NCBI GenBank assembly: GCA_028824715.1
Contig: JAPPCV010000009.1
Span: 1 to 58,046 of the forward strand
From: Boseongicola sp.
Lineage (GTDB): Bacteria; Pseudomonadota; Alphaproteobacteria; Rhodobacterales; Rhodobacteraceae
Direction of reading: 5' to 3'
DNA length: 58,046 bases
Part shown: piece by piece, positions 1 to 58,046 of the stretch
Layout of the letters: each line of letters begins with the position of its first letter
Position numbering within the stretch: position 1 is the first letter of the stretch
The notes under the pieces: generated by a model
Seen by the model: the letters and a program-made list of their open reading frames with translations, nothing else
Database searches by the model: none
What the model was told of the DNA's origin: nothing
Position numbers and translations under genes: made by a program

Positions 1-2
1 GT

Positions 3-89
3 GCGATCATGACCGACCATATGGAAACGGCCTGGAAGCTCATGCGTCGGCAGGAGGTCGAAGTGCAAAACCGATTCATTTCGGAGTGA
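3..89 (+). CDS. C-terminal end of a probable GntR/FCD-type regulator (partial, cut by window edge)
   Basis: A reading frame open from the left edge ends at a TGA at 87-89 and encodes 28 residues, including MTDHMETAWKLMRRQE. This amphipathic helical tail resembles the last helix of FadR-subfamily (FCD) GntR regulators, which are commonly found next to solute transporter operons such as the one that follows. Only the tail is visible, so the family call is an inference from a short stretch; any helical C-terminus is possible. Confidence 0.35.
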   Translation, partial: AIMTDHMETAWKLMRRQEVEVQNRFISE

Positions 90-946
90 TCAATGAAGCG
101 AGGCCGCGCCGCACCCCTGCCTCGCCAACCCGATGCCCTTGGGCCATCGTCGGCGGCGCGGTCGTCGTCGGCGCGCTCCTTGTTTCAAACATCTTCAGCG
201 TGGTGAGGCAGGAAGCGCGATAAGGCCGGAGCTGCCGTCTTCGCGATAATTGAAAACCGAGGTGCCAGGGACTTCAGACGCCGCGTGGATCTGCGCGGGG
301 AGCTTTGACACCGTCGGTGTTCGCGGCCGTCAGCCTTGCCAGCGTCGCAGGACAAGGGCAGAGACCTGCGGCTTGGCCGAATTCAGTCGGGTGGGACCTG
401 CGCGGGCAACCTTGGCCCGTGTGGCCATCGGACGAGAACGCGGCATTTTCTTCGACGCGAAGCATCAGCCTGCATTTTGTCGGTCAGGGCCATCTTGCAA
501 GAGAACCTGGCATGGCACTCAGATCGCTTGAAGCCGTCCGGCGCCACCTCGCCGAGCGAAGTCACATTGGACCATGCAGGTTCGGCGAACGGCAGCCTTG
601 TCCGAGCGCTGCAAGCCGGCTCGATCAATTGCTGCGCCGCGCGCCGATGCGGAACACAGAACATGCGTTGTCCAAACGTCCCGCACATTCCGCGAAACGT
701 GATGTATCGTGCCCGAACGTCACTCGCAGTGCATTGATATTCAACGAAACTTGATTCCAGCCCTTGCAAGGCGGGTCTTGTCAGAATCGAGAGGTGATCA
801 TACCGTGCCCTTCAAGGGAGCGGGGAGGTTTCCGAGCATCTCGAATTTCCTGGTCTAGGAGAGCCTTCAGTTCAAGCCTCCCTTTGCTCCTCAACGCTCG
901 AGCGCCGCACACTGCGAGCGGCAGCACAAAAACGGGAGGAACTCTC
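90..946. other. 857-bp stretch without a supportable gene
   Basis: Open frames here (for example 305-754 on + and 383-769 on -) have no recognisable motifs and unnatural composition. A short frame ending at the TAA at 221-223 reads AIVGGAVVVGALLVSNIFSV, which looks like a single membrane segment, but it has no start codon in frame; it may be a leftover of a decayed membrane protein. The last part must hold the promoter of the opp operon, which cannot be placed with confidence. Confidence 0.4.
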
Positions 947-2575
947 ATGAATTCCACGCCAAGGATCCTTGCAGCCATGCTGCTCGGTGCGACTGCCAAC
1001 GCTGGCTTGGCCTTCGCAGCCGGGACTCACCCTGTCACCGGAGAAGCGCTGGCCGAGAATCAGGTCTTCACATACCGCGTCCTTGATGAACACAGCTCGG
1101 TCGATCCCCAGATCGTCGAAGACGTGTCCGGATCAGACGTTGTCCGCGACCTGTTCGAAGGCTTGATGAACCAGGATGCACAGGGCAGACTCGTACCCGG
1201 CACTGCCACCGGCTACACAGTGAGCGACGACAAGCTCACCTACACGTTCAGCCTTCGCGACGATGCCAAATGGTCGAATGGCGACCCGGTGGTAGCGGGC
1301 GATTTCGTTTATGCCTGGAAGCGAGCCGTGAGCCCGGCATTGGCCTCACCGTATTCCTGGTTCATGGAACTGATGTCGATCAAGAACGCCGCCCGGATCA
1401 TCGCAGGCGACGTGCCCGTGGACGAGCTTGGAGTATCCGCCCCGGACGACAGGACGCTTGTCGTCAGGCTCTCACAGCCGCTTCCCTACTTCCCGCAGAT
1501 GGTCACCCACGCCACGACATTCCCGGTCAACCCTGCCGTCGTCGCGGCACACGGTGCAGATTGGACGAAGCCGGAGAACATCGTCTCCAATGGTGCCTAC
1601 GTGCTGACCGAGCACATCCCGAACGAACGCTCGGTCCGCGAAAGAAACCCGATGTACTGGGATGCCGAGAACGTCCTTCTCGAGAAGACCGTGGCCCTTG
1701 TCATCAACGACGAGAACACCGCCCTGACCCGCTGGCTTGCCGGCGAGCTCGATCGGACCGAGGTGCCCGCCGGCCAGTTTCCGCGGCTGCGCAAGGAACA
1801 TCCGGGCGAAGCGATCAGCTTCCCGCGACTCTGCAACTACTACTATACGTTCAACCTCTCCGAGTCGGGGCCTGAGGCGTTCAAGGACGTGCGCGTGCGC
1901 AAGGCCCTGGCCTTGGCGGTGGACCGCAGGATAATCACGGAGAACATCCTTGCTGGCGGCCAGATCGAAGCCTTCACCTTCACGCCGGCCGCCACCGCGA
2001 ACTTCGAGGTGCCAGATGTCGAGATCGCGTCGATGAGCCAGGCCGAGCGGGACGCGAGTGCTAAATTGCTGCTGGCGGAAGCCGGATACGGCCCTGACAA
2101 TCCACTGAAGTTCGAAATGATCTACAACACCTCGGAGTCTCACAAGAGGATCGCCGTGGCGATGAGCCAGATGTGGAAACAGAAACTCGGGGTAGAGACG
2201 ACATTGGCAAACATGGAATGGAAGACATTCCTCGAAGCCCGAGCCAATCAGGACTTCGAACTCGCCCGCGGTGCATGGTGCGGGGACTACAACGAAGCGT
2301 CGACCTTCCTTGATCTTCTGACCTCGCCTTCGGGCTACAACGACGGGAAGTACTCCAACACCATGGTCGACGAGCTGATGACCGAGGCCAAGACCGCCAA
2401 CGACACACAGGCCATCTACACCAAGGTCGAACAGGTGATTGCCGAAGAGGCGCCCATCATCCCGATCTATCACTACGCGGGTGTCTACATGCTGGACAGC
2501 GACGTCGGCGGCTGGCCGATCAACAACATCGAACAGAACTGGTATTCGAAAGATCTGTACAAGATCGCGGAGTAA
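947..2575 (+). CDS. oppA: Oligopeptide ABC transporter, periplasmic binding protein (OppA-like, SBP_bac_5)
   Basis: This 542-residue protein would capture oligopeptides in the periplasm and deliver them to the OppBC pore. The start ATG at 947 has a strong GGGAGGA at 934-940 and opens a typical Sec signal peptide with a cleavage site near AFA-AGT (residue 24). The mature part has SBP family 5 features: QVFTYRVLDEHSSVDPQ near the N-terminus, the GAYVLTEHIPNERSVRERN strand, and FKDVRVRKALALAVDR. AWCGDYNEASTFLDLL closely resembles the equivalent segment of enterobacterial OppA, favouring tri- to pentapeptides over dipeptides or nickel. It is first in an operon with oppB, oppC and oppDF. A longer in-frame start at 764 is unlikely because it would place about 60 non-signal residues ahead of the signal peptide. 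Confidence 0.9.
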   Translation: MNSTPRILAAMLLGATANAGLAFAAGTHPVTGEALAENQVFTYRVLDEHSSVDPQIVEDVSGSDVVRDLFEGLMNQDAQGRLVPGTATGYTVSDDKLTYTFSLRDDAKWSNGDPVVAGDFVYAWKRAVSPALASPYSWFMELMSIKNAARIIAGDVPVDELGVSAPDDRTLVVRLSQPLPYFPQMVTHATTFPVNPAVVAAHGADWTKPENIVSNGAYVLTEHIPNERSVRERNPMYWDAENVLLEKTVALVINDENTALTRWLAGELDRTEVPAGQFPRLRKEHPGEAISFPRLCNYYYTFNLSESGPEAFKDVRVRKALALAVDRRIITENILAGGQIEAFTFTPAATANFEVPDVEIASMSQAERDASAKLLLAEAGYGPDNPLKFEMIYNTSESHKRIAVAMSQMWKQKLGVETTLANMEWKTFLEARANQDFELARGAWCGDYNEASTFLDLLTSPSGYNDGKYSNTMVDELMTEAKTANDTQAIYTKVEQVIAEEAPIIPIYHYAGVYMLDSDVGGWPINNIEQNWYSKDLYKIAE

Positions 2576-2635
2576 CCGGATGTCATTCGGGCTGAGCCAT
2601 TTGGGCGAGCGCCGCACAGGAACCAGGAACTCGGC

Positions 2636-3559
2636 ATGACCGCCTACATCATGCGGAGGATACTCGTGGCCGTGCCGACCCTGGTCATCCTGATCGTCCT
2701 TTGCTTCTTCCTCATGCAGGTGGCCCCTGGCGGGCCTTTCACCTCTGAACGGCCCCTGCCACCGCAGGTGCTGGCGAACATCGAGGCGCGCTACGGGCTT
2801 GACCAGCCGCTTTGGAAGCAGATGTGGGACTACCTGGCCGGCATCGTCACCCGGTTCGATTTTGGCCCGTCGTTCGCCTACCGGGACCGGGACGTGAATG
2901 ACATCATCGCCCAGGGGTTTCCGGTAACCTTGACCTACGGGCTGATCTCGTTCGTCATTGCCACGCTCGCGGGAATGGGCGTCGGCGTCGTTGCCGCCAT
3001 CCGGCACAACACCTGGCTCGACTACATCGCGGTCGGGGCGACGTTCTCGGCCCAGGCGCTGCCGAACTTCGTGATGGCCCCGATCCTCGTCATCGTCTTC
3101 ACCTGGCAACTCGGCTGGCTGCCGGGTGGCGGCTGGAACGGCGGTCAGTGGCAATACCTGGTCATGCCGGTAATCGCGCTGTCGACGTCTTACGTGGCGT
3201 CGATCACACGGATCACGCGGTCGTCGATGCTTGAAACGCTCAATTCGAGCTTCATCCGCACCGCCCGCGCGAAGGGCTTGCCGGAGCACAAGGTGATCTG
3301 GCGCCACGCGATGAAACCGGCAATGCTGCCAGTGGTCAGCTACCTCGGGCCGACGTTTGTCGCGATGATCACCGGCTCGGTCGTGATCGACGTCTATTTT
3401 TCCACCGGCGGGATTGGGCGGGCCTATGTCGATTCGGCATTGAACCGCGACTACGCGGTGATGCTCGGAGTAACGATTCTCTATGGCGGGCTGACGGTGC
3501 TCTTCAACCTGCTGGTGGACGTGGCCTATGCCTGGCTCGATCCGAAGATACGGTACTGA
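2636..3559 (+). CDS. oppB: Oligopeptide ABC transporter permease (OppB-like)
   Basis: A 307-residue inner-membrane protein with six predicted membrane segments, starting with MRRILVAVPTLVILIVLCFFLMQ, the standard OppB/DppB first helix. The cytoplasmic EAA loop that contacts the ATPase reads TARAKGLPEHKVIWRHAMKPA (residues about 205-225). GSVVIDVYFSTGGIGRAYVD is the usual OppB signature late in the protein. It pairs with OppC to form the peptide channel. It begins 60 bp after oppA and ends 1 bp before the chosen oppC start, so the genes are cotranscribed. Confidence 0.92.
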   Translation: MTAYIMRRILVAVPTLVILIVLCFFLMQVAPGGPFTSERPLPPQVLANIEARYGLDQPLWKQMWDYLAGIVTRFDFGPSFAYRDRDVNDIIAQGFPVTLTYGLISFVIATLAGMGVGVVAAIRHNTWLDYIAVGATFSAQALPNFVMAPILVIVFTWQLGWLPGGGWNGGQWQYLVMPVIALSTSYVASITRITRSSMLETLNSSFIRTARAKGLPEHKVIWRHAMKPAMLPVVSYLGPTFVAMITGSVVIDVYFSTGGIGRAYVDSALNRDYAVMLGVTILYGGLTVLFNLLVDVAYAWLDPKIRY

Positions 3560-3560
3560 A

Positions 3561-4490
3561 ATGGTCCATCGCACCGAGCAGTCCGAACGGATCATCGAAG
3601 CGCTCGCCGAAGGCGAGGCGATCCGCGGCCGGTCGCTGTGGGAGGATGCCAAGCGGCGATTCTTCCGGAACAATGCAGCGATCGGGGCGCTCATCTGCCT
3701 CGGCCTCGTGGTGCTCTTCACCGTTGTCGGTCCGCTCTTCTCCCAGTGGTCGATCGAGGAGATCGACTGGGCGCGCATGGGCAACATCGCGGGCGAAGGC
3801 CATCCGTCCATAGAAAGCGGGCATTACTTCGGTCTCGACGGGCTTGGCCGCGACCTTTACGCCCGGACGATTCAGGCGACCCGCACGTCGCTGATCGTCG
3901 GCGTGATCGGGGCGTTCGTCGCGGTTGTGATAGGTACGCTTTACGGCGCGTTTGCGGGCTTTGTCGGCGGCTGGGTCGACAACGTGATGATGCGCATCGT
4001 AGATGTCCTCATCTCGATTCCCTACATGTTCATCATAATCCTTCTGATGGTGATGTTCGAGCGATCCTTCTTCATGCTCTTTGTAGGCATAGGGATTGTC
4101 TCTTGGCTCGACATGTCCCGGATCGTGCGAGGCCAGACGCTTAGCCTGAAGAACCGCGAATTCGTCGAGGCCGCGACCACCGCCGGGGTCGGTCGCTTCA
4201 CCATCATCCTGCGGCACATCGTGCCAAACCTTCTGGGCATCGTCGTGGTCTATGCAACGCTCCTGGTTCCGCTGATGATTCTCGTGGAATCCTTCATCTC
4301 GTTCCTCGGACTCGGCGTGCAGGAACCCAATACGTCGCTTGGAGCTCTGATCTCCGAAGGGGCCGGGACGGTGATCTACGGCACGCCATGGCAGATTGCA
4401 TGTCCGATTTTCTTCTTCCTCGTCACGATCATCTCGCTCTTCTTCGTGGGCGACGGCCTTCGCGACGCGCTTGACCCCAAGGACCGCTGA
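3561..4490 (+). CDS. oppC: Oligopeptide ABC transporter permease (OppC-like)
   Basis: A 309-residue permease partner of OppB. A hydrophilic N-terminal region ending in [16 protein letters not shown] precedes the first membrane helix, as in OppC. A periplasmic loop carries the family phrase [17 protein letters not shown]. The EAA loop is [21 protein letters not shown], and [21 protein letters not shown] is the OppC/DppC C-terminal signature. ATG 3561 lies one base after the oppB stop; a start at 3528 would overlap oppB by 32 bp and add residues not typical of the family. Its TGA overlaps the next ATG by one base. Confidence 0.92.
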
Positions 4491-6325
4491 TGAGCATCAT
4501 CGAATTCACGAACCTGTCGGTCAGCTTCGACACGCCGGACGGCGCTGTGAAGGCTGTCAAGGACGTCAGCTTTCGCATCGATCGCGGCGAATGCCTCGGC
4601 GTCGTTGGCGAATCCGGGGCGGGGAAGAGTCAGACCTTTCTCGCCGCCATGGGGCTTCTGGCCAACAACGGACGCACGAGCGGGTCGGTCCGGTTTGGCG
4701 GGCGCGAGCTTCTGGGCCTCACGCCAAAGGAGGCGAACCGGGTGCGCGGCGCCGAACTGGCGATGATCTTCCAGGATCCGCTGACCGCCCTGACCCCGCA
4801 TCTGACGGTTGCGCAGCAAATGGCCGAAGTGTTGTCGACCCACCGCGGGACAAGGGGGGCGGACGCCGAGCGCATCTGCCTCGAATGGCTCGAACGGGTG
4901 CAGATCGCGGAGGCGAAGCGACGGCTTCGGCAGTATCCGCATGAGCTGTCTGGCGGGATGCGTCAGCGGGTAATGATCGCGATGGCGATGCTCTGCTCGC
5001 CAAAACTCCTCATCGCTGACGAACCGACCACCGCCCTCGACGCAACGGTGCAGGCGGAAATCCTCGACCTCATGGCAAGGCTCCAGGCGGAAGAGAATAC
5101 CGCAATCGCGCTCATCACCCATGACATGGGTGTGGTGGCGCGGATGTGCGACCGTGTGGAAGTGATGCGGCTGGGGGCCTTTGTCGAATCCGGGAATGTC
5201 GAGGACATCTTCCACGCACCGCAACACGACTACACCAAGATGCTTCTCGATTCGATGCCCAGACTTGATCAGGCAAAGCCGCAAGCTTCGCCGGAGGTCA
5301 TGTCGGCGGGCGCGATCCTGAAGGTCCGCGACTTGAAGGTGAACTTTCCCATCAAGCTCGACCGCGGGCTGTTCGGACGCGCAGCAATGCTCCGCGCCGT
5401 GGATGGGGTCAGCTTCGATCTTGCCCCGGGCGAGACACTCGGCATCGTCGGTGAATCGGGGGGCGGCAAATCGACACTGGCTCGCGCAGTTCTGAGACTT
5501 CTGCCGGAAACCCACGGGTCGGTCACTTGGCTCGGCAAGGAGCTTACCATGCTGGAGGGGAAAGCTCTCACCAAGGAACGGCGAAACCTTCAGATTGTCT
5601 TCCAGGACCCTTTGGCGAGCCTCAATCCCCGAATGACGATCTCCGCGTCCATCGCAGAACCCCTGCGGACGTTCCAACCCACGCTGACGTCCCGTGAGCG
5701 CAAGATCAAGGTTGCCGAAATGATGGAACGTGTGGGACTCGACCAACGGATGATCAACCGCTACCCACACGAACTGTCGGGTGGCCAAAACCAGCGAGTC
5801 GGGATCGCGCGGGCAATGATCAATCGCCCAATGCTCGTGATCTGCGATGAGGCGGTCTCCGCCCTCGATGTCTCGATCCAGTCCCAGATCATCGAGCTGC
5901 TGAAAGAGCTTCAGGCCGACATGGGCCTTTCCATGCTCTTCATCAGTCACGATCTCTCGGTGGTGCGCGACATCTCCCATCGGATCATGGTGCTCTACCT
6001 CGGTCAGGTCGTCGAACTCGCCGGACGCGACGCGCTATACTCGGCGCCCGAGCACCCATATACCCGTATGCTCATCTCCGCTGCGCCGATTCCGGACCCC
6101 CGGGTTGAGAGGACACGAAACCGAATTCGGATTCCCGGAGAGCTGTCCTCGCCGCTCGAACCGGCAGCCGCCCTCCGGTTTCTGCCATCCAGACGCGGGC
6201 AGCCTGACTACAGACCAAGGCTTCAGGAAGTCAGGCCGGGCCACTGGGTGGCAGAGCACGATCCGCTGGAGGCGATCCTCGCTGCCAGGGCAAGCTCTGG
6301 AATGCCCCGCGCAGCAGTGGACTGA
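4490..6325 (+). CDS. oppDF: Oligopeptide ABC transporter, fused OppD-OppF double ATPase
   Basis: A 611-residue protein with two complete ABC ATPase halves that energise the OppBC pore. Half 1 (about residues 1-260) has Walker A GESGAGKS at 40-47, signature LSGGMRQRV and Walker [13 protein letters not shown]. Half 2 (about 280-540) has Walker [10 protein letters not shown], signature LSGGQNQRV and Walker [13 protein letters not shown]. Fusion of OppD and OppF is common in Rhizobiales and Rhodobacterales. The C-terminal oligopeptide/dipeptide extension keeps the frame of the motif ([11 protein letters not shown] ... GHWVAEHDP), but the usual C-x-F-x-x-R-C-P cysteines are absent; the text there reads [13 protein letters not shown]. 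Some members of this region bind an Fe-S cluster, so this one should not. Translationally coupled to oppC (TGATG). Confidence 0.93.
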
Positions 6326-6427
6326 GGCACTTGCCGAACGGACCTCCGTGGTGCCATCCAAAATGCAAACGCTGCGGACAGCACGCTTCCGGGCCGGAGT
6401 GCCGGATTCCGGTCTCGGACACCATTT

Positions 6428-6916
6428 ATGGCCAAACTGGGAACCAACCGCGGCGGCGCCCGGTTCCTCGACTTTCCCGACGGGCAGACGCGCCTCAACG
6501 AGGCAAGGGTGGCCGAGGCGACTCGCTGGGACGGGCTTCGGGGGATCGCAACATGGGGCTGCGACCGGGACCATCCGCGCGACCCGGCCATCCAGGGATG
6601 CAGGCCGTCGGAAATCGTGGCCTGCTTCCACGCGAACAGGCGCGACCTGAGGATCCGACCGGTCTCTCGCTGGAAGGAGCGCCGGGTTCAGGCGCACATT
6701 GCCTTCCGCTTCATGGCCCTTTGCTGCCTTCAGCACATGCGCCACCATTTGGCGGTCCAAGAGCACCGGATGAGCCCGGACCGGATCCGGCAGATGCAGG
6801 GCGGGCTGCAAGTCTGGGCTGGCCATGCGACTGCGGGCACGCCCGGCACTGGATCAGGAGCGGCGAGGCACCGAGCCCGGACATTGCTGAGGACCGGCCG
6901 CTGCCGGCACGGCTGA
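6428..6916 (+). pseudogene. IS1634/IS4-type transposase, C-terminal remnant
   Basis: This frame keeps the C-terminal landmarks of IS1634-group transposases: a RFLDFPDG...LNEARVAEATRWDGLRG segment, then DLRIRPVSRWKERRVQAHI and AFRFMALCCLQHMRHHL, corresponding to the family pattern WDGLxG ... DLxxRPIxHxxxxRIxAHI. The N-terminal DDE part (normally more than 300 residues) is missing, and the usual tyrosine/LW region before DLRIRP is altered, so it is a dead fragment. It sits between the opp operon and the convergent sulfatase operon and marks past insertion at the module border. No terminal inverted repeat was identified. The rest of 6326-7061 holds no other gene that I can support. Confidence 0.65.
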
Positions 6917-7061
6917 AGGCCGTTTCTGCGGAGTTCGGTCCGCAGCGTCCGAAGCTGGAGACCGGCGCAGCAAAAGGCCCAGAATCGATCAAGAGTCCCT
7001 TTGGCATTCCTTGCCATGCACAAACTTGCAAGCTTGCCCGGGACGACAAATTGCCAGCCGG

Positions 7062-8633
7062 TCAATTCACGCCCTTCTTGCAATCCCGTGGGAACTGCGG
7101 AGGCGTAACAGGGACATAAGGAAATCGCCCGCGTTGCTTTGTCGCGGTCGTGCTTGGGTCGGTGCCGCCGCGGACATAGACCTTCCCGGGGTCATAGTCG
7201 GGGCCGAAGTCCCAGCTCGGAAACCGCCCGTGCTTCATGGCGTCTTGGACATAGAGACGTTTGCGTTGCGACGCACGGATGCGGTCTTGAAGGTCCGCCT
7301 CGTCCCAGCGGTCCATCATGGCCACGAACATGCGGTCGATCTGGTCCTGATGTTCCGGGACCTTGGCCAGGTTGGTCAGTTCGAGGGGATCCTCCGCCAC
7401 GTCGAAGAACATCTTGGGATCGGTGGACGTGTAGACCAGCTTTTTCGTCCCTTCGATCATGGTGAACGCCGGGCCGTAGAGGCTCTCGCCAGTGGATTCG
7501 ACAAGGACCCGGTCGTCGGGTCCGTATCGCTCGGGCCGGTCAAACAGGCTTTGGCCATCGCGCGGCGCGACGAAATCGTCGAAGGTTCCGCCGCTGGCAA
7601 TGTCGGTAAGGGTGGGCAACAGGTCGACCAGCGACGCCAGAGCCTCTTCCCGGTGGCCCGCCTTGACGCCGGGGCCTTGCATGATCATCGGCACGCGCAG
7701 CGAAGCCTCGTAGGGGTTGAACTTGAACCACATGCCGCGCTCGCCCAGCATCTCGCCGTGGTCCGAGGTCAGGAAGACGTAGGTGTCATGAAGCTGCCCG
7801 ATGCTCTCCAGCGTTTCGATCAGCCCGCCGACCAGTTCGTCGATGTGAGTGACCATCGCGAAGTAAGCGCGGCGCGCGTTGCAAAGCTGTTCGGGCGTGA
7901 TCTCGAATTCGTCCTGACGGATCGTCATGAAATAGCGCTGCGACCAGGGATCCCTATCCTCGTAGGGAATATAGGGCACTTCGGGTTCCGGTATGTCGCG
8001 GCCTTCGTACAAGTCCCAGTACTTCCGGCCTGCGACGAAGGGGTTGTGCGGCTGGGTGAACGAGACGTGCAGCATGAACGGGCGATCGTCCGTAGACCTC
8101 GCGTGGTCATAAAGCTCTCTCCGAGCGGCGACGAAGACCTCTTCGTCGTAATCGAGTTGCAGGTTCCGCTGGCAATGGCCCGCCTCGACGACGCTCAGAA
8201 GGCTCATCACCGAGGGCGCATAGGCCTCATCCGTCCTGTCCCAATCCATGGTCCAGGCGAAGTCCGACGGGTAGATGTCGGTGGTCAGGCGTTCCTCGAA
8301 CCCGTGCAGCTGGTCAGGTCCGACAAAGTGCATCTTGCCCGACAGCGTGGTCTTGTAGCCAAGGGCCCGCAGGTAGTGGGCATAGGTCGGCTCGGACGGC
8401 AAGAACTCGGCACCGTTGTCAAAGACTCCGATGTCCGATGGCAGGCGCCCGGTCATCATCGAGGCGCGCGAGGGTCCGCAGACCGGGTTGTTGCAGTAAC
8501 TGTTGGCAAAGGTCGTCCCGTTTTCGGCCAACTTGTCGATGTTCGGCGTGATCGCGTAGGGCTTGCCATAGGCAGACAGGCAAAGCGCGGTCATCTGGTC
8601 CGCCTGGATGACGAGGATGTTGGGGCGTGTCAT
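7062..8633 (-). CDS. Sulfatase, choline-sulfatase-like (type I, formylglycine-dependent)
   Basis: A 523-residue type I sulfatase that would hydrolyse a sulfate ester in the cytoplasm (no signal peptide). The N-terminus MTRPNILVIQADQMT carries the first metal-binding Asp; VCGPSRASMMTGR (Cys52) is the C-x-P-S-R motif whose Cys becomes formylglycine; LSGKMHFVGPDQLHGFEER and TDIYPSDFAW are hallmarks of the BetC choline-sulfatase group; TSDHGEMLGERGMWFK holds the late metal ligands. The ATG at 8633 has AGGGA just upstream. It is the last gene of the ROK/TRAP operon, 62 bp after the binding-protein gene, so the TRAP system may import its sulfated substrate or take up a related product. Choline sulfate is the default guess; no betA/betB/betI neighbours support it. 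Confidence 0.85.
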   Translation of the reverse strand: MTRPNILVIQADQMTALCLSAYGKPYAITPNIDKLAENGTTFANSYCNNPVCGPSRASMMTGRLPSDIGVFDNGAEFLPSEPTYAHYLRALGYKTTLSGKMHFVGPDQLHGFEERLTTDIYPSDFAWTMDWDRTDEAYAPSVMSLLSVVEAGHCQRNLQLDYDEEVFVAARRELYDHARSTDDRPFMLHVSFTQPHNPFVAGRKYWDLYEGRDIPEPEVPYIPYEDRDPWSQRYFMTIRQDEFEITPEQLCNARRAYFAMVTHIDELVGGLIETLESIGQLHDTYVFLTSDHGEMLGERGMWFKFNPYEASLRVPMIMQGPGVKAGHREEALASLVDLLPTLTDIASGGTFDDFVAPRDGQSLFDRPERYGPDDRVLVESTGESLYGPAFTMIEGTKKLVYTSTDPKMFFDVAEDPLELTNLAKVPEHQDQIDRMFVAMMDRWDEADLQDRIRASQRKRLYVQDAMKHGRFPSWDFGPDYDPGKVYVRGGTDPSTTATKQRGRFPYVPVTPPQFPRDCKKGVN

Positions 8634-8695
8634 GGATTTCCCTGCGCATGCGTGTCCGCCCGGACGCCGGCCCGGGCGGACTTGCGAGTGATGAA

Positions 8696-9670
8696 TCATC
8701 CGCCAGTGCGAGCAACGAATTCCTCGATGCCGGGCACGCCGATCTCGCGATAGTACTTCAGCGCTCCGGGATGCAACGGGGCACCAAAGCCGTTCAGCAC
8801 GGTATCCTTGGAGACGCGGCCAAACGCCGGGTGAACGCCAGCCAGGTCGTCGAGACTCTCGAAGATCGCCTTGGTCATCTCATAGACGCGCTCTTCGGAT
8901 ACATCGGCCAGCACGACCAACCCGTTCGCAAGGCCGTAGGTGGGCGTGTCAGCCGCCACGTCCTCGTAGGTGCCGCCCGGGATCGAGAGGCGGAAGTAGG
9001 GCGGGTACTTGGCGTTGAGGTCGGCGAAGAACTCGTCCGAAATCGGGATCAGCTTCACGTCACGCTGCGCGGACAGCTTGATGACCGGAGGCAGAGGAAA
9101 CGACCCGTTCCAGAGAGCGGCGTCGATGTTGCCGTCACTCAGCATGTCGACCATGTCGGCAAGACGAACCCGAAAGGCCTCGAAATCCTCGCCCGCGACC
9201 ATTCCCATCAACGCGTTTGCATCCAGCATCGACACGCCGCCCGGCTGGCCCATGCCGACCCGCTTGCCCTTCAGGTCCTCGACCGAATTGATGGGGCCAC
9301 CTTCCAGAGTGATGATATGCATGCCGACCGGTGCGATCGACATCCACGACAGGATCTTGCCGGGTTCGCTGCCCTCGTAGGGGCCAGTTGCAGCCCATGC
9401 TTCGTAGGACGACAGCGACGTTGCCATCGAGGCCTCTATCTCGCCAGCCTGCAGCAGGTTGATATTGGCCACGTAGCCCTTGGTTTCTTCTGCCGTGACC
9501 TCGACGCCTTCGACGTTCTTGTTGATCACGTCAGCGATGCCCGCGGACCATGTGTAGGCCGTGCACCCGACCGGGCAGGATCCGATCGAGAAGAAGTCGT
9601 CGGCCTGGGCCGCAACCGGGGCGACGAGCGTTGCCGCCGCTAACAGTGTGCTTCTAAGCGTGAGTTTCAT
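8696..9670 (-). CDS. TAXI-family TRAP transporter solute-binding protein
   Basis: A 324-residue periplasmic receptor. The N-terminal signal peptide is MKLTLRSTLLAAATLVAPVAAQA. The mature part contains FSIGSCPVGCTAYTWSAGIADVIN, which resembles the IGTGxxGGxYYPxGxxIA start of TAXI proteins but has a Cys pair instead of the glycines, followed by VEVTAEETKGYVANINLLQAGEIE, DLKGKRVGMGQPGGVSMLDA and the C-terminal HPGALKYYREIGV, all standard TAXI features. It works with the fused permease upstream, whose 3' end overlaps its start by 17 bp. The two extra cysteines (S-C-P-V-G-C) in the binding-loop region are unusual and may form a disulfide. Confidence 0.88.
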   Translation of the reverse strand: MKLTLRSTLLAAATLVAPVAAQADDFFSIGSCPVGCTAYTWSAGIADVINKNVEGVEVTAEETKGYVANINLLQAGEIEASMATSLSSYEAWAATGPYEGSEPGKILSWMSIAPVGMHIITLEGGPINSVEDLKGKRVGMGQPGGVSMLDANALMGMVAGEDFEAFRVRLADMVDMLSDGNIDAALWNGSFPLPPVIKLSAQRDVKLIPISDEFFADLNAKYPPYFRLSIPGGTYEDVAADTPTYGLANGLVVLADVSEERVYEMTKAIFESLDDLAGVHPAFGRVSKDTVLNGFGAPLHPGALKYYREIGVPGIEEFVARTGG

Positions 9671-11609
9671 TGGAGATCTCCCTTTTGGTTGACTTGATCG
9701 GTTCCGAACCGATTTCCGCTGCGGTAGTTTCGTGAGGTGCGCCCTTGCGCAGGTTCCAGGTGATCAGTGCCGCCGCCATCAGCACCGCCAGGGCGTCAAG
9801 CCGCCAGTCCGAGCTCAGGAAGAGCACCGCTGCCAGCGCAAATCCGAGTCGCTCGATGACACTCAGGCGGTAGGCGAAAAAGCCCATCATCGCCACACTG
9901 GCCGCGACGCCTCCGGCGATGGCGGTGACGAAGGACAGGACGACCTGTACCCAGGTGACGTCGATCGCCAGAAGCGCGGGGTCGTAGACAAAGAAGTACG
10001 GAACCACGAAGGCGGCCATGCCGAACTGGCAGGCCAAAACCGCGATCTTCAGAGGGTTGCCATGCGAGATCGATGCCGCCGCGTAGGCCGCAAGCGCAAC
10101 TGGCGGCGTTATCGAGGACAGCATCGCCGAGTAAAGCACAAACAGATGGGCCGCCAGAAGACCGACTCCCAGATCGACGAGGGCAGGCGCGACCAGCGTG
10201 GCCACCAGGATATAGGCCGCCGCAGTCGGCAGGCCCATCCCGAGGATCAAGCAAGTGAGCATGGTCAGCACCAGTGCGACGTGCAATTGACCGCCTGACA
10301 GAAGCACCACGAGGGTCGAGAACTTCAGCCCGATGCCCGTCAGCGTGATGATCCCGATGATCACGCCCGCCGCGGCACAAGCCAGGGCAACCGGGATGAC
10401 TGCATTGGCGGCCGCAATCGCGGTCTCGACCATCCGGCGTGGTGTCTGCGCCGAGGCGCGGCTGAAGAAGCTGACGATCACCGAAGTTGCCACCGCCCAG
10501 AACGACGACAGCATGATCGAATAGCCGTTCAGCAGCATGCCGACGAACACCGGCAGGGGTGCCAGCAGATAGGACCGTTTGGCGATGGATCCCCAGTCCA
10601 CTATGGAATCGGCGTCGCGCAACAGGGGGATGTTTCGTTTCACCGCCTCGAAATGCACCATCGCCAGCAGCACGGCATAGAAGATCACTGCGGGCAGGAA
10701 AGCTGCCTTGGCAATTGTCAGGTAGGACGTCGCGGTGAATTCGGCCATGATGAAGGCCGCGGCACCCATCACCGGAGGCATCAACTGCCCTCCGGTCGAG
10801 GCGACCGCCTCGATGGCCCCCGCGGCTTCCTTGCGATAGCCGCTCTTGCGCATGAGCGGGATCGAGATTGGACCAGTGGTCAGCACGTTCGCGACGGCGG
10901 TGCCGGAAATCATGCCCATCAGGCTGGAACCAACCACGGCTGCCTTCGCAGGTCCCCCCCGCAACCGGCCCGTCAGCCCCGTGGCGAAATCCATCAGCAC
11001 CTGCCCGGCACCAGTCTTTTCCAGGAGGGCACCCAAGACCACGACGCCGGTGACGAAGGTGGCACTGACGCCCAGCGGTGTGCCGAAGATGCCGCCGCCT
11101 CCAAGATAGAGCTGTGCGGTGACACGTTTCAGGGAATAGCCTCGATGCGCCAAGCCATCGGGCAAGTAAGCACCGAACAGGCCGTAGGCGACGAAAATCG
11201 ACGCCAGGATCACGATGGGCCAACCGACTGTCCGGCGACACGCATCGAACAGGACCGTCATCAGAATGACGGCAAAGAGAATCTCGAGATCGGTGATCTC
11301 GCCCCATCGGTCATTGATGGCGTCAAAGTTCACAATGTGATGCCCGGTCGCGGTGACGCCTGCAACGAGGACAACAAGAATCCAAAGCCTCTGCAGGGTC
11401 AGCGAGAAGCCCGCCGGCCCTTCCGTTTCGATGGAAGCCCGAAGCGCGACAACATAGACCAGCGCTATGACCAGAAGCAGGTGACCGCTGCGCTGCAAGC
11501 CATCGGGGAAAACGCCGAAATAGGCGGTGTAGAGCGTCAGGCTGACCAGCAACACGGAAAGCATGCCGATGATCCAGCCAAATAGCCGGTCAGGCAGGAC
11601 GTTATGCAT
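9654..11609 (-). CDS. TRAP transporter permease, fused small and large subunits (TAXI type)
   Basis: A 651-residue polytopic membrane protein combining the DctQ-like (4 TM) and DctM-like (12 TM) parts, as usual for TAXI systems; uptake is driven by an ion gradient. The DctM domain contains GMISGTAVANVLTTGPISIPLM and AIEAVASTGGQLMPPVMGAAAF, conserved substrate/ion-path motifs, and later LGMGLPTAAAYILVATLVAP. The start at 11609 overlaps the upstream ROK stop (ATGCATAA); an in-frame ATG at 11627 would add six residues. It is the second gene of the operon and its end overlaps the binding-protein start. Confidence 0.9.
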   Translation of the reverse strand: MHNVLPDRLFGWIIGMLSVLLVSLTLYTAYFGVFPDGLQRSGHLLLVIALVYVVALRASIETEGPAGFSLTLQRLWILVVLVAGVTATGHHIVNFDAINDRWGEITDLEILFAVILMTVLFDACRRTVGWPIVILASIFVAYGLFGAYLPDGLAHRGYSLKRVTAQLYLGGGGIFGTPLGVSATFVTGVVVLGALLEKTGAGQVLMDFATGLTGRLRGGPAKAAVVGSSLMGMISGTAVANVLTTGPISIPLMRKSGYRKEAAGAIEAVASTGGQLMPPVMGAAAFIMAEFTATSYLTIAKAAFLPAVIFYAVLLAMVHFEAVKRNIPLLRDADSIVDWGSIAKRSYLLAPLPVFVGMLLNGYSIMLSSFWAVATSVIVSFFSRASAQTPRRMVETAIAAANAVIPVALACAAAGVIIGIITLTGIGLKFSTLVVLLSGGQLHVALVLTMLTCLILGMGLPTAAAYILVATLVAPALVDLGVGLLAAHLFVLYSAMLSSITPPVALAAYAAASISHGNPLKIAVLACQFGMAAFVVPYFFVYDPALLAIDVTWVQVVLSFVTAIAGGVAASVAMMGFFAYRLSVIERLGFALAAVLFLSSDWRLDALAVLMAAALITWNLRKGAPHETTAAEIGSEPIKSTKREISNETHA

Positions 11610-12864
11610 TGGCCGCCACTTTGGCATTGCCTGAAGCGCTGTTGTTCAGGCGCTCGTAGTCAAGCCGATCAGAGTAGCAAAACGTGTGCAATGCCAGCAG
11701 AGACGCTGCGTCGGCCGGTGAAACCATGCCCTTGACCAATCGAAACCCGCTGTCGGGCCCATAGCCGAAGGAGGCGGTCAGCCCTTGCTCGGCACCCCTG
11801 AAATAGGCGTCCTTCGACCCCAGCGTGCCGCTGAGGATGATCAGCTCGGGCGCGAGAATCTTGGCCAGCGGGTCCAGCGCTTCGGCCAGATGCAGCCCGG
11901 CTTCGTATAGATGGTCGCCGTTCGATGCGTCATCGACCGCCGCCAGGAGCGACCTGGCATAGACCGGCAGTTTCGAGCAATCGAACGTGTCGTGATCCAG
12001 CTTTCCCAGCTTGGCAAGCAGGCCGAATCCCGTGGCGGTTAGATTGAGGCAATCGTTCCGCCCACAGGTGCAGCGCAGCGGCCGCTTCTCCAAGCGGAAA
12101 TGGCCAACGCGACCCGCATCACCGGACGCCCCGCGCACCACCCGACCGCCGGAGATGGCACCGACGCCCGCAAAGGTCGCGACATGAGCCAGCGCGAATT
12201 CAGAGACATCGCGCGCCGCACCGAACCGCATCTCCGACAGGGCGAGCGCGTTGGCGATGTTCTCGATTTCCACCGGCAGGCCGGTGTTCCCGCGCACCTC
12301 CTCCCAGAACTGGCCGCCGTCGTTTCCCCACCCGAAGTATTCAGAGCAGACGATCTCGTTCCGCTCGGGTGACGTATTGGCTGACAGGGCCACGCCAACG
12401 CCAGCGATGCGGTCAATGTCGATGCCGGCCTCCTTGATCAGGGCACACAGCGCGCTGGAATAAAGTCTCGCGGTTTCAGCGGCGTCTTCGAAGGACGTGT
12501 TGTCGACTTCCTGGCGGGCGATTGTCTGGCCATTTGCGTCGCAGATCGACACCTCAGAGAAATAGGCCGACACGGTAATGCCCGCTGCAAAAACGCCCTT
12601 GGGAATGATCCGCAACCCAATGCGCGGCCTGCCTATCCTGCGTTGCCTGCCGGTGTCTGCCACGGGCGGGTCAAACTCTTCGATGATCTCGGCGGCCAGC
12701 AGATCCCGCGCGATCCGTGTCAAGGCCATTTCGGAAAATCCGAAGCGCCGGACCAAGTCGGCACGGGACACGCCCGGTTCTGCCTGGATCCGGCTTAGCA
12801 TAAGGCCTCGATGCGTACGGCGAAGGCTGGCCGGGGTCGCGCCTGAGGAACTTTTACTAACCAT
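11602..12864 (-). CDS. ROK-family transcriptional regulator (NagC/XylR-like)
   Basis: A 420-residue protein with an N-terminal winged helix (about residues 15-75: HRGLMLSRIQAEPGVSRADLVRRFGFS...ALTRIARDLLAA) and a C-terminal ROK sugar-kinase-like domain. The ROK zinc site is present as CTCGRNDC (about residues 263-270). GVGVALSAN and the acidic sugar-binding residues are partly kept, consistent with an effector-sensing role rather than a kinase. It is the first gene of the minus-strand operon with the TRAP transporter and a sulfatase, so it most likely represses these genes until a sugar-like ligand is present. An inverted repeat overlapping its start codon (12856-12872) suggests autoregulation. 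Confidence 0.88.
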   Translation of the reverse strand: MVSKSSSGATPASLRRTHRGLMLSRIQAEPGVSRADLVRRFGFSEMALTRIARDLLAAEIIEEFDPPVADTGRQRRIGRPRIGLRIIPKGVFAAGITVSAYFSEVSICDANGQTIARQEVDNTSFEDAAETARLYSSALCALIKEAGIDIDRIAGVGVALSANTSPERNEIVCSEYFGWGNDGGQFWEEVRGNTGLPVEIENIANALALSEMRFGAARDVSEFALAHVATFAGVGAISGGRVVRGASGDAGRVGHFRLEKRPLRCTCGRNDCLNLTATGFGLLAKLGKLDHDTFDCSKLPVYARSLLAAVDDASNGDHLYEAGLHLAEALDPLAKILAPELIILSGTLGSKDAYFRGAEQGLTASFGYGPDSGFRLVKGMVSPADAASLLALHTFCYSDRLDYERLNNSASGNAKVAANA

Positions 12865-12872
12865 CTGTTAGT
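12856..12872. promoter_or_regulatory. Inverted repeat at the ROK regulator start (candidate operator)
   Basis: ACTAAC-N5-GTTAGT lies across the ROK gene start codon (ATG at 12864 on the minus strand) in AT-rich DNA. The half sites resemble the TTAGTTT-type boxes of XylR/NagC-like ROK operators. The position fits autorepression of the ROK-TRAP-sulfatase operon. Assignment is inferred from symmetry and location only. Confidence 0.45.
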
Positions 12873-12951
12873 TTGTAATGGCATTGCCTTGGTTCTGTCA
12901 AACGCTACCCGCTCAAGAGGACTCTCCATGTTCGTGGAAGAGGGCCAGGAT

Positions 12952-14574
12952 TCAGGACCTGCCCGCGTTGCCTTCACTTGCGGAAAGATGTGCTGGCAGT
13001 GGCAGGATTCCTTCGATGATCGAGGCCACGTCCTCTTGAGAAATGGCAGGAAAATGTGGCGGGATCGGATCGATCCTGGGCAATCGACGGTCTGCCTTGG
13101 TTCCGTCCACGCCACCGGACCCACGTCGCACATAGCGCGTCTCGTCGCCCGTGCGCGCCACGTAGTCCCAATCAGCGGGTTCGCCGGGTGTGGCCTTCAG
13201 GAACAGCCGTTCGGCCTGGCTGGCGCGGATCTGCCGGTCGATCTCTTGCGGGTCCCACCCGTCCATGAGAATGGACTTGAGTCGCGCGAGCGTGTCCTCG
13301 TAGGACGGATCGCCCGCAAGGTTCCGCAGTTCGTCGCGGTCTGCCTCAAGATCGAACAACAGGTCGGGGTGACCGTGAGTGTAGATCAGCTTGAACCGAC
13401 CCTGCCGGACCATGCGGTGCGGAACGCAAGGCCCTATGCCGTAGTAGTCGGAAACCACCAGATCGCGGGTCGTGCCTCCCGTCAGCGCAGGCTCAAGGCT
13501 CTCACCGTCGCAAGGCAGCGCCACCTCGCCGCCCCCGATGCCAACAAGCGTCGGCAGCAGATCGACCAGCGAGACGCACTCCTTCACGCGTCGCGGCGCA
13601 TATCGCGGCGGTGCCGAAATCATCAACGGAACCCGCGCCGACCATTCATAGAAGCTTTGCTTGAACCACATTCCACGCTCGCCCAGCATCTCGCCGTGGT
13701 CGGCGCAGAAAACGATGACGGTGTTGTCGGCCTGACCGCTGGCTTCCAGTGCCCCGAGGATTTCGCCCACCTTGTCGTCGATGAATGAGATCATGGCGTA
13801 ATAGCCGTGCCGCGCGCGTCGCAGGTCATCTTCGATCACTCGATGCCTGTGCCGCCCATGGGCAAAGAACAGTGCGCGCGACGCATAGTCGAGATCGTCG
13901 AAGGGCAGCGCTCCGACTCTTGGCATGTTGATCTTGTCGGGGTCGTAGCGGTCCCAGTACCGTTGATCAGCGACAAACGGCGTGTGCGGGCTGGTGAATG
14001 ACGCGATCTGAAACCACGGACCCGCGTCAGCGGCACGCCGCGCCAGATCATATATCGTCTGAACGGTGGAATGGGCGACCTCTTCGTCGAAGTCCTCTTG
14101 CAAAGTGCGTGCCGCAGGTCCGGCATCGACGACACCGTTCAATCCCGTGGCCGAAGGAACGAAGGCCGGGCCCGCATGCCAGTCGGCCACCCATTCAAAA
14201 CCCGACGGATACACATCCGTCACCGTGCGTTCGTTGAATCCGTGCAGTTGGTCCGGGCCGATGAAGTGCATCTTTCCCGACAGGACGGTGTGATAGCCAA
14301 GGTGGCGCAGATGATGTGCCAGCGTCGGCTGACTGGAGGCCAGTTCGCAGGCGTTGTCCCAGACCTTGATTGCGGGGATCAGCCGCCCCGACATCATCGA
14401 GGCGCGCGACGGCACGCAAACAGGATAGTTGCAGTAGGCATTGTCAAATATCACGCTTGCCGCCGCCAGCCGGTCAAGGTTCGGCGTCTTGCAATCCGGG
14501 TTGCCATGGAATGACAACGCCTGCGGGGCCAGTTGGTCGGCCATGATCATCAGGATGTTCGGTTGATCAGTCAT
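12952..14574 (-). CDS. Second sulfatase, choline-sulfatase-like
   Basis: A 540-residue type I sulfatase, clearly paralogous to the one at 7062-8633. Visible motifs: MTDQPNILMIMADQL (metal Asp), VCVPSRASMMSGR with formylglycine Cys53 (Ser replaces the usual Thr), LSGKMHFIGPDQLHGFNER, TDVYPSGFEW and CADHGEMLGERGMWFK. There is no signal peptide, so hydrolysis is cytoplasmic. ATG 14574 is chosen because the family N-terminus begins there; the longer frame to 14625 would overlap the preceding gene. It is the last gene of an operon with a GMC oxidoreductase and an unknown 134-residue protein, which suggests a sulfated alcohol that is desulfated and oxidised. Confidence 0.84.
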   Translation of the reverse strand: MTDQPNILMIMADQLAPQALSFHGNPDCKTPNLDRLAAASVIFDNAYCNYPVCVPSRASMMSGRLIPAIKVWDNACELASSQPTLAHHLRHLGYHTVLSGKMHFIGPDQLHGFNERTVTDVYPSGFEWVADWHAGPAFVPSATGLNGVVDAGPAARTLQEDFDEEVAHSTVQTIYDLARRAADAGPWFQIASFTSPHTPFVADQRYWDRYDPDKINMPRVGALPFDDLDYASRALFFAHGRHRHRVIEDDLRRARHGYYAMISFIDDKVGEILGALEASGQADNTVIVFCADHGEMLGERGMWFKQSFYEWSARVPLMISAPPRYAPRRVKECVSLVDLLPTLVGIGGGEVALPCDGESLEPALTGGTTRDLVVSDYYGIGPCVPHRMVRQGRFKLIYTHGHPDLLFDLEADRDELRNLAGDPSYEDTLARLKSILMDGWDPQEIDRQIRASQAERLFLKATPGEPADWDYVARTGDETRYVRRGSGGVDGTKADRRLPRIDPIPPHFPAISQEDVASIIEGILPLPAHLSASEGNAGRS

Positions 14575-14584
14575 CAATGCGCCC

Positions 14585-14989
14585 TCACACACTGGCCCGG
14601 CGATCTGCCGGGTGCTCGGTGGCATGGAACGGGATGGTCACGGAGCCTTTCGACTCGCCGGGGCCCACCGTGCCGTCCTTGATGCCGACAAGCGGCAAGC
14701 AGGTCTTCGGGACGTTGCCCGTCTTGAAATGCAGCAGGCCGCTTTCGCCTTCGGCAACAAGGCGCTCCATGAGGCAGGCGCGTTCGGAACGGAGGCAGGA
14801 CGACAAGCTGAAGGCGAAGTCGTTGGCGAATCCCGCAGCCTCCTTCACCGTGTCATGGGCGATCGCCGACAGGGCCGGGCCGTAGATCCCTTCGCGCGCG
14901 ACGTGATCATCCAACGCGCCGGCGAACGTCTCACCGCAAGTTGCCACGATTTCGTCCGGTGCAGCGGCGTTGCGAATCTCAATTGGCAT
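14585..14989 (-). CDS. Conserved-looking protein of unknown function (134 aa)
   Basis: I do not recognise this family. The protein begins MPIEIRNAAAPDEIVATCGETF and is soluble, with no signal or membrane segment. It contains three Cys residues (C18, and a C...C pair in LSSCLRSERACLMERL) and a C-terminal beta-rich half (GLLHFKTGNVPKTCLPLVGIKDGTVGPG). Its start overlaps the 3' end of the GMC oxidoreductase gene by 11 bp and it stops 10 bp before the sulfatase start, so it is translationally embedded between two enzyme genes and is very probably real. It could be a small subunit or a pathway accessory. Confidence 0.65.
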   Translation of the reverse strand: MPIEIRNAAAPDEIVATCGETFAGALDDHVAREGIYGPALSAIAHDTVKEAAGFANDFAFSLSSCLRSERACLMERLVAEGESGLLHFKTGNVPKTCLPLVGIKDGTVGPGESKGSVTIPFHATEHPADRRASV

Positions 14990-16622
14990 GGGTGTCTTCC
15001 CGACCGTTCTGATGCCTTGTGGCGGAGACCTCGGCGCGGATCATTGCGGCGGCTTTTTCGGCGATCATGTAAGTTGGCGCATTGGTGTTGGCCGAAGTGA
15101 TCCTTGGCATGACGGAGGCATCGACGACGCGCAGACCGTCGACGCCGTTCACCCGCAACTCGGGGTCCACGACGGCGCGCGTGTCCGATCCCATGCGGCA
15201 GGTCCCAACCAGATGATAGACCGTTCCCGCCATTTGGCGCACGGCCCGCAGCACTTCGGCGTCGCTCTGATGCTCGGCACCCGGAACGACCTCGCGCCGC
15301 CACCGCCGGCGAAATTCGGGCCGCCCATAAAGCTCGCGCACCAAGCGGACGCCCTCGACGACAACCTTCTGGTCCTTCCCGCTTGAGAGATAGTTTGTGC
15401 GAATGCGCGGATCAGCGAATGGATCGGTCGTAGCAATTTGAACCGAGCCGCGGCTTTCCGGGTGGCACTGCCAGAACGAGGTCGTGAAGCCGGAGTAGCG
15501 ATGCAAGGGCAATCCCGGCTTGTCGACAGACAGCGGCATGACGAACAATTGCAGATCCGGGCGCCCCCTTGAGGCGCATTTTGTGCAGGCAGCCCCGCCA
15601 ACCTGGCCTGCGCCCACGGTCAGGGGTCCGCGCGCTTGCAGCAGCCACTCCAGGCCCATTCTTGCCAGGGCGAATGGGTTGCGCATGTGATCGTTGAGCG
15701 ATGCACCACGCTCGTCCAACTCCACAATCGTGCGCATCTGCAAATGGTCTTGCAGGTTCTCACCAACCTCTGGTGCATCCTGGCGCACAGCAATGCCGTG
15801 TTCGCGCAGGAGCCCGGCTGGCCCGATCCCGGACAACTGCAACAGCTGCGGCGACTGGACAGACCCGCCACAAAGGATCACTTCGCAGTCGGCGTGGACC
15901 TCGAATGCTGCACCGTCCCTGACATACCGGACGCCCACGGCGCGTAACTTGTCAAAGATGATCGACGTCACGTGGGCATTTGTCTCCAGCGCAAGATTCG
16001 GTCGTTGCAGGGCCGGATGAAGAAAGGCGGTTGCCGCACTGTCGCGCCATCGCCCGCGCAGGGTCAGCTGGTATGTTCCTACGCCATGAGCACTTTCGCC
16101 GTTGAAGTCGTCGTTGCGTGGCAGCCCATGAGCCAAGGCCGCCTGAAGCCAGTCGTTGCAGGCTGGATTGTCATTGCGCAGGTCGGAGACCTGCAAGGGA
16201 CCGTGCGCACCCCGAAATTGCGACGGCGGCCCGGCATAGGTCTCAACTGCCCTGAAATGCGGCAACACGTCCTGGAACGACCACCCGTCCGCTCCGAGAG
16301 CCTCCCAGTCATCGAAGTCCGCGTGCTGTCCCCGGATGTAGATCAACCCGTTGATCGAGCTTGACCCGCCAACGACCCGCCCACGCGGACAATCCGCCTG
16401 TCGCCCTGCGATTCCGGGATCGGGGTCGCCAAGATACAAGTGCGAGACGCGCTTGTCGTAGATCGACCTGTAGTAGCCGACAGGAAGCTTCAGCCAGAAT
16501 CCGCGGTCTGGCCCACCACCTTCAAGGACGAGAATGCGCGCTGCTTCATCTTCGGACAGACGGGCGGCAAGCGTCGACCCCGCCGTTCCCGATCCGATGA
16601 TGATGTAATCATAGCCAGTCAC
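14979..16622 (-). CDS. GMC-family FAD oxidoreductase (choline-dehydrogenase/alcohol-dehydrogenase-like)
   Basis: A 547-residue flavoenzyme oxidising an alcohol to an aldehyde or acid. The N-terminus has the FAD dinucleotide fold DYIIIGSGTAGSTLAARLSE; GRVVGGSSSINGLIYIRG is GMC signature 1; GGSVQSPQLLQLSGIGP is signature 2; the C-terminus has the catalytic His in YHLVGTCRMG and the Asn/His region SANTNAPTYMIAEKAAAMI. The start is a GTG at 16622; a TTG at 16637 is the only longer option and has no ribosome binding site. First gene of an operon with the 134-aa protein and a sulfatase, transcribed away from the GntR regulator. BetA-like activity on choline would fit the choline-sulfatase neighbour, but other polyols are equally possible. 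Confidence 0.87.
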   Translation of the reverse strand: MTGYDYIIIGSGTAGSTLAARLSEDEAARILVLEGGGPDRGFWLKLPVGYYRSIYDKRVSHLYLGDPDPGIAGRQADCPRGRVVGGSSSINGLIYIRGQHADFDDWEALGADGWSFQDVLPHFRAVETYAGPPSQFRGAHGPLQVSDLRNDNPACNDWLQAALAHGLPRNDDFNGESAHGVGTYQLTLRGRWRDSAATAFLHPALQRPNLALETNAHVTSIIFDKLRAVGVRYVRDGAAFEVHADCEVILCGGSVQSPQLLQLSGIGPAGLLREHGIAVRQDAPEVGENLQDHLQMRTIVELDERGASLNDHMRNPFALARMGLEWLLQARGPLTVGAGQVGGAACTKCASRGRPDLQLFVMPLSVDKPGLPLHRYSGFTTSFWQCHPESRGSVQIATTDPFADPRIRTNYLSSGKDQKVVVEGVRLVRELYGRPEFRRRWRREVVPGAEHQSDAEVLRAVRQMAGTVYHLVGTCRMGSDTRAVVDPELRVNGVDGLRVVDASVMPRITSANTNAPTYMIAEKAAAMIRAEVSATRHQNGREDTHAN

Positions 16623-16640
16623 GCAGGCCGCCCGCAAAAG

Positions 16641-16654
16641 TTCTATCTATAGGA
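16641..16654. promoter_or_regulatory. Candidate GntR operator, copy 1
   Basis: TTCTATCTATAGGA contains the near-palindrome CTAT-CTATAG, 19 bp upstream of the GMC gene start. It is a near copy of the site at 16687-16699; the two starts are 46 bp apart. Location between the divergent gntR and GMC genes makes it a likely binding site of the neighbouring GntR protein. Confidence 0.5.
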
Positions 16655-16686
16655 CTAATCGGACGGCGCTGGTCATGCAAGAAAAA

Positions 16687-16699
16687 TTCTATATATAGG
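16687..16699. promoter_or_regulatory. Candidate GntR operator, copy 2
   Basis: TTCTATATATAGG contains the perfect 10-bp palindrome CTATATATAG, lying 31 bp before the gntR start at 16730. It differs from copy 1 at one of the first twelve bases. Twin sites at this spacing in a divergent promoter suggest cooperative repression of both operons. Confidence 0.5.
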
Positions 16700-16729
16700 T
16701 TTTTGGAATTTTTTTGGACGACCGCGCAC

Positions 16730-17458
16730 ATGATTGATGCACTTCGGCAAAGCCGATCTCCGCTCTACCTCCAGATCGCCGAGATCCTGCGACAGAAGCT
16801 CGGCCGGGGCGTCTGGACACCTGGCGAACTCTTGCCAACGATTTCCGAGCTTTCGGCGGAGTACTCGGTCGCCAAGATCACGGTGCGGCAAGCCGTGAAG
16901 ATCCTGGAAGAAGAAGGACTGCTGGACTCGCGACGTGGGCGCGGAACGACGGTCTTGCCGCCGCCACCGGCACGGGATCGGTTACACCTGGGCACGCGAC
17001 TGTCCACGCTTGTCGACCTCTATCGCGGGGACAGGCCCGCGCTTGACCTGCTGGAAGACCGCGACGCCGAAGTGCCGGGCGAGCCGTTGATTGGCGAGCT
17101 ATCGGACAGGGGCTATCATCTCTTGCGCCGCACCCATTCGCGCGACGGCGAAACCTATTGCGTCATCTCGATCTACTTCGAAAAGGACCTGTTTGCCCGC
17201 CACGAAGCCGAATTCAGAACCCGGCTTGCCTTGCCTGTGCTTGTCGATTCCGAGGACATCGACGTGGCACGGGCCCGCCAGTCACTGACGATTGGCAAGT
17301 GCGACTACGAATTGGCTGTCTTGCTGGGCCTTGCGGTTGGCGACCCGGTGGTCGAGGTTCGGCGTGTCATTTGCGATCGCCATGATCGGGTGCTCTACTT
17401 TGCGGACGTCACCTACCGAAGCGACTTTGTCCGCCTTGAGATGGATCTTCTCGCATGA
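16730..17458 (+). CDS. GntR-family transcriptional regulator (HutC/UTRA type)
   Basis: A 242-residue regulator. The N-terminal winged helix reads SPLYLQIAEILRQKL...GELLPTISELSAEY...ITVRQAVKILEEEGLL (residues about 8-65), followed by DSRRGRGTTVLP. The C-terminal part (about 85-240) is a UTRA ligand-binding domain, ending in RVLYFADVTYRSDFVRLEMDL. ATG 16730 is chosen because the DNA-binding domain starts soon after; the frame extends to a TTG at 16703. It overlaps the following enolase-superfamily gene by 4 bp and diverges from the GMC/sulfatase operon, so it probably controls both through the sites at 16641 and 16687. Confidence 0.86.
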   Translation: MIDALRQSRSPLYLQIAEILRQKLGRGVWTPGELLPTISELSAEYSVAKITVRQAVKILEEEGLLDSRRGRGTTVLPPPPARDRLHLGTRLSTLVDLYRGDRPALDLLEDRDAEVPGEPLIGELSDRGYHLLRRTHSRDGETYCVISIYFEKDLFARHEAEFRTRLALPVLVDSEDIDVARARQSLTIGKCDYELAVLLGLAVGDPVVEVRRVICDRHDRVLYFADVTYRSDFVRLEMDLLA

Positions 17459-18639
17459 TCGACATTGCGCGCATTCAGGCCTGGGCCTTCCGCTGTCCCA
17501 CGACGGAGCCGGTCGCCACATCCTTCGGCACAATGCATGACCGACCGGCGGTGCTGGTCCGGATCGAAGACCGTGACGGCGCATTCGGCTGGGGCGAGAT
17601 CTGGGCAAACTGGCCTGCCGCCGGGGCCGAGCATCGCGTGCGCCTTCTCGAAATGGACTTGGCACATCTGGTCCTTGATACCCAGGCAGCGTCACCGGCG
17701 GAATTCTTCCACAAGCTTGACGCACGGTCGCGGATTCGCGCCGTGCAATGCGGCGAAGCGGGACCGTTCGCCCAAGTGATCGCCGGACTTGACATCGCGC
17801 TTTGGGACATGGCCGCGCGCCGCAAGGGCCTTCCGCTTCGACGCCTGATCCGCGCTGCCGCGCCGAACAGCGTGCCGGCGTACGCGAGCGGCATGCAGAT
17901 TGCGGCGGCGAGTGACCTGATGCCGCACGCGCGGACCGATGGACACCATAGGTTCAAGCTGAAGGTAGGCTTCGACATGGAGGCCGACATCGCCGCCGTA
18001 TGCGACATCCAGGCAGCGTTGGCGGAGCACGAGTTGATCGCTTGCGACGCCAACCAGGCTTGGTCGCTGGAACAGTCCCTGCAATTCGTGACCGGCGTCG
18101 CGATCGTCCCGTTGCACTGGCTGGAAGAGCCGCTGCCTGTGTTCGCTGACACCACCCAATGGCAAACTCTCGCGGACCATTCCACGATTCCGCTGGCGGG
18201 AGGAGAAAACATCATCGGGGAGGCAGACTTCGATGACGCAATCAAGTCCGGACATCTGTCCGTCATTCAACCCGACATGACGAAATGGGGAGGTGTCTCC
18301 GGCTGCCTCGCAGTGGCACGAAACGCGCTTGCCAATGGCCGCCGCTACTTCCCGCACTTCCTTGGCGCAGGCATCGGCATGGCCGCATCGGCCGAACTGC
18401 TTGCCGGCGTGGGCGGGGACGGGTTGCTGGAGGTCGACGTCAACGACAACCCATTGAGGTCGATGTTCTTTGACGGCGGCGAACCAGTGGCGGACGGCAT
18501 GTGGAAATGTTCCGACGGGCCAGGTCTCGGGATTGACGTCATTCCGGACGGGCTAGAGCAGCTCCAGACGCTATACGCCGAAATCACCCAGGCATCTGTT
18601 GACAATCATGTTGCCGCGATCACGCCGGCGACGAGATGA
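17455..18639 (+). CDS. Enolase-superfamily dehydratase/racemase (mandelate racemase-like), 3' end altered by an IS
   Basis: A protein of 394 residues as read. The barrel has the KxK pair in HRFKLKVGF, metal ligands Asp (IACDANQAW), Glu (WLEEPLP) and Glu (AGGENI), and an Asp/His dyad in QPDMTKWGGVSG and FPHFLGAGIG. This is the mandelate-racemase subgroup, mostly acid-sugar dehydratases or epimerases. Its ATG overlaps the gntR stop (ATGA). The last 14 codons (from 18595) lie inside an IS5-type element whose terminal repeat begins there, so the natural C-terminus has been replaced. Since the catalytic barrel and cap are complete the enzyme may still work. Substrate unknown. Confidence 0.82.
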   Translation: MIDIARIQAWAFRCPTTEPVATSFGTMHDRPAVLVRIEDRDGAFGWGEIWANWPAAGAEHRVRLLEMDLAHLVLDTQAASPAEFFHKLDARSRIRAVQCGEAGPFAQVIAGLDIALWDMAARRKGLPLRRLIRAAAPNSVPAYASGMQIAAASDLMPHARTDGHHRFKLKVGFDMEADIAAVCDIQAALAEHELIACDANQAWSLEQSLQFVTGVAIVPLHWLEEPLPVFADTTQWQTLADHSTIPLAGGENIIGEADFDDAIKSGHLSVIQPDMTKWGGVSGCLAVARNALANGRRYFPHFLGAGIGMAASAELLAGVGGDGLLEVDVNDNPLRSMFFDGGEPVADGMWKCSDGPGLGIDVIPDGLEQLQTLYAEITQASVDNHVAAITPATR

Positions 18640-19467
18640 ATCCCCGTCATGAATCCCCGTCGCGAAACTCTCGTCGGACTTGTCGTTCCGCATCGCCACT
18701 GCCCGGAACTCCCTGATTCTCGCGAAGAGGTTCTCGACCTGGCGCCGCCACTTGTACATCTCCCGATCATGGTCCCGGGACGCCGCGCGGCTCCTTTTCG
18801 GGGGAACCACGAGCACCGCGCCGCATCCCTCCACCTCTTCGAGCAGCCAGTCAGAGTCGAACGCCTTGTCCCCGATGAAGGTCCCGAACCGGAGATCCTC
18901 AAAAAGTGCGGGCACGCCCGCAAGGTCCTGCGCCCGGCCGGGAAGGATCACGATCCTTGCAAGGCAGCCGAGCGCGTCCACGACCGCCACGATCTTTCTC
19001 GTCAGGCCGCCCAGGGAGCGTCCGATCCCCCGCATTCCGGTCCCCCCGACGCCTTCTGATGAGCCTGGACGATCGCGTCGTCAGCGAACGCGTGATCGAG
19101 GTCGAACTCCTCTGACAGGGCGTTGAAAACACGATTGAAATCACCCAGCGGCGGAACTTCCTGAACACGCTGTTCCTGTTGCCGAAGCGCTGCGGAAGGT
19201 CGCGCCAAGGCGTTCCCGTGCGGAACCGCCAGGGCACCGTCTCGAAGAACTTCCGGCTGTCCGCCGCGGTGACGCCGGGATCGGTCGCCTTGCCGGGCAG
19301 CATGGGCTCGACCCGCGCCACATGGCGTCGCTCAGCACCGTCCATTCTGCATTCATCTTGCCATCTGCCCGTCTTGCCTGTGCCGCCTCTACGGCGTGCG
19401 TTGCGGCGCAGATCGCGTCGGCCCTCCCGAAACGCAACTCGAATGTCAGCGGGCGATTGACAACAGA
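18595..19467 (-). mobile_element. IS5-type insertion sequence (IS427-like group), degenerate, about 873 bp
   Basis: The ends carry an imperfect inverted repeat: TCTGTTGACAATC at 18595-18607 and its near complement GATTGACAACAGA at 19455-19467 (12 of 13 match). Between them, on the minus strand, lies a broken IS5-family transposase. The length is typical for the IS427 group. The left end interrupts the enolase-superfamily gene. A clear target-site duplication was not identified. Element type is secure from the transposase; exact ends are inferred from the repeat. Confidence 0.75.
18640..19420 (-). pseudogene. IS5-family transposase, frameshifted
   Basis: Pieces of one transposase occur in successive minus-strand frames. 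The N-terminal domain (LPGKATDPGVTAADSRKFFE...TPWRDLPQRFGNRNSVFRKF) lies around 19210-19390. A middle piece with the first catalytic Asp (GDFNRVFNALSEEFDLDHAF, DDAIVQAHQ) lies around 19050-19150. The C-terminal part (GIGRSLGGLTRKIVAVVDAL, FIGDKAFDSDWLL with the second Asp, YKWRRQVENLFARI with the Glu) lies around 18640-19035. One frame change could be the programmed shift of this group, but two are needed, so the gene is probably dead. Boundaries are approximate. Confidence 0.75.
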
Positions 19468-19514
19468 ACGCAAGCATTCAGCACTGGCATTGGCTGCGCC
19501 ACATTGGTGGACCG

Positions 19515-19826
19515 TCAAGGAATCTCGACAAGAACCCTGCCGTCCGCAACGCGCGCCGGATAAGTGCTCAACGCTTCACAGGCCGGCGACCTGATCGCGA
19601 TGCCCGTTCGGACATCGAACTGGCCGTTGTGCTTGGGGCATTCGATCGTGTGGTCGATCACCAACCCATCGGCAAGATGCACCTTTTCGTGCGTACAAAG
19701 GCCATCTGTGCAGTAGACCTCTTCGTCCCATATCCGGTAGATCGCATAGGTTCGTCCTTCGTGGTCCAACCGAACCAGATCCTCCTCTTCGATGTCAACA
19801 AGTGCGCAGGCATCTATCCAAGGCAT
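19515..19826 (-). CDS. mocE: Rieske [2Fe-2S] ferredoxin, MocE-like
   Basis: A 103-residue electron carrier. The Rieske cluster ligands are Cys44/His46 (GLCTHEKVHL) and Cys63/His66 (IECPKHNGQFD). The text closely follows MocE of rhizopine-degrading rhizobia. It should pass electrons to the oxygenase encoded just upstream (19841-20932, gap 14 bp). ATG 19826 is chosen because the MocE N-terminus (MPWIDACALV) begins there; the longer frame overlaps the oxygenase gene. No ferredoxin reductase (MocF) is encoded nearby, so reducing power must come from a reductase elsewhere. It is the last gene of the leftward LacI-controlled operon. Confidence 0.9.
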   Translation of the reverse strand: MPWIDACALVDIEEEDLVRLDHEGRTYAIYRIWDEEVYCTDGLCTHEKVHLADGLVIDHTIECPKHNGQFDVRTGIAIRSPACEALSTYPARVADGRVLVEIP

Positions 19827-19840
19827 CGCGTTCTCCGGCG

Positions 19841-20932
19841 TCAGGCGGTCAGGTTGGACTGAACGGGTTCCCATACACCCGCCCCCTCGGGCAGTTGAGG
19901 GCGGATGAAGTGGCGCGGGTCGCGAAGCTGCCGCAGAACACAGGGGATGATCTCGGACCAGGCGTTCCAGAGCGAAGGATTGGGTGCGGGCAGGTCGTGT
20001 TTCACCACCTCGTGCAGCTTGGGCAAGGCGTGATAGGGCACCATCGGATACATGTGATGTTCGATATGATAGTTCATGTTCCAGTAGATGAAGCGCAAGA
20101 TCGGGCTCATGAGTACTGTGCGTGAGTTGATGCGGTGATCGAGCACGTCTTCCGCCAGTCCGAGGTGCTGGGGAAGCCCCATCACGAGCAAAAGCCAGAT
20201 CCCGTAGGCCCGCGGCAGCCCGATGATCACGAGTGGCAGAAGCGACCACGACCAGAGAGAAACGAATGCCACAAGAACGTAGATCGCGATGTGGATGCGG
20301 CCGACACGAACGGCCTTGCGGCGTTCGGTTTCGGGGATGAGATCCGCCTCGTCCGACGGAAGGATCCCCGCAGCATTCCGGGCCAGCGCAACGAGACCTT
20401 GCGGCACGGCAACAATCCCGAACAGGTTGAGGCAGAGCACGATCAGCTGCGGTGGTCGCATGCCCGCGATTTCCGGGTCCCTGCCGACGATGATCGTATC
20501 CGTGTGATGGCGGGCGTGGGACCAGTGCCAGACCACCGAGTTTCGCATCATCAGAAAGCTTGCAAATTCATAGACGACGTCGTTCTTCCACCGGGTCTTG
20601 AAGGCCGTGCCGTGGCCGCATTCGTGCCAACGGCTATCGGCGGCGGAGGCGTAAGATACGCCATAGACGAAAAGGAAAGGCAGCGCCCACCAGCTTCCCC
20701 AAAAAAGGATGCCGCCCGCGCCGCTGCCGACCAGCACGGCAACCCAGATCGAGATATCGCGCGTCGCCGGCCAATCCGTGCGCTTCATCAAATGCTTCAG
20801 TACCTTTCGGTCTACCGGCGTCCGATACCAGTCTGCGCCGGCAAGGCCTCTTTGGAACGCATTTTGCCGCTCCGGACCGGTCAGGGAATAGTCCCGCTCC
20901 ATCGGAAATGTTATCAATCGCATCAGGCCCAT
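19841..20932 (-). CDS. mocD: Desaturase-fold diiron oxygenase, MocD-like
   Basis: A 363-residue membrane-bound diiron enzyme of the fatty acid desaturase/hydroxylase superfamily. The three histidine boxes are HECGH (residues 103-107), HARHH (139-143) and NYHIEHHMYP (near 290). Several hydrophobic segments surround them (for example IWVAVLVGSGAGGILFWGSW). MocD, with MocE and MocF, is required for O-demethylation in rhizopine catabolism, so a methyl-ether or amine oxidation is a reasonable model here; alkane or lipid hydroxylation is less likely given the sugar-enzyme neighbours. It ends 14 bp before the mocE-like gene and starts 7 bp after the PanB-like gene. Confidence 0.88.
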   Translation of the reverse strand: MGLMRLITFPMERDYSLTGPERQNAFQRGLAGADWYRTPVDRKVLKHLMKRTDWPATRDISIWVAVLVGSGAGGILFWGSWWALPFLFVYGVSYASAADSRWHECGHGTAFKTRWKNDVVYEFASFLMMRNSVVWHWSHARHHTDTIIVGRDPEIAGMRPPQLIVLCLNLFGIVAVPQGLVALARNAAGILPSDEADLIPETERRKAVRVGRIHIAIYVLVAFVSLWSWSLLPLVIIGLPRAYGIWLLLVMGLPQHLGLAEDVLDHRINSRTVLMSPILRFIYWNMNYHIEHHMYPMVPYHALPKLHEVVKHDLPAPNPSLWNAWSEIIPCVLRQLRDPRHFIRPQLPEGAGVWEPVQSNLTA

Positions 20933-20939
20933 GGTTCCG

Positions 20940-21728
20940 CTAGCCCCAGTTTGCCAGTGCGGTCTCGAACTTGCTCAACTCCTCTTCGGAGATCTGGACC
21001 AGCTCGCCCTCGCCCGGAAACGACCCCGAAGCCACATCGCGCCTGAACGCGGAGAACGCCGCCACGCGCTCCTGTTGCAGTCGCGCGTATTCGGCCCGGA
21101 AGTCCCTGTAGACCCGGGCGTGACGGGGCACGTGACCTTCGGTTTCGCCAAGGACATCGACCGCAAACAGGTACTGGACATCACAACCTGCGCCCGAACC
21201 CATGGAAATCACGACGAGCGACGTCCGCCTGGAAATCGCCGCCGCGACCGCTGGCGGCACGATTTCCATCTCGACCGCAAAGGCGCCCGCGTCCTGATAG
21301 CGTCGGGCGTCGTTCAGAATGGCGAAGGCATCATCTGCCGTCTTGCCGCGCGCCGCGTAGCCGGTCCATCGGGCCTTTTGCGGCATGAAGCCGACGTGTC
21401 CGACAACAGGAATCGCCTCCTTCGCCATGGCTTCGATCACGTCGTAGTGCATCGGACAATAGACACTGTCGGCCCCAGCCTCCATTGCCTCGAAGGCCGC
21501 GCGCTTGGCCTCATCGGCATTGGCGCATTCGCCGTAGATCAAGCCGAACGTGAAATGCGTGTTCGGGGCGGCAGCGCGGAAATCGTCGCGGGCATGCTTG
21601 CGGCCTGATACGATGATCTCGATCCCGGCAGCCTCGGCAGCAGCGGCATGCTCAACCGTCGCCACGTTGAGTTCGGCAAGCTGACCCTTTCCCTTGTGGT
21701 CGATCAGGTCCTTGACCGTCATCTTCAT
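20940..21728 (-). CDS. Divergent PanB-like (ketopantoate hydroxymethyltransferase fold) protein
   Basis: A 262-residue TIM-barrel protein with PanB order of motifs: GIEIIVSG (barrel strand 2 region), IPVVGHVGFMPQ (PanB IPVxGHxGLTPQ), AGAFAVEMEIVPPAVAAAI (catalytic Glu equivalent, E155) and GSGAGCDVQYLFAVDVLG (PanB GIGAGxxxDGQ). However, the three PanB metal ligands are gone: VGDS is VSGR, the ADLPF Asp is replaced in FTFGLIYG, and the KIEGG Glu is replaced in VYCPMH. It is therefore unlikely to make ketopantoate. It overlaps the lacI stop by 3 bp and lies upstream of mocD-like. A lyase or aldolase role in the pathway is inferred; the reaction is unknown. Confidence 0.75.
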   Translation of the reverse strand: MKMTVKDLIDHKGKGQLAELNVATVEHAAAAEAAGIEIIVSGRKHARDDFRAAAPNTHFTFGLIYGECANADEAKRAAFEAMEAGADSVYCPMHYDVIEAMAKEAIPVVGHVGFMPQKARWTGYAARGKTADDAFAILNDARRYQDAGAFAVEMEIVPPAVAAAISRRTSLVVISMGSGAGCDVQYLFAVDVLGETEGHVPRHARVYRDFRAEYARLQQERVAAFSAFRRDVASGSFPGEGELVQISEEELSKFETALANWG

Positions 21729-22765
21729 TCTGCGCGCCCTCCGGGCTGTGGCAAGTCGGTGCCACGCAGGATCAATTCCGCGTCGATCAACTGCTGATGG
21801 GGTCCGGCGTCGCCGTTGAGCTTCGCGACCATCATGCGCCCCAGCCGCATCCCAAGAGCGTCGAGATCCTGACGAAACGTCGTAAGGCCCAATCCGACAT
21901 GGGCTGCCACGGGTACGTCATCGCAGCCGATCAACGCCATGTCCGGGCCAGGCCGGACCCCGAACTGGTGCATGGCCTCCATTGCCGAAAGGGCAATCAC
22001 GTCGTTGCCGCAAAAGATCGCGGTCGGACCGACGCCGCGGGTGATCAATTCTGTCACGGCATCCGCGCCAGTCTTCCGCGACAGGTAACACTCGATCTCG
22101 AGCGCGGGGTCGTGCCCAATGCCATGCGCGTCCAGCGCATCACGGTAGCCGTGCAGGGCATGGACTGAATAGGTGTACCTGAGCGGTGTCGTCAAATGTG
22201 CGATGCGGGTGTGACCAAGCCGGATCAGCCGTTCGGTCGCCATGTGCCCGATCCTGTAGTGGTCCACGTCGACCCAGTCGTGATCGGACTTGTCCGTTCG
22301 CCCGACGGTCACGAACGGAAAGCCGCGTGCCTTCAGCCATTCGACCCGCTCGTCCTCGGGACGGGTTCGGCCGAACAGGAGCCCGTCGCAGCGGCCTCGT
22401 TCGACAGAATTGCGAATGATCTCGAACTCGGTCTCATGCTCCCGCGCCATGATGATCTGAAGCGCATAACCCTGGGCCTGCAGTGCAAGTTCAACGCCGT
22501 CGAGAAGGCTCAGGAAGAACGGGTCAACAAACTTGGTCCAAGGCTTCGAGACCATGAATGTCACAATGTTGGTCTGCTTCGATCGCAGGCTCGACGCCGC
22601 GAAATTCGCACGGTAGCCAAGGTGCTCTGCAGCGGCTTCTACCTTGCGGCGGGTCTCGAGCTTGACGTCAGAGTATCCGTTGAGCGCACGGCTGACGGTC
22701 GAGACCGAAAGACCGGTCTGTTCGGCCACGTCCCTGATCCCCAATCTTCTGGCGGGTCCGCCCAT
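21725..22765 (-). CDS. LacI-family transcriptional regulator
   Basis: A 346-residue repressor. The LacI helix-turn-helix and hinge are complete: LGIRDVAEQTGLSVSTVSRALNG (residues 8-30) and RRKVEAAAEHLGYRAN. The periplasmic-binding-like effector domain shows VDVDHYRIGHMATERLIRLGHTRIAHL and AIFCGNDVIALSAMEAM. It overlaps the genes on both sides by 3-4 bp (GH13 upstream, PanB-like downstream). The very LacI-like palindromes at 24364-24377 and 24480-24497 in the divergent promoter are its expected operators, so it should repress both the leftward catabolic operon and the rightward ABC transporter operon until a sugar or glycoside binds. Confidence 0.92.
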   Translation of the reverse strand: MGGPARRLGIRDVAEQTGLSVSTVSRALNGYSDVKLETRRKVEAAAEHLGYRANFAASSLRSKQTNIVTFMVSKPWTKFVDPFFLSLLDGVELALQAQGYALQIIMAREHETEFEIIRNSVERGRCDGLLFGRTRPEDERVEWLKARGFPFVTVGRTDKSDHDWVDVDHYRIGHMATERLIRLGHTRIAHLTTPLRYTYSVHALHGYRDALDAHGIGHDPALEIECYLSRKTGADAVTELITRGVGPTAIFCGNDVIALSAMEAMHQFGVRPGPDMALIGCDDVPVAAHVGLGLTTFRQDLDALGMRLGRMMVAKLNGDAGPHQQLIDAELILRGTDLPQPGGRAE

Positions 22766-24342
22766 CAGTCTTCCTCTGCGATCACATAGCCGTGCGAAGG
22801 CAACACGGCTTCATGAAGTTCGCCCGCAAGCAGGCTCATTCGGTCGTGCCACGGAACACTCCGGGGAGAGCCCGAGAAATTGAACGCGCACATGATCCTT
22901 TGTTCCTCGTGAACGCGGAAAAAGACAAGCCAGTCCCTCTCGTGCTCCGCCGGTTCGAACGATCCGTATCGCAGGGCCGCGTTCGTGCGGCGCAACGCAA
23001 TCAGCGCGCGGCAATTCTCCAGGATCGACCCGCTCAACCCGTCCTGACGAGCAACCGAAAGCGCAGCATGGGATGGTTCGCAGGGCAACCAGGTGCATGC
23101 ATTCTTCGAGAACCCGAGTTGATCCGTGTCGTCCCAGGGAAAGGGTGTGCGCGCACCGTCGCGTCCTCGATCATGCGGCCAGAACCGGATGCCTTCGGGG
23201 TCCTGAATCGCTTCGCGCGGCACGCGTGAGTGCGGCAATCCCAGTTCTTCTCCCTGGTAGAGGATGACGGTGCCGCGAAGACAAAGCAGGAGTGCATGCA
23301 ACATCGTCACCTTTGCCGGAATCTTCTCGGCGCCCCACCGGCTGGCAACGCGGCAGACATCGTGGTTTGAAAACGCCCACGTCGGCCAGCCGTGACCTTC
23401 GCCTGCTTCCAGAACCGTGTCCGCGATGGCCGAACCGTTCAATTCGGGGGCAAGCAGGGAGAAGCTGTACGCCGTGTGCAGCCTGTCAGGTGCAGTGTAC
23501 TCGGACATGCGCTCAACTTGCCAGTCACAGGAAATCTCGGCCAGCAGCATCCGGTCACCTGCGACTTCGCGCATGCGCTCGAGAAATGGCAGGTTTTCCG
23601 GCCGCGACCGGTCGTAAAGCCGTTGCTGCATATAATACGGATTGGCGGGCACCTCGTCGATTTCGGCTGCAGGGTTGTCTCGAAGCGCAGGGTCGTGCAT
23701 GAAGAAGTTGGCGACGTCCAGGCGCAGACCGTCGACACCCAAGCCGAACCAGAAGCTCATGGTATCAAGCACCTCGTCCTGCACGTCCGTGTTGTGCAGG
23801 TTCAGGTCAGGTTGCTCGATCAGGAAATTGTGCAGATAGTACTGACGCCGCTCGGGCGCCCATTCCCACGCAACGCCGCCAAATCGCGCGAGCCAGTTGT
23901 TTGGCAGGCCGCCGTCGGCTTTCGCATCGGCCCAGACATACCAATCCGCCTTTTCGCTTTCCCTTCCTGAGCGGCTTTCGACAAACCACGGATGCCGGTG
24001 TGAGCTGTGGGAATAGACCTGGTCGATGACGACCCTTAGCCCCAGCCCATGTGCCGCCTGTACAACCTCGCGGAAGTCTTGCAACGTTCCGAATCGCGGG
24101 TCGACCTGTCGGTAGTCGGAAACATCGTAGCCAGAATCGTGCATTGGCGAGGGGAAGAACGGCGTGATCCAGATCGCGTCGATCCCGAGCCCCGCGAGAT
24201 AGTCCATCCGGCTCAGAAGCCCCTTCAGATCGCCTTCGCCGTCTTCATCGGAATCCATGAAGCTGCGCAGGTAGACTTCGTATATGCAGGCCCCTCGCCA
24301 CCATTCTGCGTGCTCTTCACGGCGTTCAGTCGTCACGGTCAT
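22765..24342 (-). CDS. GH13 alpha-glucosidase family enzyme
   Basis: A 525-residue alpha-glucosidase of the oligo-1,6-glucosidase/alpha-glucosidase (GH13) type, cytoplasmic (no signal peptide). Conserved region I is VVIDQVYSHSS; region II GVDGLRLDVAN contains the nucleophile Asp; region III LLAEISCDW the acid/base Glu; region IV FSNHDVCR the third Asp. It begins WWRGACIYEVYLRSFMDSDEDGEGD, the usual start of this subfamily. ATG 24342 is chosen because upstream codons translate the promoter and operator region. First gene of the leftward operon; it would release glucose from an imported alpha-glucoside. Confidence 0.9.
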   Translation of the reverse strand: MTVTTERREEHAEWWRGACIYEVYLRSFMDSDEDGEGDLKGLLSRMDYLAGLGIDAIWITPFFPSPMHDSGYDVSDYRQVDPRFGTLQDFREVVQAAHGLGLRVVIDQVYSHSSHRHPWFVESRSGRESEKADWYVWADAKADGGLPNNWLARFGGVAWEWAPERRQYYLHNFLIEQPDLNLHNTDVQDEVLDTMSFWFGLGVDGLRLDVANFFMHDPALRDNPAAEIDEVPANPYYMQQRLYDRSRPENLPFLERMREVAGDRMLLAEISCDWQVERMSEYTAPDRLHTAYSFSLLAPELNGSAIADTVLEAGEGHGWPTWAFSNHDVCRVASRWGAEKIPAKVTMLHALLLCLRGTVILYQGEELGLPHSRVPREAIQDPEGIRFWPHDRGRDGARTPFPWDDTDQLGFSKNACTWLPCEPSHAALSVARQDGLSGSILENCRALIALRRTNAALRYGSFEPAEHERDWLVFFRVHEEQRIMCAFNFSGSPRSVPWHDRMSLLAGELHEAVLPSHGYVIAEED

Positions 24343-24357
24343 CTCCGGCAATGCCAC

Positions 24358-24389
24358 AATATTCAAAAACGTTTTTGGAGGTCGGTCAA
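24358..24389 (-). promoter_or_regulatory. Candidate sigma-70 promoter of the GH13-lacI operon
   Basis: On the minus strand TTGACC (24384-24389) is followed after 18 bp by TGAATA (24360-24365), giving a plausible -35/-10 pair about 20 bp upstream of the GH13 start. The LacI-type palindrome 24364-24377 lies inside the spacer, where a bound repressor would block RNA polymerase. The match to consensus is moderate. Confidence 0.4.
24364..24377. promoter_or_regulatory. LacI-type operator O1
   Basis: CAAAAACGTTTTTG is a perfect 14-bp palindrome with the central CG typical of LacI/GalR-family operators. It lies 22 bp upstream of the GH13 gene and matches the core of the second site at 24480-24497. 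Centre-to-centre spacing is 118 bp, close to 11 helical turns, suitable for repression by looping. Confidence 0.8.
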
Positions 24390-24479
24390 GAATTCTGCAA
24401 AAAAATTCGCCAAATCCCGGGCCGGATTCGCGAAAAACCTTGACCGGATGGCACAATTTCGCAACTCTTCCACATGAAG

Positions 24480-24497
24480 CCCAAAAACGTTTTTGGG
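24480..24497. promoter_or_regulatory. LacI-type operator O2
   Basis: CCCAAAAACGTTTTTGGG is a perfect 18-bp palindrome containing the same core as O1. It ends 33 bp before the start codon of the ABC transporter binding-protein gene, so it would lie near or just downstream of that operon's promoter. It is expected to be bound by the LacI protein encoded at 21725-22765. Confidence 0.82.
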
Positions 24498-24530
24498 TTT
24501 TCTGGCGCAAAGAGCTTCAGGGAGGGAAAC

Positions 24531-25514
24531 ATGCGTAAGTTCCGTAATTCAGTACTTCTGGCCTTGTCTGGCCTTGCGATGAGTGTCGGGACAGCCTGGG
24601 CGGGGGACTGGTGTTCAGGACAGACGATCCGGCTATTCTCGGGCGGCCCGGCCGGCGGTGCATTCAACTCGATCATTGATCGCGGCGCGATGCAGGCGGC
24701 GGAAGACACCGGCGCAAATGTCCAGATCATCTATTCGGATTGGGACTTTGACAAAATGGTCACCCAACTGCGCGAGGCGATCAGTCAGGCACCCGACGGC
24801 ATCGCGATGATGGGGCACCCGGGTGACGACGCGATCATGCCGTTGGCGGCCGAGGCCGCTGCTGCGGGAATCCCGATGATGTACATGAACGTGGACGTGC
24901 CGGACGTGCGTGCAGCCTTCGGGTCGGGGTACGTTGGGGCCACACTCTACCAGCAGGGACGAAACCTTGGCGCCGAGACCCTACGTCTTGCGGGCGACAG
25001 GCTGCAGCCTGGCGATAGGGCAATCGTCATGAGCCGATGGGAAAGCGAAAACCGCGCTCAGCGTGAACTCGGCCTCGTGGACGTGCTGGAAGAGTTCGGC
25101 ATGACGGTCATCAAGCTGCAAGAGGCCGAGGGCGCTTCTGCCGACCAGATGCTGCAGATCCCGGTCCTGACCTCGACCCTGATCGCCAACCCCGACACCA
25201 AGCTCATCGGCTATCCCGGTGGCCCGTGGCTGGCCGCGGCACCGGTGTTCATGGATGCAGTTGGCAAAGGTCCCGGCGACATCATGGCGGTTGGCTTCGA
25301 CCTTGGCCAGGGTGTCATGACCGCGTTCGACGGAGGGTACGTGACGGTGACAGCGGACCAGCAGCCCTACCAGCAGGGATACCTGCCGGTTCTGTCGCTC
25401 TGCCAGCAGCTGGTCTACAAGCTGGGACCGCTTAACGTGGACACCGGCGCCGGCTTCGTGACGGCGGACAACTACAAGGATGTAGTTGCCCTCGCCGAGC
25501 AAGGAGTCCGCTAG
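24531..25514 (+). CDS. Sugar ABC transporter periplasmic binding protein (RbsB/FrcB-like)
   Basis: A 327-residue type I periplasmic binding protein. ATG 24531 follows GGAGG (24521-24525). The signal peptide MRKFRNSVLLALSGLAMSVGTAWA is followed by a mature start with one Cys (GDWCSGQTIRLFSGG). Features of the RbsB-like fold include QLREAISQAPDGIAMMGHPGDDAIMPLAAEA and FVTADNYKDVVAL near the end. It is first in the rightward operon and followed by an intercistronic hairpin typical of highly expressed binding-protein genes. Ligand unknown; the operon encodes GH13 and GH31 glycosidases, so a glucoside or oligosaccharide is likely. Confidence 0.87.
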   Translation: MRKFRNSVLLALSGLAMSVGTAWAGDWCSGQTIRLFSGGPAGGAFNSIIDRGAMQAAEDTGANVQIIYSDWDFDKMVTQLREAISQAPDGIAMMGHPGDDAIMPLAAEAAAAGIPMMYMNVDVPDVRAAFGSGYVGATLYQQGRNLGAETLRLAGDRLQPGDRAIVMSRWESENRAQRELGLVDVLEEFGMTVIKLQEAEGASADQMLQIPVLTSTLIANPDTKLIGYPGGPWLAAAPVFMDAVGKGPGDIMAVGFDLGQGVMTAFDGGYVTVTADQQPYQQGYLPVLSLCQQLVYKLGPLNVDTGAGFVTADNYKDVVALAEQGVR

Positions 25515-25526
25515 CCCAAGATTTCA

Positions 25527-25559
25527 CCCGGGCCGGCTGATTTCTGACACCGGCCCGGG
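25527..25559 (+). other. Intercistronic GC-rich hairpin after the binding-protein gene
   Basis: CCCGGGCCGG and CCGGCCCGGG form a perfect 10-bp stem with a 13-nt loop. There is no following T-run, so it is not a classical terminator; such structures between a binding-protein gene and its ATPase gene usually stabilise the upstream mRNA or attenuate readthrough, giving excess binding protein. Confidence 0.65.
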
Positions 25560-25587
25560 GCCGGACCTTCCAAACCGGAGCGCGCTC

Positions 25588-26379
25588 ATGTCCGCGGCAT
25601 CAGGACCGGTCGTCGAATTGCGTAACATCGTCAAGCGCTTTGGATCGGTCGAGGCCTTGTCAGGCGTCACGATGACCGTCCGCCACGGCGAGGTTCTGGG
25701 GCTGCTGGGAGACAATGGTGCGGGAAAGTCGACGCTAATCAAGACCCTTGCCGGGGTGCACGACCCCGACGAAGGCGAGATCATCGTGAAGGGCGAGGCT
25801 CGCAAGCCCTGGACACCCGCGGCTGCGCGCGACGCAGGCATAGAAACGGTTTTCCAGGATCGCGCACTGGCACCGCAGCATTCCATCGTGACCAACATCT
25901 TCATGGGGCGCGAGATCACGAATTCTCTCGGTCTTCTGCGGGTGCAAACGCAGATCGACGAGGCCAACAGGCTGATGCGCGAGATCGGCTTCACCTCGAA
26001 GGTATTCAACCCGGAAAGCACTGTTGGGACTCTTTCAGGGGGCGAGCGGCAGGGGGTGGCGATTGCCCGTGCGCTCTACAATCAGGCGGATGTGATCGTG
26101 CTGGACGAGCCGACGACGGCACTGTCGCTCACCGAGACACAGAAGGTCTTCCGTTTCGTGGAGGCGGTCAAGTTCTCAGGCAGGACCGTCGTGTTCATCG
26201 GGCACAACATCCATCACGTCTGGGACATTGCCGACCGGTTTTTTGTCATCGACCGCGGGAGAGAAGCCTTTGAAGGCGCCAAGTCCTCTTTCACCGGCGC
26301 CGATCACCTGATCGAGTTGATGCACCAACTCGCAGAAACCGGCAGCGCGGACACGAGTTCGCTTTTGGAGCCGGCGTGA
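25588..26379 (+). CDS. Sugar ABC transporter ATPase, single-domain (FrcA-like)
   Basis: A 263-residue ATPase with one nucleotide-binding domain: Walker A GDNGAGKST, signature LSGGERQGV, Walker B VIVLDEPTTALS and H-loop FIGHNIHHV. Ribose-type systems normally have a double-domain RbsA of about 500 residues; this single-domain form is like FrcA of rhizobial fructose import and must work as a homodimer. The ATG at 25588 is preceded by GGAG. Its stop overlaps the permease GTG start by 4 bp. Confidence 0.9.
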   Translation: MSAASGPVVELRNIVKRFGSVEALSGVTMTVRHGEVLGLLGDNGAGKSTLIKTLAGVHDPDEGEIIVKGEARKPWTPAAARDAGIETVFQDRALAPQHSIVTNIFMGREITNSLGLLRVQTQIDEANRLMREIGFTSKVFNPESTVGTLSGGERQGVAIARALYNQADVIVLDEPTTALSLTETQKVFRFVEAVKFSGRTVVFIGHNIHHVWDIADRFFVIDRGREAFEGAKSSFTGADHLIELMHQLAETGSADTSSLLEPA

Positions 26380-27422
26380 GGATGAACACCGTGAATGACG
26401 CGACGACCGATGCCAGTTCGGAGGACGACCGCACCGAACAATCCCCATGGACGCTCTTTTACCGCAAGAACGGTCGCGCGCTGAACGCATTCCTGGCCCT
26501 TGTCCTGGTTTGGGTCTTTTTCGCGGTGAACAACCCGGCGCTCTTTCTGAACCCGCTGTTCTACAATGCATTCCTGTTTTCGGTTCCGGCGACGATTTTC
26601 CTGACCACCTCTTTGGTCTTTGTCATTGTCTCGGGCGAGCTTGATCTGGCGTTTCCGTCGGTCGTCGGCGCGGCCGGCGGAGTGTTCATGTACTCCGTCG
26701 TGCTCGGCGTGCCCGTGATACCAGCGTTCTTTCTGACCATGGGCTTCGGAGCGCTGATCGGTCTTGGAATCGGATTGATCGTTGTATACGGGCGCATTTC
26801 GTCTCTGGTCGCAACGCTCGGTCTCAACTTCTTCATCCTCGGCATCGTCAACCTGCTCGCCCAAGGCCGGACCATTTCCGCGCCCGAGGCAATGAACAGC
26901 TTTGGATACACGCTTTTCGTCGGAAAATGGCACTTGTTCGACACGACGCTGAGAGTGCCGAACCACTTCATCTGGTCGCTGGTCTGGGTGGCATTCTGCT
27001 ACGTGCTCTTCAAGTATCATCGGTTCGGCAACCGGGTGCAGCTCGTCGGAGACAATACCGACAGCGCCCGCGAAATGGGCATCAACATCGAGCGCATTCG
27101 CGTCAGCGTCTTTGTCGTGTCGGGAGTCGCCGCGGCGATCACAGGCGCATTGCTCGTGCAGATGGCCAACATGGTCTGGTTCCCGACCAGCGGGAAGGCG
27201 TATCTGCTGATCGCGCTTGCGGCGCTTTTCGTCGGCGGCACGCCGACCTGGGGCGGCGTGGGCACGATCTTCGGCGCGTTCTTTGGAGCAATGACCGTCA
27301 CGCTGATTCCGTCCGGCGCGGTCGGTGCAGGTTTTGCCGGCTATTGGACAGACTTCATATTCGGCCTCGTCATCATCCTGACCATGATCGCGCATCGATT
27401 TTCGGGCGCGCGGGTCCGATGA
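26376..27422 (+). CDS. Sugar ABC transporter permease (RbsC/FrcC-like)
   Basis: A 348-residue membrane protein with about nine hydrophobic segments. Family marks are SLVFVIVSGELDLAFPSVVGAA (the xxGGIDLSVGS region), LVATLGLNFFILGIVNLLAQG and QLVGDNTDSAREMGINIERIR (EAA-like loop contacting the ATPase). The start is a GTG overlapping the ATPase stop, with GGAG eight bases upstream range; an ATG at 26382 is also possible. It forms the transport pore with the preceding two gene products. Confidence 0.9.
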   Translation: MRMNTVNDATTDASSEDDRTEQSPWTLFYRKNGRALNAFLALVLVWVFFAVNNPALFLNPLFYNAFLFSVPATIFLTTSLVFVIVSGELDLAFPSVVGAAGGVFMYSVVLGVPVIPAFFLTMGFGALIGLGIGLIVVYGRISSLVATLGLNFFILGIVNLLAQGRTISAPEAMNSFGYTLFVGKWHLFDTTLRVPNHFIWSLVWVAFCYVLFKYHRFGNRVQLVGDNTDSAREMGINIERIRVSVFVVSGVAAAITGALLVQMANMVWFPTSGKAYLLIALAALFVGGTPTWGGVGTIFGAFFGAMTVTLIPSGAVGAGFAGYWTDFIFGLVIILTMIAHRFSGARVR

Positions 27423-27423
27423 C

Positions 27424-28152
27424 ATGCGCACGGCAGCGATCACCGGAGCCGCGGGCGGCATTGGAAGCGCGACAGCGCGTGCTCTCTCGGATGCCGGTTA
27501 CGAAGTGGCGCTGCTGGACCGCGTTCGGCCACAACCACCGGAGGTGGGTGAGGGCCTATCTCTTGCCGTCGACCTGACCGACCCTGATGCGGTCGGCGCG
27601 GCTTTCGACCGCATCCGCAGTGCGTTCGGCGCGCTCGACGCATTGGTCAACGTTGCCGGGATCAACCACCGCTCACCGGTCGCGACGATGGGGGTGCCGG
27701 ACTGGGACCGCATGATGGAAACAAATGTCGGCTCCATGTTCCTGACCGCAAAGTTCGGCCTGCCCCTGCTGGAGAAAGGCCATGGGCGAGCGATCGTCAA
27801 TATGGCCTCGGTCTCGGCGCACGTCGCCTCGGCCGACTATCCGGCCTATGTCATGACCAAGGCGGCGGTCGAGAGCTTCACCACGGCGCTTTCCCAGGAA
27901 GCCGGCGACCGGGGCATCCGCGTAAATGCAGTGGCGCCGGGCTGGGTGAACACCGGATTCACTGATCACGCGAAGGCCGAATCCGATGACCCCGCGCTCC
28001 TGGACGCGACGGCCCGCGACACTCACCTTCTGGGTCGCATGGCGGAACCCTCCGAGATCGCTGCCGTGGTCCTTTGGTTGTGCTCGGGCCAGGCGTCCTT
28101 CGTGACCGGCCAGACGCTTTTCGTCGACGGCGGCTTCATGAGGAAGCACTAA
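27424..28152 (+). CDS. Short-chain dehydrogenase/reductase 1
   Basis: A 242-residue NAD(P)-dependent oxidoreductase. The nucleotide motif is TGAAGGIG (residues 7-14); an acidic residue after strand 2 (LLDRVRP) favours NAD. NVAGINH, the catalytic Ser in MASVSAH and the YVMTK tetrad follow, and the C-terminus is FVTGQTLFVDGGFM. It begins 1 bp after the permease stop. It probably oxidises a hydroxyl of the imported sugar or aglycone. Paralogous to the next gene. Confidence 0.9.
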   Translation: MRTAAITGAAGGIGSATARALSDAGYEVALLDRVRPQPPEVGEGLSLAVDLTDPDAVGAAFDRIRSAFGALDALVNVAGINHRSPVATMGVPDWDRMMETNVGSMFLTAKFGLPLLEKGHGRAIVNMASVSAHVASADYPAYVMTKAAVESFTTALSQEAGDRGIRVNAVAPGWVNTGFTDHAKAESDDPALLDATARDTHLLGRMAEPSEIAAVVLWLCSGQASFVTGQTLFVDGGFMRKH

Positions 28153-28154
28153 CG

Positions 28155-28853
28155 ATGTCCTCTGTGGCAATCACGGGCGGGGCAGGCGGCATCGGAGCGG
28201 TCCTCGTGCGCAAGCTTGAGGCAGCCGGGCAACGGACAATTTCGCTGGACCTGGCGCCAAACGCCGAGGCGTCCGAATGCTACGTGCTTGATGTTTCGGA
28301 CGAGGTGGTCGTCCGAGAGGCGTTCAGGCCGGCCAAGGCCTTGGCGGGGCTTGTCTGCATCGCCGGCACGAACGCGCACGGCCGGGTCGAGGATCTTTCG
28401 TGGGAAGATTGGAACCGCGTCATGGAAGTGAACGTTCGCGGCGCGATGCTTGCCATGAAGCACGCCAGCGGGCGGCTGCGCAGAGGGTGCAGCATCGTCC
28501 TGATGTCTTCCGTGTCGGCCAAAATCGGCACCAGCGGATTTGTCGCCTATCACACGTCGAAGGGCGCGGTGCTTGGCCTGATGCGGGCGGCGAGCGGCGA
28601 GTTTGCCCCACGCGGCATCAGGGTGAATGCCGTCAGCCCGGGCTGGGTCGACACCGCTTTCACCGATCGCGCGCTCGCCCAATTGCCGGATGGCGAAGCC
28701 GTCAGGGCGGAGGCCGGCGACGCACACATCCTCGGCCGTATGGCGCGACCAGAAGAAATCGCCGACGCGATCGCCTTCCTCATGTCCGACGCGGCAAGCT
28801 TCGTCACCGGTACCGAGCTGATTGTCGACGGGGGTTTCCTGTGCAAGCGATGA
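28155..28853 (+). CDS. Short-chain dehydrogenase/reductase 2
   Basis: A 232-residue paralogue of the previous gene, with TGGAGGIG, acidic SLDLAP (NAD preference), a catalytic Ser in MSSVSAK, YHTSK and FVTGTELIVDGGFL. ATG 28155 lies 2 bp after the previous stop; the longer frame inside the preceding gene is not needed. Two tandem SDRs suggest successive oxidations or an oxidation-reduction (epimerisation) step. Its stop overlaps the next ATG (ATGA). Confidence 0.89.
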   Translation: MSSVAITGGAGGIGAVLVRKLEAAGQRTISLDLAPNAEASECYVLDVSDEVVVREAFRPAKALAGLVCIAGTNAHGRVEDLSWEDWNRVMEVNVRGAMLAMKHASGRLRRGCSIVLMSSVSAKIGTSGFVAYHTSKGAVLGLMRAASGEFAPRGIRVNAVSPGWVDTAFTDRALAQLPDGEAVRAEAGDAHILGRMARPEEIADAIAFLMSDAASFVTGTELIVDGGFLCKR

Positions 28854-29722
28854 GCGACGACGCCTCGACAGGCAGGGAGCTGCTGGCACATGGCTATGCC
28901 CACCTCCCGTGTCTGTTGCCGGACGATCTGGTGGCCCGACTGATCCGCATCTCCAAGGCTAACTTGGAGCGGGCAAGCGTAGCCCATCGGGCTGCAAACC
29001 GTTCGCAGGGTTCGCTGATCAACATCGCGACGGACCCGGGCTACGCCGAGCTTGTTGCCGCTCCGGAGATTCTGAAAGGGCTCGCGGGTCTGGGCCTTTC
29101 CGATCTGCGATTTCAGTCCGGTTTCCTGATCTCGAAGCCCGGCCATTCGCCGGCGCTCTTCTGGCATCAGGACTGGTGGGGATGGTCGCTTGGATCCTCA
29201 TATCGCGCCCGTCCGCAGCAGGTCGGTGTGATGGCCTACCTTGGCCGGACCAGCGTCGCGAATGGCTGCCTAAGGGTGCTGCCGGGCTCGCACCTGCGAA
29301 GCCATCGTCTGCACGGCTCAATCACGGCGCACGACGCCGGGTTGTCCCGCGTCGACGACGAGGGACACGAACTCTACCAGAGCGTCCAGGGGGAGGTTGC
29401 CCTTCCGAGCAAACCGGGGGACGTACTTGTCATCGACGCCCGGCTTCTGCATTCAGCCTATCCAAACTCCACTGATCAGGAGCGGATGCTGCTGACGCTT
29501 TGGTATCATCCTTTCTGGCCAGACCTGCCGCGTGGCATTCGCGCCCATGCCGCCAACGTCTTCGACGGCGCGGTGTCCGACATATCCCATGACAGCCGTC
29601 CAACACCCCGAAGCTGGCCGCCGGGGGCGCTGAAGAAGATCGCGGCTCTGGTGCCTGAGCGCCCCGGCGGACCACCGATCGAATTCGACAGGCGTCCCGA
29701 TACCAGTCGGATGGAGGCCTAG
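28850..29722 (+). CDS. PhyH-family Fe(II)/2-oxoglutarate dioxygenase
   Basis: A 290-residue protein of the phytanoyl-CoA dioxygenase fold. The iron facial triad is visible as His and Asp in FWHQDWWGW (HxD) and the distal His in ARLLHSAYPNS, followed by the 2-oxoglutarate Arg in QERMLLTLWY. NGCLRVLPGSHLRS is the usual PhyH segment. Family members hydroxylate or demethylate small molecules such as ectoine. In this operon it gives a second oxygenase beside the MocD/MocE pair, so the pathway contains two O2-dependent steps. Overlaps the SDR2 stop by 4 bp. Confidence 0.85.
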   Translation: MSDDASTGRELLAHGYAHLPCLLPDDLVARLIRISKANLERASVAHRAANRSQGSLINIATDPGYAELVAAPEILKGLAGLGLSDLRFQSGFLISKPGHSPALFWHQDWWGWSLGSSYRARPQQVGVMAYLGRTSVANGCLRVLPGSHLRSHRLHGSITAHDAGLSRVDDEGHELYQSVQGEVALPSKPGDVLVIDARLLHSAYPNSTDQERMLLTLWYHPFWPDLPRGIRAHAANVFDGAVSDISHDSRPTPRSWPPGALKKIAALVPERPGGPPIEFDRRPDTSRMEA

Positions 29723-29723
29723 C

Positions 29724-31808
29724 GTGACTGACACGTACACGAAAGACGGTGACGCGCTCGTCATCCGCTTCAACGGCGAGTGCGTGCGGGTCGAAGCCTG
29801 GGGACCGGACGCCCTGAGAACCCGGGCGCGCCCCGGGGGGAAGGTCGCGGAACCGCATGTCAGCGCGCTCTTGGCAGCCGCGCCATCAAGACCGTCGATC
29901 GTGATCGACGGGAAACACGCCCGTATCCGAAACGGGCGAATCGAAGCGCGGGTCAGGCTGGCACGCCGGCTCGGTGCGGACGTGCACTTGGAACCGGTGA
30001 TTGGATATTACGACACGGTGACGGGCGAAGAGATCCTGTCTGAAGCGCGCAGTCATTTTGCCGGACCCCCGCCGCGGCGGTTCAAACCGATCGCATCGGG
30101 GAGCTTCCAGCTTGAGGCCACATTCACGGCCTTTGACAACGAGCACCTGATGGGCCTCGGCCAACCGCAACACGGGCGGGAGGACCTGAAGGCCACCTCG
30201 ACCAACCTCGTACAGCAGAACACGCACGTGGTCGTCCCTTTCGTGATCTCATCACGCGGCTATGGGTTCTTGTGGAACAATCCGGCGGTTGGCCGAGTCG
30301 AATTCGCGTCCAACATCACGCGTTGGCGGGCCGACGCGACGCCTGGCCTCGACTACTGGATCACCGCCGGCGAGACACCTGAGCGCGTACTGCGGACCTA
30401 TGTCGCCGCGACAGGGCTTCCGCCCGCGTGCCCCGACTGGGTGACCGGCTTCTGGCAATCGAAGCTGCGCTATCGCTCGCAACAGGAAATCGTGAACGTC
30501 GCGCGTGGCTGCCGGCAGCGGGGGATTCCGCTGTCGTGCATCGTGATCGACTTCTTCGCCTGGACCCGGCAGGGCGAGTGGGAGTTCGCCCCGGCCGAAT
30601 GGCCCGACCCCGAGGGCCTGGTGCGCGAACTGGACCAAATGGGCGTGACAACCATCGTCTCGATCTGGCCGACGGTCGGCGCGAACGCGAAGCATTTCGC
30701 CGAGATGCGCGAAAAGGGGTATCTCCTGCGCACCGAGCGTGGCGTGCCTGCGGTCATCCAGTTTCCCGACAAGGATCCATTCGGTGTGCACTTCCTCACC
30801 TACTACGACGTCTTCAACCCCGATGCCCGCGACTTCCACTGGGACAAGGCCAGGCGGAACTACCTCGATCGGGGCATCAGCAATTTCTGGCTGGATGCCT
30901 GCGAACCCGAGATGCGACCCGCTGATGCTGAAAATGTGCGAACCCACCTCGGCAACGGGGCGGAGATGCTTTCGGCGTATCCTCTGCTCCATGCGCAACG
31001 CTACGCCGAGGGTCTGAAGGAGGCCGGCGCCAACGATGCGGTGCTCCTGTGTCGCTCGACTTGGGCAGGCGGGCAGCGATATCCGGTCATCCTGTGGTCC
31101 GGCGACGTCTGGTCGACATGGGCAGACTACCGCGCCCAGATTGCAGCGGGACTGCACGCGGCCATGTCGGGAATCGGCTGGTGGACAACCGATATCGGCG
31201 GGTTCTACGAGGGCCACGCCGACGACCCCGAGTTCCCCGAACTTCTTGTTCGCTGGTTCGAATTTGGTGTGTTCTCGCCGGTCTGCCGCCTGCACGGCGT
31301 CCGAGTGCCGAACGGTGTTCCATTCGCATCCACTGACGGCGAAGTCGACTATGGGCGAGACCTCTTCCACATCTTCACCGACACGGGCGGCGACAACGAG
31401 GTCTGGAGCTACGGACCCAAGGTGGAAAGGATCCTGACGCGGCTGCTGGAGTTGCGCGAAAGGCTGCGCCCCTATCTGAACGAGGTCATGGCGGAATACA
31501 CTGCGACGGGCGTGCCGCCGATGCGCCCCCTGCCCTTCGCGTTTCCCTACGACGCGGCGCTGCGGACTCCACAAGGCGCATACATGCTGGGGCCCGAACT
31601 GCTGGTGGCGCCTGTGCTGGAGCCCGACGCGAATTCGCGGGAAATCTGCCTGCCAGCTCGACGCGATTGGGTACACGTTTGGACAGGCGAGCATTATGAA
31701 GGCGGCACTGCGATCCGGGTTTCCGCGAAGTTGGGGATGCCGCCTGTTTTCTGTTTGGCGGAACATTGGAGCGTCCACATGAGTAGTTTCGAGAACCTGT
31801 CGCCGTAA
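29724..31808 (+). CDS. GH31 glycosidase (alpha-glucosidase/alpha-xylosidase-like)
   Basis: A 694-residue GH31 enzyme. The GTG start at 29724 has ATGGAGG seven bases upstream and lies 1 bp after the previous stop. The barrel holds the nucleophile Asp391 in SNFWLDACEPEM (usually WLDxxE) and the acid/base Asp461 in ILWSGDVWSTW, plus SGIGWWTTDIGGF. It lacks a signal peptide and so acts on imported substrate. Together with GH13 it suggests a substrate with an alpha-glycosidic bond; the two may attack different linkages or a parent and a trimmed intermediate. The C-terminus abuts an IS remnant but appears complete. Confidence 0.9.
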   Translation: MTDTYTKDGDALVIRFNGECVRVEAWGPDALRTRARPGGKVAEPHVSALLAAAPSRPSIVIDGKHARIRNGRIEARVRLARRLGADVHLEPVIGYYDTVTGEEILSEARSHFAGPPPRRFKPIASGSFQLEATFTAFDNEHLMGLGQPQHGREDLKATSTNLVQQNTHVVVPFVISSRGYGFLWNNPAVGRVEFASNITRWRADATPGLDYWITAGETPERVLRTYVAATGLPPACPDWVTGFWQSKLRYRSQQEIVNVARGCRQRGIPLSCIVIDFFAWTRQGEWEFAPAEWPDPEGLVRELDQMGVTTIVSIWPTVGANAKHFAEMREKGYLLRTERGVPAVIQFPDKDPFGVHFLTYYDVFNPDARDFHWDKARRNYLDRGISNFWLDACEPEMRPADAENVRTHLGNGAEMLSAYPLLHAQRYAEGLKEAGANDAVLLCRSTWAGGQRYPVILWSGDVWSTWADYRAQIAAGLHAAMSGIGWWTTDIGGFYEGHADDPEFPELLVRWFEFGVFSPVCRLHGVRVPNGVPFASTDGEVDYGRDLFHIFTDTGGDNEVWSYGPKVERILTRLLELRERLRPYLNEVMAEYTATGVPPMRPLPFAFPYDAALRTPQGAYMLGPELLVAPVLEPDANSREICLPARRDWVHVWTGEHYEGGTAIRVSAKLGMPPVFCLAEHWSVHMSSFENLSP

Positions 31809-31840
31809 ACCCATCGCGACCTTGGCCCACCACCCGACCT

Positions 31841-31990
31841 GGAAGTCGCGCCGCGCTGAGGTGATCCCTTCCGGATCCGCCAGGGAACCGCATCGACAAT
31901 CCGCCGATTTTCCGCAGCGGTGGTGCCGGGATCGATCGCCGCGCCGGACAGCATGCGCTCGACCCGCACCCACGTGGCATCGACCGGCAT
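31841..31990 (-). pseudogene. IS5-family transposase, N-terminal remnant
   Basis: About 50 residues on the minus strand read WVRVERMLSGAAIDPGTTAA, then NRRIVDAVPWRIRKGSP, matching the IS5 N-terminal pattern (LLPGKxxDPGxTxxDNRxFVDAVLWxxRxGSPWRDLP). The rest of the transposase is missing. It resembles the element at 18595-19467 but is a different copy. It lies between the GH31 gene and tRNA-Gln, in an otherwise featureless 323-bp gap (31809-32131). Confidence 0.6.
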
Positions 31991-32131
31991 CGTCGTGTCG
32001 AATTCACTTGATACCGGCTCGATTGCCTTTGCTGCCGTTCCGATTGAGAGTCGGGCGGGGAAAGGCGACATTCCGCCCGATTCAAAACCCGACTGTCAGA
32101 GGGCCATAGTGCCTGGAACCGAAGAATTGCC

Positions 32132-32206
32132 TGGCTGGGGTGGTAGGATTCGAACCTACGATACACGGTACCAAAAACCGCTGCCTTACCACTTGGCTAC
32201 ACCCCA
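32132..32206 (-). tRNA. tRNA-Gln (anticodon TTG)
   Basis: The minus strand folds as a full cloverleaf: acceptor TGGGGTG paired with CACCCCA, D-arm GCCAAGTGGTAAGGC, anticodon stem GCGGT/ACCGT with loop TTTTGGT (anticodon TTG, glutamine), T-arm GTAGGTTCGAATCCTAC and an encoded CCA. Its 3' end points towards the accessory left half of the window, where islands commonly integrate, but no integrase or repeated tRNA 3' fragment was found. Confidence 0.95.
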
Positions 32207-32285
32207 CCGCGGGCGTTACTTACGCAAGCCGGCCGGTTCGTGCAAGACCCGCAATCCGCATTTCAGCGGCTTGCGCATGCCAGGC

Positions 32286-33584
32286 TCACCCGTGCCGCTT
32301 CTCGATCTTGGAGAGCTTTCCGACAATCAGGGAAATCACCGCAGCGAAGAAGCTGAGAAGAGCGCCCATTTTTGCCGCATCCTGCACAGCGCCCGGATCG
32401 AAGGCGACCGTGGCAATGAAAAGCGAAACCGTGAAGCCGATCGCGGCCACGCAACCGATCACGAAGAGATCAACGATGCGCACGCCCGACGGCAATCCAA
32501 GCTTCATTGGATTGGCCGCGAACCAACCGAAGAGCAGAACGCCGAATGGCTTGCCCACAAGCAGGCCCATGAGAACCAGCCAGGTCGCCGGGCCTATCGC
32601 TGAAAATTCGACACCGGCATTCAGCAAGCCGAAGAAGAACAGAATGACCTCGACGGGATGCTTCAGCAAGTGTTCGCAATGGTTCAGCAGATCCGTCAGG
32701 TACTGCTCCGCTTCGGCAAAGATGCCGAAGGCGCGGTCTGCATGTGGAAGTGTCGGCACGATGGGGAGCAGGCCGAGCGCCGGATGCAGGCCGCTTTCCT
32801 GGAACCCGTACCAGCTCAAGGCACCCGCGACGAAGTAGGGCCAGAAGGACAGTTTCTTGCGCACCCAGGTCGACTTGCGGCGCAGCTGGTCCGCGCGGTC
32901 CAGCCATCGAGGCAGCCAGTTGAAGAGCACGTAGACTGCAATTGCCGAGAAGACCGACAGCAGGAACCACTCGGGCGCCAGTTCGCCGGACGGGTAGAAG
33001 ACTGCCAGGATGATCAGGCCGCAAGCGTCATCGGCGATTGCGAGGAGCAGCAGGAAGCGAACAGCAGGATGCCCGGCGCCGAACACGAGCCTGCCCACAA
33101 GGTAGCTGAAGGCGATGTCTGTGGCAGTCGGTATCGCCCATCCATTTGCCACCGCGTCATAGGTATCCGAGCCAAGATTTGCCGCGAGCCCGAGGTACAC
33201 GACGATCGGCCCGATCATCCCTCCCGCGGTTGCGACGAGCGGCGTTGCCGCCTTCCTGCCGCGGAGCGATCCGTTCTCAAGTATGACCGCCTCCCAGACT
33301 TCCTTCGCCGCGATCGCGAAGAAAAAGGCCATCAAGACGTCATTCACGAGGAAGTGGAAACTCAGGACCCTCTCGACGTCCGGCAAGTCGCTGATGCCGT
33401 AGTATTTGCCGTAGGCCTTCAGCCAGTAGCCTGCATCAACGCCCACCCAGTCGTTGAACCAGAGCGGATACTCGACCATCAGCTTGTAGGATCCGGGATC
33501 GGCATTCGCCCAGACAAGCGCGATCAGCGCCCCGATGATCAACAGCAGCGAGTAATTGGTGACGAAATTCCAGACGCGATACAT
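32286..33584 (-). CDS. nhaA: Na+/H+ antiporter NhaA
   Basis: A 432-residue antiporter exporting Na+ in exchange for protons, for salt and pH homeostasis. Twelve hydrophobic segments are visible. Key parts: WAIPTATDIAFSYLV, and LLAIADDACGLIILA holding the paired aspartates equivalent to E. coli Asp163/Asp164. The N-terminal region has an insertion (VGVDAGYWLKAYGKYYGISDLPDVERVL) that makes it longer than the 388 residues of E. coli NhaA, as in some marine homologues. Monocistronic as far as can be seen. Confidence 0.93.
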   Translation of the reverse strand: MYRVWNFVTNYSLLLIIGALIALVWANADPGSYKLMVEYPLWFNDWVGVDAGYWLKAYGKYYGISDLPDVERVLSFHFLVNDVLMAFFFAIAAKEVWEAVILENGSLRGRKAATPLVATAGGMIGPIVVYLGLAANLGSDTYDAVANGWAIPTATDIAFSYLVGRLVFGAGHPAVRFLLLLAIADDACGLIILAVFYPSGELAPEWFLLSVFSAIAVYVLFNWLPRWLDRADQLRRKSTWVRKKLSFWPYFVAGALSWYGFQESGLHPALGLLPIVPTLPHADRAFGIFAEAEQYLTDLLNHCEHLLKHPVEVILFFFGLLNAGVEFSAIGPATWLVLMGLLVGKPFGVLLFGWFAANPMKLGLPSGVRIVDLFVIGCVAAIGFTVSLFIATVAFDPGAVQDAAKMGALLSFFAAVISLIVGKLSKIEKRHG

Positions 33585-33762
33585 CCCGAGGCTCCTTCAG
33601 GCATTCAGGTCGAAATAGACTGCCAACCCGTGCTGGGCAAGCAGAGGGCGCGCAATTCCATGGCACTGTGCGAGGATGACTGCATGCAGGTCAAACCCTG
33701 CCGAGCCGACGAGTGCTTGGCAGGCCGTCAGGCGGCGCAAGCCGATCGGCCAGTGCCGGCGC

Positions 33763-34785
33763 TCAAGCGATCATGCCCCAGGCTAGTCCTGCAATCAGCG
33801 CCCCCAGGAGTGCAATTCCGAGATAGCCGGCAAAGACGCGTGGCTTGACAAGCGCCCAGACGGCAATGGCGGCAGGAATGGAACTCACGCCTCCGGCGAG
33901 CACGAAAGACATAGCAGCTCCTGGCGCCATTCCCTGAGTCAGAAGGGCATCCACCAGCGGCACGGCAGCATAGCCGTTCAGGTAGGCTGGCGCGCCTACG
34001 ATAGCTCCCAGAAGGACCGGAACCACGCCCTCGCCGCCCAGAATGCCGGCGATCAATTCCGCGGGCACATAGGCAAGCATCAGCGCTTCTATCATGTAGG
34101 CAAGCATCAGCCACTTGCCGAGAAAAAGCGCGTTCTCGACAACGGCGCTGCGGAAGACCTCCCGGCGTTTGCGTTCGCGCCAAAAACGCCATTCGGGCGT
34201 CCCGTTGAAGGGCGAAGGGCCGCAACCGCACCCACTTGTCCGGGACTGCGGCCTCAAAGGGTCGGCAAAGACCGGAGATTGGAAGAAGAGGCGGACAACC
34301 ATCCCGCCGAGAAGACCCATGCCCACCGCACTGACGGTCTTCGCGACGGCGAAGGGCATGCCGAGCGTCCCGGCCGTGATCAGGAACATCGCCGGGTCCA
34401 TCAAGGGCGAGGAAAGCCAGAATGCCATCACCGCTGACAAAGGTGCGCCGACCGACAGAAGCGCCGCGATGAAGGGGATCACCTCGCAGGAACAGAACGG
34501 CGACAATCCGCCGAGAAGCGCCGCCAGCACGATCATCCGCACTTCGCGACCCTCGAAGGCTTTCGCGAGCAAGACTTCCGCGCCGGTGGCCTTGAGGATT
34601 CCCACCGCCAGAACCGCGAACAAGATGAACATGCCAGTCTTGGAAAATGCTCCGATCGCGAATCTCACGGTTTCCTTCGCCTGCAACGGATCGATGAGCG
34701 CGACCAAGAATGGCAGCGCGAGGACCAGAAGCCAGACCCGGTCGATTCTCAACCGTCCCGCGAGAGATGCCGTCAAGTCAGCCAT
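33763..34785 (-). CDS. Permease of the ArsP/UPF0718 family
   Basis: A 340-residue membrane protein with about eight to ten hydrophobic segments. GGLSPFCSCEVIPFIAALLS carries the C-x-C motif characteristic of the Permease/ArsP_1 family, some members of which export trivalent organoarsenicals. A cytoplasmic loop has a second cysteine pair (TSGCGCGPSP). ATG 34785 overlaps the arsR stop by 8 bp (ATGGCTGA), so the two are translationally coupled; the longer frame to 34818 is less likely. Function as metalloid or thiol-reactive compound exporter is inferred from family and regulator. Confidence 0.82.
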   Translation of the reverse strand: MADLTASLAGRLRIDRVWLLVLALPFLVALIDPLQAKETVRFAIGAFSKTGMFILFAVLAVGILKATGAEVLLAKAFEGREVRMIVLAALLGGLSPFCSCEVIPFIAALLSVGAPLSAVMAFWLSSPLMDPAMFLITAGTLGMPFAVAKTVSAVGMGLLGGMVVRLFFQSPVFADPLRPQSRTSGCGCGPSPFNGTPEWRFWRERKRREVFRSAVVENALFLGKWLMLAYMIEALMLAYVPAELIAGILGGEGVVPVLLGAIVGAPAYLNGYAAVPLVDALLTQGMAPGAAMSFVLAGGVSSIPAAIAVWALVKPRVFAGYLGIALLGALIAGLAWGMIA

Positions 34786-35116
34786 GATGCCTGGCCCTCC
34801 CATCGGCCGCGTCAGCACAGCACTCGTTCAAAAGGAACGCCGAGAGTTCCTGCATGCGTTCATAGGCGGCGCCGACGCAGATAATCCTGCGCCCTTTCCG
34901 TACCTGCCGCACAAGGCCCGCCGCAGCGAGGAATCTCATGTGGTGAGTCAAGGTGGATCCGGTCACTCCCGACCTTTCGCCCAGCTTTCCTATCGACAAC
35001 CCGTCAGGCCCGGCACGAACAAGAATCCGGAGCACCGACAGGCGTTGCTCCGAGCCGAGCGCCGCGAAACTTGCGGCGGCCTGGCTCAGGTTCGGCGCCA
35101 AATCGGGTGCAGTCAT
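34778..35116 (-). CDS. ArsR-family metalloregulator
   Basis: A 112-residue winged-helix repressor: FAALGSEQRLSVLRILVRAG and the recognition helix GLSIGKLGERSGVTGSTLTHHMRFLAAAGLVRQ. A vicinal Cys pair near the C-terminus (NECCAD) could bind As(III) or similar; the canonical ELCVCDL box is absent. ATG 35116 is chosen, with an ATG at 35122 also possible; both lie within a 34-bp perfect palindrome that must be the autoregulatory site. It is the first gene of a two-gene operon with the permease. Confidence 0.85.
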   Translation of the reverse strand: MTAPDLAPNLSQAAASFAALGSEQRLSVLRILVRAGPDGLSIGKLGERSGVTGSTLTHHMRFLAAAGLVRQVRKGRRIICVGAAYERMQELSAFLLNECCADAADGRARHHG

Positions 35117-35145
35117 TTTCATATTTCTAGAAATATGAAAATGAC
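35112..35145. promoter_or_regulatory. 34-bp perfect palindrome at the arsR start (operator)
   Basis: The two 17-base halves are exact reverse complements. The left half starts GTCATTTTC and the centre is TTTCTAGAAA. It covers the arsR translation start, so a bound ArsR dimer (or two) would block transcription and the palindromic mRNA could also hide the start codon. Its length is greater than a single ArsR dimer site needs. Confidence 0.8.
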
Positions 35146-35257
35146 AATGGTTGTCAATGAATTTGTGCACAGGGCAACGATCTGGAAGACCAGATAGGCG
35201 TCACGGGTCAGGCTGGCGGTCGTTCATCGCGCGCAATCGCTCGGTCGAAGTCACCGA

Positions 35258-36170
35258 TCAAGCTTCCAGGATCACCATGTGGATCGGCTCGCCCCGGGCA
35301 AGGGCATTGATCTGCTCGAAGACGTCCCTGAACTGCAATTCGAGCTCGTCTTCCGTCACGCAGCCGATGTGAGGGGTCGGCAAGACGTAGGGCAGGCTCA
35401 GCAGGACATGCGTCGGATCCGGGGGCGGCACGGTTACGAACACATCGGTTGCAACCAGAGGGCGGCCGTTCCACGCATCCGATTCAAGCTTGCCAGGTTC
35501 GATGAGACCTGCCCGGGACGTGTTGAACAGAAGAGAGCGATCAGCCATCGCAGCCAGATCGGCACCGGTGACAATTCCGCGTGTCTCCGGCGTACGGCGA
35601 ACATGAAGGCTGACGATGTCGGACGTCGCGAAAAACGCCTCGCGGCGCTCGGCAACTCGCCACCCGCCCATCCGGGCGGGCGCGCGGCCTTCCCTTGATC
35701 CCCGCCACTGAACATCCATGCCGGTCGCGTCTGCATGTCCCGCAACCACGCCAGCAATGCGTCAATGGTCATACAGTCCCCGCCGCCGGCCACGAAGCGT
35801 TCGGCCGACACTTGCTTGCCAGTTCCCTGCCCGAATCGGGTTCGCTTGATCTGGAATCTGCCTCCAGCTCGCCAGAATCAGCGCCAGCGTCAATTCGGTC
35901 GTTTCATGGGAAGGCAGCAGCGTCCACACGCGAATGCGCGCCCCGCAGAGAAATCAACCTGAGGTTGGGCTACCGGTCAAGAAGTTCCGCCGCGATCCGG
36001 GACCTGTCGCGGATGAGCACCACCGCTTCGGCAGGGAGCACCCGGCCGGCAGGTGCCGAAGCGTGCGTTTCGTAATCGGTCCAGACCATGACATCGTGAC
36101 CATCCAGCAGTTCGAAACACGGCAAGGTCCCAAGCGTGTCGAACCAGTCGCCAAGGATGTGAACTCTCAT
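35258..36170 (-). pseudogene. Decayed D-2-hydroxyacid dehydrogenase
   Basis: The N-terminus MRVHILGDWFDTLGTLPCFE...DGHDVMVWTDY is at 35970-36170. A middle part (LTLALILASWRQIPDQ, GNWQASVGRTLRG) reads in another frame around 35800-35920. The C-terminal part (AFFATSDIVSLHVRRTPETRGIVTGADLAAM ... LLFNTSRAGLIEPG ... PTPHIGCVTEDELELQFRDVF) is at 35258-35640. The pieces follow the order of a D-3-phosphoglycerate-dehydrogenase-like enzyme of about 310 residues, but much of the Rossmann GxGxxG region is missing and at least two frameshifts are needed. The gene is dead. An intact relative is at 37064-38002. Confidence 0.78.
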
Positions 36171-36347
36171 GCCTCAAGCCTGCCTCCATTGCCCTTGCTG
36201 CCAGCACGCGCCACGCGTCGTGAAGGAAGCCAGGGACACTTGCCGCCTGCCTCCCGCAGTTTTCGAGCAAGGAGCGTTCAGGAGCGTGGTCAATTGACTC
36301 GGGAGCCTGTAGGAGGTGCTGGAGTCGGCAGCGGCACCAGGCGACCC

Positions 36348-36950
36348 ATGGACAAGGGCCTTTCCGATCTGAAGAAACGCCTCGGCGCATGCAACCACTG
36401 CACCGCGCGCTTCGCGGCAACGGCCACAGGACATCGGCCGCGGCCGGTTGTCTGGTTCGAATCCACCGCCCGCCTTCTTGTCGCCGGACAGGCGCCCGGT
36501 CGGCAAGTGCATGAGATCGGCATTCCCTTCAAGGACAGGTCGGGTGATCGTCTCCGCAGCTGGATGGGTGTCGACGAGCTGACGTTTTACGACACCTCGC
36601 GCGTTGCCATTGTGCCAATGGCATTCTGCTTTCCCGGCTACGGCGCCAGTGGCAGCGACCTGCCGCCGCCCGCCGTCTGCGCGGAGACATGGAGGGCTCG
36701 CGTGCTCGACAGCCTGCCAGCCATCCGGCTCACGCTGCTCATTGGCGCCCATGCGCATGCCTGGCACCTCGGACTCCCCCGCAATGCCCGGGTGACCGAG
36801 ACCGTCCGCGACTGGAGATCCCGACTTCCGGACGCGTTTCCCCTGCCCCACCCGTCTTGGCGAAACACGGCCTGGCTCAACTCCAATCCATGGTTTGAGA
36901 CGGACCTGCTTCCCGAGCTCAAGGTCCGTGTGCAGGAAGCGCTCGCTTGA
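36348..36950 (+). CDS. Uracil-DNA glycosylase family protein
   Basis: A 200-residue protein of the uracil-DNA glycosylase superfamily. The active-site region is VAGQAPGRQVHEIGIPFKDR (motif 1, GxAPGxxE-like with H-E), and LPLPHPSWRN is the C-terminal HPS motif near residue 175. A Cys pair (ACNHCTARF) near the N-terminus would be part of the Fe-S ligands in related families, but the later cysteines are not obviously placed. It matches a proteobacterial subgroup annotated only as UDG family; base specificity is unknown. ATG 36348 chosen by homology; no good ribosome binding site. Confidence 0.78.
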   Translation: MDKGLSDLKKRLGACNHCTARFAATATGHRPRPVVWFESTARLLVAGQAPGRQVHEIGIPFKDRSGDRLRSWMGVDELTFYDTSRVAIVPMAFCFPGYGASGSDLPPPAVCAETWRARVLDSLPAIRLTLLIGAHAHAWHLGLPRNARVTETVRDWRSRLPDAFPLPHPSWRNTAWLNSNPWFETDLLPELKVRVQEALA

Positions 36951-37063
36951 TGGGCACTCCATGGCAACGCTGTGCCAGACGGCAACAGTAATGCACTTTC
37001 GCAAACGGCATGCAGCCATGCCCAGGTGCCGTCAGGCAGTCACGATTTGTCCGCGACGAAACG

Positions 37064-38002
37064 TCAGTATCCGAGGCGCCGGTCGACGAGATGCAGAAGC
37101 GGCTCTCCTGCCTCGCCACGGCGAATGTTCTCTACAATGACTCCGACGGCCGTGTCCGGTCGGGTGGCGGACGCGATATGCGGTGTCACGGTTATGCCCG
37201 GATGAGCCCAGAAGGGGTGATCGCAAGGCAAGGGTTCTTCGCGAAAGACGTCAAGCGTCGCATGCGCAATGTGGCCGCTGTCAAGAGCTGCGAGCAGCGC
37301 GTCATCGTCGATCAGCGGACCGCGTCCAGGATTGATCAGGATGGCCCCCTTCGGCAGGAGAGCAAGCCGCTCCGAATTCATGAGCTCCTCTGTTGCGGGC
37401 GTGAGCGGCAGAAGGAGAATCAGCAGTTCGGCCCTGCAAAGCGCTTCGTCGAGACCGTCTGCTCCCGAAAGGCATGTAACCCCCGGCACGTCCTTCGCGC
37501 TCCTGCTCCAGCCGGTTACGGGAAAGCCAAGGCCCGAAAGCGCCTCGCCTACGGCGCGGCCAAGTATGCCCAACCCCAGGATCGTCAACGGTCGTTCGCG
37601 CGCAAGCGGCGGCACGCAAGGTTCCCAGGCCGGTTCGCGGCGGCAGACGTCCCTGTCGATGCCGAGATGATGCCGCAGCGCGTGGGCAACGCACCATTCG
37701 ACCATTCCATCGGTCAGCCCCGGATCCACCATGCGTGCGAGCGGTGCGGTCAAGGTCTCGTTGGTGACCACGCTTTCCACGCCCGCCCAGAGATTCAGGA
37801 CCGCCTTGGCGCCCGTGAACGGCGAGAAGTCCTTCATGTCGCTCCACGGTGCATAGACGATGTAGTCAATTGTCTCGGGTGATCGAGGCGCTCCCTCGTG
37901 AATTACTTCTGCCTCGATTCCAGCATCGGTCAGCGCGGCTGGCAAGAGTTCACCATATTCCTCCCAGTCCATGCGCTGTCCGGAAAGCAGGACACTTATC
38001 AA
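37064..38002 (-). CDS. ghrA: Glyoxylate/hydroxypyruvate reductase A-like (GhrA) D-2-hydroxyacid dehydrogenase
   Basis: A 312-residue NAD(P)H-dependent 2-ketoacid reductase. The Rossmann motif is LTILGLGILGRAVGEAL; the catalytic Arg is in LINPGRGPLID, the Glu in FREEPLP, and the His in VTPHIASAT. The start is a TTG at 38002 that overlaps the rodA stop (TTGA), with AGGTGG seven bases upstream; ISVLLSGQRMDWEEY after it matches the GhrA start, and no closer ATG retains it. It is thus translationally coupled to rodA, an odd pairing of cell-wall and central-metabolism genes. Confidence 0.85.
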   Translation of the reverse strand: MISVLLSGQRMDWEEYGELLPAALTDAGIEAEVIHEGAPRSPETIDYIVYAPWSDMKDFSPFTGAKAVLNLWAGVESVVTNETLTAPLARMVDPGLTDGMVEWCVAHALRHHLGIDRDVCRREPAWEPCVPPLARERPLTILGLGILGRAVGEALSGLGFPVTGWSRSAKDVPGVTCLSGADGLDEALCRAELLILLLPLTPATEELMNSERLALLPKGAILINPGRGPLIDDDALLAALDSGHIAHATLDVFREEPLPCDHPFWAHPGITVTPHIASATRPDTAVGVIVENIRRGEAGEPLLHLVDRRLGY

Positions 38003-39141
38003 TTGCGCCACCTGTAGACGTGCGCAGACTGCACAAGGCCGAAGGCCATCATCAGTACCAGTAGGGCCGACCCGCCATAGGAGACAAGCGGAAGAGGAAC
38101 TCCCACCACCGGGGCAAGTCCCACGACCATCGAGATGTTCACCAGGACATGAAGAAACAGTGCCGCCGACACGCCCAGAGTGAGCAGCGCCCCAAAGCGA
38201 TTCTTGTTCCCAAGCGCCGACAGGACGCACACGAAAATGATCAGGCCGTAAAGTGACAGAAGGGAAAACCCTCCGACAAATCCAAACTCTTCGGCAAGCG
38301 TCGTGAAAATGAAGTCCGTGTGTTTCTCCGGCAGGAAGTTCAGGCGTGACTGCGTGCCTTGCATGAAACCCTTTCCGGCCCACCCGCCGGAACCCAGCGC
38401 AATCTTGGACTGCGTGATGTGATAGCCCGCACCAAGGGGATCGATCGAGGGGTCAAGAAATATGTTGATGCGACGGTACTGGTAGTCCTGCAGGATTTGC
38501 CAATCCGTGCCGCGTGAAAGGAAGACCGTGAACACCATCCCCGCCGCCGCGCCGGCCACGCCCAGGAAATACCACCAGCTCACGCCGGCGCAGAACATCA
38601 CGATGCCGCTGCCCACGACCAGGAGCACCATCGTGCCCAGGTCAGGTTGTCTGAAGATGATCGCTGCCGGGATGAGAATCAGGATCAGCGGCACAAGAAC
38701 CCATTGTGGTCGCGACACGCTCGAGAGCGGCAACCAGTCGTAATAGGCCGCCAGACACATCACGAGCGCGATCTTCATCATTTCCGACGGCTGAAACTGG
38801 ATGAATCCGAGATCAATCCAGCGCTGGGCACCCATGCCAACGGTCCCAAAGAACTCCACCATGACAAGGAGCACGAGAGCAAAGGCATATGCCAGCCCAG
38901 AAACCGAGCGCCAGAACCAGATCGGCACAAGACCGATCAACAGCATCAGGACGAGACCCGCCGCGAACCGCACGATGTGTGGTTCTGCCCAGCGGGACAC
39001 GTCCCCGCCCGCCGCCGAAGTCAGCATCAGGAATCCCACGGAGGCAACCGCAGTCAGCAGGACCACAAGCGGCCAGTTGACATGAAGGAGCTTGCGCGCG
39101 CCTCTCGGAATGAACCGTACCCTGTACTCGAGAAAGCTCAT
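37999..39141 (-). CDS. rodA: Rod-shape peptidoglycan polymerase RodA
   Basis: A 380-residue SEDS-family glycosyltransferase with about ten membrane segments, polymerising lipid II with PBP2 in the elongasome. Typical parts: FIQFQPSEMMKIALVMCLA, QPDLGTMVLLVVGSGIVMF, GSGGWAGKGFMQGTQSRLNFLPEKHTDFIF and PLPLVSYGGSALLVLM. The catalytic Asp region (W..QPDLGT) is conserved. ATG overlaps the mrdA stop by 4 bp; it is downstream of mrdA in the mre operon. Confidence 0.94.
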   Translation of the reverse strand: MSFLEYRVRFIPRGARKLLHVNWPLVVLLTAVASVGFLMLTSAAGGDVSRWAEPHIVRFAAGLVLMLLIGLVPIWFWRSVSGLAYAFALVLLVMVEFFGTVGMGAQRWIDLGFIQFQPSEMMKIALVMCLAAYYDWLPLSSVSRPQWVLVPLILILIPAAIIFRQPDLGTMVLLVVGSGIVMFCAGVSWWYFLGVAGAAAGMVFTVFLSRGTDWQILQDYQYRRINIFLDPSIDPLGAGYHITQSKIALGSGGWAGKGFMQGTQSRLNFLPEKHTDFIFTTLAEEFGFVGGFSLLSLYGLIIFVCVLSALGNKNRFGALLTLGVSAALFLHVLVNISMVVGLAPVVGVPLPLVSYGGSALLVLMMAFGLVQSAHVYRWRN

Positions 39142-41078
39142 GCCCTGCTCGCTTCCTGGACCGGTTTCTGTCGCGGGCGCAGCACCATCTCTCGATGCTG
39201 CTGTCGAATCGCTTCCCGCTGGTCCGGCGGATAGGCTGTCAGTGGCGGAATGCCCCCGGACAGCGCATAAAGCAGGATGTCTCGTGCCGGCAGTGCCACG
39301 AGTGCGCCGCTGCTGCCGTGTTCTATGACCACGGCAATAGCGTATTTCGGCTTGTTGTACGGCGCGAATGCAACAAAGAGGCCGTGGTCCCGCAGATGCC
39401 GGGGGAGCTCTTCGTTCTTCGTGACCCCCCGATCGCGCTCGGCTTCAGAGATGCTGCGCACCTGACTGGTCCCAGTCTTGCCAGCCATGAGGAATTCTTC
39501 GGCAACGATCCGCGCCCTCCGTGCCGTTCCCCTTGGGCCATTGACCACGTTGTACATGGCCCGCCGGACCAATTGCATCAGGCCTTCGGGCAAATCGAGC
39601 TCTGCAGCCGGCTCGACCGATGTCTCGACGCCGTCAATCGACTTGATCAAGCGTGCCTTGACCGCACGCATGCTCGCAATGCGCGCGGTCATGACCGCGA
39701 GTTGCAACGGCGTGGTCAAAACGTCGCCTTGCCCGATGCCCGCATTCAATGTCTCGCCCTGAAGCCAGCCTTCGCCGCGAACGCGTGCCTTCCACTTGAT
39801 GGACGGCACGATTCCGGACCGTACGGCCGACACGGGAATGTCAGGGCGCTGCCCCAACCCGAACTCTGCGCATAGTTCCGCGATGCGATCGATTCCGACG
39901 CGGCGGGCAACCTCGTAGAAATAGACGTCGCAGGATTGGGAAATTGCCATGTCAAGATCCATCTGGCCGTGGCCGCCGGATCGCCAGCAATGGAACTTGC
40001 GCCCCCCGAACTCCAAGTGCCCAGGGCAATGTATGGTGTCGCGCGGACCCAGCACCCCGGCCCGCAAGGCAGCCAGCGCGGTCATCATCTTGAACGTGGA
40101 ACCCGGCGGATATTGTCCTTGAACGGATCTGTTGAACAGAGGCACGTTGGCGTGGTCGCGAAGCGCGCCATAGTCCTTCACCGAAATCCCGCGCACGAAC
40201 AGGTTCGGATCAAAGGACGGCGACGAGACCATGGCCCGAATGCCGCCGGTCTCAACGTCAATGACGACCGCACTGCCGCTTTCGTCCGCAAGCCGCGCCT
40301 GCGCATAGTTCTGAAGCGCATGATCAACCGTCAGCTGCAGGTCGCTTCCCGGAACGGATTCATCGCGACCAAGCTCCCGCATGACGCGGCCTGCTGCGCT
40401 GACTTCGATCCTGCGGAGGCCGGCACGCCCGCGGAGATCGGTCTCGCGCTTTGCCTCGATTCCGATCTTGCCGAACTGATACCCCGGAACCTGCAGGACG
40501 GGGTCCGGCGATTCCACGCGGGACAGGTCGCTTTCGCTGACCGGCCCGACATAACCGACCACGTGCGCAAAATCAGACCCCAATGGATACACGCGCGACA
40601 AGCCGACTTCCGGCGTGATGCCGGGCAGGGCTGGCGCGTTGACCGCGATTTCCGCGACATCTTCCCAGGTCAGTTGGTCGGCAAGCGTAACCGGCACGAA
40701 CGGGCTCCGGCGATGCATCTCCTTCAATGCGCGCTCGAGCATGCTTTCATCAAGCTCTACAAGCCGGCGGACCTTGGCGATGGTCTCTTCCACGTCACCG
40801 GCATCCTCTCGCACGATGACAATCCGGTAATTCTGGCCGTTTTCCGCGACAGGGATTCCGTGCCGGTCGAATATCTTGCCCCGACGTGGAGAAATGAGGC
40901 GCACGTTGACGCGGTTGTCCTCGGCCAGAAGCTGGTAGTTTGCCGTCTCGTGCACCTGCAGCTGACGCATCCTCAGCACCAAGGTTCCCAAGAGGGCAAG
41001 CTGGCCACCGCCCAGCACGAGCGCGCGCCGCGAGATTATTCCGGCACTCTCGTCGGATTCTGCCCACGAGCGACTCAT
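39138..41078 (-). CDS. mrdA: Penicillin-binding protein 2 (elongation transpeptidase)
   Basis: A 646-residue transpeptidase. One N-terminal membrane anchor (GGGQLALLGTLVLRMRQLQV) precedes the pedestal domain and the transpeptidase domain with the active Ser in PPGSTFKMMTA (SxxK), the SxN motif in AISQSCDVYFYEV (S-x-C variant), and KTGTSQVR (KTG). It cross-links peptidoglycan during cylindrical growth with RodA, MreC and MreD. Lies between mreD (12 bp upstream) and rodA (4-bp overlap). Confidence 0.94.
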   Translation of the reverse strand: MSRSWAESDESAGIISRRALVLGGGQLALLGTLVLRMRQLQVHETANYQLLAEDNRVNVRLISPRRGKIFDRHGIPVAENGQNYRIVIVREDAGDVEETIAKVRRLVELDESMLERALKEMHRRSPFVPVTLADQLTWEDVAEIAVNAPALPGITPEVGLSRVYPLGSDFAHVVGYVGPVSESDLSRVESPDPVLQVPGYQFGKIGIEAKRETDLRGRAGLRRIEVSAAGRVMRELGRDESVPGSDLQLTVDHALQNYAQARLADESGSAVVIDVETGGIRAMVSSPSFDPNLFVRGISVKDYGALRDHANVPLFNRSVQGQYPPGSTFKMMTALAALRAGVLGPRDTIHCPGHLEFGGRKFHCWRSGGHGQMDLDMAISQSCDVYFYEVARRVGIDRIAELCAEFGLGQRPDIPVSAVRSGIVPSIKWKARVRGEGWLQGETLNAGIGQGDVLTTPLQLAVMTARIASMRAVKARLIKSIDGVETSVEPAAELDLPEGLMQLVRRAMYNVVNGPRGTARRARIVAEEFLMAGKTGTSQVRSISEAERDRGVTKNEELPRHLRDHGLFVAFAPYNKPKYAIAVVIEHGSSGALVALPARDILLYALSGGIPPLTAYPPDQREAIRQQHREMVLRPRQKPVQEASRA

Positions 41079-41090
41079 TTTCCCCCTTTC

Positions 41091-41618
41091 TCAGGACCGC
41101 TTTCTGTCCCCAGGATGCAGCTTTCTGATGCCGAGAACGCGCTCGGACAGAAGAACGACAACCGGATAGAACAGGATGGCAAACCCTAAGTGAATGATCG
41201 TCACGTCCATGCCGGCATGACCGGAACCGGACAGCAATAGCATCGAGGTCTCCACGACTTTCATCACCAGGACCACAGCCGCAATCAGCAGCCATTCCGT
41301 GAACAACGTCGCCGCAATCGCCCGTGCGCGTCGTCCGCGAAGGAACTCGCCGGCAAGAACCACGAGAGCCGCCCACAGCCCGGGAGGGCGCATGAACAGT
41401 ATGTCGGCAATCAGGAAAACCGCTGCCAGAAGAAGCGCAGGCACGTATTCGGGGCGCCTGACGACCCAGGCAAAGGCCATGACAAGAACGAGTTCCTGGC
41501 CAGGCACCCAGTCGTCGGGACCGATGTCCAAGGGCAGCAGCTGGACAAACCCCGCGACGCCTGCCAGCAGGAAAAAACCCGCGCGAAACAGCCAGACACG
41601 GCTCACGAAGTCAGCCAT
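41091..41618 (-). CDS. mreD: Rod-shape-determining protein MreD
   Basis: A 175-residue membrane protein with five to six hydrophobic segments, for example WAALVVLAGEFLRGRR and AATLFTEWLLIAAVVLVMKV. It belongs to the elongasome. The ATG at 41618 (MADFVSRVW) has GGGGGAG about seven bases upstream; an in-frame ATG at 41624 is too close to that site. It overlaps mreC by 8 bp and precedes mrdA. Confidence 0.88.
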   Translation of the reverse strand: MADFVSRVWLFRAGFFLLAGVAGFVQLLPLDIGPDDWVPGQELVLVMAFAWVVRRPEYVPALLLAAVFLIADILFMRPPGLWAALVVLAGEFLRGRRARAIAATLFTEWLLIAAVVLVMKVVETSMLLLSGSGHAGMDVTIIHLGFAILFYPVVVLLSERVLGIRKLHPGDRKRS

Positions 41619-42522
41619 CGGCATTCTCCCCCGCCGCCCGCACGGCTTCGACCGGCGGCAACAGCGGACCAACCAGGACCGCCGGAGCATCCAGGTTCTC
41701 AACCGGAGGGCTGCGAAGCACACGAAGGAACCCCATGCGGTCGTAGTCGGCTGCAAGCCGCAGCCTCAGGCGACCGTTGCGGTCCAGCACGACATTCCCG
41801 ACCAGCAAGCCCGCCGGAAGCACGCGACCGGCACCGGATGAGACGACTCGATCGCCCGGCCGCACGTCATCCGGGGCGTCAATGAGTTCCAGGACCGGCA
41901 ATAGGGAATTGTCGCCCGAAAGAAGCGCATTTTGGCCCGATGGCTGAATGGTGACGGGAACGCGGCTTGCGCTGTCCGTCAAGAGCAGCACCCGGCTTGA
42001 ACGCTGCCCAACTCCAAGGATTCGGCCGACAAGTCCGAGTCCGTCCGTAACGGCCCATCCGTCAGCTATTCCGTCGCGCGCGCGCCCGACATTCAGCAGC
42101 ACCGAATGACGGTATGGTGAGCCGCTGTCGGCAATGACCTTGCCCGTGACTACGGTCAGTGCCGGGTCCAGACGGGCCCTGTTCAAGTTCAGCAGCCTGG
42201 CGTTCTCCTGCTCCAGTTGCAGCGCTGTCTCTCTCCAGGCCTTCAGCCGGCGAAGTTCGTCGCGCAATTCGCGGTTCTGACGCTGAAGAACGGCGTAGGA
42301 CTGAATCTGCGTTGCCAGCTTGACCGTCTCCGTGACCGGCACCAGGGCCCACTCCAGATGCGTCACGACGAAATCGATGACGGCAATCCGCATGCGCTCG
42401 GCCCGTGACGTGTCGCTCCGCCAAAGAACGAAGCCGGCAAGAAGGACAAACACCAGGCAGCCGACGGCCATGTGCCTGATCGGACGAAAATAGTCGACCT
42501 TCTTGTCGTTTCGCCGTGCCAC
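41611..42522 (-). CDS. mreC: Rod-shape-determining protein MreC
   Basis: A 303-residue bitopic protein: a membrane anchor (VGCLVFVLLAGFVLW), a coiled coil (LQRQNRELRDELRRLKAW...LQLEQENARLLNLN) and a periplasmic beta-rich domain (SVLLNVGRARDGIADGWAV, DRVVSSGAGRVLPAGLLVG). It activates PBP2. The start is taken as the GTG at 42522, which begins at the family VAR-like N-terminus; a longer ATG at 42552 would add ten atypical residues. It lies 120 bp after mreB. Confidence 0.9.
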   Translation of the reverse strand: MARRNDKKVDYFRPIRHMAVGCLVFVLLAGFVLWRSDTSRAERMRIAVIDFVVTHLEWALVPVTETVKLATQIQSYAVLQRQNRELRDELRRLKAWRETALQLEQENARLLNLNRARLDPALTVVTGKVIADSGSPYRHSVLLNVGRARDGIADGWAVTDGLGLVGRILGVGQRSSRVLLLTDSASRVPVTIQPSGQNALLSGDNSLLPVLELIDAPDDVRPGDRVVSSGAGRVLPAGLLVGNVVLDRNGRLRLRLAADYDRMGFLRVLRSPPVENLDAPAVLVGPLLPPVEAVRAAGENADG

Positions 42523-42642
42523 GATCCTACTTTGGCAACATCCTTGTATCACGCCAATGGCACTTGATCATGCCATCTGGTCCGGGAGGAATCGACACTG
42601 CGATATCCACAATGCGGGAATACAGAAAGATGTGCCTCCCTT

Positions 42643-44009
<1,367 letters not shown>

Positions 44010-44345
44010 TCAAAACATGCGTCCCCCGACAGGGACATCCTTGTCCGGCTTCAACAGCACAACCTCCCCGTCATCGTCCGGCACTCCCAGCACGAGTATT
44101 TCCGACATGACCGGCCCGATCTGACGTGGCGGGAAGTTCACGACCGCAAGCACCTTGCGCCCCTCAAGCGTCTCGACATCGTAGTGCCGCGTGATCTGTG
44201 CGGAACTTTTCCTGACACCGAGGTCCGGCCCGAAATCGACCCAGATCTTGAACGCGGGCTTTCGCGCCTCCGGGAAAGGCTCCGCGCGCGTGATCTCGCC
44301 GACGCGAATGTCGACCTTCATGAATTCCTCGAAGCTGATCGTCAT
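44010..44345 (-). CDS. csaA: CsaA-like tRNA-binding domain protein
   Basis: A 111-residue single-domain protein of the EMAP/CsaA OB-fold family: FMKVDIRVGEITRAEPFPEARKPAFKIWVDFG, RKSSAQITRHY and GRKVLAVVNFPPRQIGPVMSEILVLGV. Homologues bind tRNA and have chaperone-like activity. Its ATG overlaps the proC stop by 4 bp. Confidence 0.92.
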   Translation of the reverse strand: MTISFEEFMKVDIRVGEITRAEPFPEARKPAFKIWVDFGPDLGVRKSSAQITRHYDVETLEGRKVLAVVNFPPRQIGPVMSEILVLGVPDDDGEVVLLKPDKDVPVGGRMF

Positions 44346-45160
44346 TTTCCAAGCTCCCGGCTTCTTCTGGCGGCGGCGCTGACGGCCTGCGAGACAAGGG
44401 CGGGAAATCCCGTGGCATCGTCCATCAGGATGTTCAGCGCAGCCTCGGTGGTCCCGCCCGGAGACGTGACGTTGACACGAAGCTGCCCCGGACCCTCCGG
44501 CGAGGTCTCGGCCAGCGCGCCCGCACCGACCACGGTCGAACGCGCGAGCGTAAGTGCCAGCTCCGGTGAAAGGCCCTCCGCCTGCCCGGCCGCCGCGAGC
44601 GCTTCGATGAGATGAAAGACATAGGCCGGACCGGACCCGGACACGGCCGTGACCGCGTCCATGTCCGCCTCCCGATCCAGACGCACGGTCTGGCCAACGG
44701 CCGACAGGAGTTCCTCTCCCATGTCCATGCCGACCTCGGAAACCCGATCATTGCAGACGAGCGCCGTGATGCCCCGCCCGATTGCGGCAGGCGTGTTTGG
44801 CATCGCGCGAATGACCGGTGTAGATGATCCAAGCGCCGATTCGAACCGCTCAAGCGTCGTCCCCGCCGCAACCGACAGGAACAGTGTTTCCTTGCGTCCC
44901 CCGAACTGCCGCACCGACTCCAAGGCCGTGTCCATCGTCTGGGGCTTGACCGCAACCACGACGAACGCCGGCGAAGCAGGCAGGTCGGCATTCAGGTTCA
45001 CGCCAACGAGCGCACGCAGATCGTCGGAAGGTGCCGGATCGACCACCCAAACGGCGCTCTTGTCCATGCCTTGCCCGATCCACCCCCTAAGCAATGCGCC
45101 GCCCATCTTGCCGCAGCCAAGAAGAACGAGGCCACGATGCGCGACATCTCCTGTTTCCAT
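44342..45160 (-). CDS. proC: Pyrroline-5-carboxylate reductase
   Basis: A 272-residue NAD(P)H-dependent enzyme that makes the last step of proline synthesis. LVLLGCGKMGGALLRGW is the nucleotide motif; RAMPNTPAAIGRGITAL and VTAVSGSGPAYVFHLIEALA with TSPGGTTEAAL are ProC signatures. ATG 45160 has GGGAGG eight bases upstream. A longer frame to 45565 lacks family similarity. Confidence 0.95.
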   Translation of the reverse strand: METGDVAHRGLVLLGCGKMGGALLRGWIGQGMDKSAVWVVDPAPSDDLRALVGVNLNADLPASPAFVVVAVKPQTMDTALESVRQFGGRKETLFLSVAAGTTLERFESALGSSTPVIRAMPNTPAAIGRGITALVCNDRVSEVGMDMGEELLSAVGQTVRLDREADMDAVTAVSGSGPAYVFHLIEALAAAGQAEGLSPELALTLARSTVVGAGALAETSPEGPGQLRVNVTSPGGTTEAALNILMDDATGFPALVSQAVSAAARRSRELGK

Positions 45161-45330
45161 GGCGAGCCTCCCATTCCGGTTCACCCCCCCTATCCCATTC
45201 CGGCACCGTGCCGACATCCGTTTTCGCGGGACCGCAATGGAAAACCGGGTCGCCAGTCCGGCGGCCCGGCTTCCAGTGCGCCCGCGATCAGCAAAGGAGG
45301 AGACAAAGTTGCGGACGCAGCAATCCCTGT

Positions 45331-45831
45331 TCAGGCGCGGCCATAGGCCTCTGTCATGGCGACATCCATTGCACGTTCCGGCGATTCCTTGCCCCACGTA
45401 GCAAGTTGAAACGCCGGGTAGAAGCGTTCGGCCGCCTGCACGGCGGTCCGGATCATCGTGTCGACCTGCTCGGCGCTCGCTGACTGGTCTCCGGCCAGCA
45501 CGAGGCCATATCGCCATGCCATCAGCTTCTGGGACCGCCAGAACGCGAACGCTCCTGACCAGCACATGTCATTGGTCCGGTTCAGCACCTCGTAGAGCGC
45601 GCCCATCCGGTCCGTCGGCGGGTCGATTTCGAAGGTGCAGATCAATCGCAGTGTCTCGTCATGCGGAGACCAGGCAAGGGTAATGGAATACGTCCGCCAC
45701 TGCCCTTCGATCGCCATTGCGATCTGGTCTTCCGCAAACCGGTCGAACTCCCACTCGTGACGCTCGGCCACGTGTTCGACCATGTCGATCGGGTGCAGGT
45801 CTTCAGTGATGTGCTGCTCGGTCAGCGACAT
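45331..45831 (-). CDS. YbjN domain-containing protein
   Basis: A 166-residue soluble protein of the YbjN/type III secretion chaperone-like fold: HPIDMVEHVAERHEWEFDRFAEDQIAMAIEGQW, then ICTFEIDPPTDRMGALYEVLNR, NDMCWSGAFAFW and LMAWRYGLVLAG. Common next to proC in Rhodobacterales; exact role unknown. ATG 45831 (MSLTEQHITED) is chosen by family length; an ATG at 45888 is possible. Confidence 0.85.
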   Translation of the reverse strand: MSLTEQHITEDLHPIDMVEHVAERHEWEFDRFAEDQIAMAIEGQWRTYSITLAWSPHDETLRLICTFEIDPPTDRMGALYEVLNRTNDMCWSGAFAFWRSQKLMAWRYGLVLAGDQSASAEQVDTMIRTAVQAAERFYPAFQLATWGKESPERAMDVAMTEAYGRA

Positions 45832-46195
45832 GCGCTCTCGCCCCATCTTGCGTGCCCGACGGTTGGTCCCACCACGGCTTGCCGTCAATTCAAGACTCTG
45901 TGGATCCTGTCATCCACCTTTCGAGATATGGTGTTCCGAAAGCGAGAACCTGTAAAGCGAAATCTTGTCCAGATCCGAAAAAACATGAGACGGACGGCCG
46001 GTTTCGCCGATGATGCCCCGTCCTCGCGCCGAATCCTGCAACCGCCAAGGCGAAAACGGCACAGCGACCGCTTCCAGCCGCCCCCTCAAGGATGCTGGGA
46101 GAGACCTACCAGGACGGGTCAGCCGAGCAGCTCGCGCAACGATCGGATTCCGCGAACACGGCCCGGGCCAGCGAAATTGCCACGAAAGTTCGAGG
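45832..46195. other. 364-bp intergenic region between the YbjN gene and ubiK
   Basis: Both flanking genes run leftward, so the YbjN promoter is expected here. No gene, RNA or clear repeat is visible. Confidence 0.4.
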
Positions 46196-46450
46196 TCAGG
46201 ACTTCTTTCGCTTGCGGGTCTCCAACGCCTCGACCCGTGTCCGGAGCGCCTCGTTCTCCGCGCGCGCCTTCTCGGCCATTGCCCGCACGGCGTCGAATTC
46301 CTCGCGGGTCACGAGGTCTCGACCCGCCAGCCACCGGTCGAGCATGCCCTTCATGACCGTTTCGAACTCGTCGCGGGCGCCGCGGGCGACTCCCATCGAA
46401 TTCATCATGAGCTGTGCAAGATCGTCCAATCTCGGGTTTCGGGTCTGCAT
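46196..46450 (-). CDS. ubiK: UbiK/BMFP family accessory factor (ubiquinone synthesis)
   Basis: An 84-residue protein with two helices: MQTRNPRLDDLAQLMMNSMG and a coiled coil LVTREEFDAVRAMAEKARAE, ending in a basic RKRKKS tail. This is the BMFP/UbiK fold, which trimerises and assists late ubiquinone biosynthesis. ATG 46450 fits the family; the longer frame adds only a Gly/Arg-rich stretch. Divergent from lgt. Confidence 0.85.
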   Translation of the reverse strand: MQTRNPRLDDLAQLMMNSMGVARGARDEFETVMKGMLDRWLAGRDLVTREEFDAVRAMAEKARAENEALRTRVEALETRKRKKS

Positions 46451-46535
46451 GCCTGCACCTCGTCCAGCTTGAACACCTCCCGGCATCTATAGATTGCGAA
46501 CGCGTGCTTCACAAGGTTGACGCTACCTCGCAGCA

Positions 46536-47441
46536 ATGCCACGAACGCGATTCATGCAGCACGGAATTCCGTTCCCCGACATTTCGCCAGTCCTGGTCGA
46601 GATTCCCTTGGGACCGATCGATCTGCCGATTCGCTGGTATGCTCTCGCCTACATCGCGGGAATCCTGGTCGGCTACTGGCTCCTCCGTCGAACCATCGGG
46701 CGTCCGCAGCTCTGGAAGGACGACTCCCCGCCCCTTGACCGCAAGCAGCTTGATGACCTCCTGGTCTGGCTGATCCTCGGAGTCGTCCTGGGAGGACGCC
46801 TCGGATATGTCCTGTTCTATGGCTGGGGGAAAATACTGGAAGATCCCCTTTCGATCCTGCGCGTCTGGGAAGGCGGCATGTCGTTTCATGGCGGGCTGCT
46901 GGGCGTTGCCGTCGCCGCAACCGTCTTCGCCCGCAGGCACAGTCTGCCCCTGACGGGACTCGCGGACGGTCTGGCACTCGCAACACCGCCGGGGCTGTTC
47001 CTCGGCCGCATCGCGAACTTCATCAACGCCGAACTCTGGGGAAGGCCAACAGACTTGCCTTGGGGCGTGATTTTCCCAGGCATTGCCGCGCAGGACTGCC
47101 CCGGCGTCGAAGGCGCCTGCGCAAGGCATCCGTCGCAAATCTACGAAGCGGGACTTGAAGGCCTGGTTCTCGGAGCCCTTCTTCTTTGGTTTGCCTATGC
47201 ACGAGGCTGGCTCAGGCGGCCCGGTTCGATTGTCGGCATGTTCATCGCGGGCTACGGCGCGTCTCGATTTGCAGTGGAGTTCTTCCGGCAAGCCGACCCC
47301 CAGTTCATGACCGCGGAAAATCCCATGGGGCATGTCGTCTCCGCCGGGCCGGCCGGGATGTCCATGGGCCAGCTCCTGTCGCTGCCAATGATCGCCCTCG
47401 GGCTGCTCGCACTCTACCTTGCCTTCAGATCCCGACCGTGA
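46536..47441 (+). CDS. lgt: Prolipoprotein diacylglyceryl transferase
   Basis: A 301-residue inner-membrane enzyme that transfers diacylglycerol from phosphatidylglycerol to lipoprotein Cys. Visible: [35 protein letters not shown] (H-G-G-L-x-G motif), the Lgt signature [27 protein letters not shown] and [13 protein letters not shown]. An ATG at 46554 (MQHGIPFPD) is an alternative start. Divergent from ubiK and upstream of midA and pgeF. Confidence 0.94.
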
Positions 47442-47589
47442 ACGCTGCCTCCGGTCCGTCCGCCCATCCGCGCCGAAGGCGCAAGACGACATCGGCCGTT
47501 CCAGCAAGGATTGTTTGGTCTGGAAGTTCACTGGCCGAGATTCGACTTCCGCGGCACGGCCCGCCCGCTCGCAAGGGGCACGCTTTCGG

Positions 47590-48654
47590 ATGACCGAACT
47601 GGAGAAGCGCCTGATCCAGAGGATCCGAAGCACGGGACCAATGACAGTGGCGGACTACATGCACGACTGCCTGCTGCATCCCGAATTGGGATACTACTCC
47701 AGGCACGACCCGCTTGGCGTGTCGGGCGACTTCACCACGGCACCGGAAATCAGCCAGATGTTCGGAGAGCTCCTTGGGCTGGCACTTGTGCAGGCTTGGC
47801 TCGACCGCGAGGCGCCGCGACCGGTGTGCCTCGCCGAGCTTGGCCCAGGACGGGGCACGCTAATGGCGGACATTCTTCGGGCCAGCCGGACGGTACCCGA
47901 ATTCACTGAAGCCCTTGCCGTTCACCTCGTGGAACCTTCTCCGGTGTTTCGCGAAGCGCAACGGCAAGCGATTGACCTGCCGCTTCACCATCATGACACG
48001 ATCGAGAGCCTTCCCCGCATTCCCCTGTTTCTCGTCGCGAACGAGTTCTTCGACGCACTTCCCGTTCGCCAGTTCCAGCGTGACGGAGCCGCATGGCGGG
48101 AGCGCATGGTTGGCGTTGACAACGAAGGCACCCTGACCCTGGGCCTCTCGGACCCGGTCAGTCGCGAATCGCTTACCGACCGGCTGGGTGATACATGCGA
48201 TGGCGACATCGTCGAGATTCGGCCGGCCGCAAATGTCATTGCAGGCGAAATCGGCGCGCGAATCGCCGAACTTGGCGGCCTTGCGCTGGTGATTGACTAC
48301 GGTGGCCAACGATCGCTCGGCGACACGCTGCAAGCCGTTCGGTCTCACCGGAGCGTGCCTCCGCTGACCGGTCCCGGCATGGCTGACCTGACCGCCCATG
48401 TGGACTTCGGGGCAATTGCACGTGTTGCCCGTCCGGCGGCGCACACGCGAGTGATTCCCCAGAGCGAATTTCTCGAACGTCTCGGAATCTTCCGGCGCGC
48501 AGAGAGGCTGGCCGCAAGAATGCAGGGATCGGCTCTCGACAGCCATGTCGCCGCGCTTCGCCGCTTGACGCATGAAGACGAAATGGGAACGCTCTTTCGA
48601 GCGATGGCCCTGTACCAGGAAGGTACGCCCTTGCCGCCAGGATTCACGGCATGA
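47590..48654 (+). CDS. MidA/NDUFAF7-family SAM-dependent methyltransferase
   Basis: A 354-residue protein. The family start is MTELEKRLIQRIRSTGPMTVADYMHDCLLHPELGYY, followed by DPLGVSGDFTTAPEISQMFGELLG, the SAM site CLAELGPGRGTLMADILR and LVANEFFDALPVRQF. Mitochondrial NDUFAF7 dimethylates an arginine of complex I; bacterial members are presumed protein methyltransferases. It is 148 bp after lgt and overlaps pgeF by 4 bp, a common Rhodobacterales arrangement. Confidence 0.9.
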   Translation: MTELEKRLIQRIRSTGPMTVADYMHDCLLHPELGYYSRHDPLGVSGDFTTAPEISQMFGELLGLALVQAWLDREAPRPVCLAELGPGRGTLMADILRASRTVPEFTEALAVHLVEPSPVFREAQRQAIDLPLHHHDTIESLPRIPLFLVANEFFDALPVRQFQRDGAAWRERMVGVDNEGTLTLGLSDPVSRESLTDRLGDTCDGDIVEIRPAANVIAGEIGARIAELGGLALVIDYGGQRSLGDTLQAVRSHRSVPPLTGPGMADLTAHVDFGAIARVARPAAHTRVIPQSEFLERLGIFRRAERLAARMQGSALDSHVAALRRLTHEDEMGTLFRAMALYQEGTPLPPGFTA

Positions 48655-49406
48655 CGATCGAAGTCATCACATCCGACGCCTTGGCGCAGTTGCGCCACGG
48701 CTTCTTCACGCGGAAAGGCGGTGCATCCACCGGCCCCTTCGCCAGCCTGAACTGCGGCTATGGCTCAACGGACCGGAAGGATGCCGTGTCAATCAATCGC
48801 AATCGGGCGGCGGATGCTCTTGGCATCTCGCCGAAACGCGTGGCGACGGTGCACCAGGCGCACTCGGCCACGGCGCTTGCCACGGATGTCCCGTTCGATG
48901 TGCAGCCAAGAGCGGACGCGATGGCAACGGCGACGCCAGGGCTTGGCCTCGCCATACTGACTGCCGATTGCCAGCCAGTGCTCCTTGCCGACAATGCCGC
49001 ACAGGTGATCGGCGCCGCGCATGCCGGTTGGCGCGGTGCCCTGGACGGAGTCCTGGAAGCCACGATCGATGCGATGGAAGAGCTCGGTGCGCATCCTCCT
49101 GAAATCTCCGCCGTGATCGGCCCGTCCATAAGCCAGCGTGCGTATGAAGTGGGGCCGGAATTCCTCGAACGCTTTGTCGACGACGACCCGGCAAACACGC
49201 GGTTCTTCGCGAACGGACGTGATGACCGCCTTCAGTTCGACCTTGTCGGCTACAGCCTTCAACGTCTCCGCAATGCAGGCATCGGCAATGCGCAATGGAC
49301 GGGACACTGCACATATTCCGATTCGGACCGCTTCTTTTCATATCGGCGAAGCCGGCAACGCAATGAGCCCGACTACGGCCGCCTGATGTCTGTCATCTGC
49401 CTCTGA
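48651..49406 (+). CDS. pgeF: Peptidoglycan editing factor / polyphenol oxidase (YfiH, PgeF)
   Basis: A 251-residue Cu/Zn-binding laccase-domain protein. HGFFTRKGGASTGPFASLN is the N-terminal signature; VHQAHSATAL, LTADCQPVLLAD and AAHAGWRGALDGVLEATI hold the His/Cys metal ligands. YfiH in E. coli removes wrongly incorporated L-Ser from peptidoglycan precursors. Overlaps the midA-like stop (ATGA). Confidence 0.92.
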   Translation: MTIEVITSDALAQLRHGFFTRKGGASTGPFASLNCGYGSTDRKDAVSINRNRAADALGISPKRVATVHQAHSATALATDVPFDVQPRADAMATATPGLGLAILTADCQPVLLADNAAQVIGAAHAGWRGALDGVLEATIDAMEELGAHPPEISAVIGPSISQRAYEVGPEFLERFVDDDPANTRFFANGRDDRLQFDLVGYSLQRLRNAGIGNAQWTGHCTYSDSDRFFSYRRSRQRNEPDYGRLMSVICL

Positions 49407-49470
49407 GGGCGAAGGAGGCATCGCTCCCCAAGGCCGCGGAGTGCATGTGTGCGACGACCCGGAGCCCACG

Positions 49471-49971
49471 TCATGCAACTTCGCCTTGCCGTTCCTCGAG
49501 CACGTCGAAGGGCACTGCGGGTTCGTCCTTGGCACACCGAATCACGAGGGATGTCTTGACCGAGATCACGTTTGGCGCCGACGTGAGTTCATCGGTCAGG
49601 TACCGTTGGAAGGTCGAGAGATCGGGAGCCACGCATTTCAGGATGAAGTCCACTTCGCCATTGAGCATGTTGCACTCTCGGACAAGGGGCCAGTTCCGGC
49701 AACGCGCCTCGAATGCGCTCAGGTCGGCTTCTGCCTGGCTGTGCAGGCCCACCATGACAAAGACCTGCACTTCGAAACCCAGTGCGCGGGTATCTACCTG
49801 GGCGTGATAGCCGCGAATCAGCCCTTGGTCCTCAAGCGCCCGAACCCTGCGAAGACAAGGCGGCGCGGAAATTCCCACCCGTCGAGCCAACTCGACATTG
49901 GTCATGCGGCCGTTGGCCTGCAATTCCGCAAGTATCTTTCGGTCGATTGCGTCGAGCCTTTCGCCTGGCAT
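49471..49971 (-). CDS. Lrp/AsnC-family transcriptional regulator
   Basis: A 166-residue regulator with an N-terminal HTH (LDAIDRKILAELQANGRMTNVELARRVGISAPPCLRRVRALEDQG) and a C-terminal RAM domain (LNGEVDFILKCVAPDLSTF). ATG 49971 starts the family N-terminus, with GGGAG ten bases upstream. The downstream neighbour pgeF is convergent; target genes are not evident. Confidence 0.92.
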   Translation of the reverse strand: MPGERLDAIDRKILAELQANGRMTNVELARRVGISAPPCLRRVRALEDQGLIRGYHAQVDTRALGFEVQVFVMVGLHSQAEADLSAFEARCRNWPLVRECNMLNGEVDFILKCVAPDLSTFQRYLTDELTSAPNVISVKTSLVIRCAKDEPAVPFDVLEERQGEVA

Positions 49972-50354
49972 GATCGTCTGCTCCCTCGTCTGCAGAATCT
50001 TACCGGACTGGCTGGTTTTGCGCAATAATGTGTCGCGAATTGCCGTCGTCCTGTCCTGCGATTCGGGACGTGCTCAACATCATGCGCATGGCAAATCGCG
50101 TTTCCGAAAAGTGCCCGGGCATGCGGGGGCCTGAACTGCAAGGTCTCACTCACCAGTTTCTTGACCGAACACTCTGGCTTTCCTGGCCTTGCACTGCTGA
50201 GGCTTGCGTGTGCAGCGTCATCCGTATGGCGACCAGTGGGGGAGGCGAAAATCGCCGTCCGAGGCGCGGTGAGAACAATTGGCCCAGTGGCTCCGCCCAG
50301 GTTCTGGATGTGGGACATTTGACCAAAAACGTGCACGCGTGATAGCGCGTTCAC
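49972..50354. other. 383-bp intergenic region between the Lrp gene and the MNT-HEPN gene
   Basis: Divergent promoters for the Lrp gene and the MNT-HEPN gene should be here. I see no gene, RNA or convincing operator. Confidence 0.4.
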
Positions 50355-51353
50355 ATGGACGAATCTGCCGCCCTCGCCAAGATCCGCCGCGCCGCACAGC
50401 CGACGCTGGACGCCTGGCCCGAAGCCAGGGCGGCGGTGCTGTTCGGCTCCCGCGCCCGCGGCAATAACCGTCCGAACAGCGACTGGGACGTCGCGTTCAT
50501 AACCGTTGGTGACGGCGAACGGCTCGGCACGGTACCGGACGGATTGCCGCTCAGTGACGTGCATCTTGACCAGTATGTCAACGAGGTCGCCATCCCGGAG
50601 CGTCTCGTCGAGCGGAAGGCGCTCTGCATAGGTCATGTCGGACGGGGGATCGTCACTGACGGCATGACACTGGCCGGCCAATGGTCCAGGCCGAAACCGA
50701 AGGGAACGCCGTTCATGGAGGCGGAGAAGTACGACAGATCAATTGGAACTTCGCTCGACATGATTGACGCTGCTGTCGAGGCATTGGCCAAGCTGGGGCG
50801 GCAGGACGGATGGGGACAGAGTCTCAGGAAAGCCGACAGGTACGTTGCCTGCACCGCCGACGCGGCCGAGCACCTGGCCAAGACGGTCATGGGGAGGCAT
50901 GGCCTTGATGCACGCCATAGCCATGACCTGCATCGACTCGCGGACCAGGCACGGGATGCAGGTCACGAAGCGCTCGCAGAGGACTTGCTTTGCATGAACG
51001 GCGCAACGCAAGACGACCACAAGGCCAGGTACGGCGGCGCCGACACGAACAGTATTGCCCACGCGGTCGCCCGGCTACCCGTTGTTCTGGACCTCATGCG
51101 GAAGGAACTGGCAGGGCTTCCGGCGGACTATCTCGGCGAGGAAGGAAAGGCTGCTCTGGCAAGCGACGCCGTGGATGTCTTTCGGGATGGAGCCTCCAGC
51201 CTCCGGGATGCGATCAAGCGGGACGGTCCAAGCATGCAGCCGCCGCCGCCCCACGACTGGATCGCGCCGCTGATCCGTTCACGGGAGGCGTTGGCGTGGT
51301 TGCTCGACAAGACGGCTGACGCGCTTCGCGATGACTGCAGGGGTCCGTGCTGA
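50355..51353 (+). CDS. Fused MNT nucleotidyltransferase-HEPN domain protein
   Basis: A 332-residue protein. The N-terminal part (about 1-110) is a minimal nucleotidyltransferase: AVLFGSRARGNNRPNSDWDVAF has the GSxARG...SDWD catalytic motif, and a further Asp in DVHLDQYV. The middle part (about 150-230) is HEPN-like: RKADRYVACTADAAEHLAKT, then GLDARHSHDLHRLADQA, with an R-x-HDL motif. In type VII toxin-antitoxin systems such domains are separate genes (HEPN RNase toxin and MNT AMPylase antitoxin); here they are one chain with an extra C-terminal region (about 240-332) that I do not recognise. It stands alone. Confidence 0.72.
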   Translation: MDESAALAKIRRAAQPTLDAWPEARAAVLFGSRARGNNRPNSDWDVAFITVGDGERLGTVPDGLPLSDVHLDQYVNEVAIPERLVERKALCIGHVGRGIVTDGMTLAGQWSRPKPKGTPFMEAEKYDRSIGTSLDMIDAAVEALAKLGRQDGWGQSLRKADRYVACTADAAEHLAKTVMGRHGLDARHSHDLHRLADQARDAGHEALAEDLLCMNGATQDDHKARYGGADTNSIAHAVARLPVVLDLMRKELAGLPADYLGEEGKAALASDAVDVFRDGASSLRDAIKRDGPSMQPPPPHDWIAPLIRSREALAWLLDKTADALRDDCRGPC

Positions 51354-51668
51354 GATGACCTGCCTTCGCCGGAGGAGTCGCCCGCCGACGCGGACCCACG
51401 ATCCTGACATCCCGGTTGAATTCGTGGCCAAAATCAATCGCCGGACAATTCACGAAGGGCATCTTAGGAACAACGACCTCGCGCATTTGGCTGGACCTTG
51501 CGACGTCTGGTAGGCCGCGTTAGCTTCGGCGTGATGCGACCTTGGCAGGTTCCGACGCGAGATGCCGGCAATTCCTTGCTTCGGAACCTTTCCCTCCGCC
51601 GCGTTCAGTGCTCGCACGGGAGTTCGCCGACATCGCGCTTTCGGATCAGAGACGAAGGAACATGCGCC
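51354..51668. other. 315-bp intergenic region before the hypothetical gene at 51669
   Basis: No gene or recognisable RNA can be supported. The last bases hold the AGGA ribosome binding site for the next gene. Confidence 0.4.
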
Positions 51669-52550
51669 ATGAGCTACTACCAGTACTACGAGTTCCAAGC
51701 GTCGGATCGCCGCCTCAGCGAGGCCGACAAGCAAAGACTGAGGAACGTGTCGTCCCGCGCGGAGATCACGTCCACGAGCTTTGCCGTCCAATACGACTAC
51801 GGAGACTTCAAGGGCGACGAGAAGGAGTTCCTTTCGCGCTGGTTCGACATGCATGTCTATGTGGCGGCCGGGGGCACGCGTCGGCTGATGATCAGGCTCC
51901 CTGCCCGGTTCGCCAAGCGCGCGACCGTGGAACGGATCATTAACTGCTGCGAATTTGCGGAATTCACCGACAATGGCGAGGATTGGCTCCTCGACATATT
52001 TCCCTACGATGAAGAAAGAGACTACGGCGGATGGACCGAAGGTCCCGGCTGGCTCGACGCCTTGGCTCCGCTTCGATCCGATTTGCTCTCCGGCGATTTA
52101 CGGCTGGCATACCTCCTTTGGCTGGCAGCGGCGGACAGGGAGATGCTTGAGGATGACGCACGGGAGCCGCTGTCGGGCATAGGCCCTCTGACCGAGGGCC
52201 TTGAAGCCTTCGGCAAGTTCTTTGGCATTGATCCTGATCTTGTCCACGCGGCCGCGGACGTGACCGCGGGTCCGGATTGCGGCGAAGTCCCTTCGGAAAC
52301 CGCCCACGCGGCGATCAAAAAGATGCCGGATGACGAAAAGACCACGTTGCTGCATCGGTTCCTTGAAGGCGACCTCCTTGCGCACACGGACCTGAGGAAA
52401 AGTGTCCGGCCGTCGGAGGTCAATGGCATCCCGGCCGATAGCGTGAATTTCCGGACTTTGTCCGAACTGCGAACGCGCGCGGCCGCGATCCGCGTGGAAC
52501 GCCTAGCCGCACGGGAAGGGACAAGGACTAGCGGGCAACGCAGACGATAG
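51669..52550 (+). CDS. Conserved hypothetical protein (usual partner of a SWIM zinc-finger-type gene)
   Basis: A 293-residue soluble protein beginning MSYYQYYEFQASDRRLSEAD, then RAEITSTSFAVQYDYGDFKG and DMHVYVAAGGTRRLMIRLP. This matches a conserved hypothetical family seen across Proteobacteria and Actinobacteria, with LAPLRSDLLSGDLRLAYLLWLAA as another marker. The function is unknown. In other genomes it is usually followed by a larger zinc-finger-type gene; here only a fragment of such a C-terminus follows (52575-52820). ATG 51669 has AGGA nine bases upstream. Confidence 0.78.
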   Translation: MSYYQYYEFQASDRRLSEADKQRLRNVSSRAEITSTSFAVQYDYGDFKGDEKEFLSRWFDMHVYVAAGGTRRLMIRLPARFAKRATVERIINCCEFAEFTDNGEDWLLDIFPYDEERDYGGWTEGPGWLDALAPLRSDLLSGDLRLAYLLWLAAADREMLEDDAREPLSGIGPLTEGLEAFGKFFGIDPDLVHAAADVTAGPDCGEVPSETAHAAIKKMPDDEKTTLLHRFLEGDLLAHTDLRKSVRPSEVNGIPADSVNFRTLSELRTRAAAIRVERLAAREGTRTSGQRRR

Positions 52551-52574
52551 TTGGAGCGGGAAAAGGCGTGCTGC

Positions 52575-52820
52575 AAGCGTCTGGGCCGCATGCGGAGGCA
52601 TTGTGACGGGGCTTGGGACAAGATTGGGACCGAACTTGCCGGGCGCAGCGGCACGAGTTACGGCAGGGCGCCAGAGCTTGTGCTTGACATGCACTCATTG
52701 GCGCAGGAGAGCGGTAACGTGGCCGAGTTCCATGCCAAGCCGGATAGCATCCGGCTCGCACACGGCGAGAAGACGACGTGCATTCGTCGGCTGGATGACG
52801 TTTCTGCGCTCTTGCGACGA
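52575..52820 (+). pseudogene. C-terminal remnant of the zinc-finger-type partner gene
   Basis: The frame reads AWDKIGTELAGRSGTSYGRA, ELVLDMHSLAQESGNVAEFH and GEKTTCIRRLDDV. This resembles the conserved C-terminus (xxYDxAVELLxDLRxLAxxxGxxxEFxxRLxxLRxxHxRKxSFxxRLD) of the protein usually encoded next to the 51669 gene. The N-terminal hundreds of residues with the SWIM zinc finger are missing, so this is a deletion remnant. The call rests on recalled family text. The rest of 52551-52932 is empty. Confidence 0.5.
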
Positions 52821-52932
52821 CAGGGCGCGCGCATGTCTGCCCACGGCGCCTTGGCTTCGGAGCAAAGCGCGCTTTCGGTGAACGGGATTCCGGACCATGT
52901 CGATTCAACATTCTTCCATGGAGGCACTTGCC

Positions 52933-53898
52933 TTGAGCAAAACGCGACACACGAAAGTCCTGATCATCGGATCGGGTCCTGCTGGCTACACCGCCGCCGT
53001 CTATGCGAGCCGCGCGATGCTCGAACCGCTCCTGGTCCAAGGCGTGCAGCCTGGCGGTCAGCTCATGATCACGACCGACGTCGAAAACTGGCCCGGCGAA
53101 AGCAACATCCTGGGCCCCGGCTTGATGGCGAACATGGAGGAACATGCACGCGCAGTCGGAACCGAAGTCGTCTCTGATCACATTCAGTCGCTCGACCTGT
53201 CATGCAGGCCCTTCCGTGCGAACGGCGATACAGGGACCATCTACACGGCCGACACCGTCATTCTGGCAACGGGCGCACAGGCGAGATGGCTGGGCCTTGC
53301 CTCCGAGGAGGCATTCAAGGGCTTTGGCGTCTCGGCCTGCGCCACCTGCGACGGGTTCTTCTTTCGCGGCCAGGACGTCGTTGTTGTCGGCGGAGGCAAC
53401 ACGGCTGTCGAGGAAGCCCTCTTCCTGACCAACTTCGCGTCCAAGGTCACCTTGGTCCATCGTCGGGACGAGCTGCGCGCCGAGAAGATCCTTCAGCACC
53501 GGCTCTTTCGTCACGAAAAGATTGAGGTTCTCTGGGATCATGTCTTGGATGAAGTCATCGGAACGCATGAACCGAAGTCCGTCGAGGGCGTGCGAGTGAA
53601 GCACGTGAAGACTGGAAAAGTCATCAGGATTTCTTGCAAGGGAGTCTTTATTGCCATCGGCCACACACCTTCGAACGAACTGGTCAAGGACAGCCTCGAA
53701 CTGCACAGCGGCGGCTACGCCGTGACCGCACCCGACTCGACGGCCACGTCGGTCCCCGGCGTATTTGCCGCAGGCGACATCACTGATCACGTGTATCGAC
53801 AAGCCGTCACCTCGGCCGGAATGGGCTGCATGGCCGCGCTTGAAGCCGAACGCTTCCTTGCTGAGCTGGGGCGCGATGCGGAAATCGCCGCCGAGTGA
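52933..53898 (+). CDS. trxB: Thioredoxin reductase
   Basis: A 321-residue FAD/NADPH enzyme that keeps thioredoxin reduced. FAD site VLIIGSGPAGYTAAVYASRA; redox disulfide CATCDG in SACATCDGFFF; NADPH site VVVVGGGNTAVEEALFL; C-terminal FAD part GVFAAGDITDHVYRQAVTSAG MGCMAA. The start is taken as the TTG at 52933 (LSKTRHTKVLI), because GGAGG lies eight bases before it and the family begins MSxTRHxKVLI; in-frame ATGs at 52897 and 52918 are alternatives. Confidence 0.93.
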   Translation: MSKTRHTKVLIIGSGPAGYTAAVYASRAMLEPLLVQGVQPGGQLMITTDVENWPGESNILGPGLMANMEEHARAVGTEVVSDHIQSLDLSCRPFRANGDTGTIYTADTVILATGAQARWLGLASEEAFKGFGVSACATCDGFFFRGQDVVVVGGGNTAVEEALFLTNFASKVTLVHRRDELRAEKILQHRLFRHEKIEVLWDHVLDEVIGTHEPKSVEGVRVKHVKTGKVIRISCKGVFIAIGHTPSNELVKDSLELHSGGYAVTAPDSTATSVPGVFAAGDITDHVYRQAVTSAGMGCMAALEAERFLAELGRDAEIAAE

Positions 53899-54063
53899 CC
53901 GCAAGCGCGGGCCAGCCGCTCGGTTGACCACGCGGTCCGGCTAATGTGGATGTCCGGAGCCGCAAGCCGCTCATGGCACCGAAGGCTCCGGAATGCAGAA
54001 TGACTTGCTTTCCCTGCCCGCCAATGGATAGGGGGGCGTTCCAGAAAATGCACCGGATCAATC

Positions 54064-55770
54064 ATGCCGACTTCAGATCACTCCCCCATTCCGGAACTGC
54101 TCGTTCCTTGGAGCGAGGCTCAGCATCTCAAGGAAGAGGCGGCAGGGCTACCGAGCTGGGATCTCACGCCGCGCCAGATCTGCGACCTCGAACTACTGAT
54201 GAACGGCGGATTCCATCCGTTGAAGGGCTTCTTGGGCGAATACGACTACGGCAGCGTCGTCGACAAGATGCGGCTTGCCAACGGAACGCTCTGGCCAATG
54301 CCTGTCACGCTCGATGTCTCGGAGAATTTCGCCAAGAGCGTCAAGCTCGGCGGCAACATCGCGCTTCGCGACCAGGAAGGCGTGATTCTCGCAACCATGA
54401 CCGTCACGGACCGGTGGCGACCGGACAAGTCACGGGAAGCGAAGAAAGTCCTTGGCACCGAAGACCTTGCACATCCGGGCGTCAACTATCTGCACCACTC
54501 TGCCGGCCCGGTCTATCTGGGCGGGCCAGTGACCGGTCTCCAGCTTCCCGCACATTACGACTTCAGGGTTCGCCGGGACACGCCAAACGAACTTCGCGCA
54601 TATTTTCGCAAGCTTGGCTGGCACCGCATCGTTGCATTCCAGACCCGCAATCCGCTGCACCGCGCGCATCAGGAACTGACCTTTCGGGCGGCGCGGGAAA
54701 CGGCCGCGAATCTCCTGATCCATCCGGTCGTGGGTCTGACGAAGCCCGGTGACGTCGACCATTTCACGCGTGTGCGATGCTATGAAGCCGTGCTCGACAA
54801 GTACCCGTCTTCCACGGCTGCAATGAGCCTGCTGAACCTCGCCATGCGAATGGCCGGTCCGAGAGAAGCGGTCTGGCACGGACTCATCCGCAGGAATCAT
54901 GGTTGCACCCACATGATCGTTGGCCGCGACCACGCCGGCCCGGGAAAGAACTCGAAGGGCGAGCCGTTCTACGGGACCTACGATGCGCAGAACCTGTTCA
55001 GGGAGCTAGAGGACGAGATCGGCGTAAAGATGGTGGATTTCAGGCACATGCTCTTCGTGCAGGAACGCGCCCAGTACATGCAGGCCGACGAGATCGAGGA
55101 AGGGTTGACCGTTTTGGACATCAGCGGGTCCGAGCTCCGTCGCCGGCTGCGCGAAGGCCTCGAACTGCCGGAATGGTTCACCTTTCCCGAGGTTGCAAGA
55201 GAGCTCCGGCGCCGCTACCCGCCCCGCTCACAGCAGGGCTTCACGGTCTTCTTCACCGGATTCTCCGGATCGGGGAAATCGACAATCGCGAATGCCCTCC
55301 TGATCAAGCTCATGGAGATGGGAGGGCGTCCGGTCACGCTTCTCGACGGAGACATTGTCCGCAAGAACCTATCGAGCGAACTGGGATTCTCGAAGGAGCA
55401 CCGGGACCTGAACATTCGCCGCATCGGATTCGTCGCGTCCGAAATCACGAAGAACGGCGGAATCGCCATCTGCGCCCCGATCGCCCCCTATGCCGCGGCG
55501 AGGCGGGCCGTGCGCGAACAGATCGAGAATTTCGGCGCCTTCGTCGAGGTGCACGTGGCCACGTCAATCGAGGAATGCGAGCGACGTGACCGGAAGGGGC
55601 TGTACAAGCTCGCAAGAGAAGGCAAGATCAAGGAATTCACAGGAATCTCGGATCCCTACGACGTGCCGGAAAACCCGGAACTGAAGCTTGAGACCGAAGA
55701 CTTCGAAGTCGACCACTGCGCGCAGCAGGTGCTCCTGAAGCTGGAGCAGATGGGCCTGGTCGCTGGGTGA
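54064..55770 (+). CDS. Bifunctional sulfate adenylyltransferase / APS kinase
   Basis: A 568-residue fusion (Sat-CysC). The ATP sulfurylase part (about 1-385) has FQTRNPLHRAHQEL, HGCTHMIVGRDHAGPG and QYMQADEIEEGLTVLDISG. The APS kinase part (about 395-568) has P-loop GFSGSGKSTIAN, LLDGDIVRKNLSSELGFSKEHR and FVEVHVATSIEECERRDRKGLY. It makes PAPS from sulfate and two ATP. Both catalytic motifs are intact, unlike some fused forms with a dead domain. Typical of Rhodobacterales sulfate assimilation. Confidence 0.95.
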   Translation: MPTSDHSPIPELLVPWSEAQHLKEEAAGLPSWDLTPRQICDLELLMNGGFHPLKGFLGEYDYGSVVDKMRLANGTLWPMPVTLDVSENFAKSVKLGGNIALRDQEGVILATMTVTDRWRPDKSREAKKVLGTEDLAHPGVNYLHHSAGPVYLGGPVTGLQLPAHYDFRVRRDTPNELRAYFRKLGWHRIVAFQTRNPLHRAHQELTFRAARETAANLLIHPVVGLTKPGDVDHFTRVRCYEAVLDKYPSSTAAMSLLNLAMRMAGPREAVWHGLIRRNHGCTHMIVGRDHAGPGKNSKGEPFYGTYDAQNLFRELEDEIGVKMVDFRHMLFVQERAQYMQADEIEEGLTVLDISGSELRRRLREGLELPEWFTFPEVARELRRRYPPRSQQGFTVFFTGFSGSGKSTIANALLIKLMEMGGRPVTLLDGDIVRKNLSSELGFSKEHRDLNIRRIGFVASEITKNGGIAICAPIAPYAAARRAVREQIENFGAFVEVHVATSIEECERRDRKGLYKLAREGKIKEFTGISDPYDVPENPELKLETEDFEVDHCAQQVLLKLEQMGLVAG

Positions 55771-55847
55771 CATTCTGTCGCCGCGGGCCGGAACGCATGA
55801 CTGCGGTTGGAGAGACCCGCCTGCCGCCAGTTCCCCGTGAAGCGGGC

Positions 55848-57203
55848 CTACCCTGCCTTGACGGGATCGAGCGAGGCGCCCAGTTCCGACATGAGCGCCG
55901 AAAATGTCGGAAACGACGTGGCGATCGGCGCGGCGTCGTCCACCGTCACGGCATCCTTCGCGCCGAGACCAAGACAGAGAAACGACATGGCAACGCGGTG
56001 ATCTAGACGCGCCTCGACACGAGCTCCGCCCGGCACGCCCGCAGGGCCCATGCCCTCGATTTCCCACCAGTCCTCGCCTTCCCTGACGGCCCCGCCAGAT
56101 GCACGAAGACCGGTTGCCATCGCATCGATCCGGTCACACTCTTTCACCCGGAGTTCCCCCACACCCCGCATGATGGTGCGCCCCTCGGCAAAGGCACTGA
56201 CGATCGAGAGGATGGGGTACTCGTCGATCATGGAAGCCGCGCGTTCGGGTGGAACCTCGATGCCCTTGAGTTCAGGGGAGAAGCGCGCGCGGATGTCCGC
56301 GACCGGCTCGCCACCTTCCTCGCGCTCGTTTTCAAGGGTGAGGTCGGCTCCCATCTCGCGGAGCGTGGCATAGAAGCCCGTGCGAGTCGGGTTGATCCCG
56401 ACATTGGGCACCAGCACGTCCGACCCCTCGACGATCAGTGCGGCCGCCACCGGGAAGGCCGCGGAAGACGGATCGCGCGGCACGGAAATGACTTGCGGCC
56501 GAAGCTCGGCATGGCCTTCGAGCGTGATGACGCGTCCGTCAGCCTCTTCATCGACGGCGATGCCGGCACCGAATCCCCGGAGCATTCTTTCCGTATGATC
56601 ACGTGTGGCCTCCCGCTCGATCACGACCGTTTCGCCCGGCGCGTTGAGCCCGGCGAGCAGGATGGCGGATTTCACCTGCGCGGACGCAACCGGCATGGTG
56701 TAGTTGACCGGCACCGGATCCATCGCGCCAGTGATCGTCATTGGCAGCCGCCCGCCAGGCCGACCAACGGCCCGCGCTCCGAAATCAGCAAGAGGCTCGG
56801 TAACCCGGCCCATCGGACGGGATCGCAGGGATGCATCGCCAGTGAAGGTGGCCGTGATCGGCGTGGTTGCCATCGCGCCCATGACAAGGCGCGCACCAGT
56901 ACCGGAATTCCCGCAGTCGATCACGTCCGCAGGCTCGCCGAAGCCGCCCACGCCCACGCCGTGGACAGACCAGCCGCCCTCGCCCGAATCGGCCACTTCG
57001 GCGCCGAATGCGCGCATCGCGGCGGCGGTGGCCAGGACGTCCTCGCCTTCAAGAAGCCCTTCGACCCGCGTTTCGCCGACGCACATCGCACCGAGAATCA
57101 GCGACCGATGCGATATCGACTTGTCCCCCGGCACATGGGCTCTTCCCGTCAGCGCGCCGGATCGACGCGCAGTCATCGGTTCAGGTGCATCACTTCCCGA
57201 CAT
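55848..57203 (-). CDS. aroA: 3-phosphoshikimate 1-carboxyvinyltransferase (EPSP synthase)
   Basis: A 451-residue shikimate pathway enzyme. [21 protein letters not shown] holds the Lys/Ser of the S3P site, [17 protein letters not shown] the glycine loop, and [22 protein letters not shown] is a late motif. The active loop GNSGTGAR has Ala next to the Thr-Gly-Ala region as in class II (glyphosate-tolerant type) enzymes such as CP4. ATG 57203 has AAGGAG six bases upstream. Convergent with sat/cysC. Confidence 0.94.
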
Positions 57204-57259
57204 CGACACTCCTTCATTGCCCACGGCTCATTAGACCAGAGCATGACAAGGGTCCACCG

Positions 57260-57973
57260 TCACGCATCGGGCTTTCTGAACGAGAGATAAATGGGCGTAC
57301 GACCCTCCCGTACCGCCTTCTGCTCGTAGCGTGTCGGCAGCCAGTCCTCCCATGGCTTTCGCCAGTCGTCGGGACGATCCGCCTGCCAGACGAATCCAGC
57401 CTTCGGCACTTCCTCCATGGTTTGGCGCACGTAGTCCGGAATGTCCGTCGAGATCCTGAGCTGGGCACCCGGTGCCATTATCGAAAAGAGTGGATCCAGG
57501 TGTTCTGGTGTCACGAAGCGCCGTCTGTGGTGCTTCTTCTTCGGCCAAGGATCCGGGTAGAGAAGAAACGCCCTGGCCACGGACTGGTCGGGCAACACGT
57601 CCATCAGGTCGCGTGCATCGCCCGGATGTATCCGGACGTTCCCGACTCCGGTCGACCTGATCATGCCAAGCAGCCTTGCCACTCCGCTGATGTAGGGCTC
57701 CGCCGCGACAAATCCGACGCCCGGGTTCCGGACGGCCTGGTGCACCAAGTGCTCGCCGCCGCCAAATCCCACTTCCAGCCAGACGGGGCTGTTGCCAAAC
57801 GTTGCCTCGAGATCCAGTTTCCTGCGCCGGGGATTCTCGTCCTGTTCGACCCCTGCCAGACCTACTTGCGCGAGATCGGCAAGATAGCGCTTCTGGCTTG
57901 CCCGCAGGCCCCGACCGCGAGCCCGTCCGTACAAGTTGCGCCGAGGCGTGCCGGAGGGAGGTTTGCGGGCCAT
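57260..57973 (-). CDS. trmB: tRNA (guanine-N7-)-methyltransferase
   Basis: A 237-residue SAM-dependent methyltransferase modifying G46 of tRNA. Motifs: RARGRGLRASQKRYL at the N-terminus, WLEVGFGGGEHLVHQA (SAM site), FVAAEPYISGVARLL, FLLYPDPWPKKKHHRRRFV (TrmB signature) and DIPDYVRQTM. ATG 57973 begins MARKPPSGTPRRNLYGR, typical for alphaproteobacteria. Last gene before the window edge (58001-58046 empty). Confidence 0.93.
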   Translation of the reverse strand: MARKPPSGTPRRNLYGRARGRGLRASQKRYLADLAQVGLAGVEQDENPRRRKLDLEATFGNSPVWLEVGFGGGEHLVHQAVRNPGVGFVAAEPYISGVARLLGMIRSTGVGNVRIHPGDARDLMDVLPDQSVARAFLLYPDPWPKKKHHRRRFVTPEHLDPLFSIMAPGAQLRISTDIPDYVRQTMEEVPKAGFVWQADRPDDWRKPWEDWLPTRYEQKAVREGRTPIYLSFRKPDA

Positions 57974-58046
57974 GGGCGCATTTCGCAAGCCGGCACGCAC
58001 CCGTCAAGCCTTGCCACTCCTGGAGGTCAGCGATAAGAACGGATCA

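Follow-up and report, generated by a model that had tools for sequence, protein, structure and literature searches.

To our knowledge, rhizopine use is the only role described for the MocDEF proteins, and the step that they carry out there is a demethylation. The organisation of the rhizopine moc genes is set out in the excerpted text of PMC10107442. In a second system, the purU-mabO-folD operon for nicotine degradation on plasmid pAO1, demethylation, methylene-tetrahydrofolate (methylene-THF), FolD and PurU occur together, and the oxidase itself makes methylene-THF, whereas for the locus described here we propose an oxygenase and a separate protein derived from PanB (ketopantoate hydroxymethyltransferase, EC 2.1.2.11); the same review excerpt links nicotine catabolism in Pseudomonas putida J5 to its panB gene, a link that it explains through pantothenate (PMC3891541). 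A folate-cleaving side activity of PanB is described in an excerpt of PMC4814558. The spontaneous condensation of formaldehyde with tetrahydrofolate (THF) has been measured in Escherichia coli and is far too slow for one-carbon (C1) growth; PanB was named as a possible promiscuous catalyst, deletion of panB and ltaE made no change, and the authors left an uncharacterised enzyme possible (excerpt of PMC7073904). No dedicated formaldehyde-THF condensation enzyme is reported in the partial texts examined.

The window analysed here is a 58,046-nucleotide stretch of a Boseongicola sp. genome (contig JAPPCV010000009.1), in which twelve intact open genes at 19515-31808 are arranged as two divergent arms, just as the first-pass annotation had described. 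All twelve proteins were assigned to families by Pfam and NCBIfam profile matches. The (−) strand arm encodes a GH13 alpha-glucosidase-like hydrolase (22765..24342, likely start 24342; PF00128, 8e-109), a LacI-family regulator (21725..22765; PF00356 and Peripla_BP_3), a PanB-derived protein that we name PanBL (20940..21728), a MocD-like membrane diiron oxygenase of the fatty-acid-desaturase family (19841..20932; PF00487, 2e-36) and a MocE-family Rieske [2Fe-2S] ferredoxin, the putative electron donor of MocD (19515..19826). The (+) strand arm encodes the substrate-binding protein (SBP) of a CUT2-type sugar ABC transporter (24531..25514, likely start 24531; PF13407, 5e-26), its ATPase (25588..26379, likely start 25588; PF00005) and permease (26376..27422; PF02653), SDR dehydrogenases 1 (27424..28152; PF13561, 2e-59) and 2 (28155..28853, likely start 28155; PF13561, 2e-50), a PhyH-family Fe(II)/2-oxoglutarate oxygenase (28850..29722, likely start 28850; PF05721, 1.5e-22) and a GH31 alpha-glycosidase (29724..31808; PF01055, 1.6e-78). 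Motif letters that we take to mark active enzymes are present in MocD (HECGH, HARHH and HIEHH boxes), MocE (Rieske CxH...CxxH, as CTH...CPKH), PhyH (HxD), GH13 (GLRLD and NHD), GH31 (WLDACE and WSGD, with the catalytic Asp pair) and both SDRs (GxxxGxG and YxxxK, as GAAGGIG and YVMTK in the first and GGAGGIG and YHTSK in the second).

The cluster resembles rhizobial mocDEF and mocBA in its oxygenase and ferredoxin of MocD and MocE type and in an SBP distantly related to the MocB type. MocE scores 159.4 bits on TIGR02377 (cut-off 136.15), and MocD is placed among the diiron oxygenases by its PF00487 match and three His boxes; searched against PDB sequences, MocD had no match up to E 1. The window's cluster differs from the rhizopine system in having LacI instead of MocR, in lacking MocF, whose nearest match lies elsewhere (G000:C65, 39% identity), and in adding GH13, GH31, PhyH (or a P450) and PanBL. 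The rhizopine SBP model is the nearest NCBIfam match to the window's SBP, yet it is reached with 78 bits against a cut-off of 420. With its SBP below cut-off, a LacI regulator and no mocF in the cluster, the locus falls outside the rhizopine system proper. Five of the seven MocE loci over cut-off in a class sample outside the window's genome have no adjoining PanBL.

Between the two arms we found two identical predicted operators, CAAAAACGTTTTTG, which are 14-bp perfect palindromes 118 bp apart at 24364 and 24482. The first (24364..24377) is kept in relatives, and the second (24482..24495) is nested in an 18-bp perfect palindrome. Exact copies of the sequence occur nowhere else in the 5.24 Mb genome, and the exact pair was found again in 9 of 12 relatives' clusters. 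A LacI gene beside conserved palindromes exclusive to this intergenic region suggests that the first-pass annotation was very probably right to place both arms under LacI control. LacI bound at both sites would silence both arms, probably by looping the DNA between them.

The cluster was found again in 13 genomes, in four of them broken off by contig ends, and PanBL identity falls to 57-62% within these syntenic clusters, bearing out the expectation that the genes travel together. Its oxygenase content varies: the PhyH slot is occupied by a P450 in three relatives (e.g. L065) and by a ferredoxin reductase, MocF, in one (L066), and MocE was not found in the clusters of L063 and of L037, the latter close to a contig end. 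Of the two oxygenase systems in the first-pass reading, MocDE-type O-demethylation is supported as the chemistry that would best fit, while PhyH is not a fixed component, being replaced by P450 or MocF. The earlier statement that no described pathway has such a gene set also holds among the matches listed from one open-access library (titles and abstract starts), none of which describes the twelve-gene set.

By eye, a hydrophobic leader is visible on the SBP only among the cluster proteins; GH13 and GH31, said earlier to lack signal peptides, indeed show none and look cytoplasmic. The best PDB matches of GH13 are 6aav and 3wy1, and that of GH31 is the alpha-xylosidase MeXyl31 (5zn6, 569 bits). 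GH31 has the domains and catalytic Asp pair expected from the alpha-xylosidase comparison and scores 235 bits on the alpha-xylosidase model NF007940, below the cut-off of 606. Some GH31 enzymes are sulfoquinovosidases; a sulfoquinovose route was dropped here because the match to YihQ (134 bits) is far weaker than that to MeXyl31.

We found that the window's PanB-like protein is, on sequence grounds, a member of a distinct family, PanBL. It has the PanB TIM-barrel fold, with ICL/PEP-mutase enzymes as the next fold neighbours, and it passes the Pfam PanB cut-off but falls far below those of both NCBIfam PanB models (94 against 207.55 bits for the TIGR00222 equivalog). PanB residues D45, S46, D84, K112 and E114, which we take to bind Mg2+ and the keto acid, are R, K, G, Y and P in the window's protein. 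All five are kept in 16 of 16 canonical PanB, in contrast to none in 37 of 45 PanBL and at most two in any; neither K112 nor E114 survives in a single one of the 45. About 20 residues around Asp45 are deleted, and E153 and H203 are new and invariant, while the window's PanBL keeps His111 and Glu155 (PanB His136 and Glu181). In the tree, the 45 PanBL form one clade on a long branch with no canonical PanB inside, at weak node support (0.26 with two intermediate proteins, 0.73 without them). A 49%-identical homologue from Rhizobium etli, very probably RHE_PE00443, was reported not to complement panB (data not shown in the source; excerpt of PMC3082293). No folate-binding site was identified in the ligand-free model of PanBL, and among the 50 fold-neighbour (VIA) rows no enzyme known to us as folate-using appears besides PanB, an absence that carries no weight.

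We compared the gene neighbourhoods of PanBL and canonical PanB. Full flanks were available for 101 PanBL loci, which represent 97 distinct proteins, some genomes having been entered twice. After dereplication, and with a home-made gene finder that misses genes in low-GC contigs, an oxygenase lay within 6 kb of PanBL at 29 of 37 loci, compared with 0 of 15 canonical PanB loci. These controls came from 20 loci, of which four were uncounted for want of a PanB gene call (L169, L170, L171, L175) and one was excluded for short flanks (L178); L050, beside MocE, was excluded as a 97-residue PanBL fragment. The neighbouring oxygenases belong to at least five unrelated families (MocD, fatty-acid hydroxylase, PhyH, Rieske and P450), and none was found in reach of PanBL at L163, L187, L188 and other loci. 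PanBL ranges across Alphaproteobacteria, including small low-GC genomes, with relatives in one beta-proteobacterium, one gamma-proteobacterium, Actinobacteria and others. Some PanBL operons contain purU, folD or iolCDB, with purU or folD adjoining in several lineages; PurU neighbours are a minority, mostly in Rhizobiaceae. Sugar-route partners elsewhere include iolCDB, an IlvD-type dehydratase, GH4 and GH38. Among the literature matches listed, judged by titles and the opening lines of abstracts, none deals with PanB-like proteins together with MocDE. Genomes of the window's genus carry one to five PanBL each, and among eight of them we found no panB over the TIGR00222 cut-off, no panC (present in 9 of 14 control genomes) and no PurU over cut-off. 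Glutathione-dependent formaldehyde dehydrogenase is over cut-off in all eight, so PanBL is not the genus's only formaldehyde outlet.

The first-pass annotation had PanBL acting on the aglycone. That assignment has changed: PanBL associates with unrelated oxygenase families, and partly with purU or folD, whatever the sugar, which points to the C1 unit rather than the carbon skeleton. We consider it an evenly balanced proposition that the cluster is a regulon under LacI control for the catabolism of an O-methylated alpha-glycoside, in which PanBL would pass a methyl-derived C1 unit to THF. Weighing against this reading are the lack of PurU over cut-off and the presence of glutathione-dependent formaldehyde dehydrogenase in the genus, the small share of loci with PurU neighbours, the PanBL loci with no oxygenase found in reach, the MocE loci with no adjoining PanBL, the L063 cluster without MocE, the PanBL model with no folate-binding site identified, and the pantothenate explanation given for panB of P. 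putida J5. The glycoside would be imported intact by the CUT2-type transporter and cut in the cytoplasm by GH31 and GH13, as their families and missing leaders suggest. MocD would then hydroxylate the methyl ether, with electrons supplied by MocE and by a ferredoxin reductase whose gene lies at another place in the genome; this would free a hydroxyl group and yield formaldehyde or the corresponding hemiacetal. PanBL, the new element, would transfer the C1 unit to THF, giving 5,10-methylene-THF for oxidation by FolD, after which Fhs in the genus, or PurU in rhizobia and other bacteria, would release formate. The two SDRs, together with PhyH or the P450 that replaces it in some relatives, may oxidise the aglycone and bring about a further oxygenation or demethylation. 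The suggested link of PanBL to THF chemistry rests on gene context (purU, folD, iol). More tentatively, and short of calling it probable, we propose that PanBL is an enzyme dedicated to loading THF with formaldehyde or the demethylation hemiacetal, having arisen from PanB by loss of the keto-acid half of the site with the C1 half kept, and that it works as a portable partner with oxygenases from at least five unrelated families. It would be the folate counterpart of Fae, which uses tetrahydromethanopterin; the likeness lies in the proposed job only, speeding the condensation of formaldehyde with a carrier, whereas protein family and carrier differ, and the Pfam scan of PanBL at E 0.001 gave PF02548 as sole match and no Fae domain.

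PanB itself transfers a hydroxymethyl group onto a keto acid. This chemistry, with the ICL/PEP-mutase fold neighbours and the PanBL loci where no demethylase candidate was found nearby, would suit a lyase or aldolase that adds or removes hydroxymethyl on an oxidised aglycone, such as a C-branched sugar or keto acid, with the methyl group uninvolved. We regard such an enzyme as rather unlikely given the near-complete loss of the Mg2+/keto-acid residues across the family and the adjoining purU or folD in several lineages; moreover, the sugar routes beside PanBL (iolCDB, IlvD-type, GH4, GH38, GH13/GH31) are so unlike that no common skeleton is obvious.

PhyH and P450 enzymes commonly hydroxylate C-H bonds, and MocD belongs to the fatty-acid-desaturase family, so that MocDE, PhyH and P450 might instead hydroxylate the carbon skeleton of the aglycone of a non-methylated hydrophobic glycoside. 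This seems improbable to us, because the rhizopine role of MocDEF, the sugar-type CUT2 transporters and the purU, folD and iol neighbours better fit methyl ethers of sugars or inositols. Clusters of GH13, GH31, LacI and CUT2 genes are frequent, which would allow an ordinary sugar-uptake regulon with PanBL and the oxygenases as chance neighbours; the synteny in 13 genomes despite PanBL divergence, the conserved operators and the oxygenase association that canonical PanB lacks make this reading disfavoured and highly improbable.

A PanB-derived family without the PanB residues, with no pantothenate pathway found and with oxygenase and folate C1 neighbours makes the question of an enzyme for formaldehyde-THF condensation testable. 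PanBL as a C1-loading enzyme could help to explain the use of O-methyl sugars and O-methyl inositols (pinitol, ononitol) by soil, rhizosphere and marine bacteria. In plasmid records several PanBL genes are named '3-methyl-2-oxobutanoate hydroxymethyltransferase', a name that the PanBL reading would correct.

The divergent regulon that the first-pass annotation had described at 19515-31808 was confirmed gene by gene, as all twelve genes were found in the window, open and with the expected motif letters in place. From a centre at ~24.35 kb, the minus-strand arm encodes GH13, LacI, PanBL (a PanB-like protein of a distinct family, 20940-21728), MocD and MocE, and the plus-strand arm encodes a CUT2-type sugar ABC transporter (binding protein, ATPase and permease), two SDRs, a PhyH oxygenase and GH31. 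Several start and stop codons of neighbouring genes touch or overlap in an operon-like fashion. The hydrolases had been said to lack signal peptides, and by eye a leader peptide was indeed seen in the binding protein only. In the gap between the arms one perfect palindrome, CAAAAACGTTTTTG, occurs twice, at 24364 and again 118 bp further on, at 24482, and an exact search of the genome (G000; 5.24 Mb, 181 contigs) returned these two sites and no others. The exact pair recurs in the same gap, with 117 bp spacing, in nine of twelve genomes with relatives' clusters; the gap of L071 carries the pair with one base changed, and those of L062 and L066 carry one exact site each. The pair is retained although LacI is only 61–77% identical (L071, L063, L065, L037). 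This uniqueness within the genome, together with conservation despite a diverged LacI, is strong evidence for a putative LacI operator pair serving both arms, and the spacing and symmetry suggest that DNA may loop between the two sites. The longest perfect palindrome in a window-wide scan is a different one, the 34-bp GTCATTTTCATATTTCTAGAAATATGAAAATGAC at 35112-35145.

The regulon genes had also been said to travel together, and we found the window-type cluster in 13 genomes. Seven of the eight genus genomes, counting that of the window, share the arrangement (G006 is without this PanBL), as do G021, which belongs to the same family, Marivivens (L062), Alexandriicola (L063), strain HLUCCA08 (L065), Roseitalea (L066) and one Rhodobacter MAG (L071); contig ends shorten four of the 13 clusters (G004, G007, L062, L071). 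MocD, PanBL, LacI, GH13 and the transporter genes occur in all 13. MocE was not found in the L063 cluster, nor in those of L037 and L071, where both contigs end close by. PhyH, named as part of the set, stands in the window but is not a fixed member: its slot holds a cytochrome P450 of ~381 residues in L063, L065 and L071 (assigned by Pfam and NCBIfam in L065, by similarity in the other two) and a MocF-type ferredoxin reductase in Roseitalea, where GH31 lies behind MocE. No ferredoxin reductase was found within the window's own cluster, and the best candidate elsewhere in its genome (G000:C65) is 39% identical to the Roseitalea protein. Some members of the genus have one SDR rather than two. 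The single SDR of relative G002 (L029, 15396-16124) best matches SDR1 over its first two thirds (72–86%) and SDR2 over its last third (85%), as if recombined in frame from the two; in other relatives the SDR calls are single or broken. The Rhodobacter MAG cluster contains a tandem PanBL pair (L071, 9001-10583; 57% and 50% identity to the window protein), and L190 also has a tandem.

PanBL goes with oxygenases irrespective of oxygenase family. The loci compared came from contigs of named genomes (at least 590 pattern matches, 523 relatives among the matches listed, best 80 of 523 taken), relatives' paralogues, 20 loci of a 299-genome phylum sample and five plasmid records, and the count took in every PanBL locus flanked by 3 kb or more on each side (n = 101, 97 distinct proteins). 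A catalytic oxygenase lay within 6 kb in 88 of these 101 loci, and in 29/37 and 11/16 loci after dereplication below 80% and 60% identity, whereas none of 15 canonical panB loci had one (Fisher p ~1e-7 and 5e-5 for the dereplicated sets, shared ancestry being ignored). The families, checked by Pfam on examples, include MocD-type, fatty-acid-hydroxylase-type, PhyH and Rieske oxygenases, with P450 in the window-type cluster. In a second, evenly drawn sample of 190 genomes of the class, with G000 left out of the counts, 12 PanBL loci reached at least 280 bits; MocD, MocE or PhyH lay within 6 kb in seven, none of these did in three (L163, L187, L188), and the remaining two are truncated where their contigs end (L162, L194). 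Loci from G359 and G478 are among the seven. Six weaker matches (157–184 bits) were left out of this count. PanBL accompanies MocD, PhyH or both even in two small low-GC Alphaproteobacteria (G359 and G478, 1.4 and 1.6 Mb; L186, L190-L192; loci of 30–32% GC), one of which has four PanBL copies. The converse link is looser, as PanBL adjoins two of seven over-cut-off MocE loci outside G000 in this sample.

In the window's genus PanBL does not make pantothenate. No panB reached the curated cut-off and no panC match was found in any of the eight genomes, which makes the genus probably pantothenate auxotrophic; among 14 reference genomes, panB exceeds its cut-off in 11 and panC in 9. A second panB-like gene on Rhizobium etli CFN42 plasmid p42e, RHE_PE00443, has no detected metal-binding domain and, by data that its authors do not show, failed to complement a panB mutant (PMC3082293). 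The sole gene so annotated at 455–503 kb of p42e sits in a LacI/MocD-MocE-reductase-PanBL operon; plasmid, size and position agree, so that this is very probably RHE_PE00443, the old tag being absent from the record. Its product shares 49% identity with the window protein, and also four of the five changes at the Mg2+/keto-acid residues (D45, S46, D84, K112, E114), position 46 still being Ser. A review reports that Pseudomonas putida J5 panB is involved in nicotine catabolism, which is explained there by pantothenate (PMC3891541). Some PanB-like proteins of intermediate score (about 157–184 bits; L165, L049, G389, G390, G409, G427, G500) are by score neither canonical PanB nor PanBL.

The neighbours of PanBL point to one-carbon metabolism. 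Agrobacterium HAMBI 105 has the order MocD-MocE-reductase-PanBL-purU-folD; purU occurs in 17 and folD in 3 of the 80 named PanBL loci (best 80 of 523 relatives), and purU is absent from all 20 control loci, gene calling having been poor in four. In L093, from a beta-proteobacterium, purU (TIGR00655, over cut-off) is the divergent neighbour of PanBL. L193 reads MocE, a TIM-barrel-like gene, PanBL, two Gfo/Idh, PurU, IolC, IolD and IolB, the last four each over their curated cut-offs, and in L123 (Acidimicrobiales) PanBL accompanies IolC, IolB and IolD, all over cut-off; in this iol setting an O-methyl inositol is the probable substrate. The nicotine purU-mabO-folD operon likewise includes PurU and FolD, which there serve to oxidise methylene-THF from demethylation (PMC3891541). 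The plainest reading of the gene neighbourhoods is that PanBL would bridge oxygenase and folate pool. Since no PurU exceeds the cut-off in any of the eight genus genomes and Fhs is present in all, the C1 unit would there exit through putative FolD and Fhs, or enter synthesis. Glutathione-dependent formaldehyde dehydrogenase is also present in all eight, so PanBL is not the sole formaldehyde sink. The reaction of formaldehyde with THF is treated in PMC7073904 as spontaneous and too slow for growth, with PanB among the suspects, a gap that PanBL could fill. That PanBL catalyses this reaction is a tentative proposal, to which we give somewhat less than an even chance; if true, PanB would have given rise to a new enzyme activity. 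The LacI/ABC/glycosidase regulon and mocDE demethylation are known elements; the new one is PanBL, a frequent partner for which we found no published role, and among the papers listed by searches of one open-access library, none links PanB-like proteins to MocDE in its title or abstract opening.

As to the substrate in the window, GH13 is nearest to alpha-glucosyl enzymes, GH31 to an alpha-xylosidase, while the binding protein most resembles CUT2 sugar binders and, weakly, the rhizopine binder. Candidates compatible with this would be a glycosylated O-methyl inositol and a disaccharide-like glycoside that is O-methylated. Among named collections, the close relatives are Boseongicola and Silicimonas genomes assembled from metagenomes, of marine-sponge origin. 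On both sides the cluster is bordered by open frames that resemble transposases (IS5-like by eye; 18571-19477 and 31694-32071), and 188 bp are similar between the flanks (19201-19387 and 31852-32036; 74% identity, same orientation); here the whole regulon may have been mobilised in one piece. Beside it, 7062-18639 looks like a separate sulfated-sugar locus. Its GntR regulator and enolase-superfamily protein were confirmed by Pfam; the other genes, read by eye, are for two sulfatase-like proteins, a GMC oxidoreductase, a ROK-like regulator and transporter-like products.
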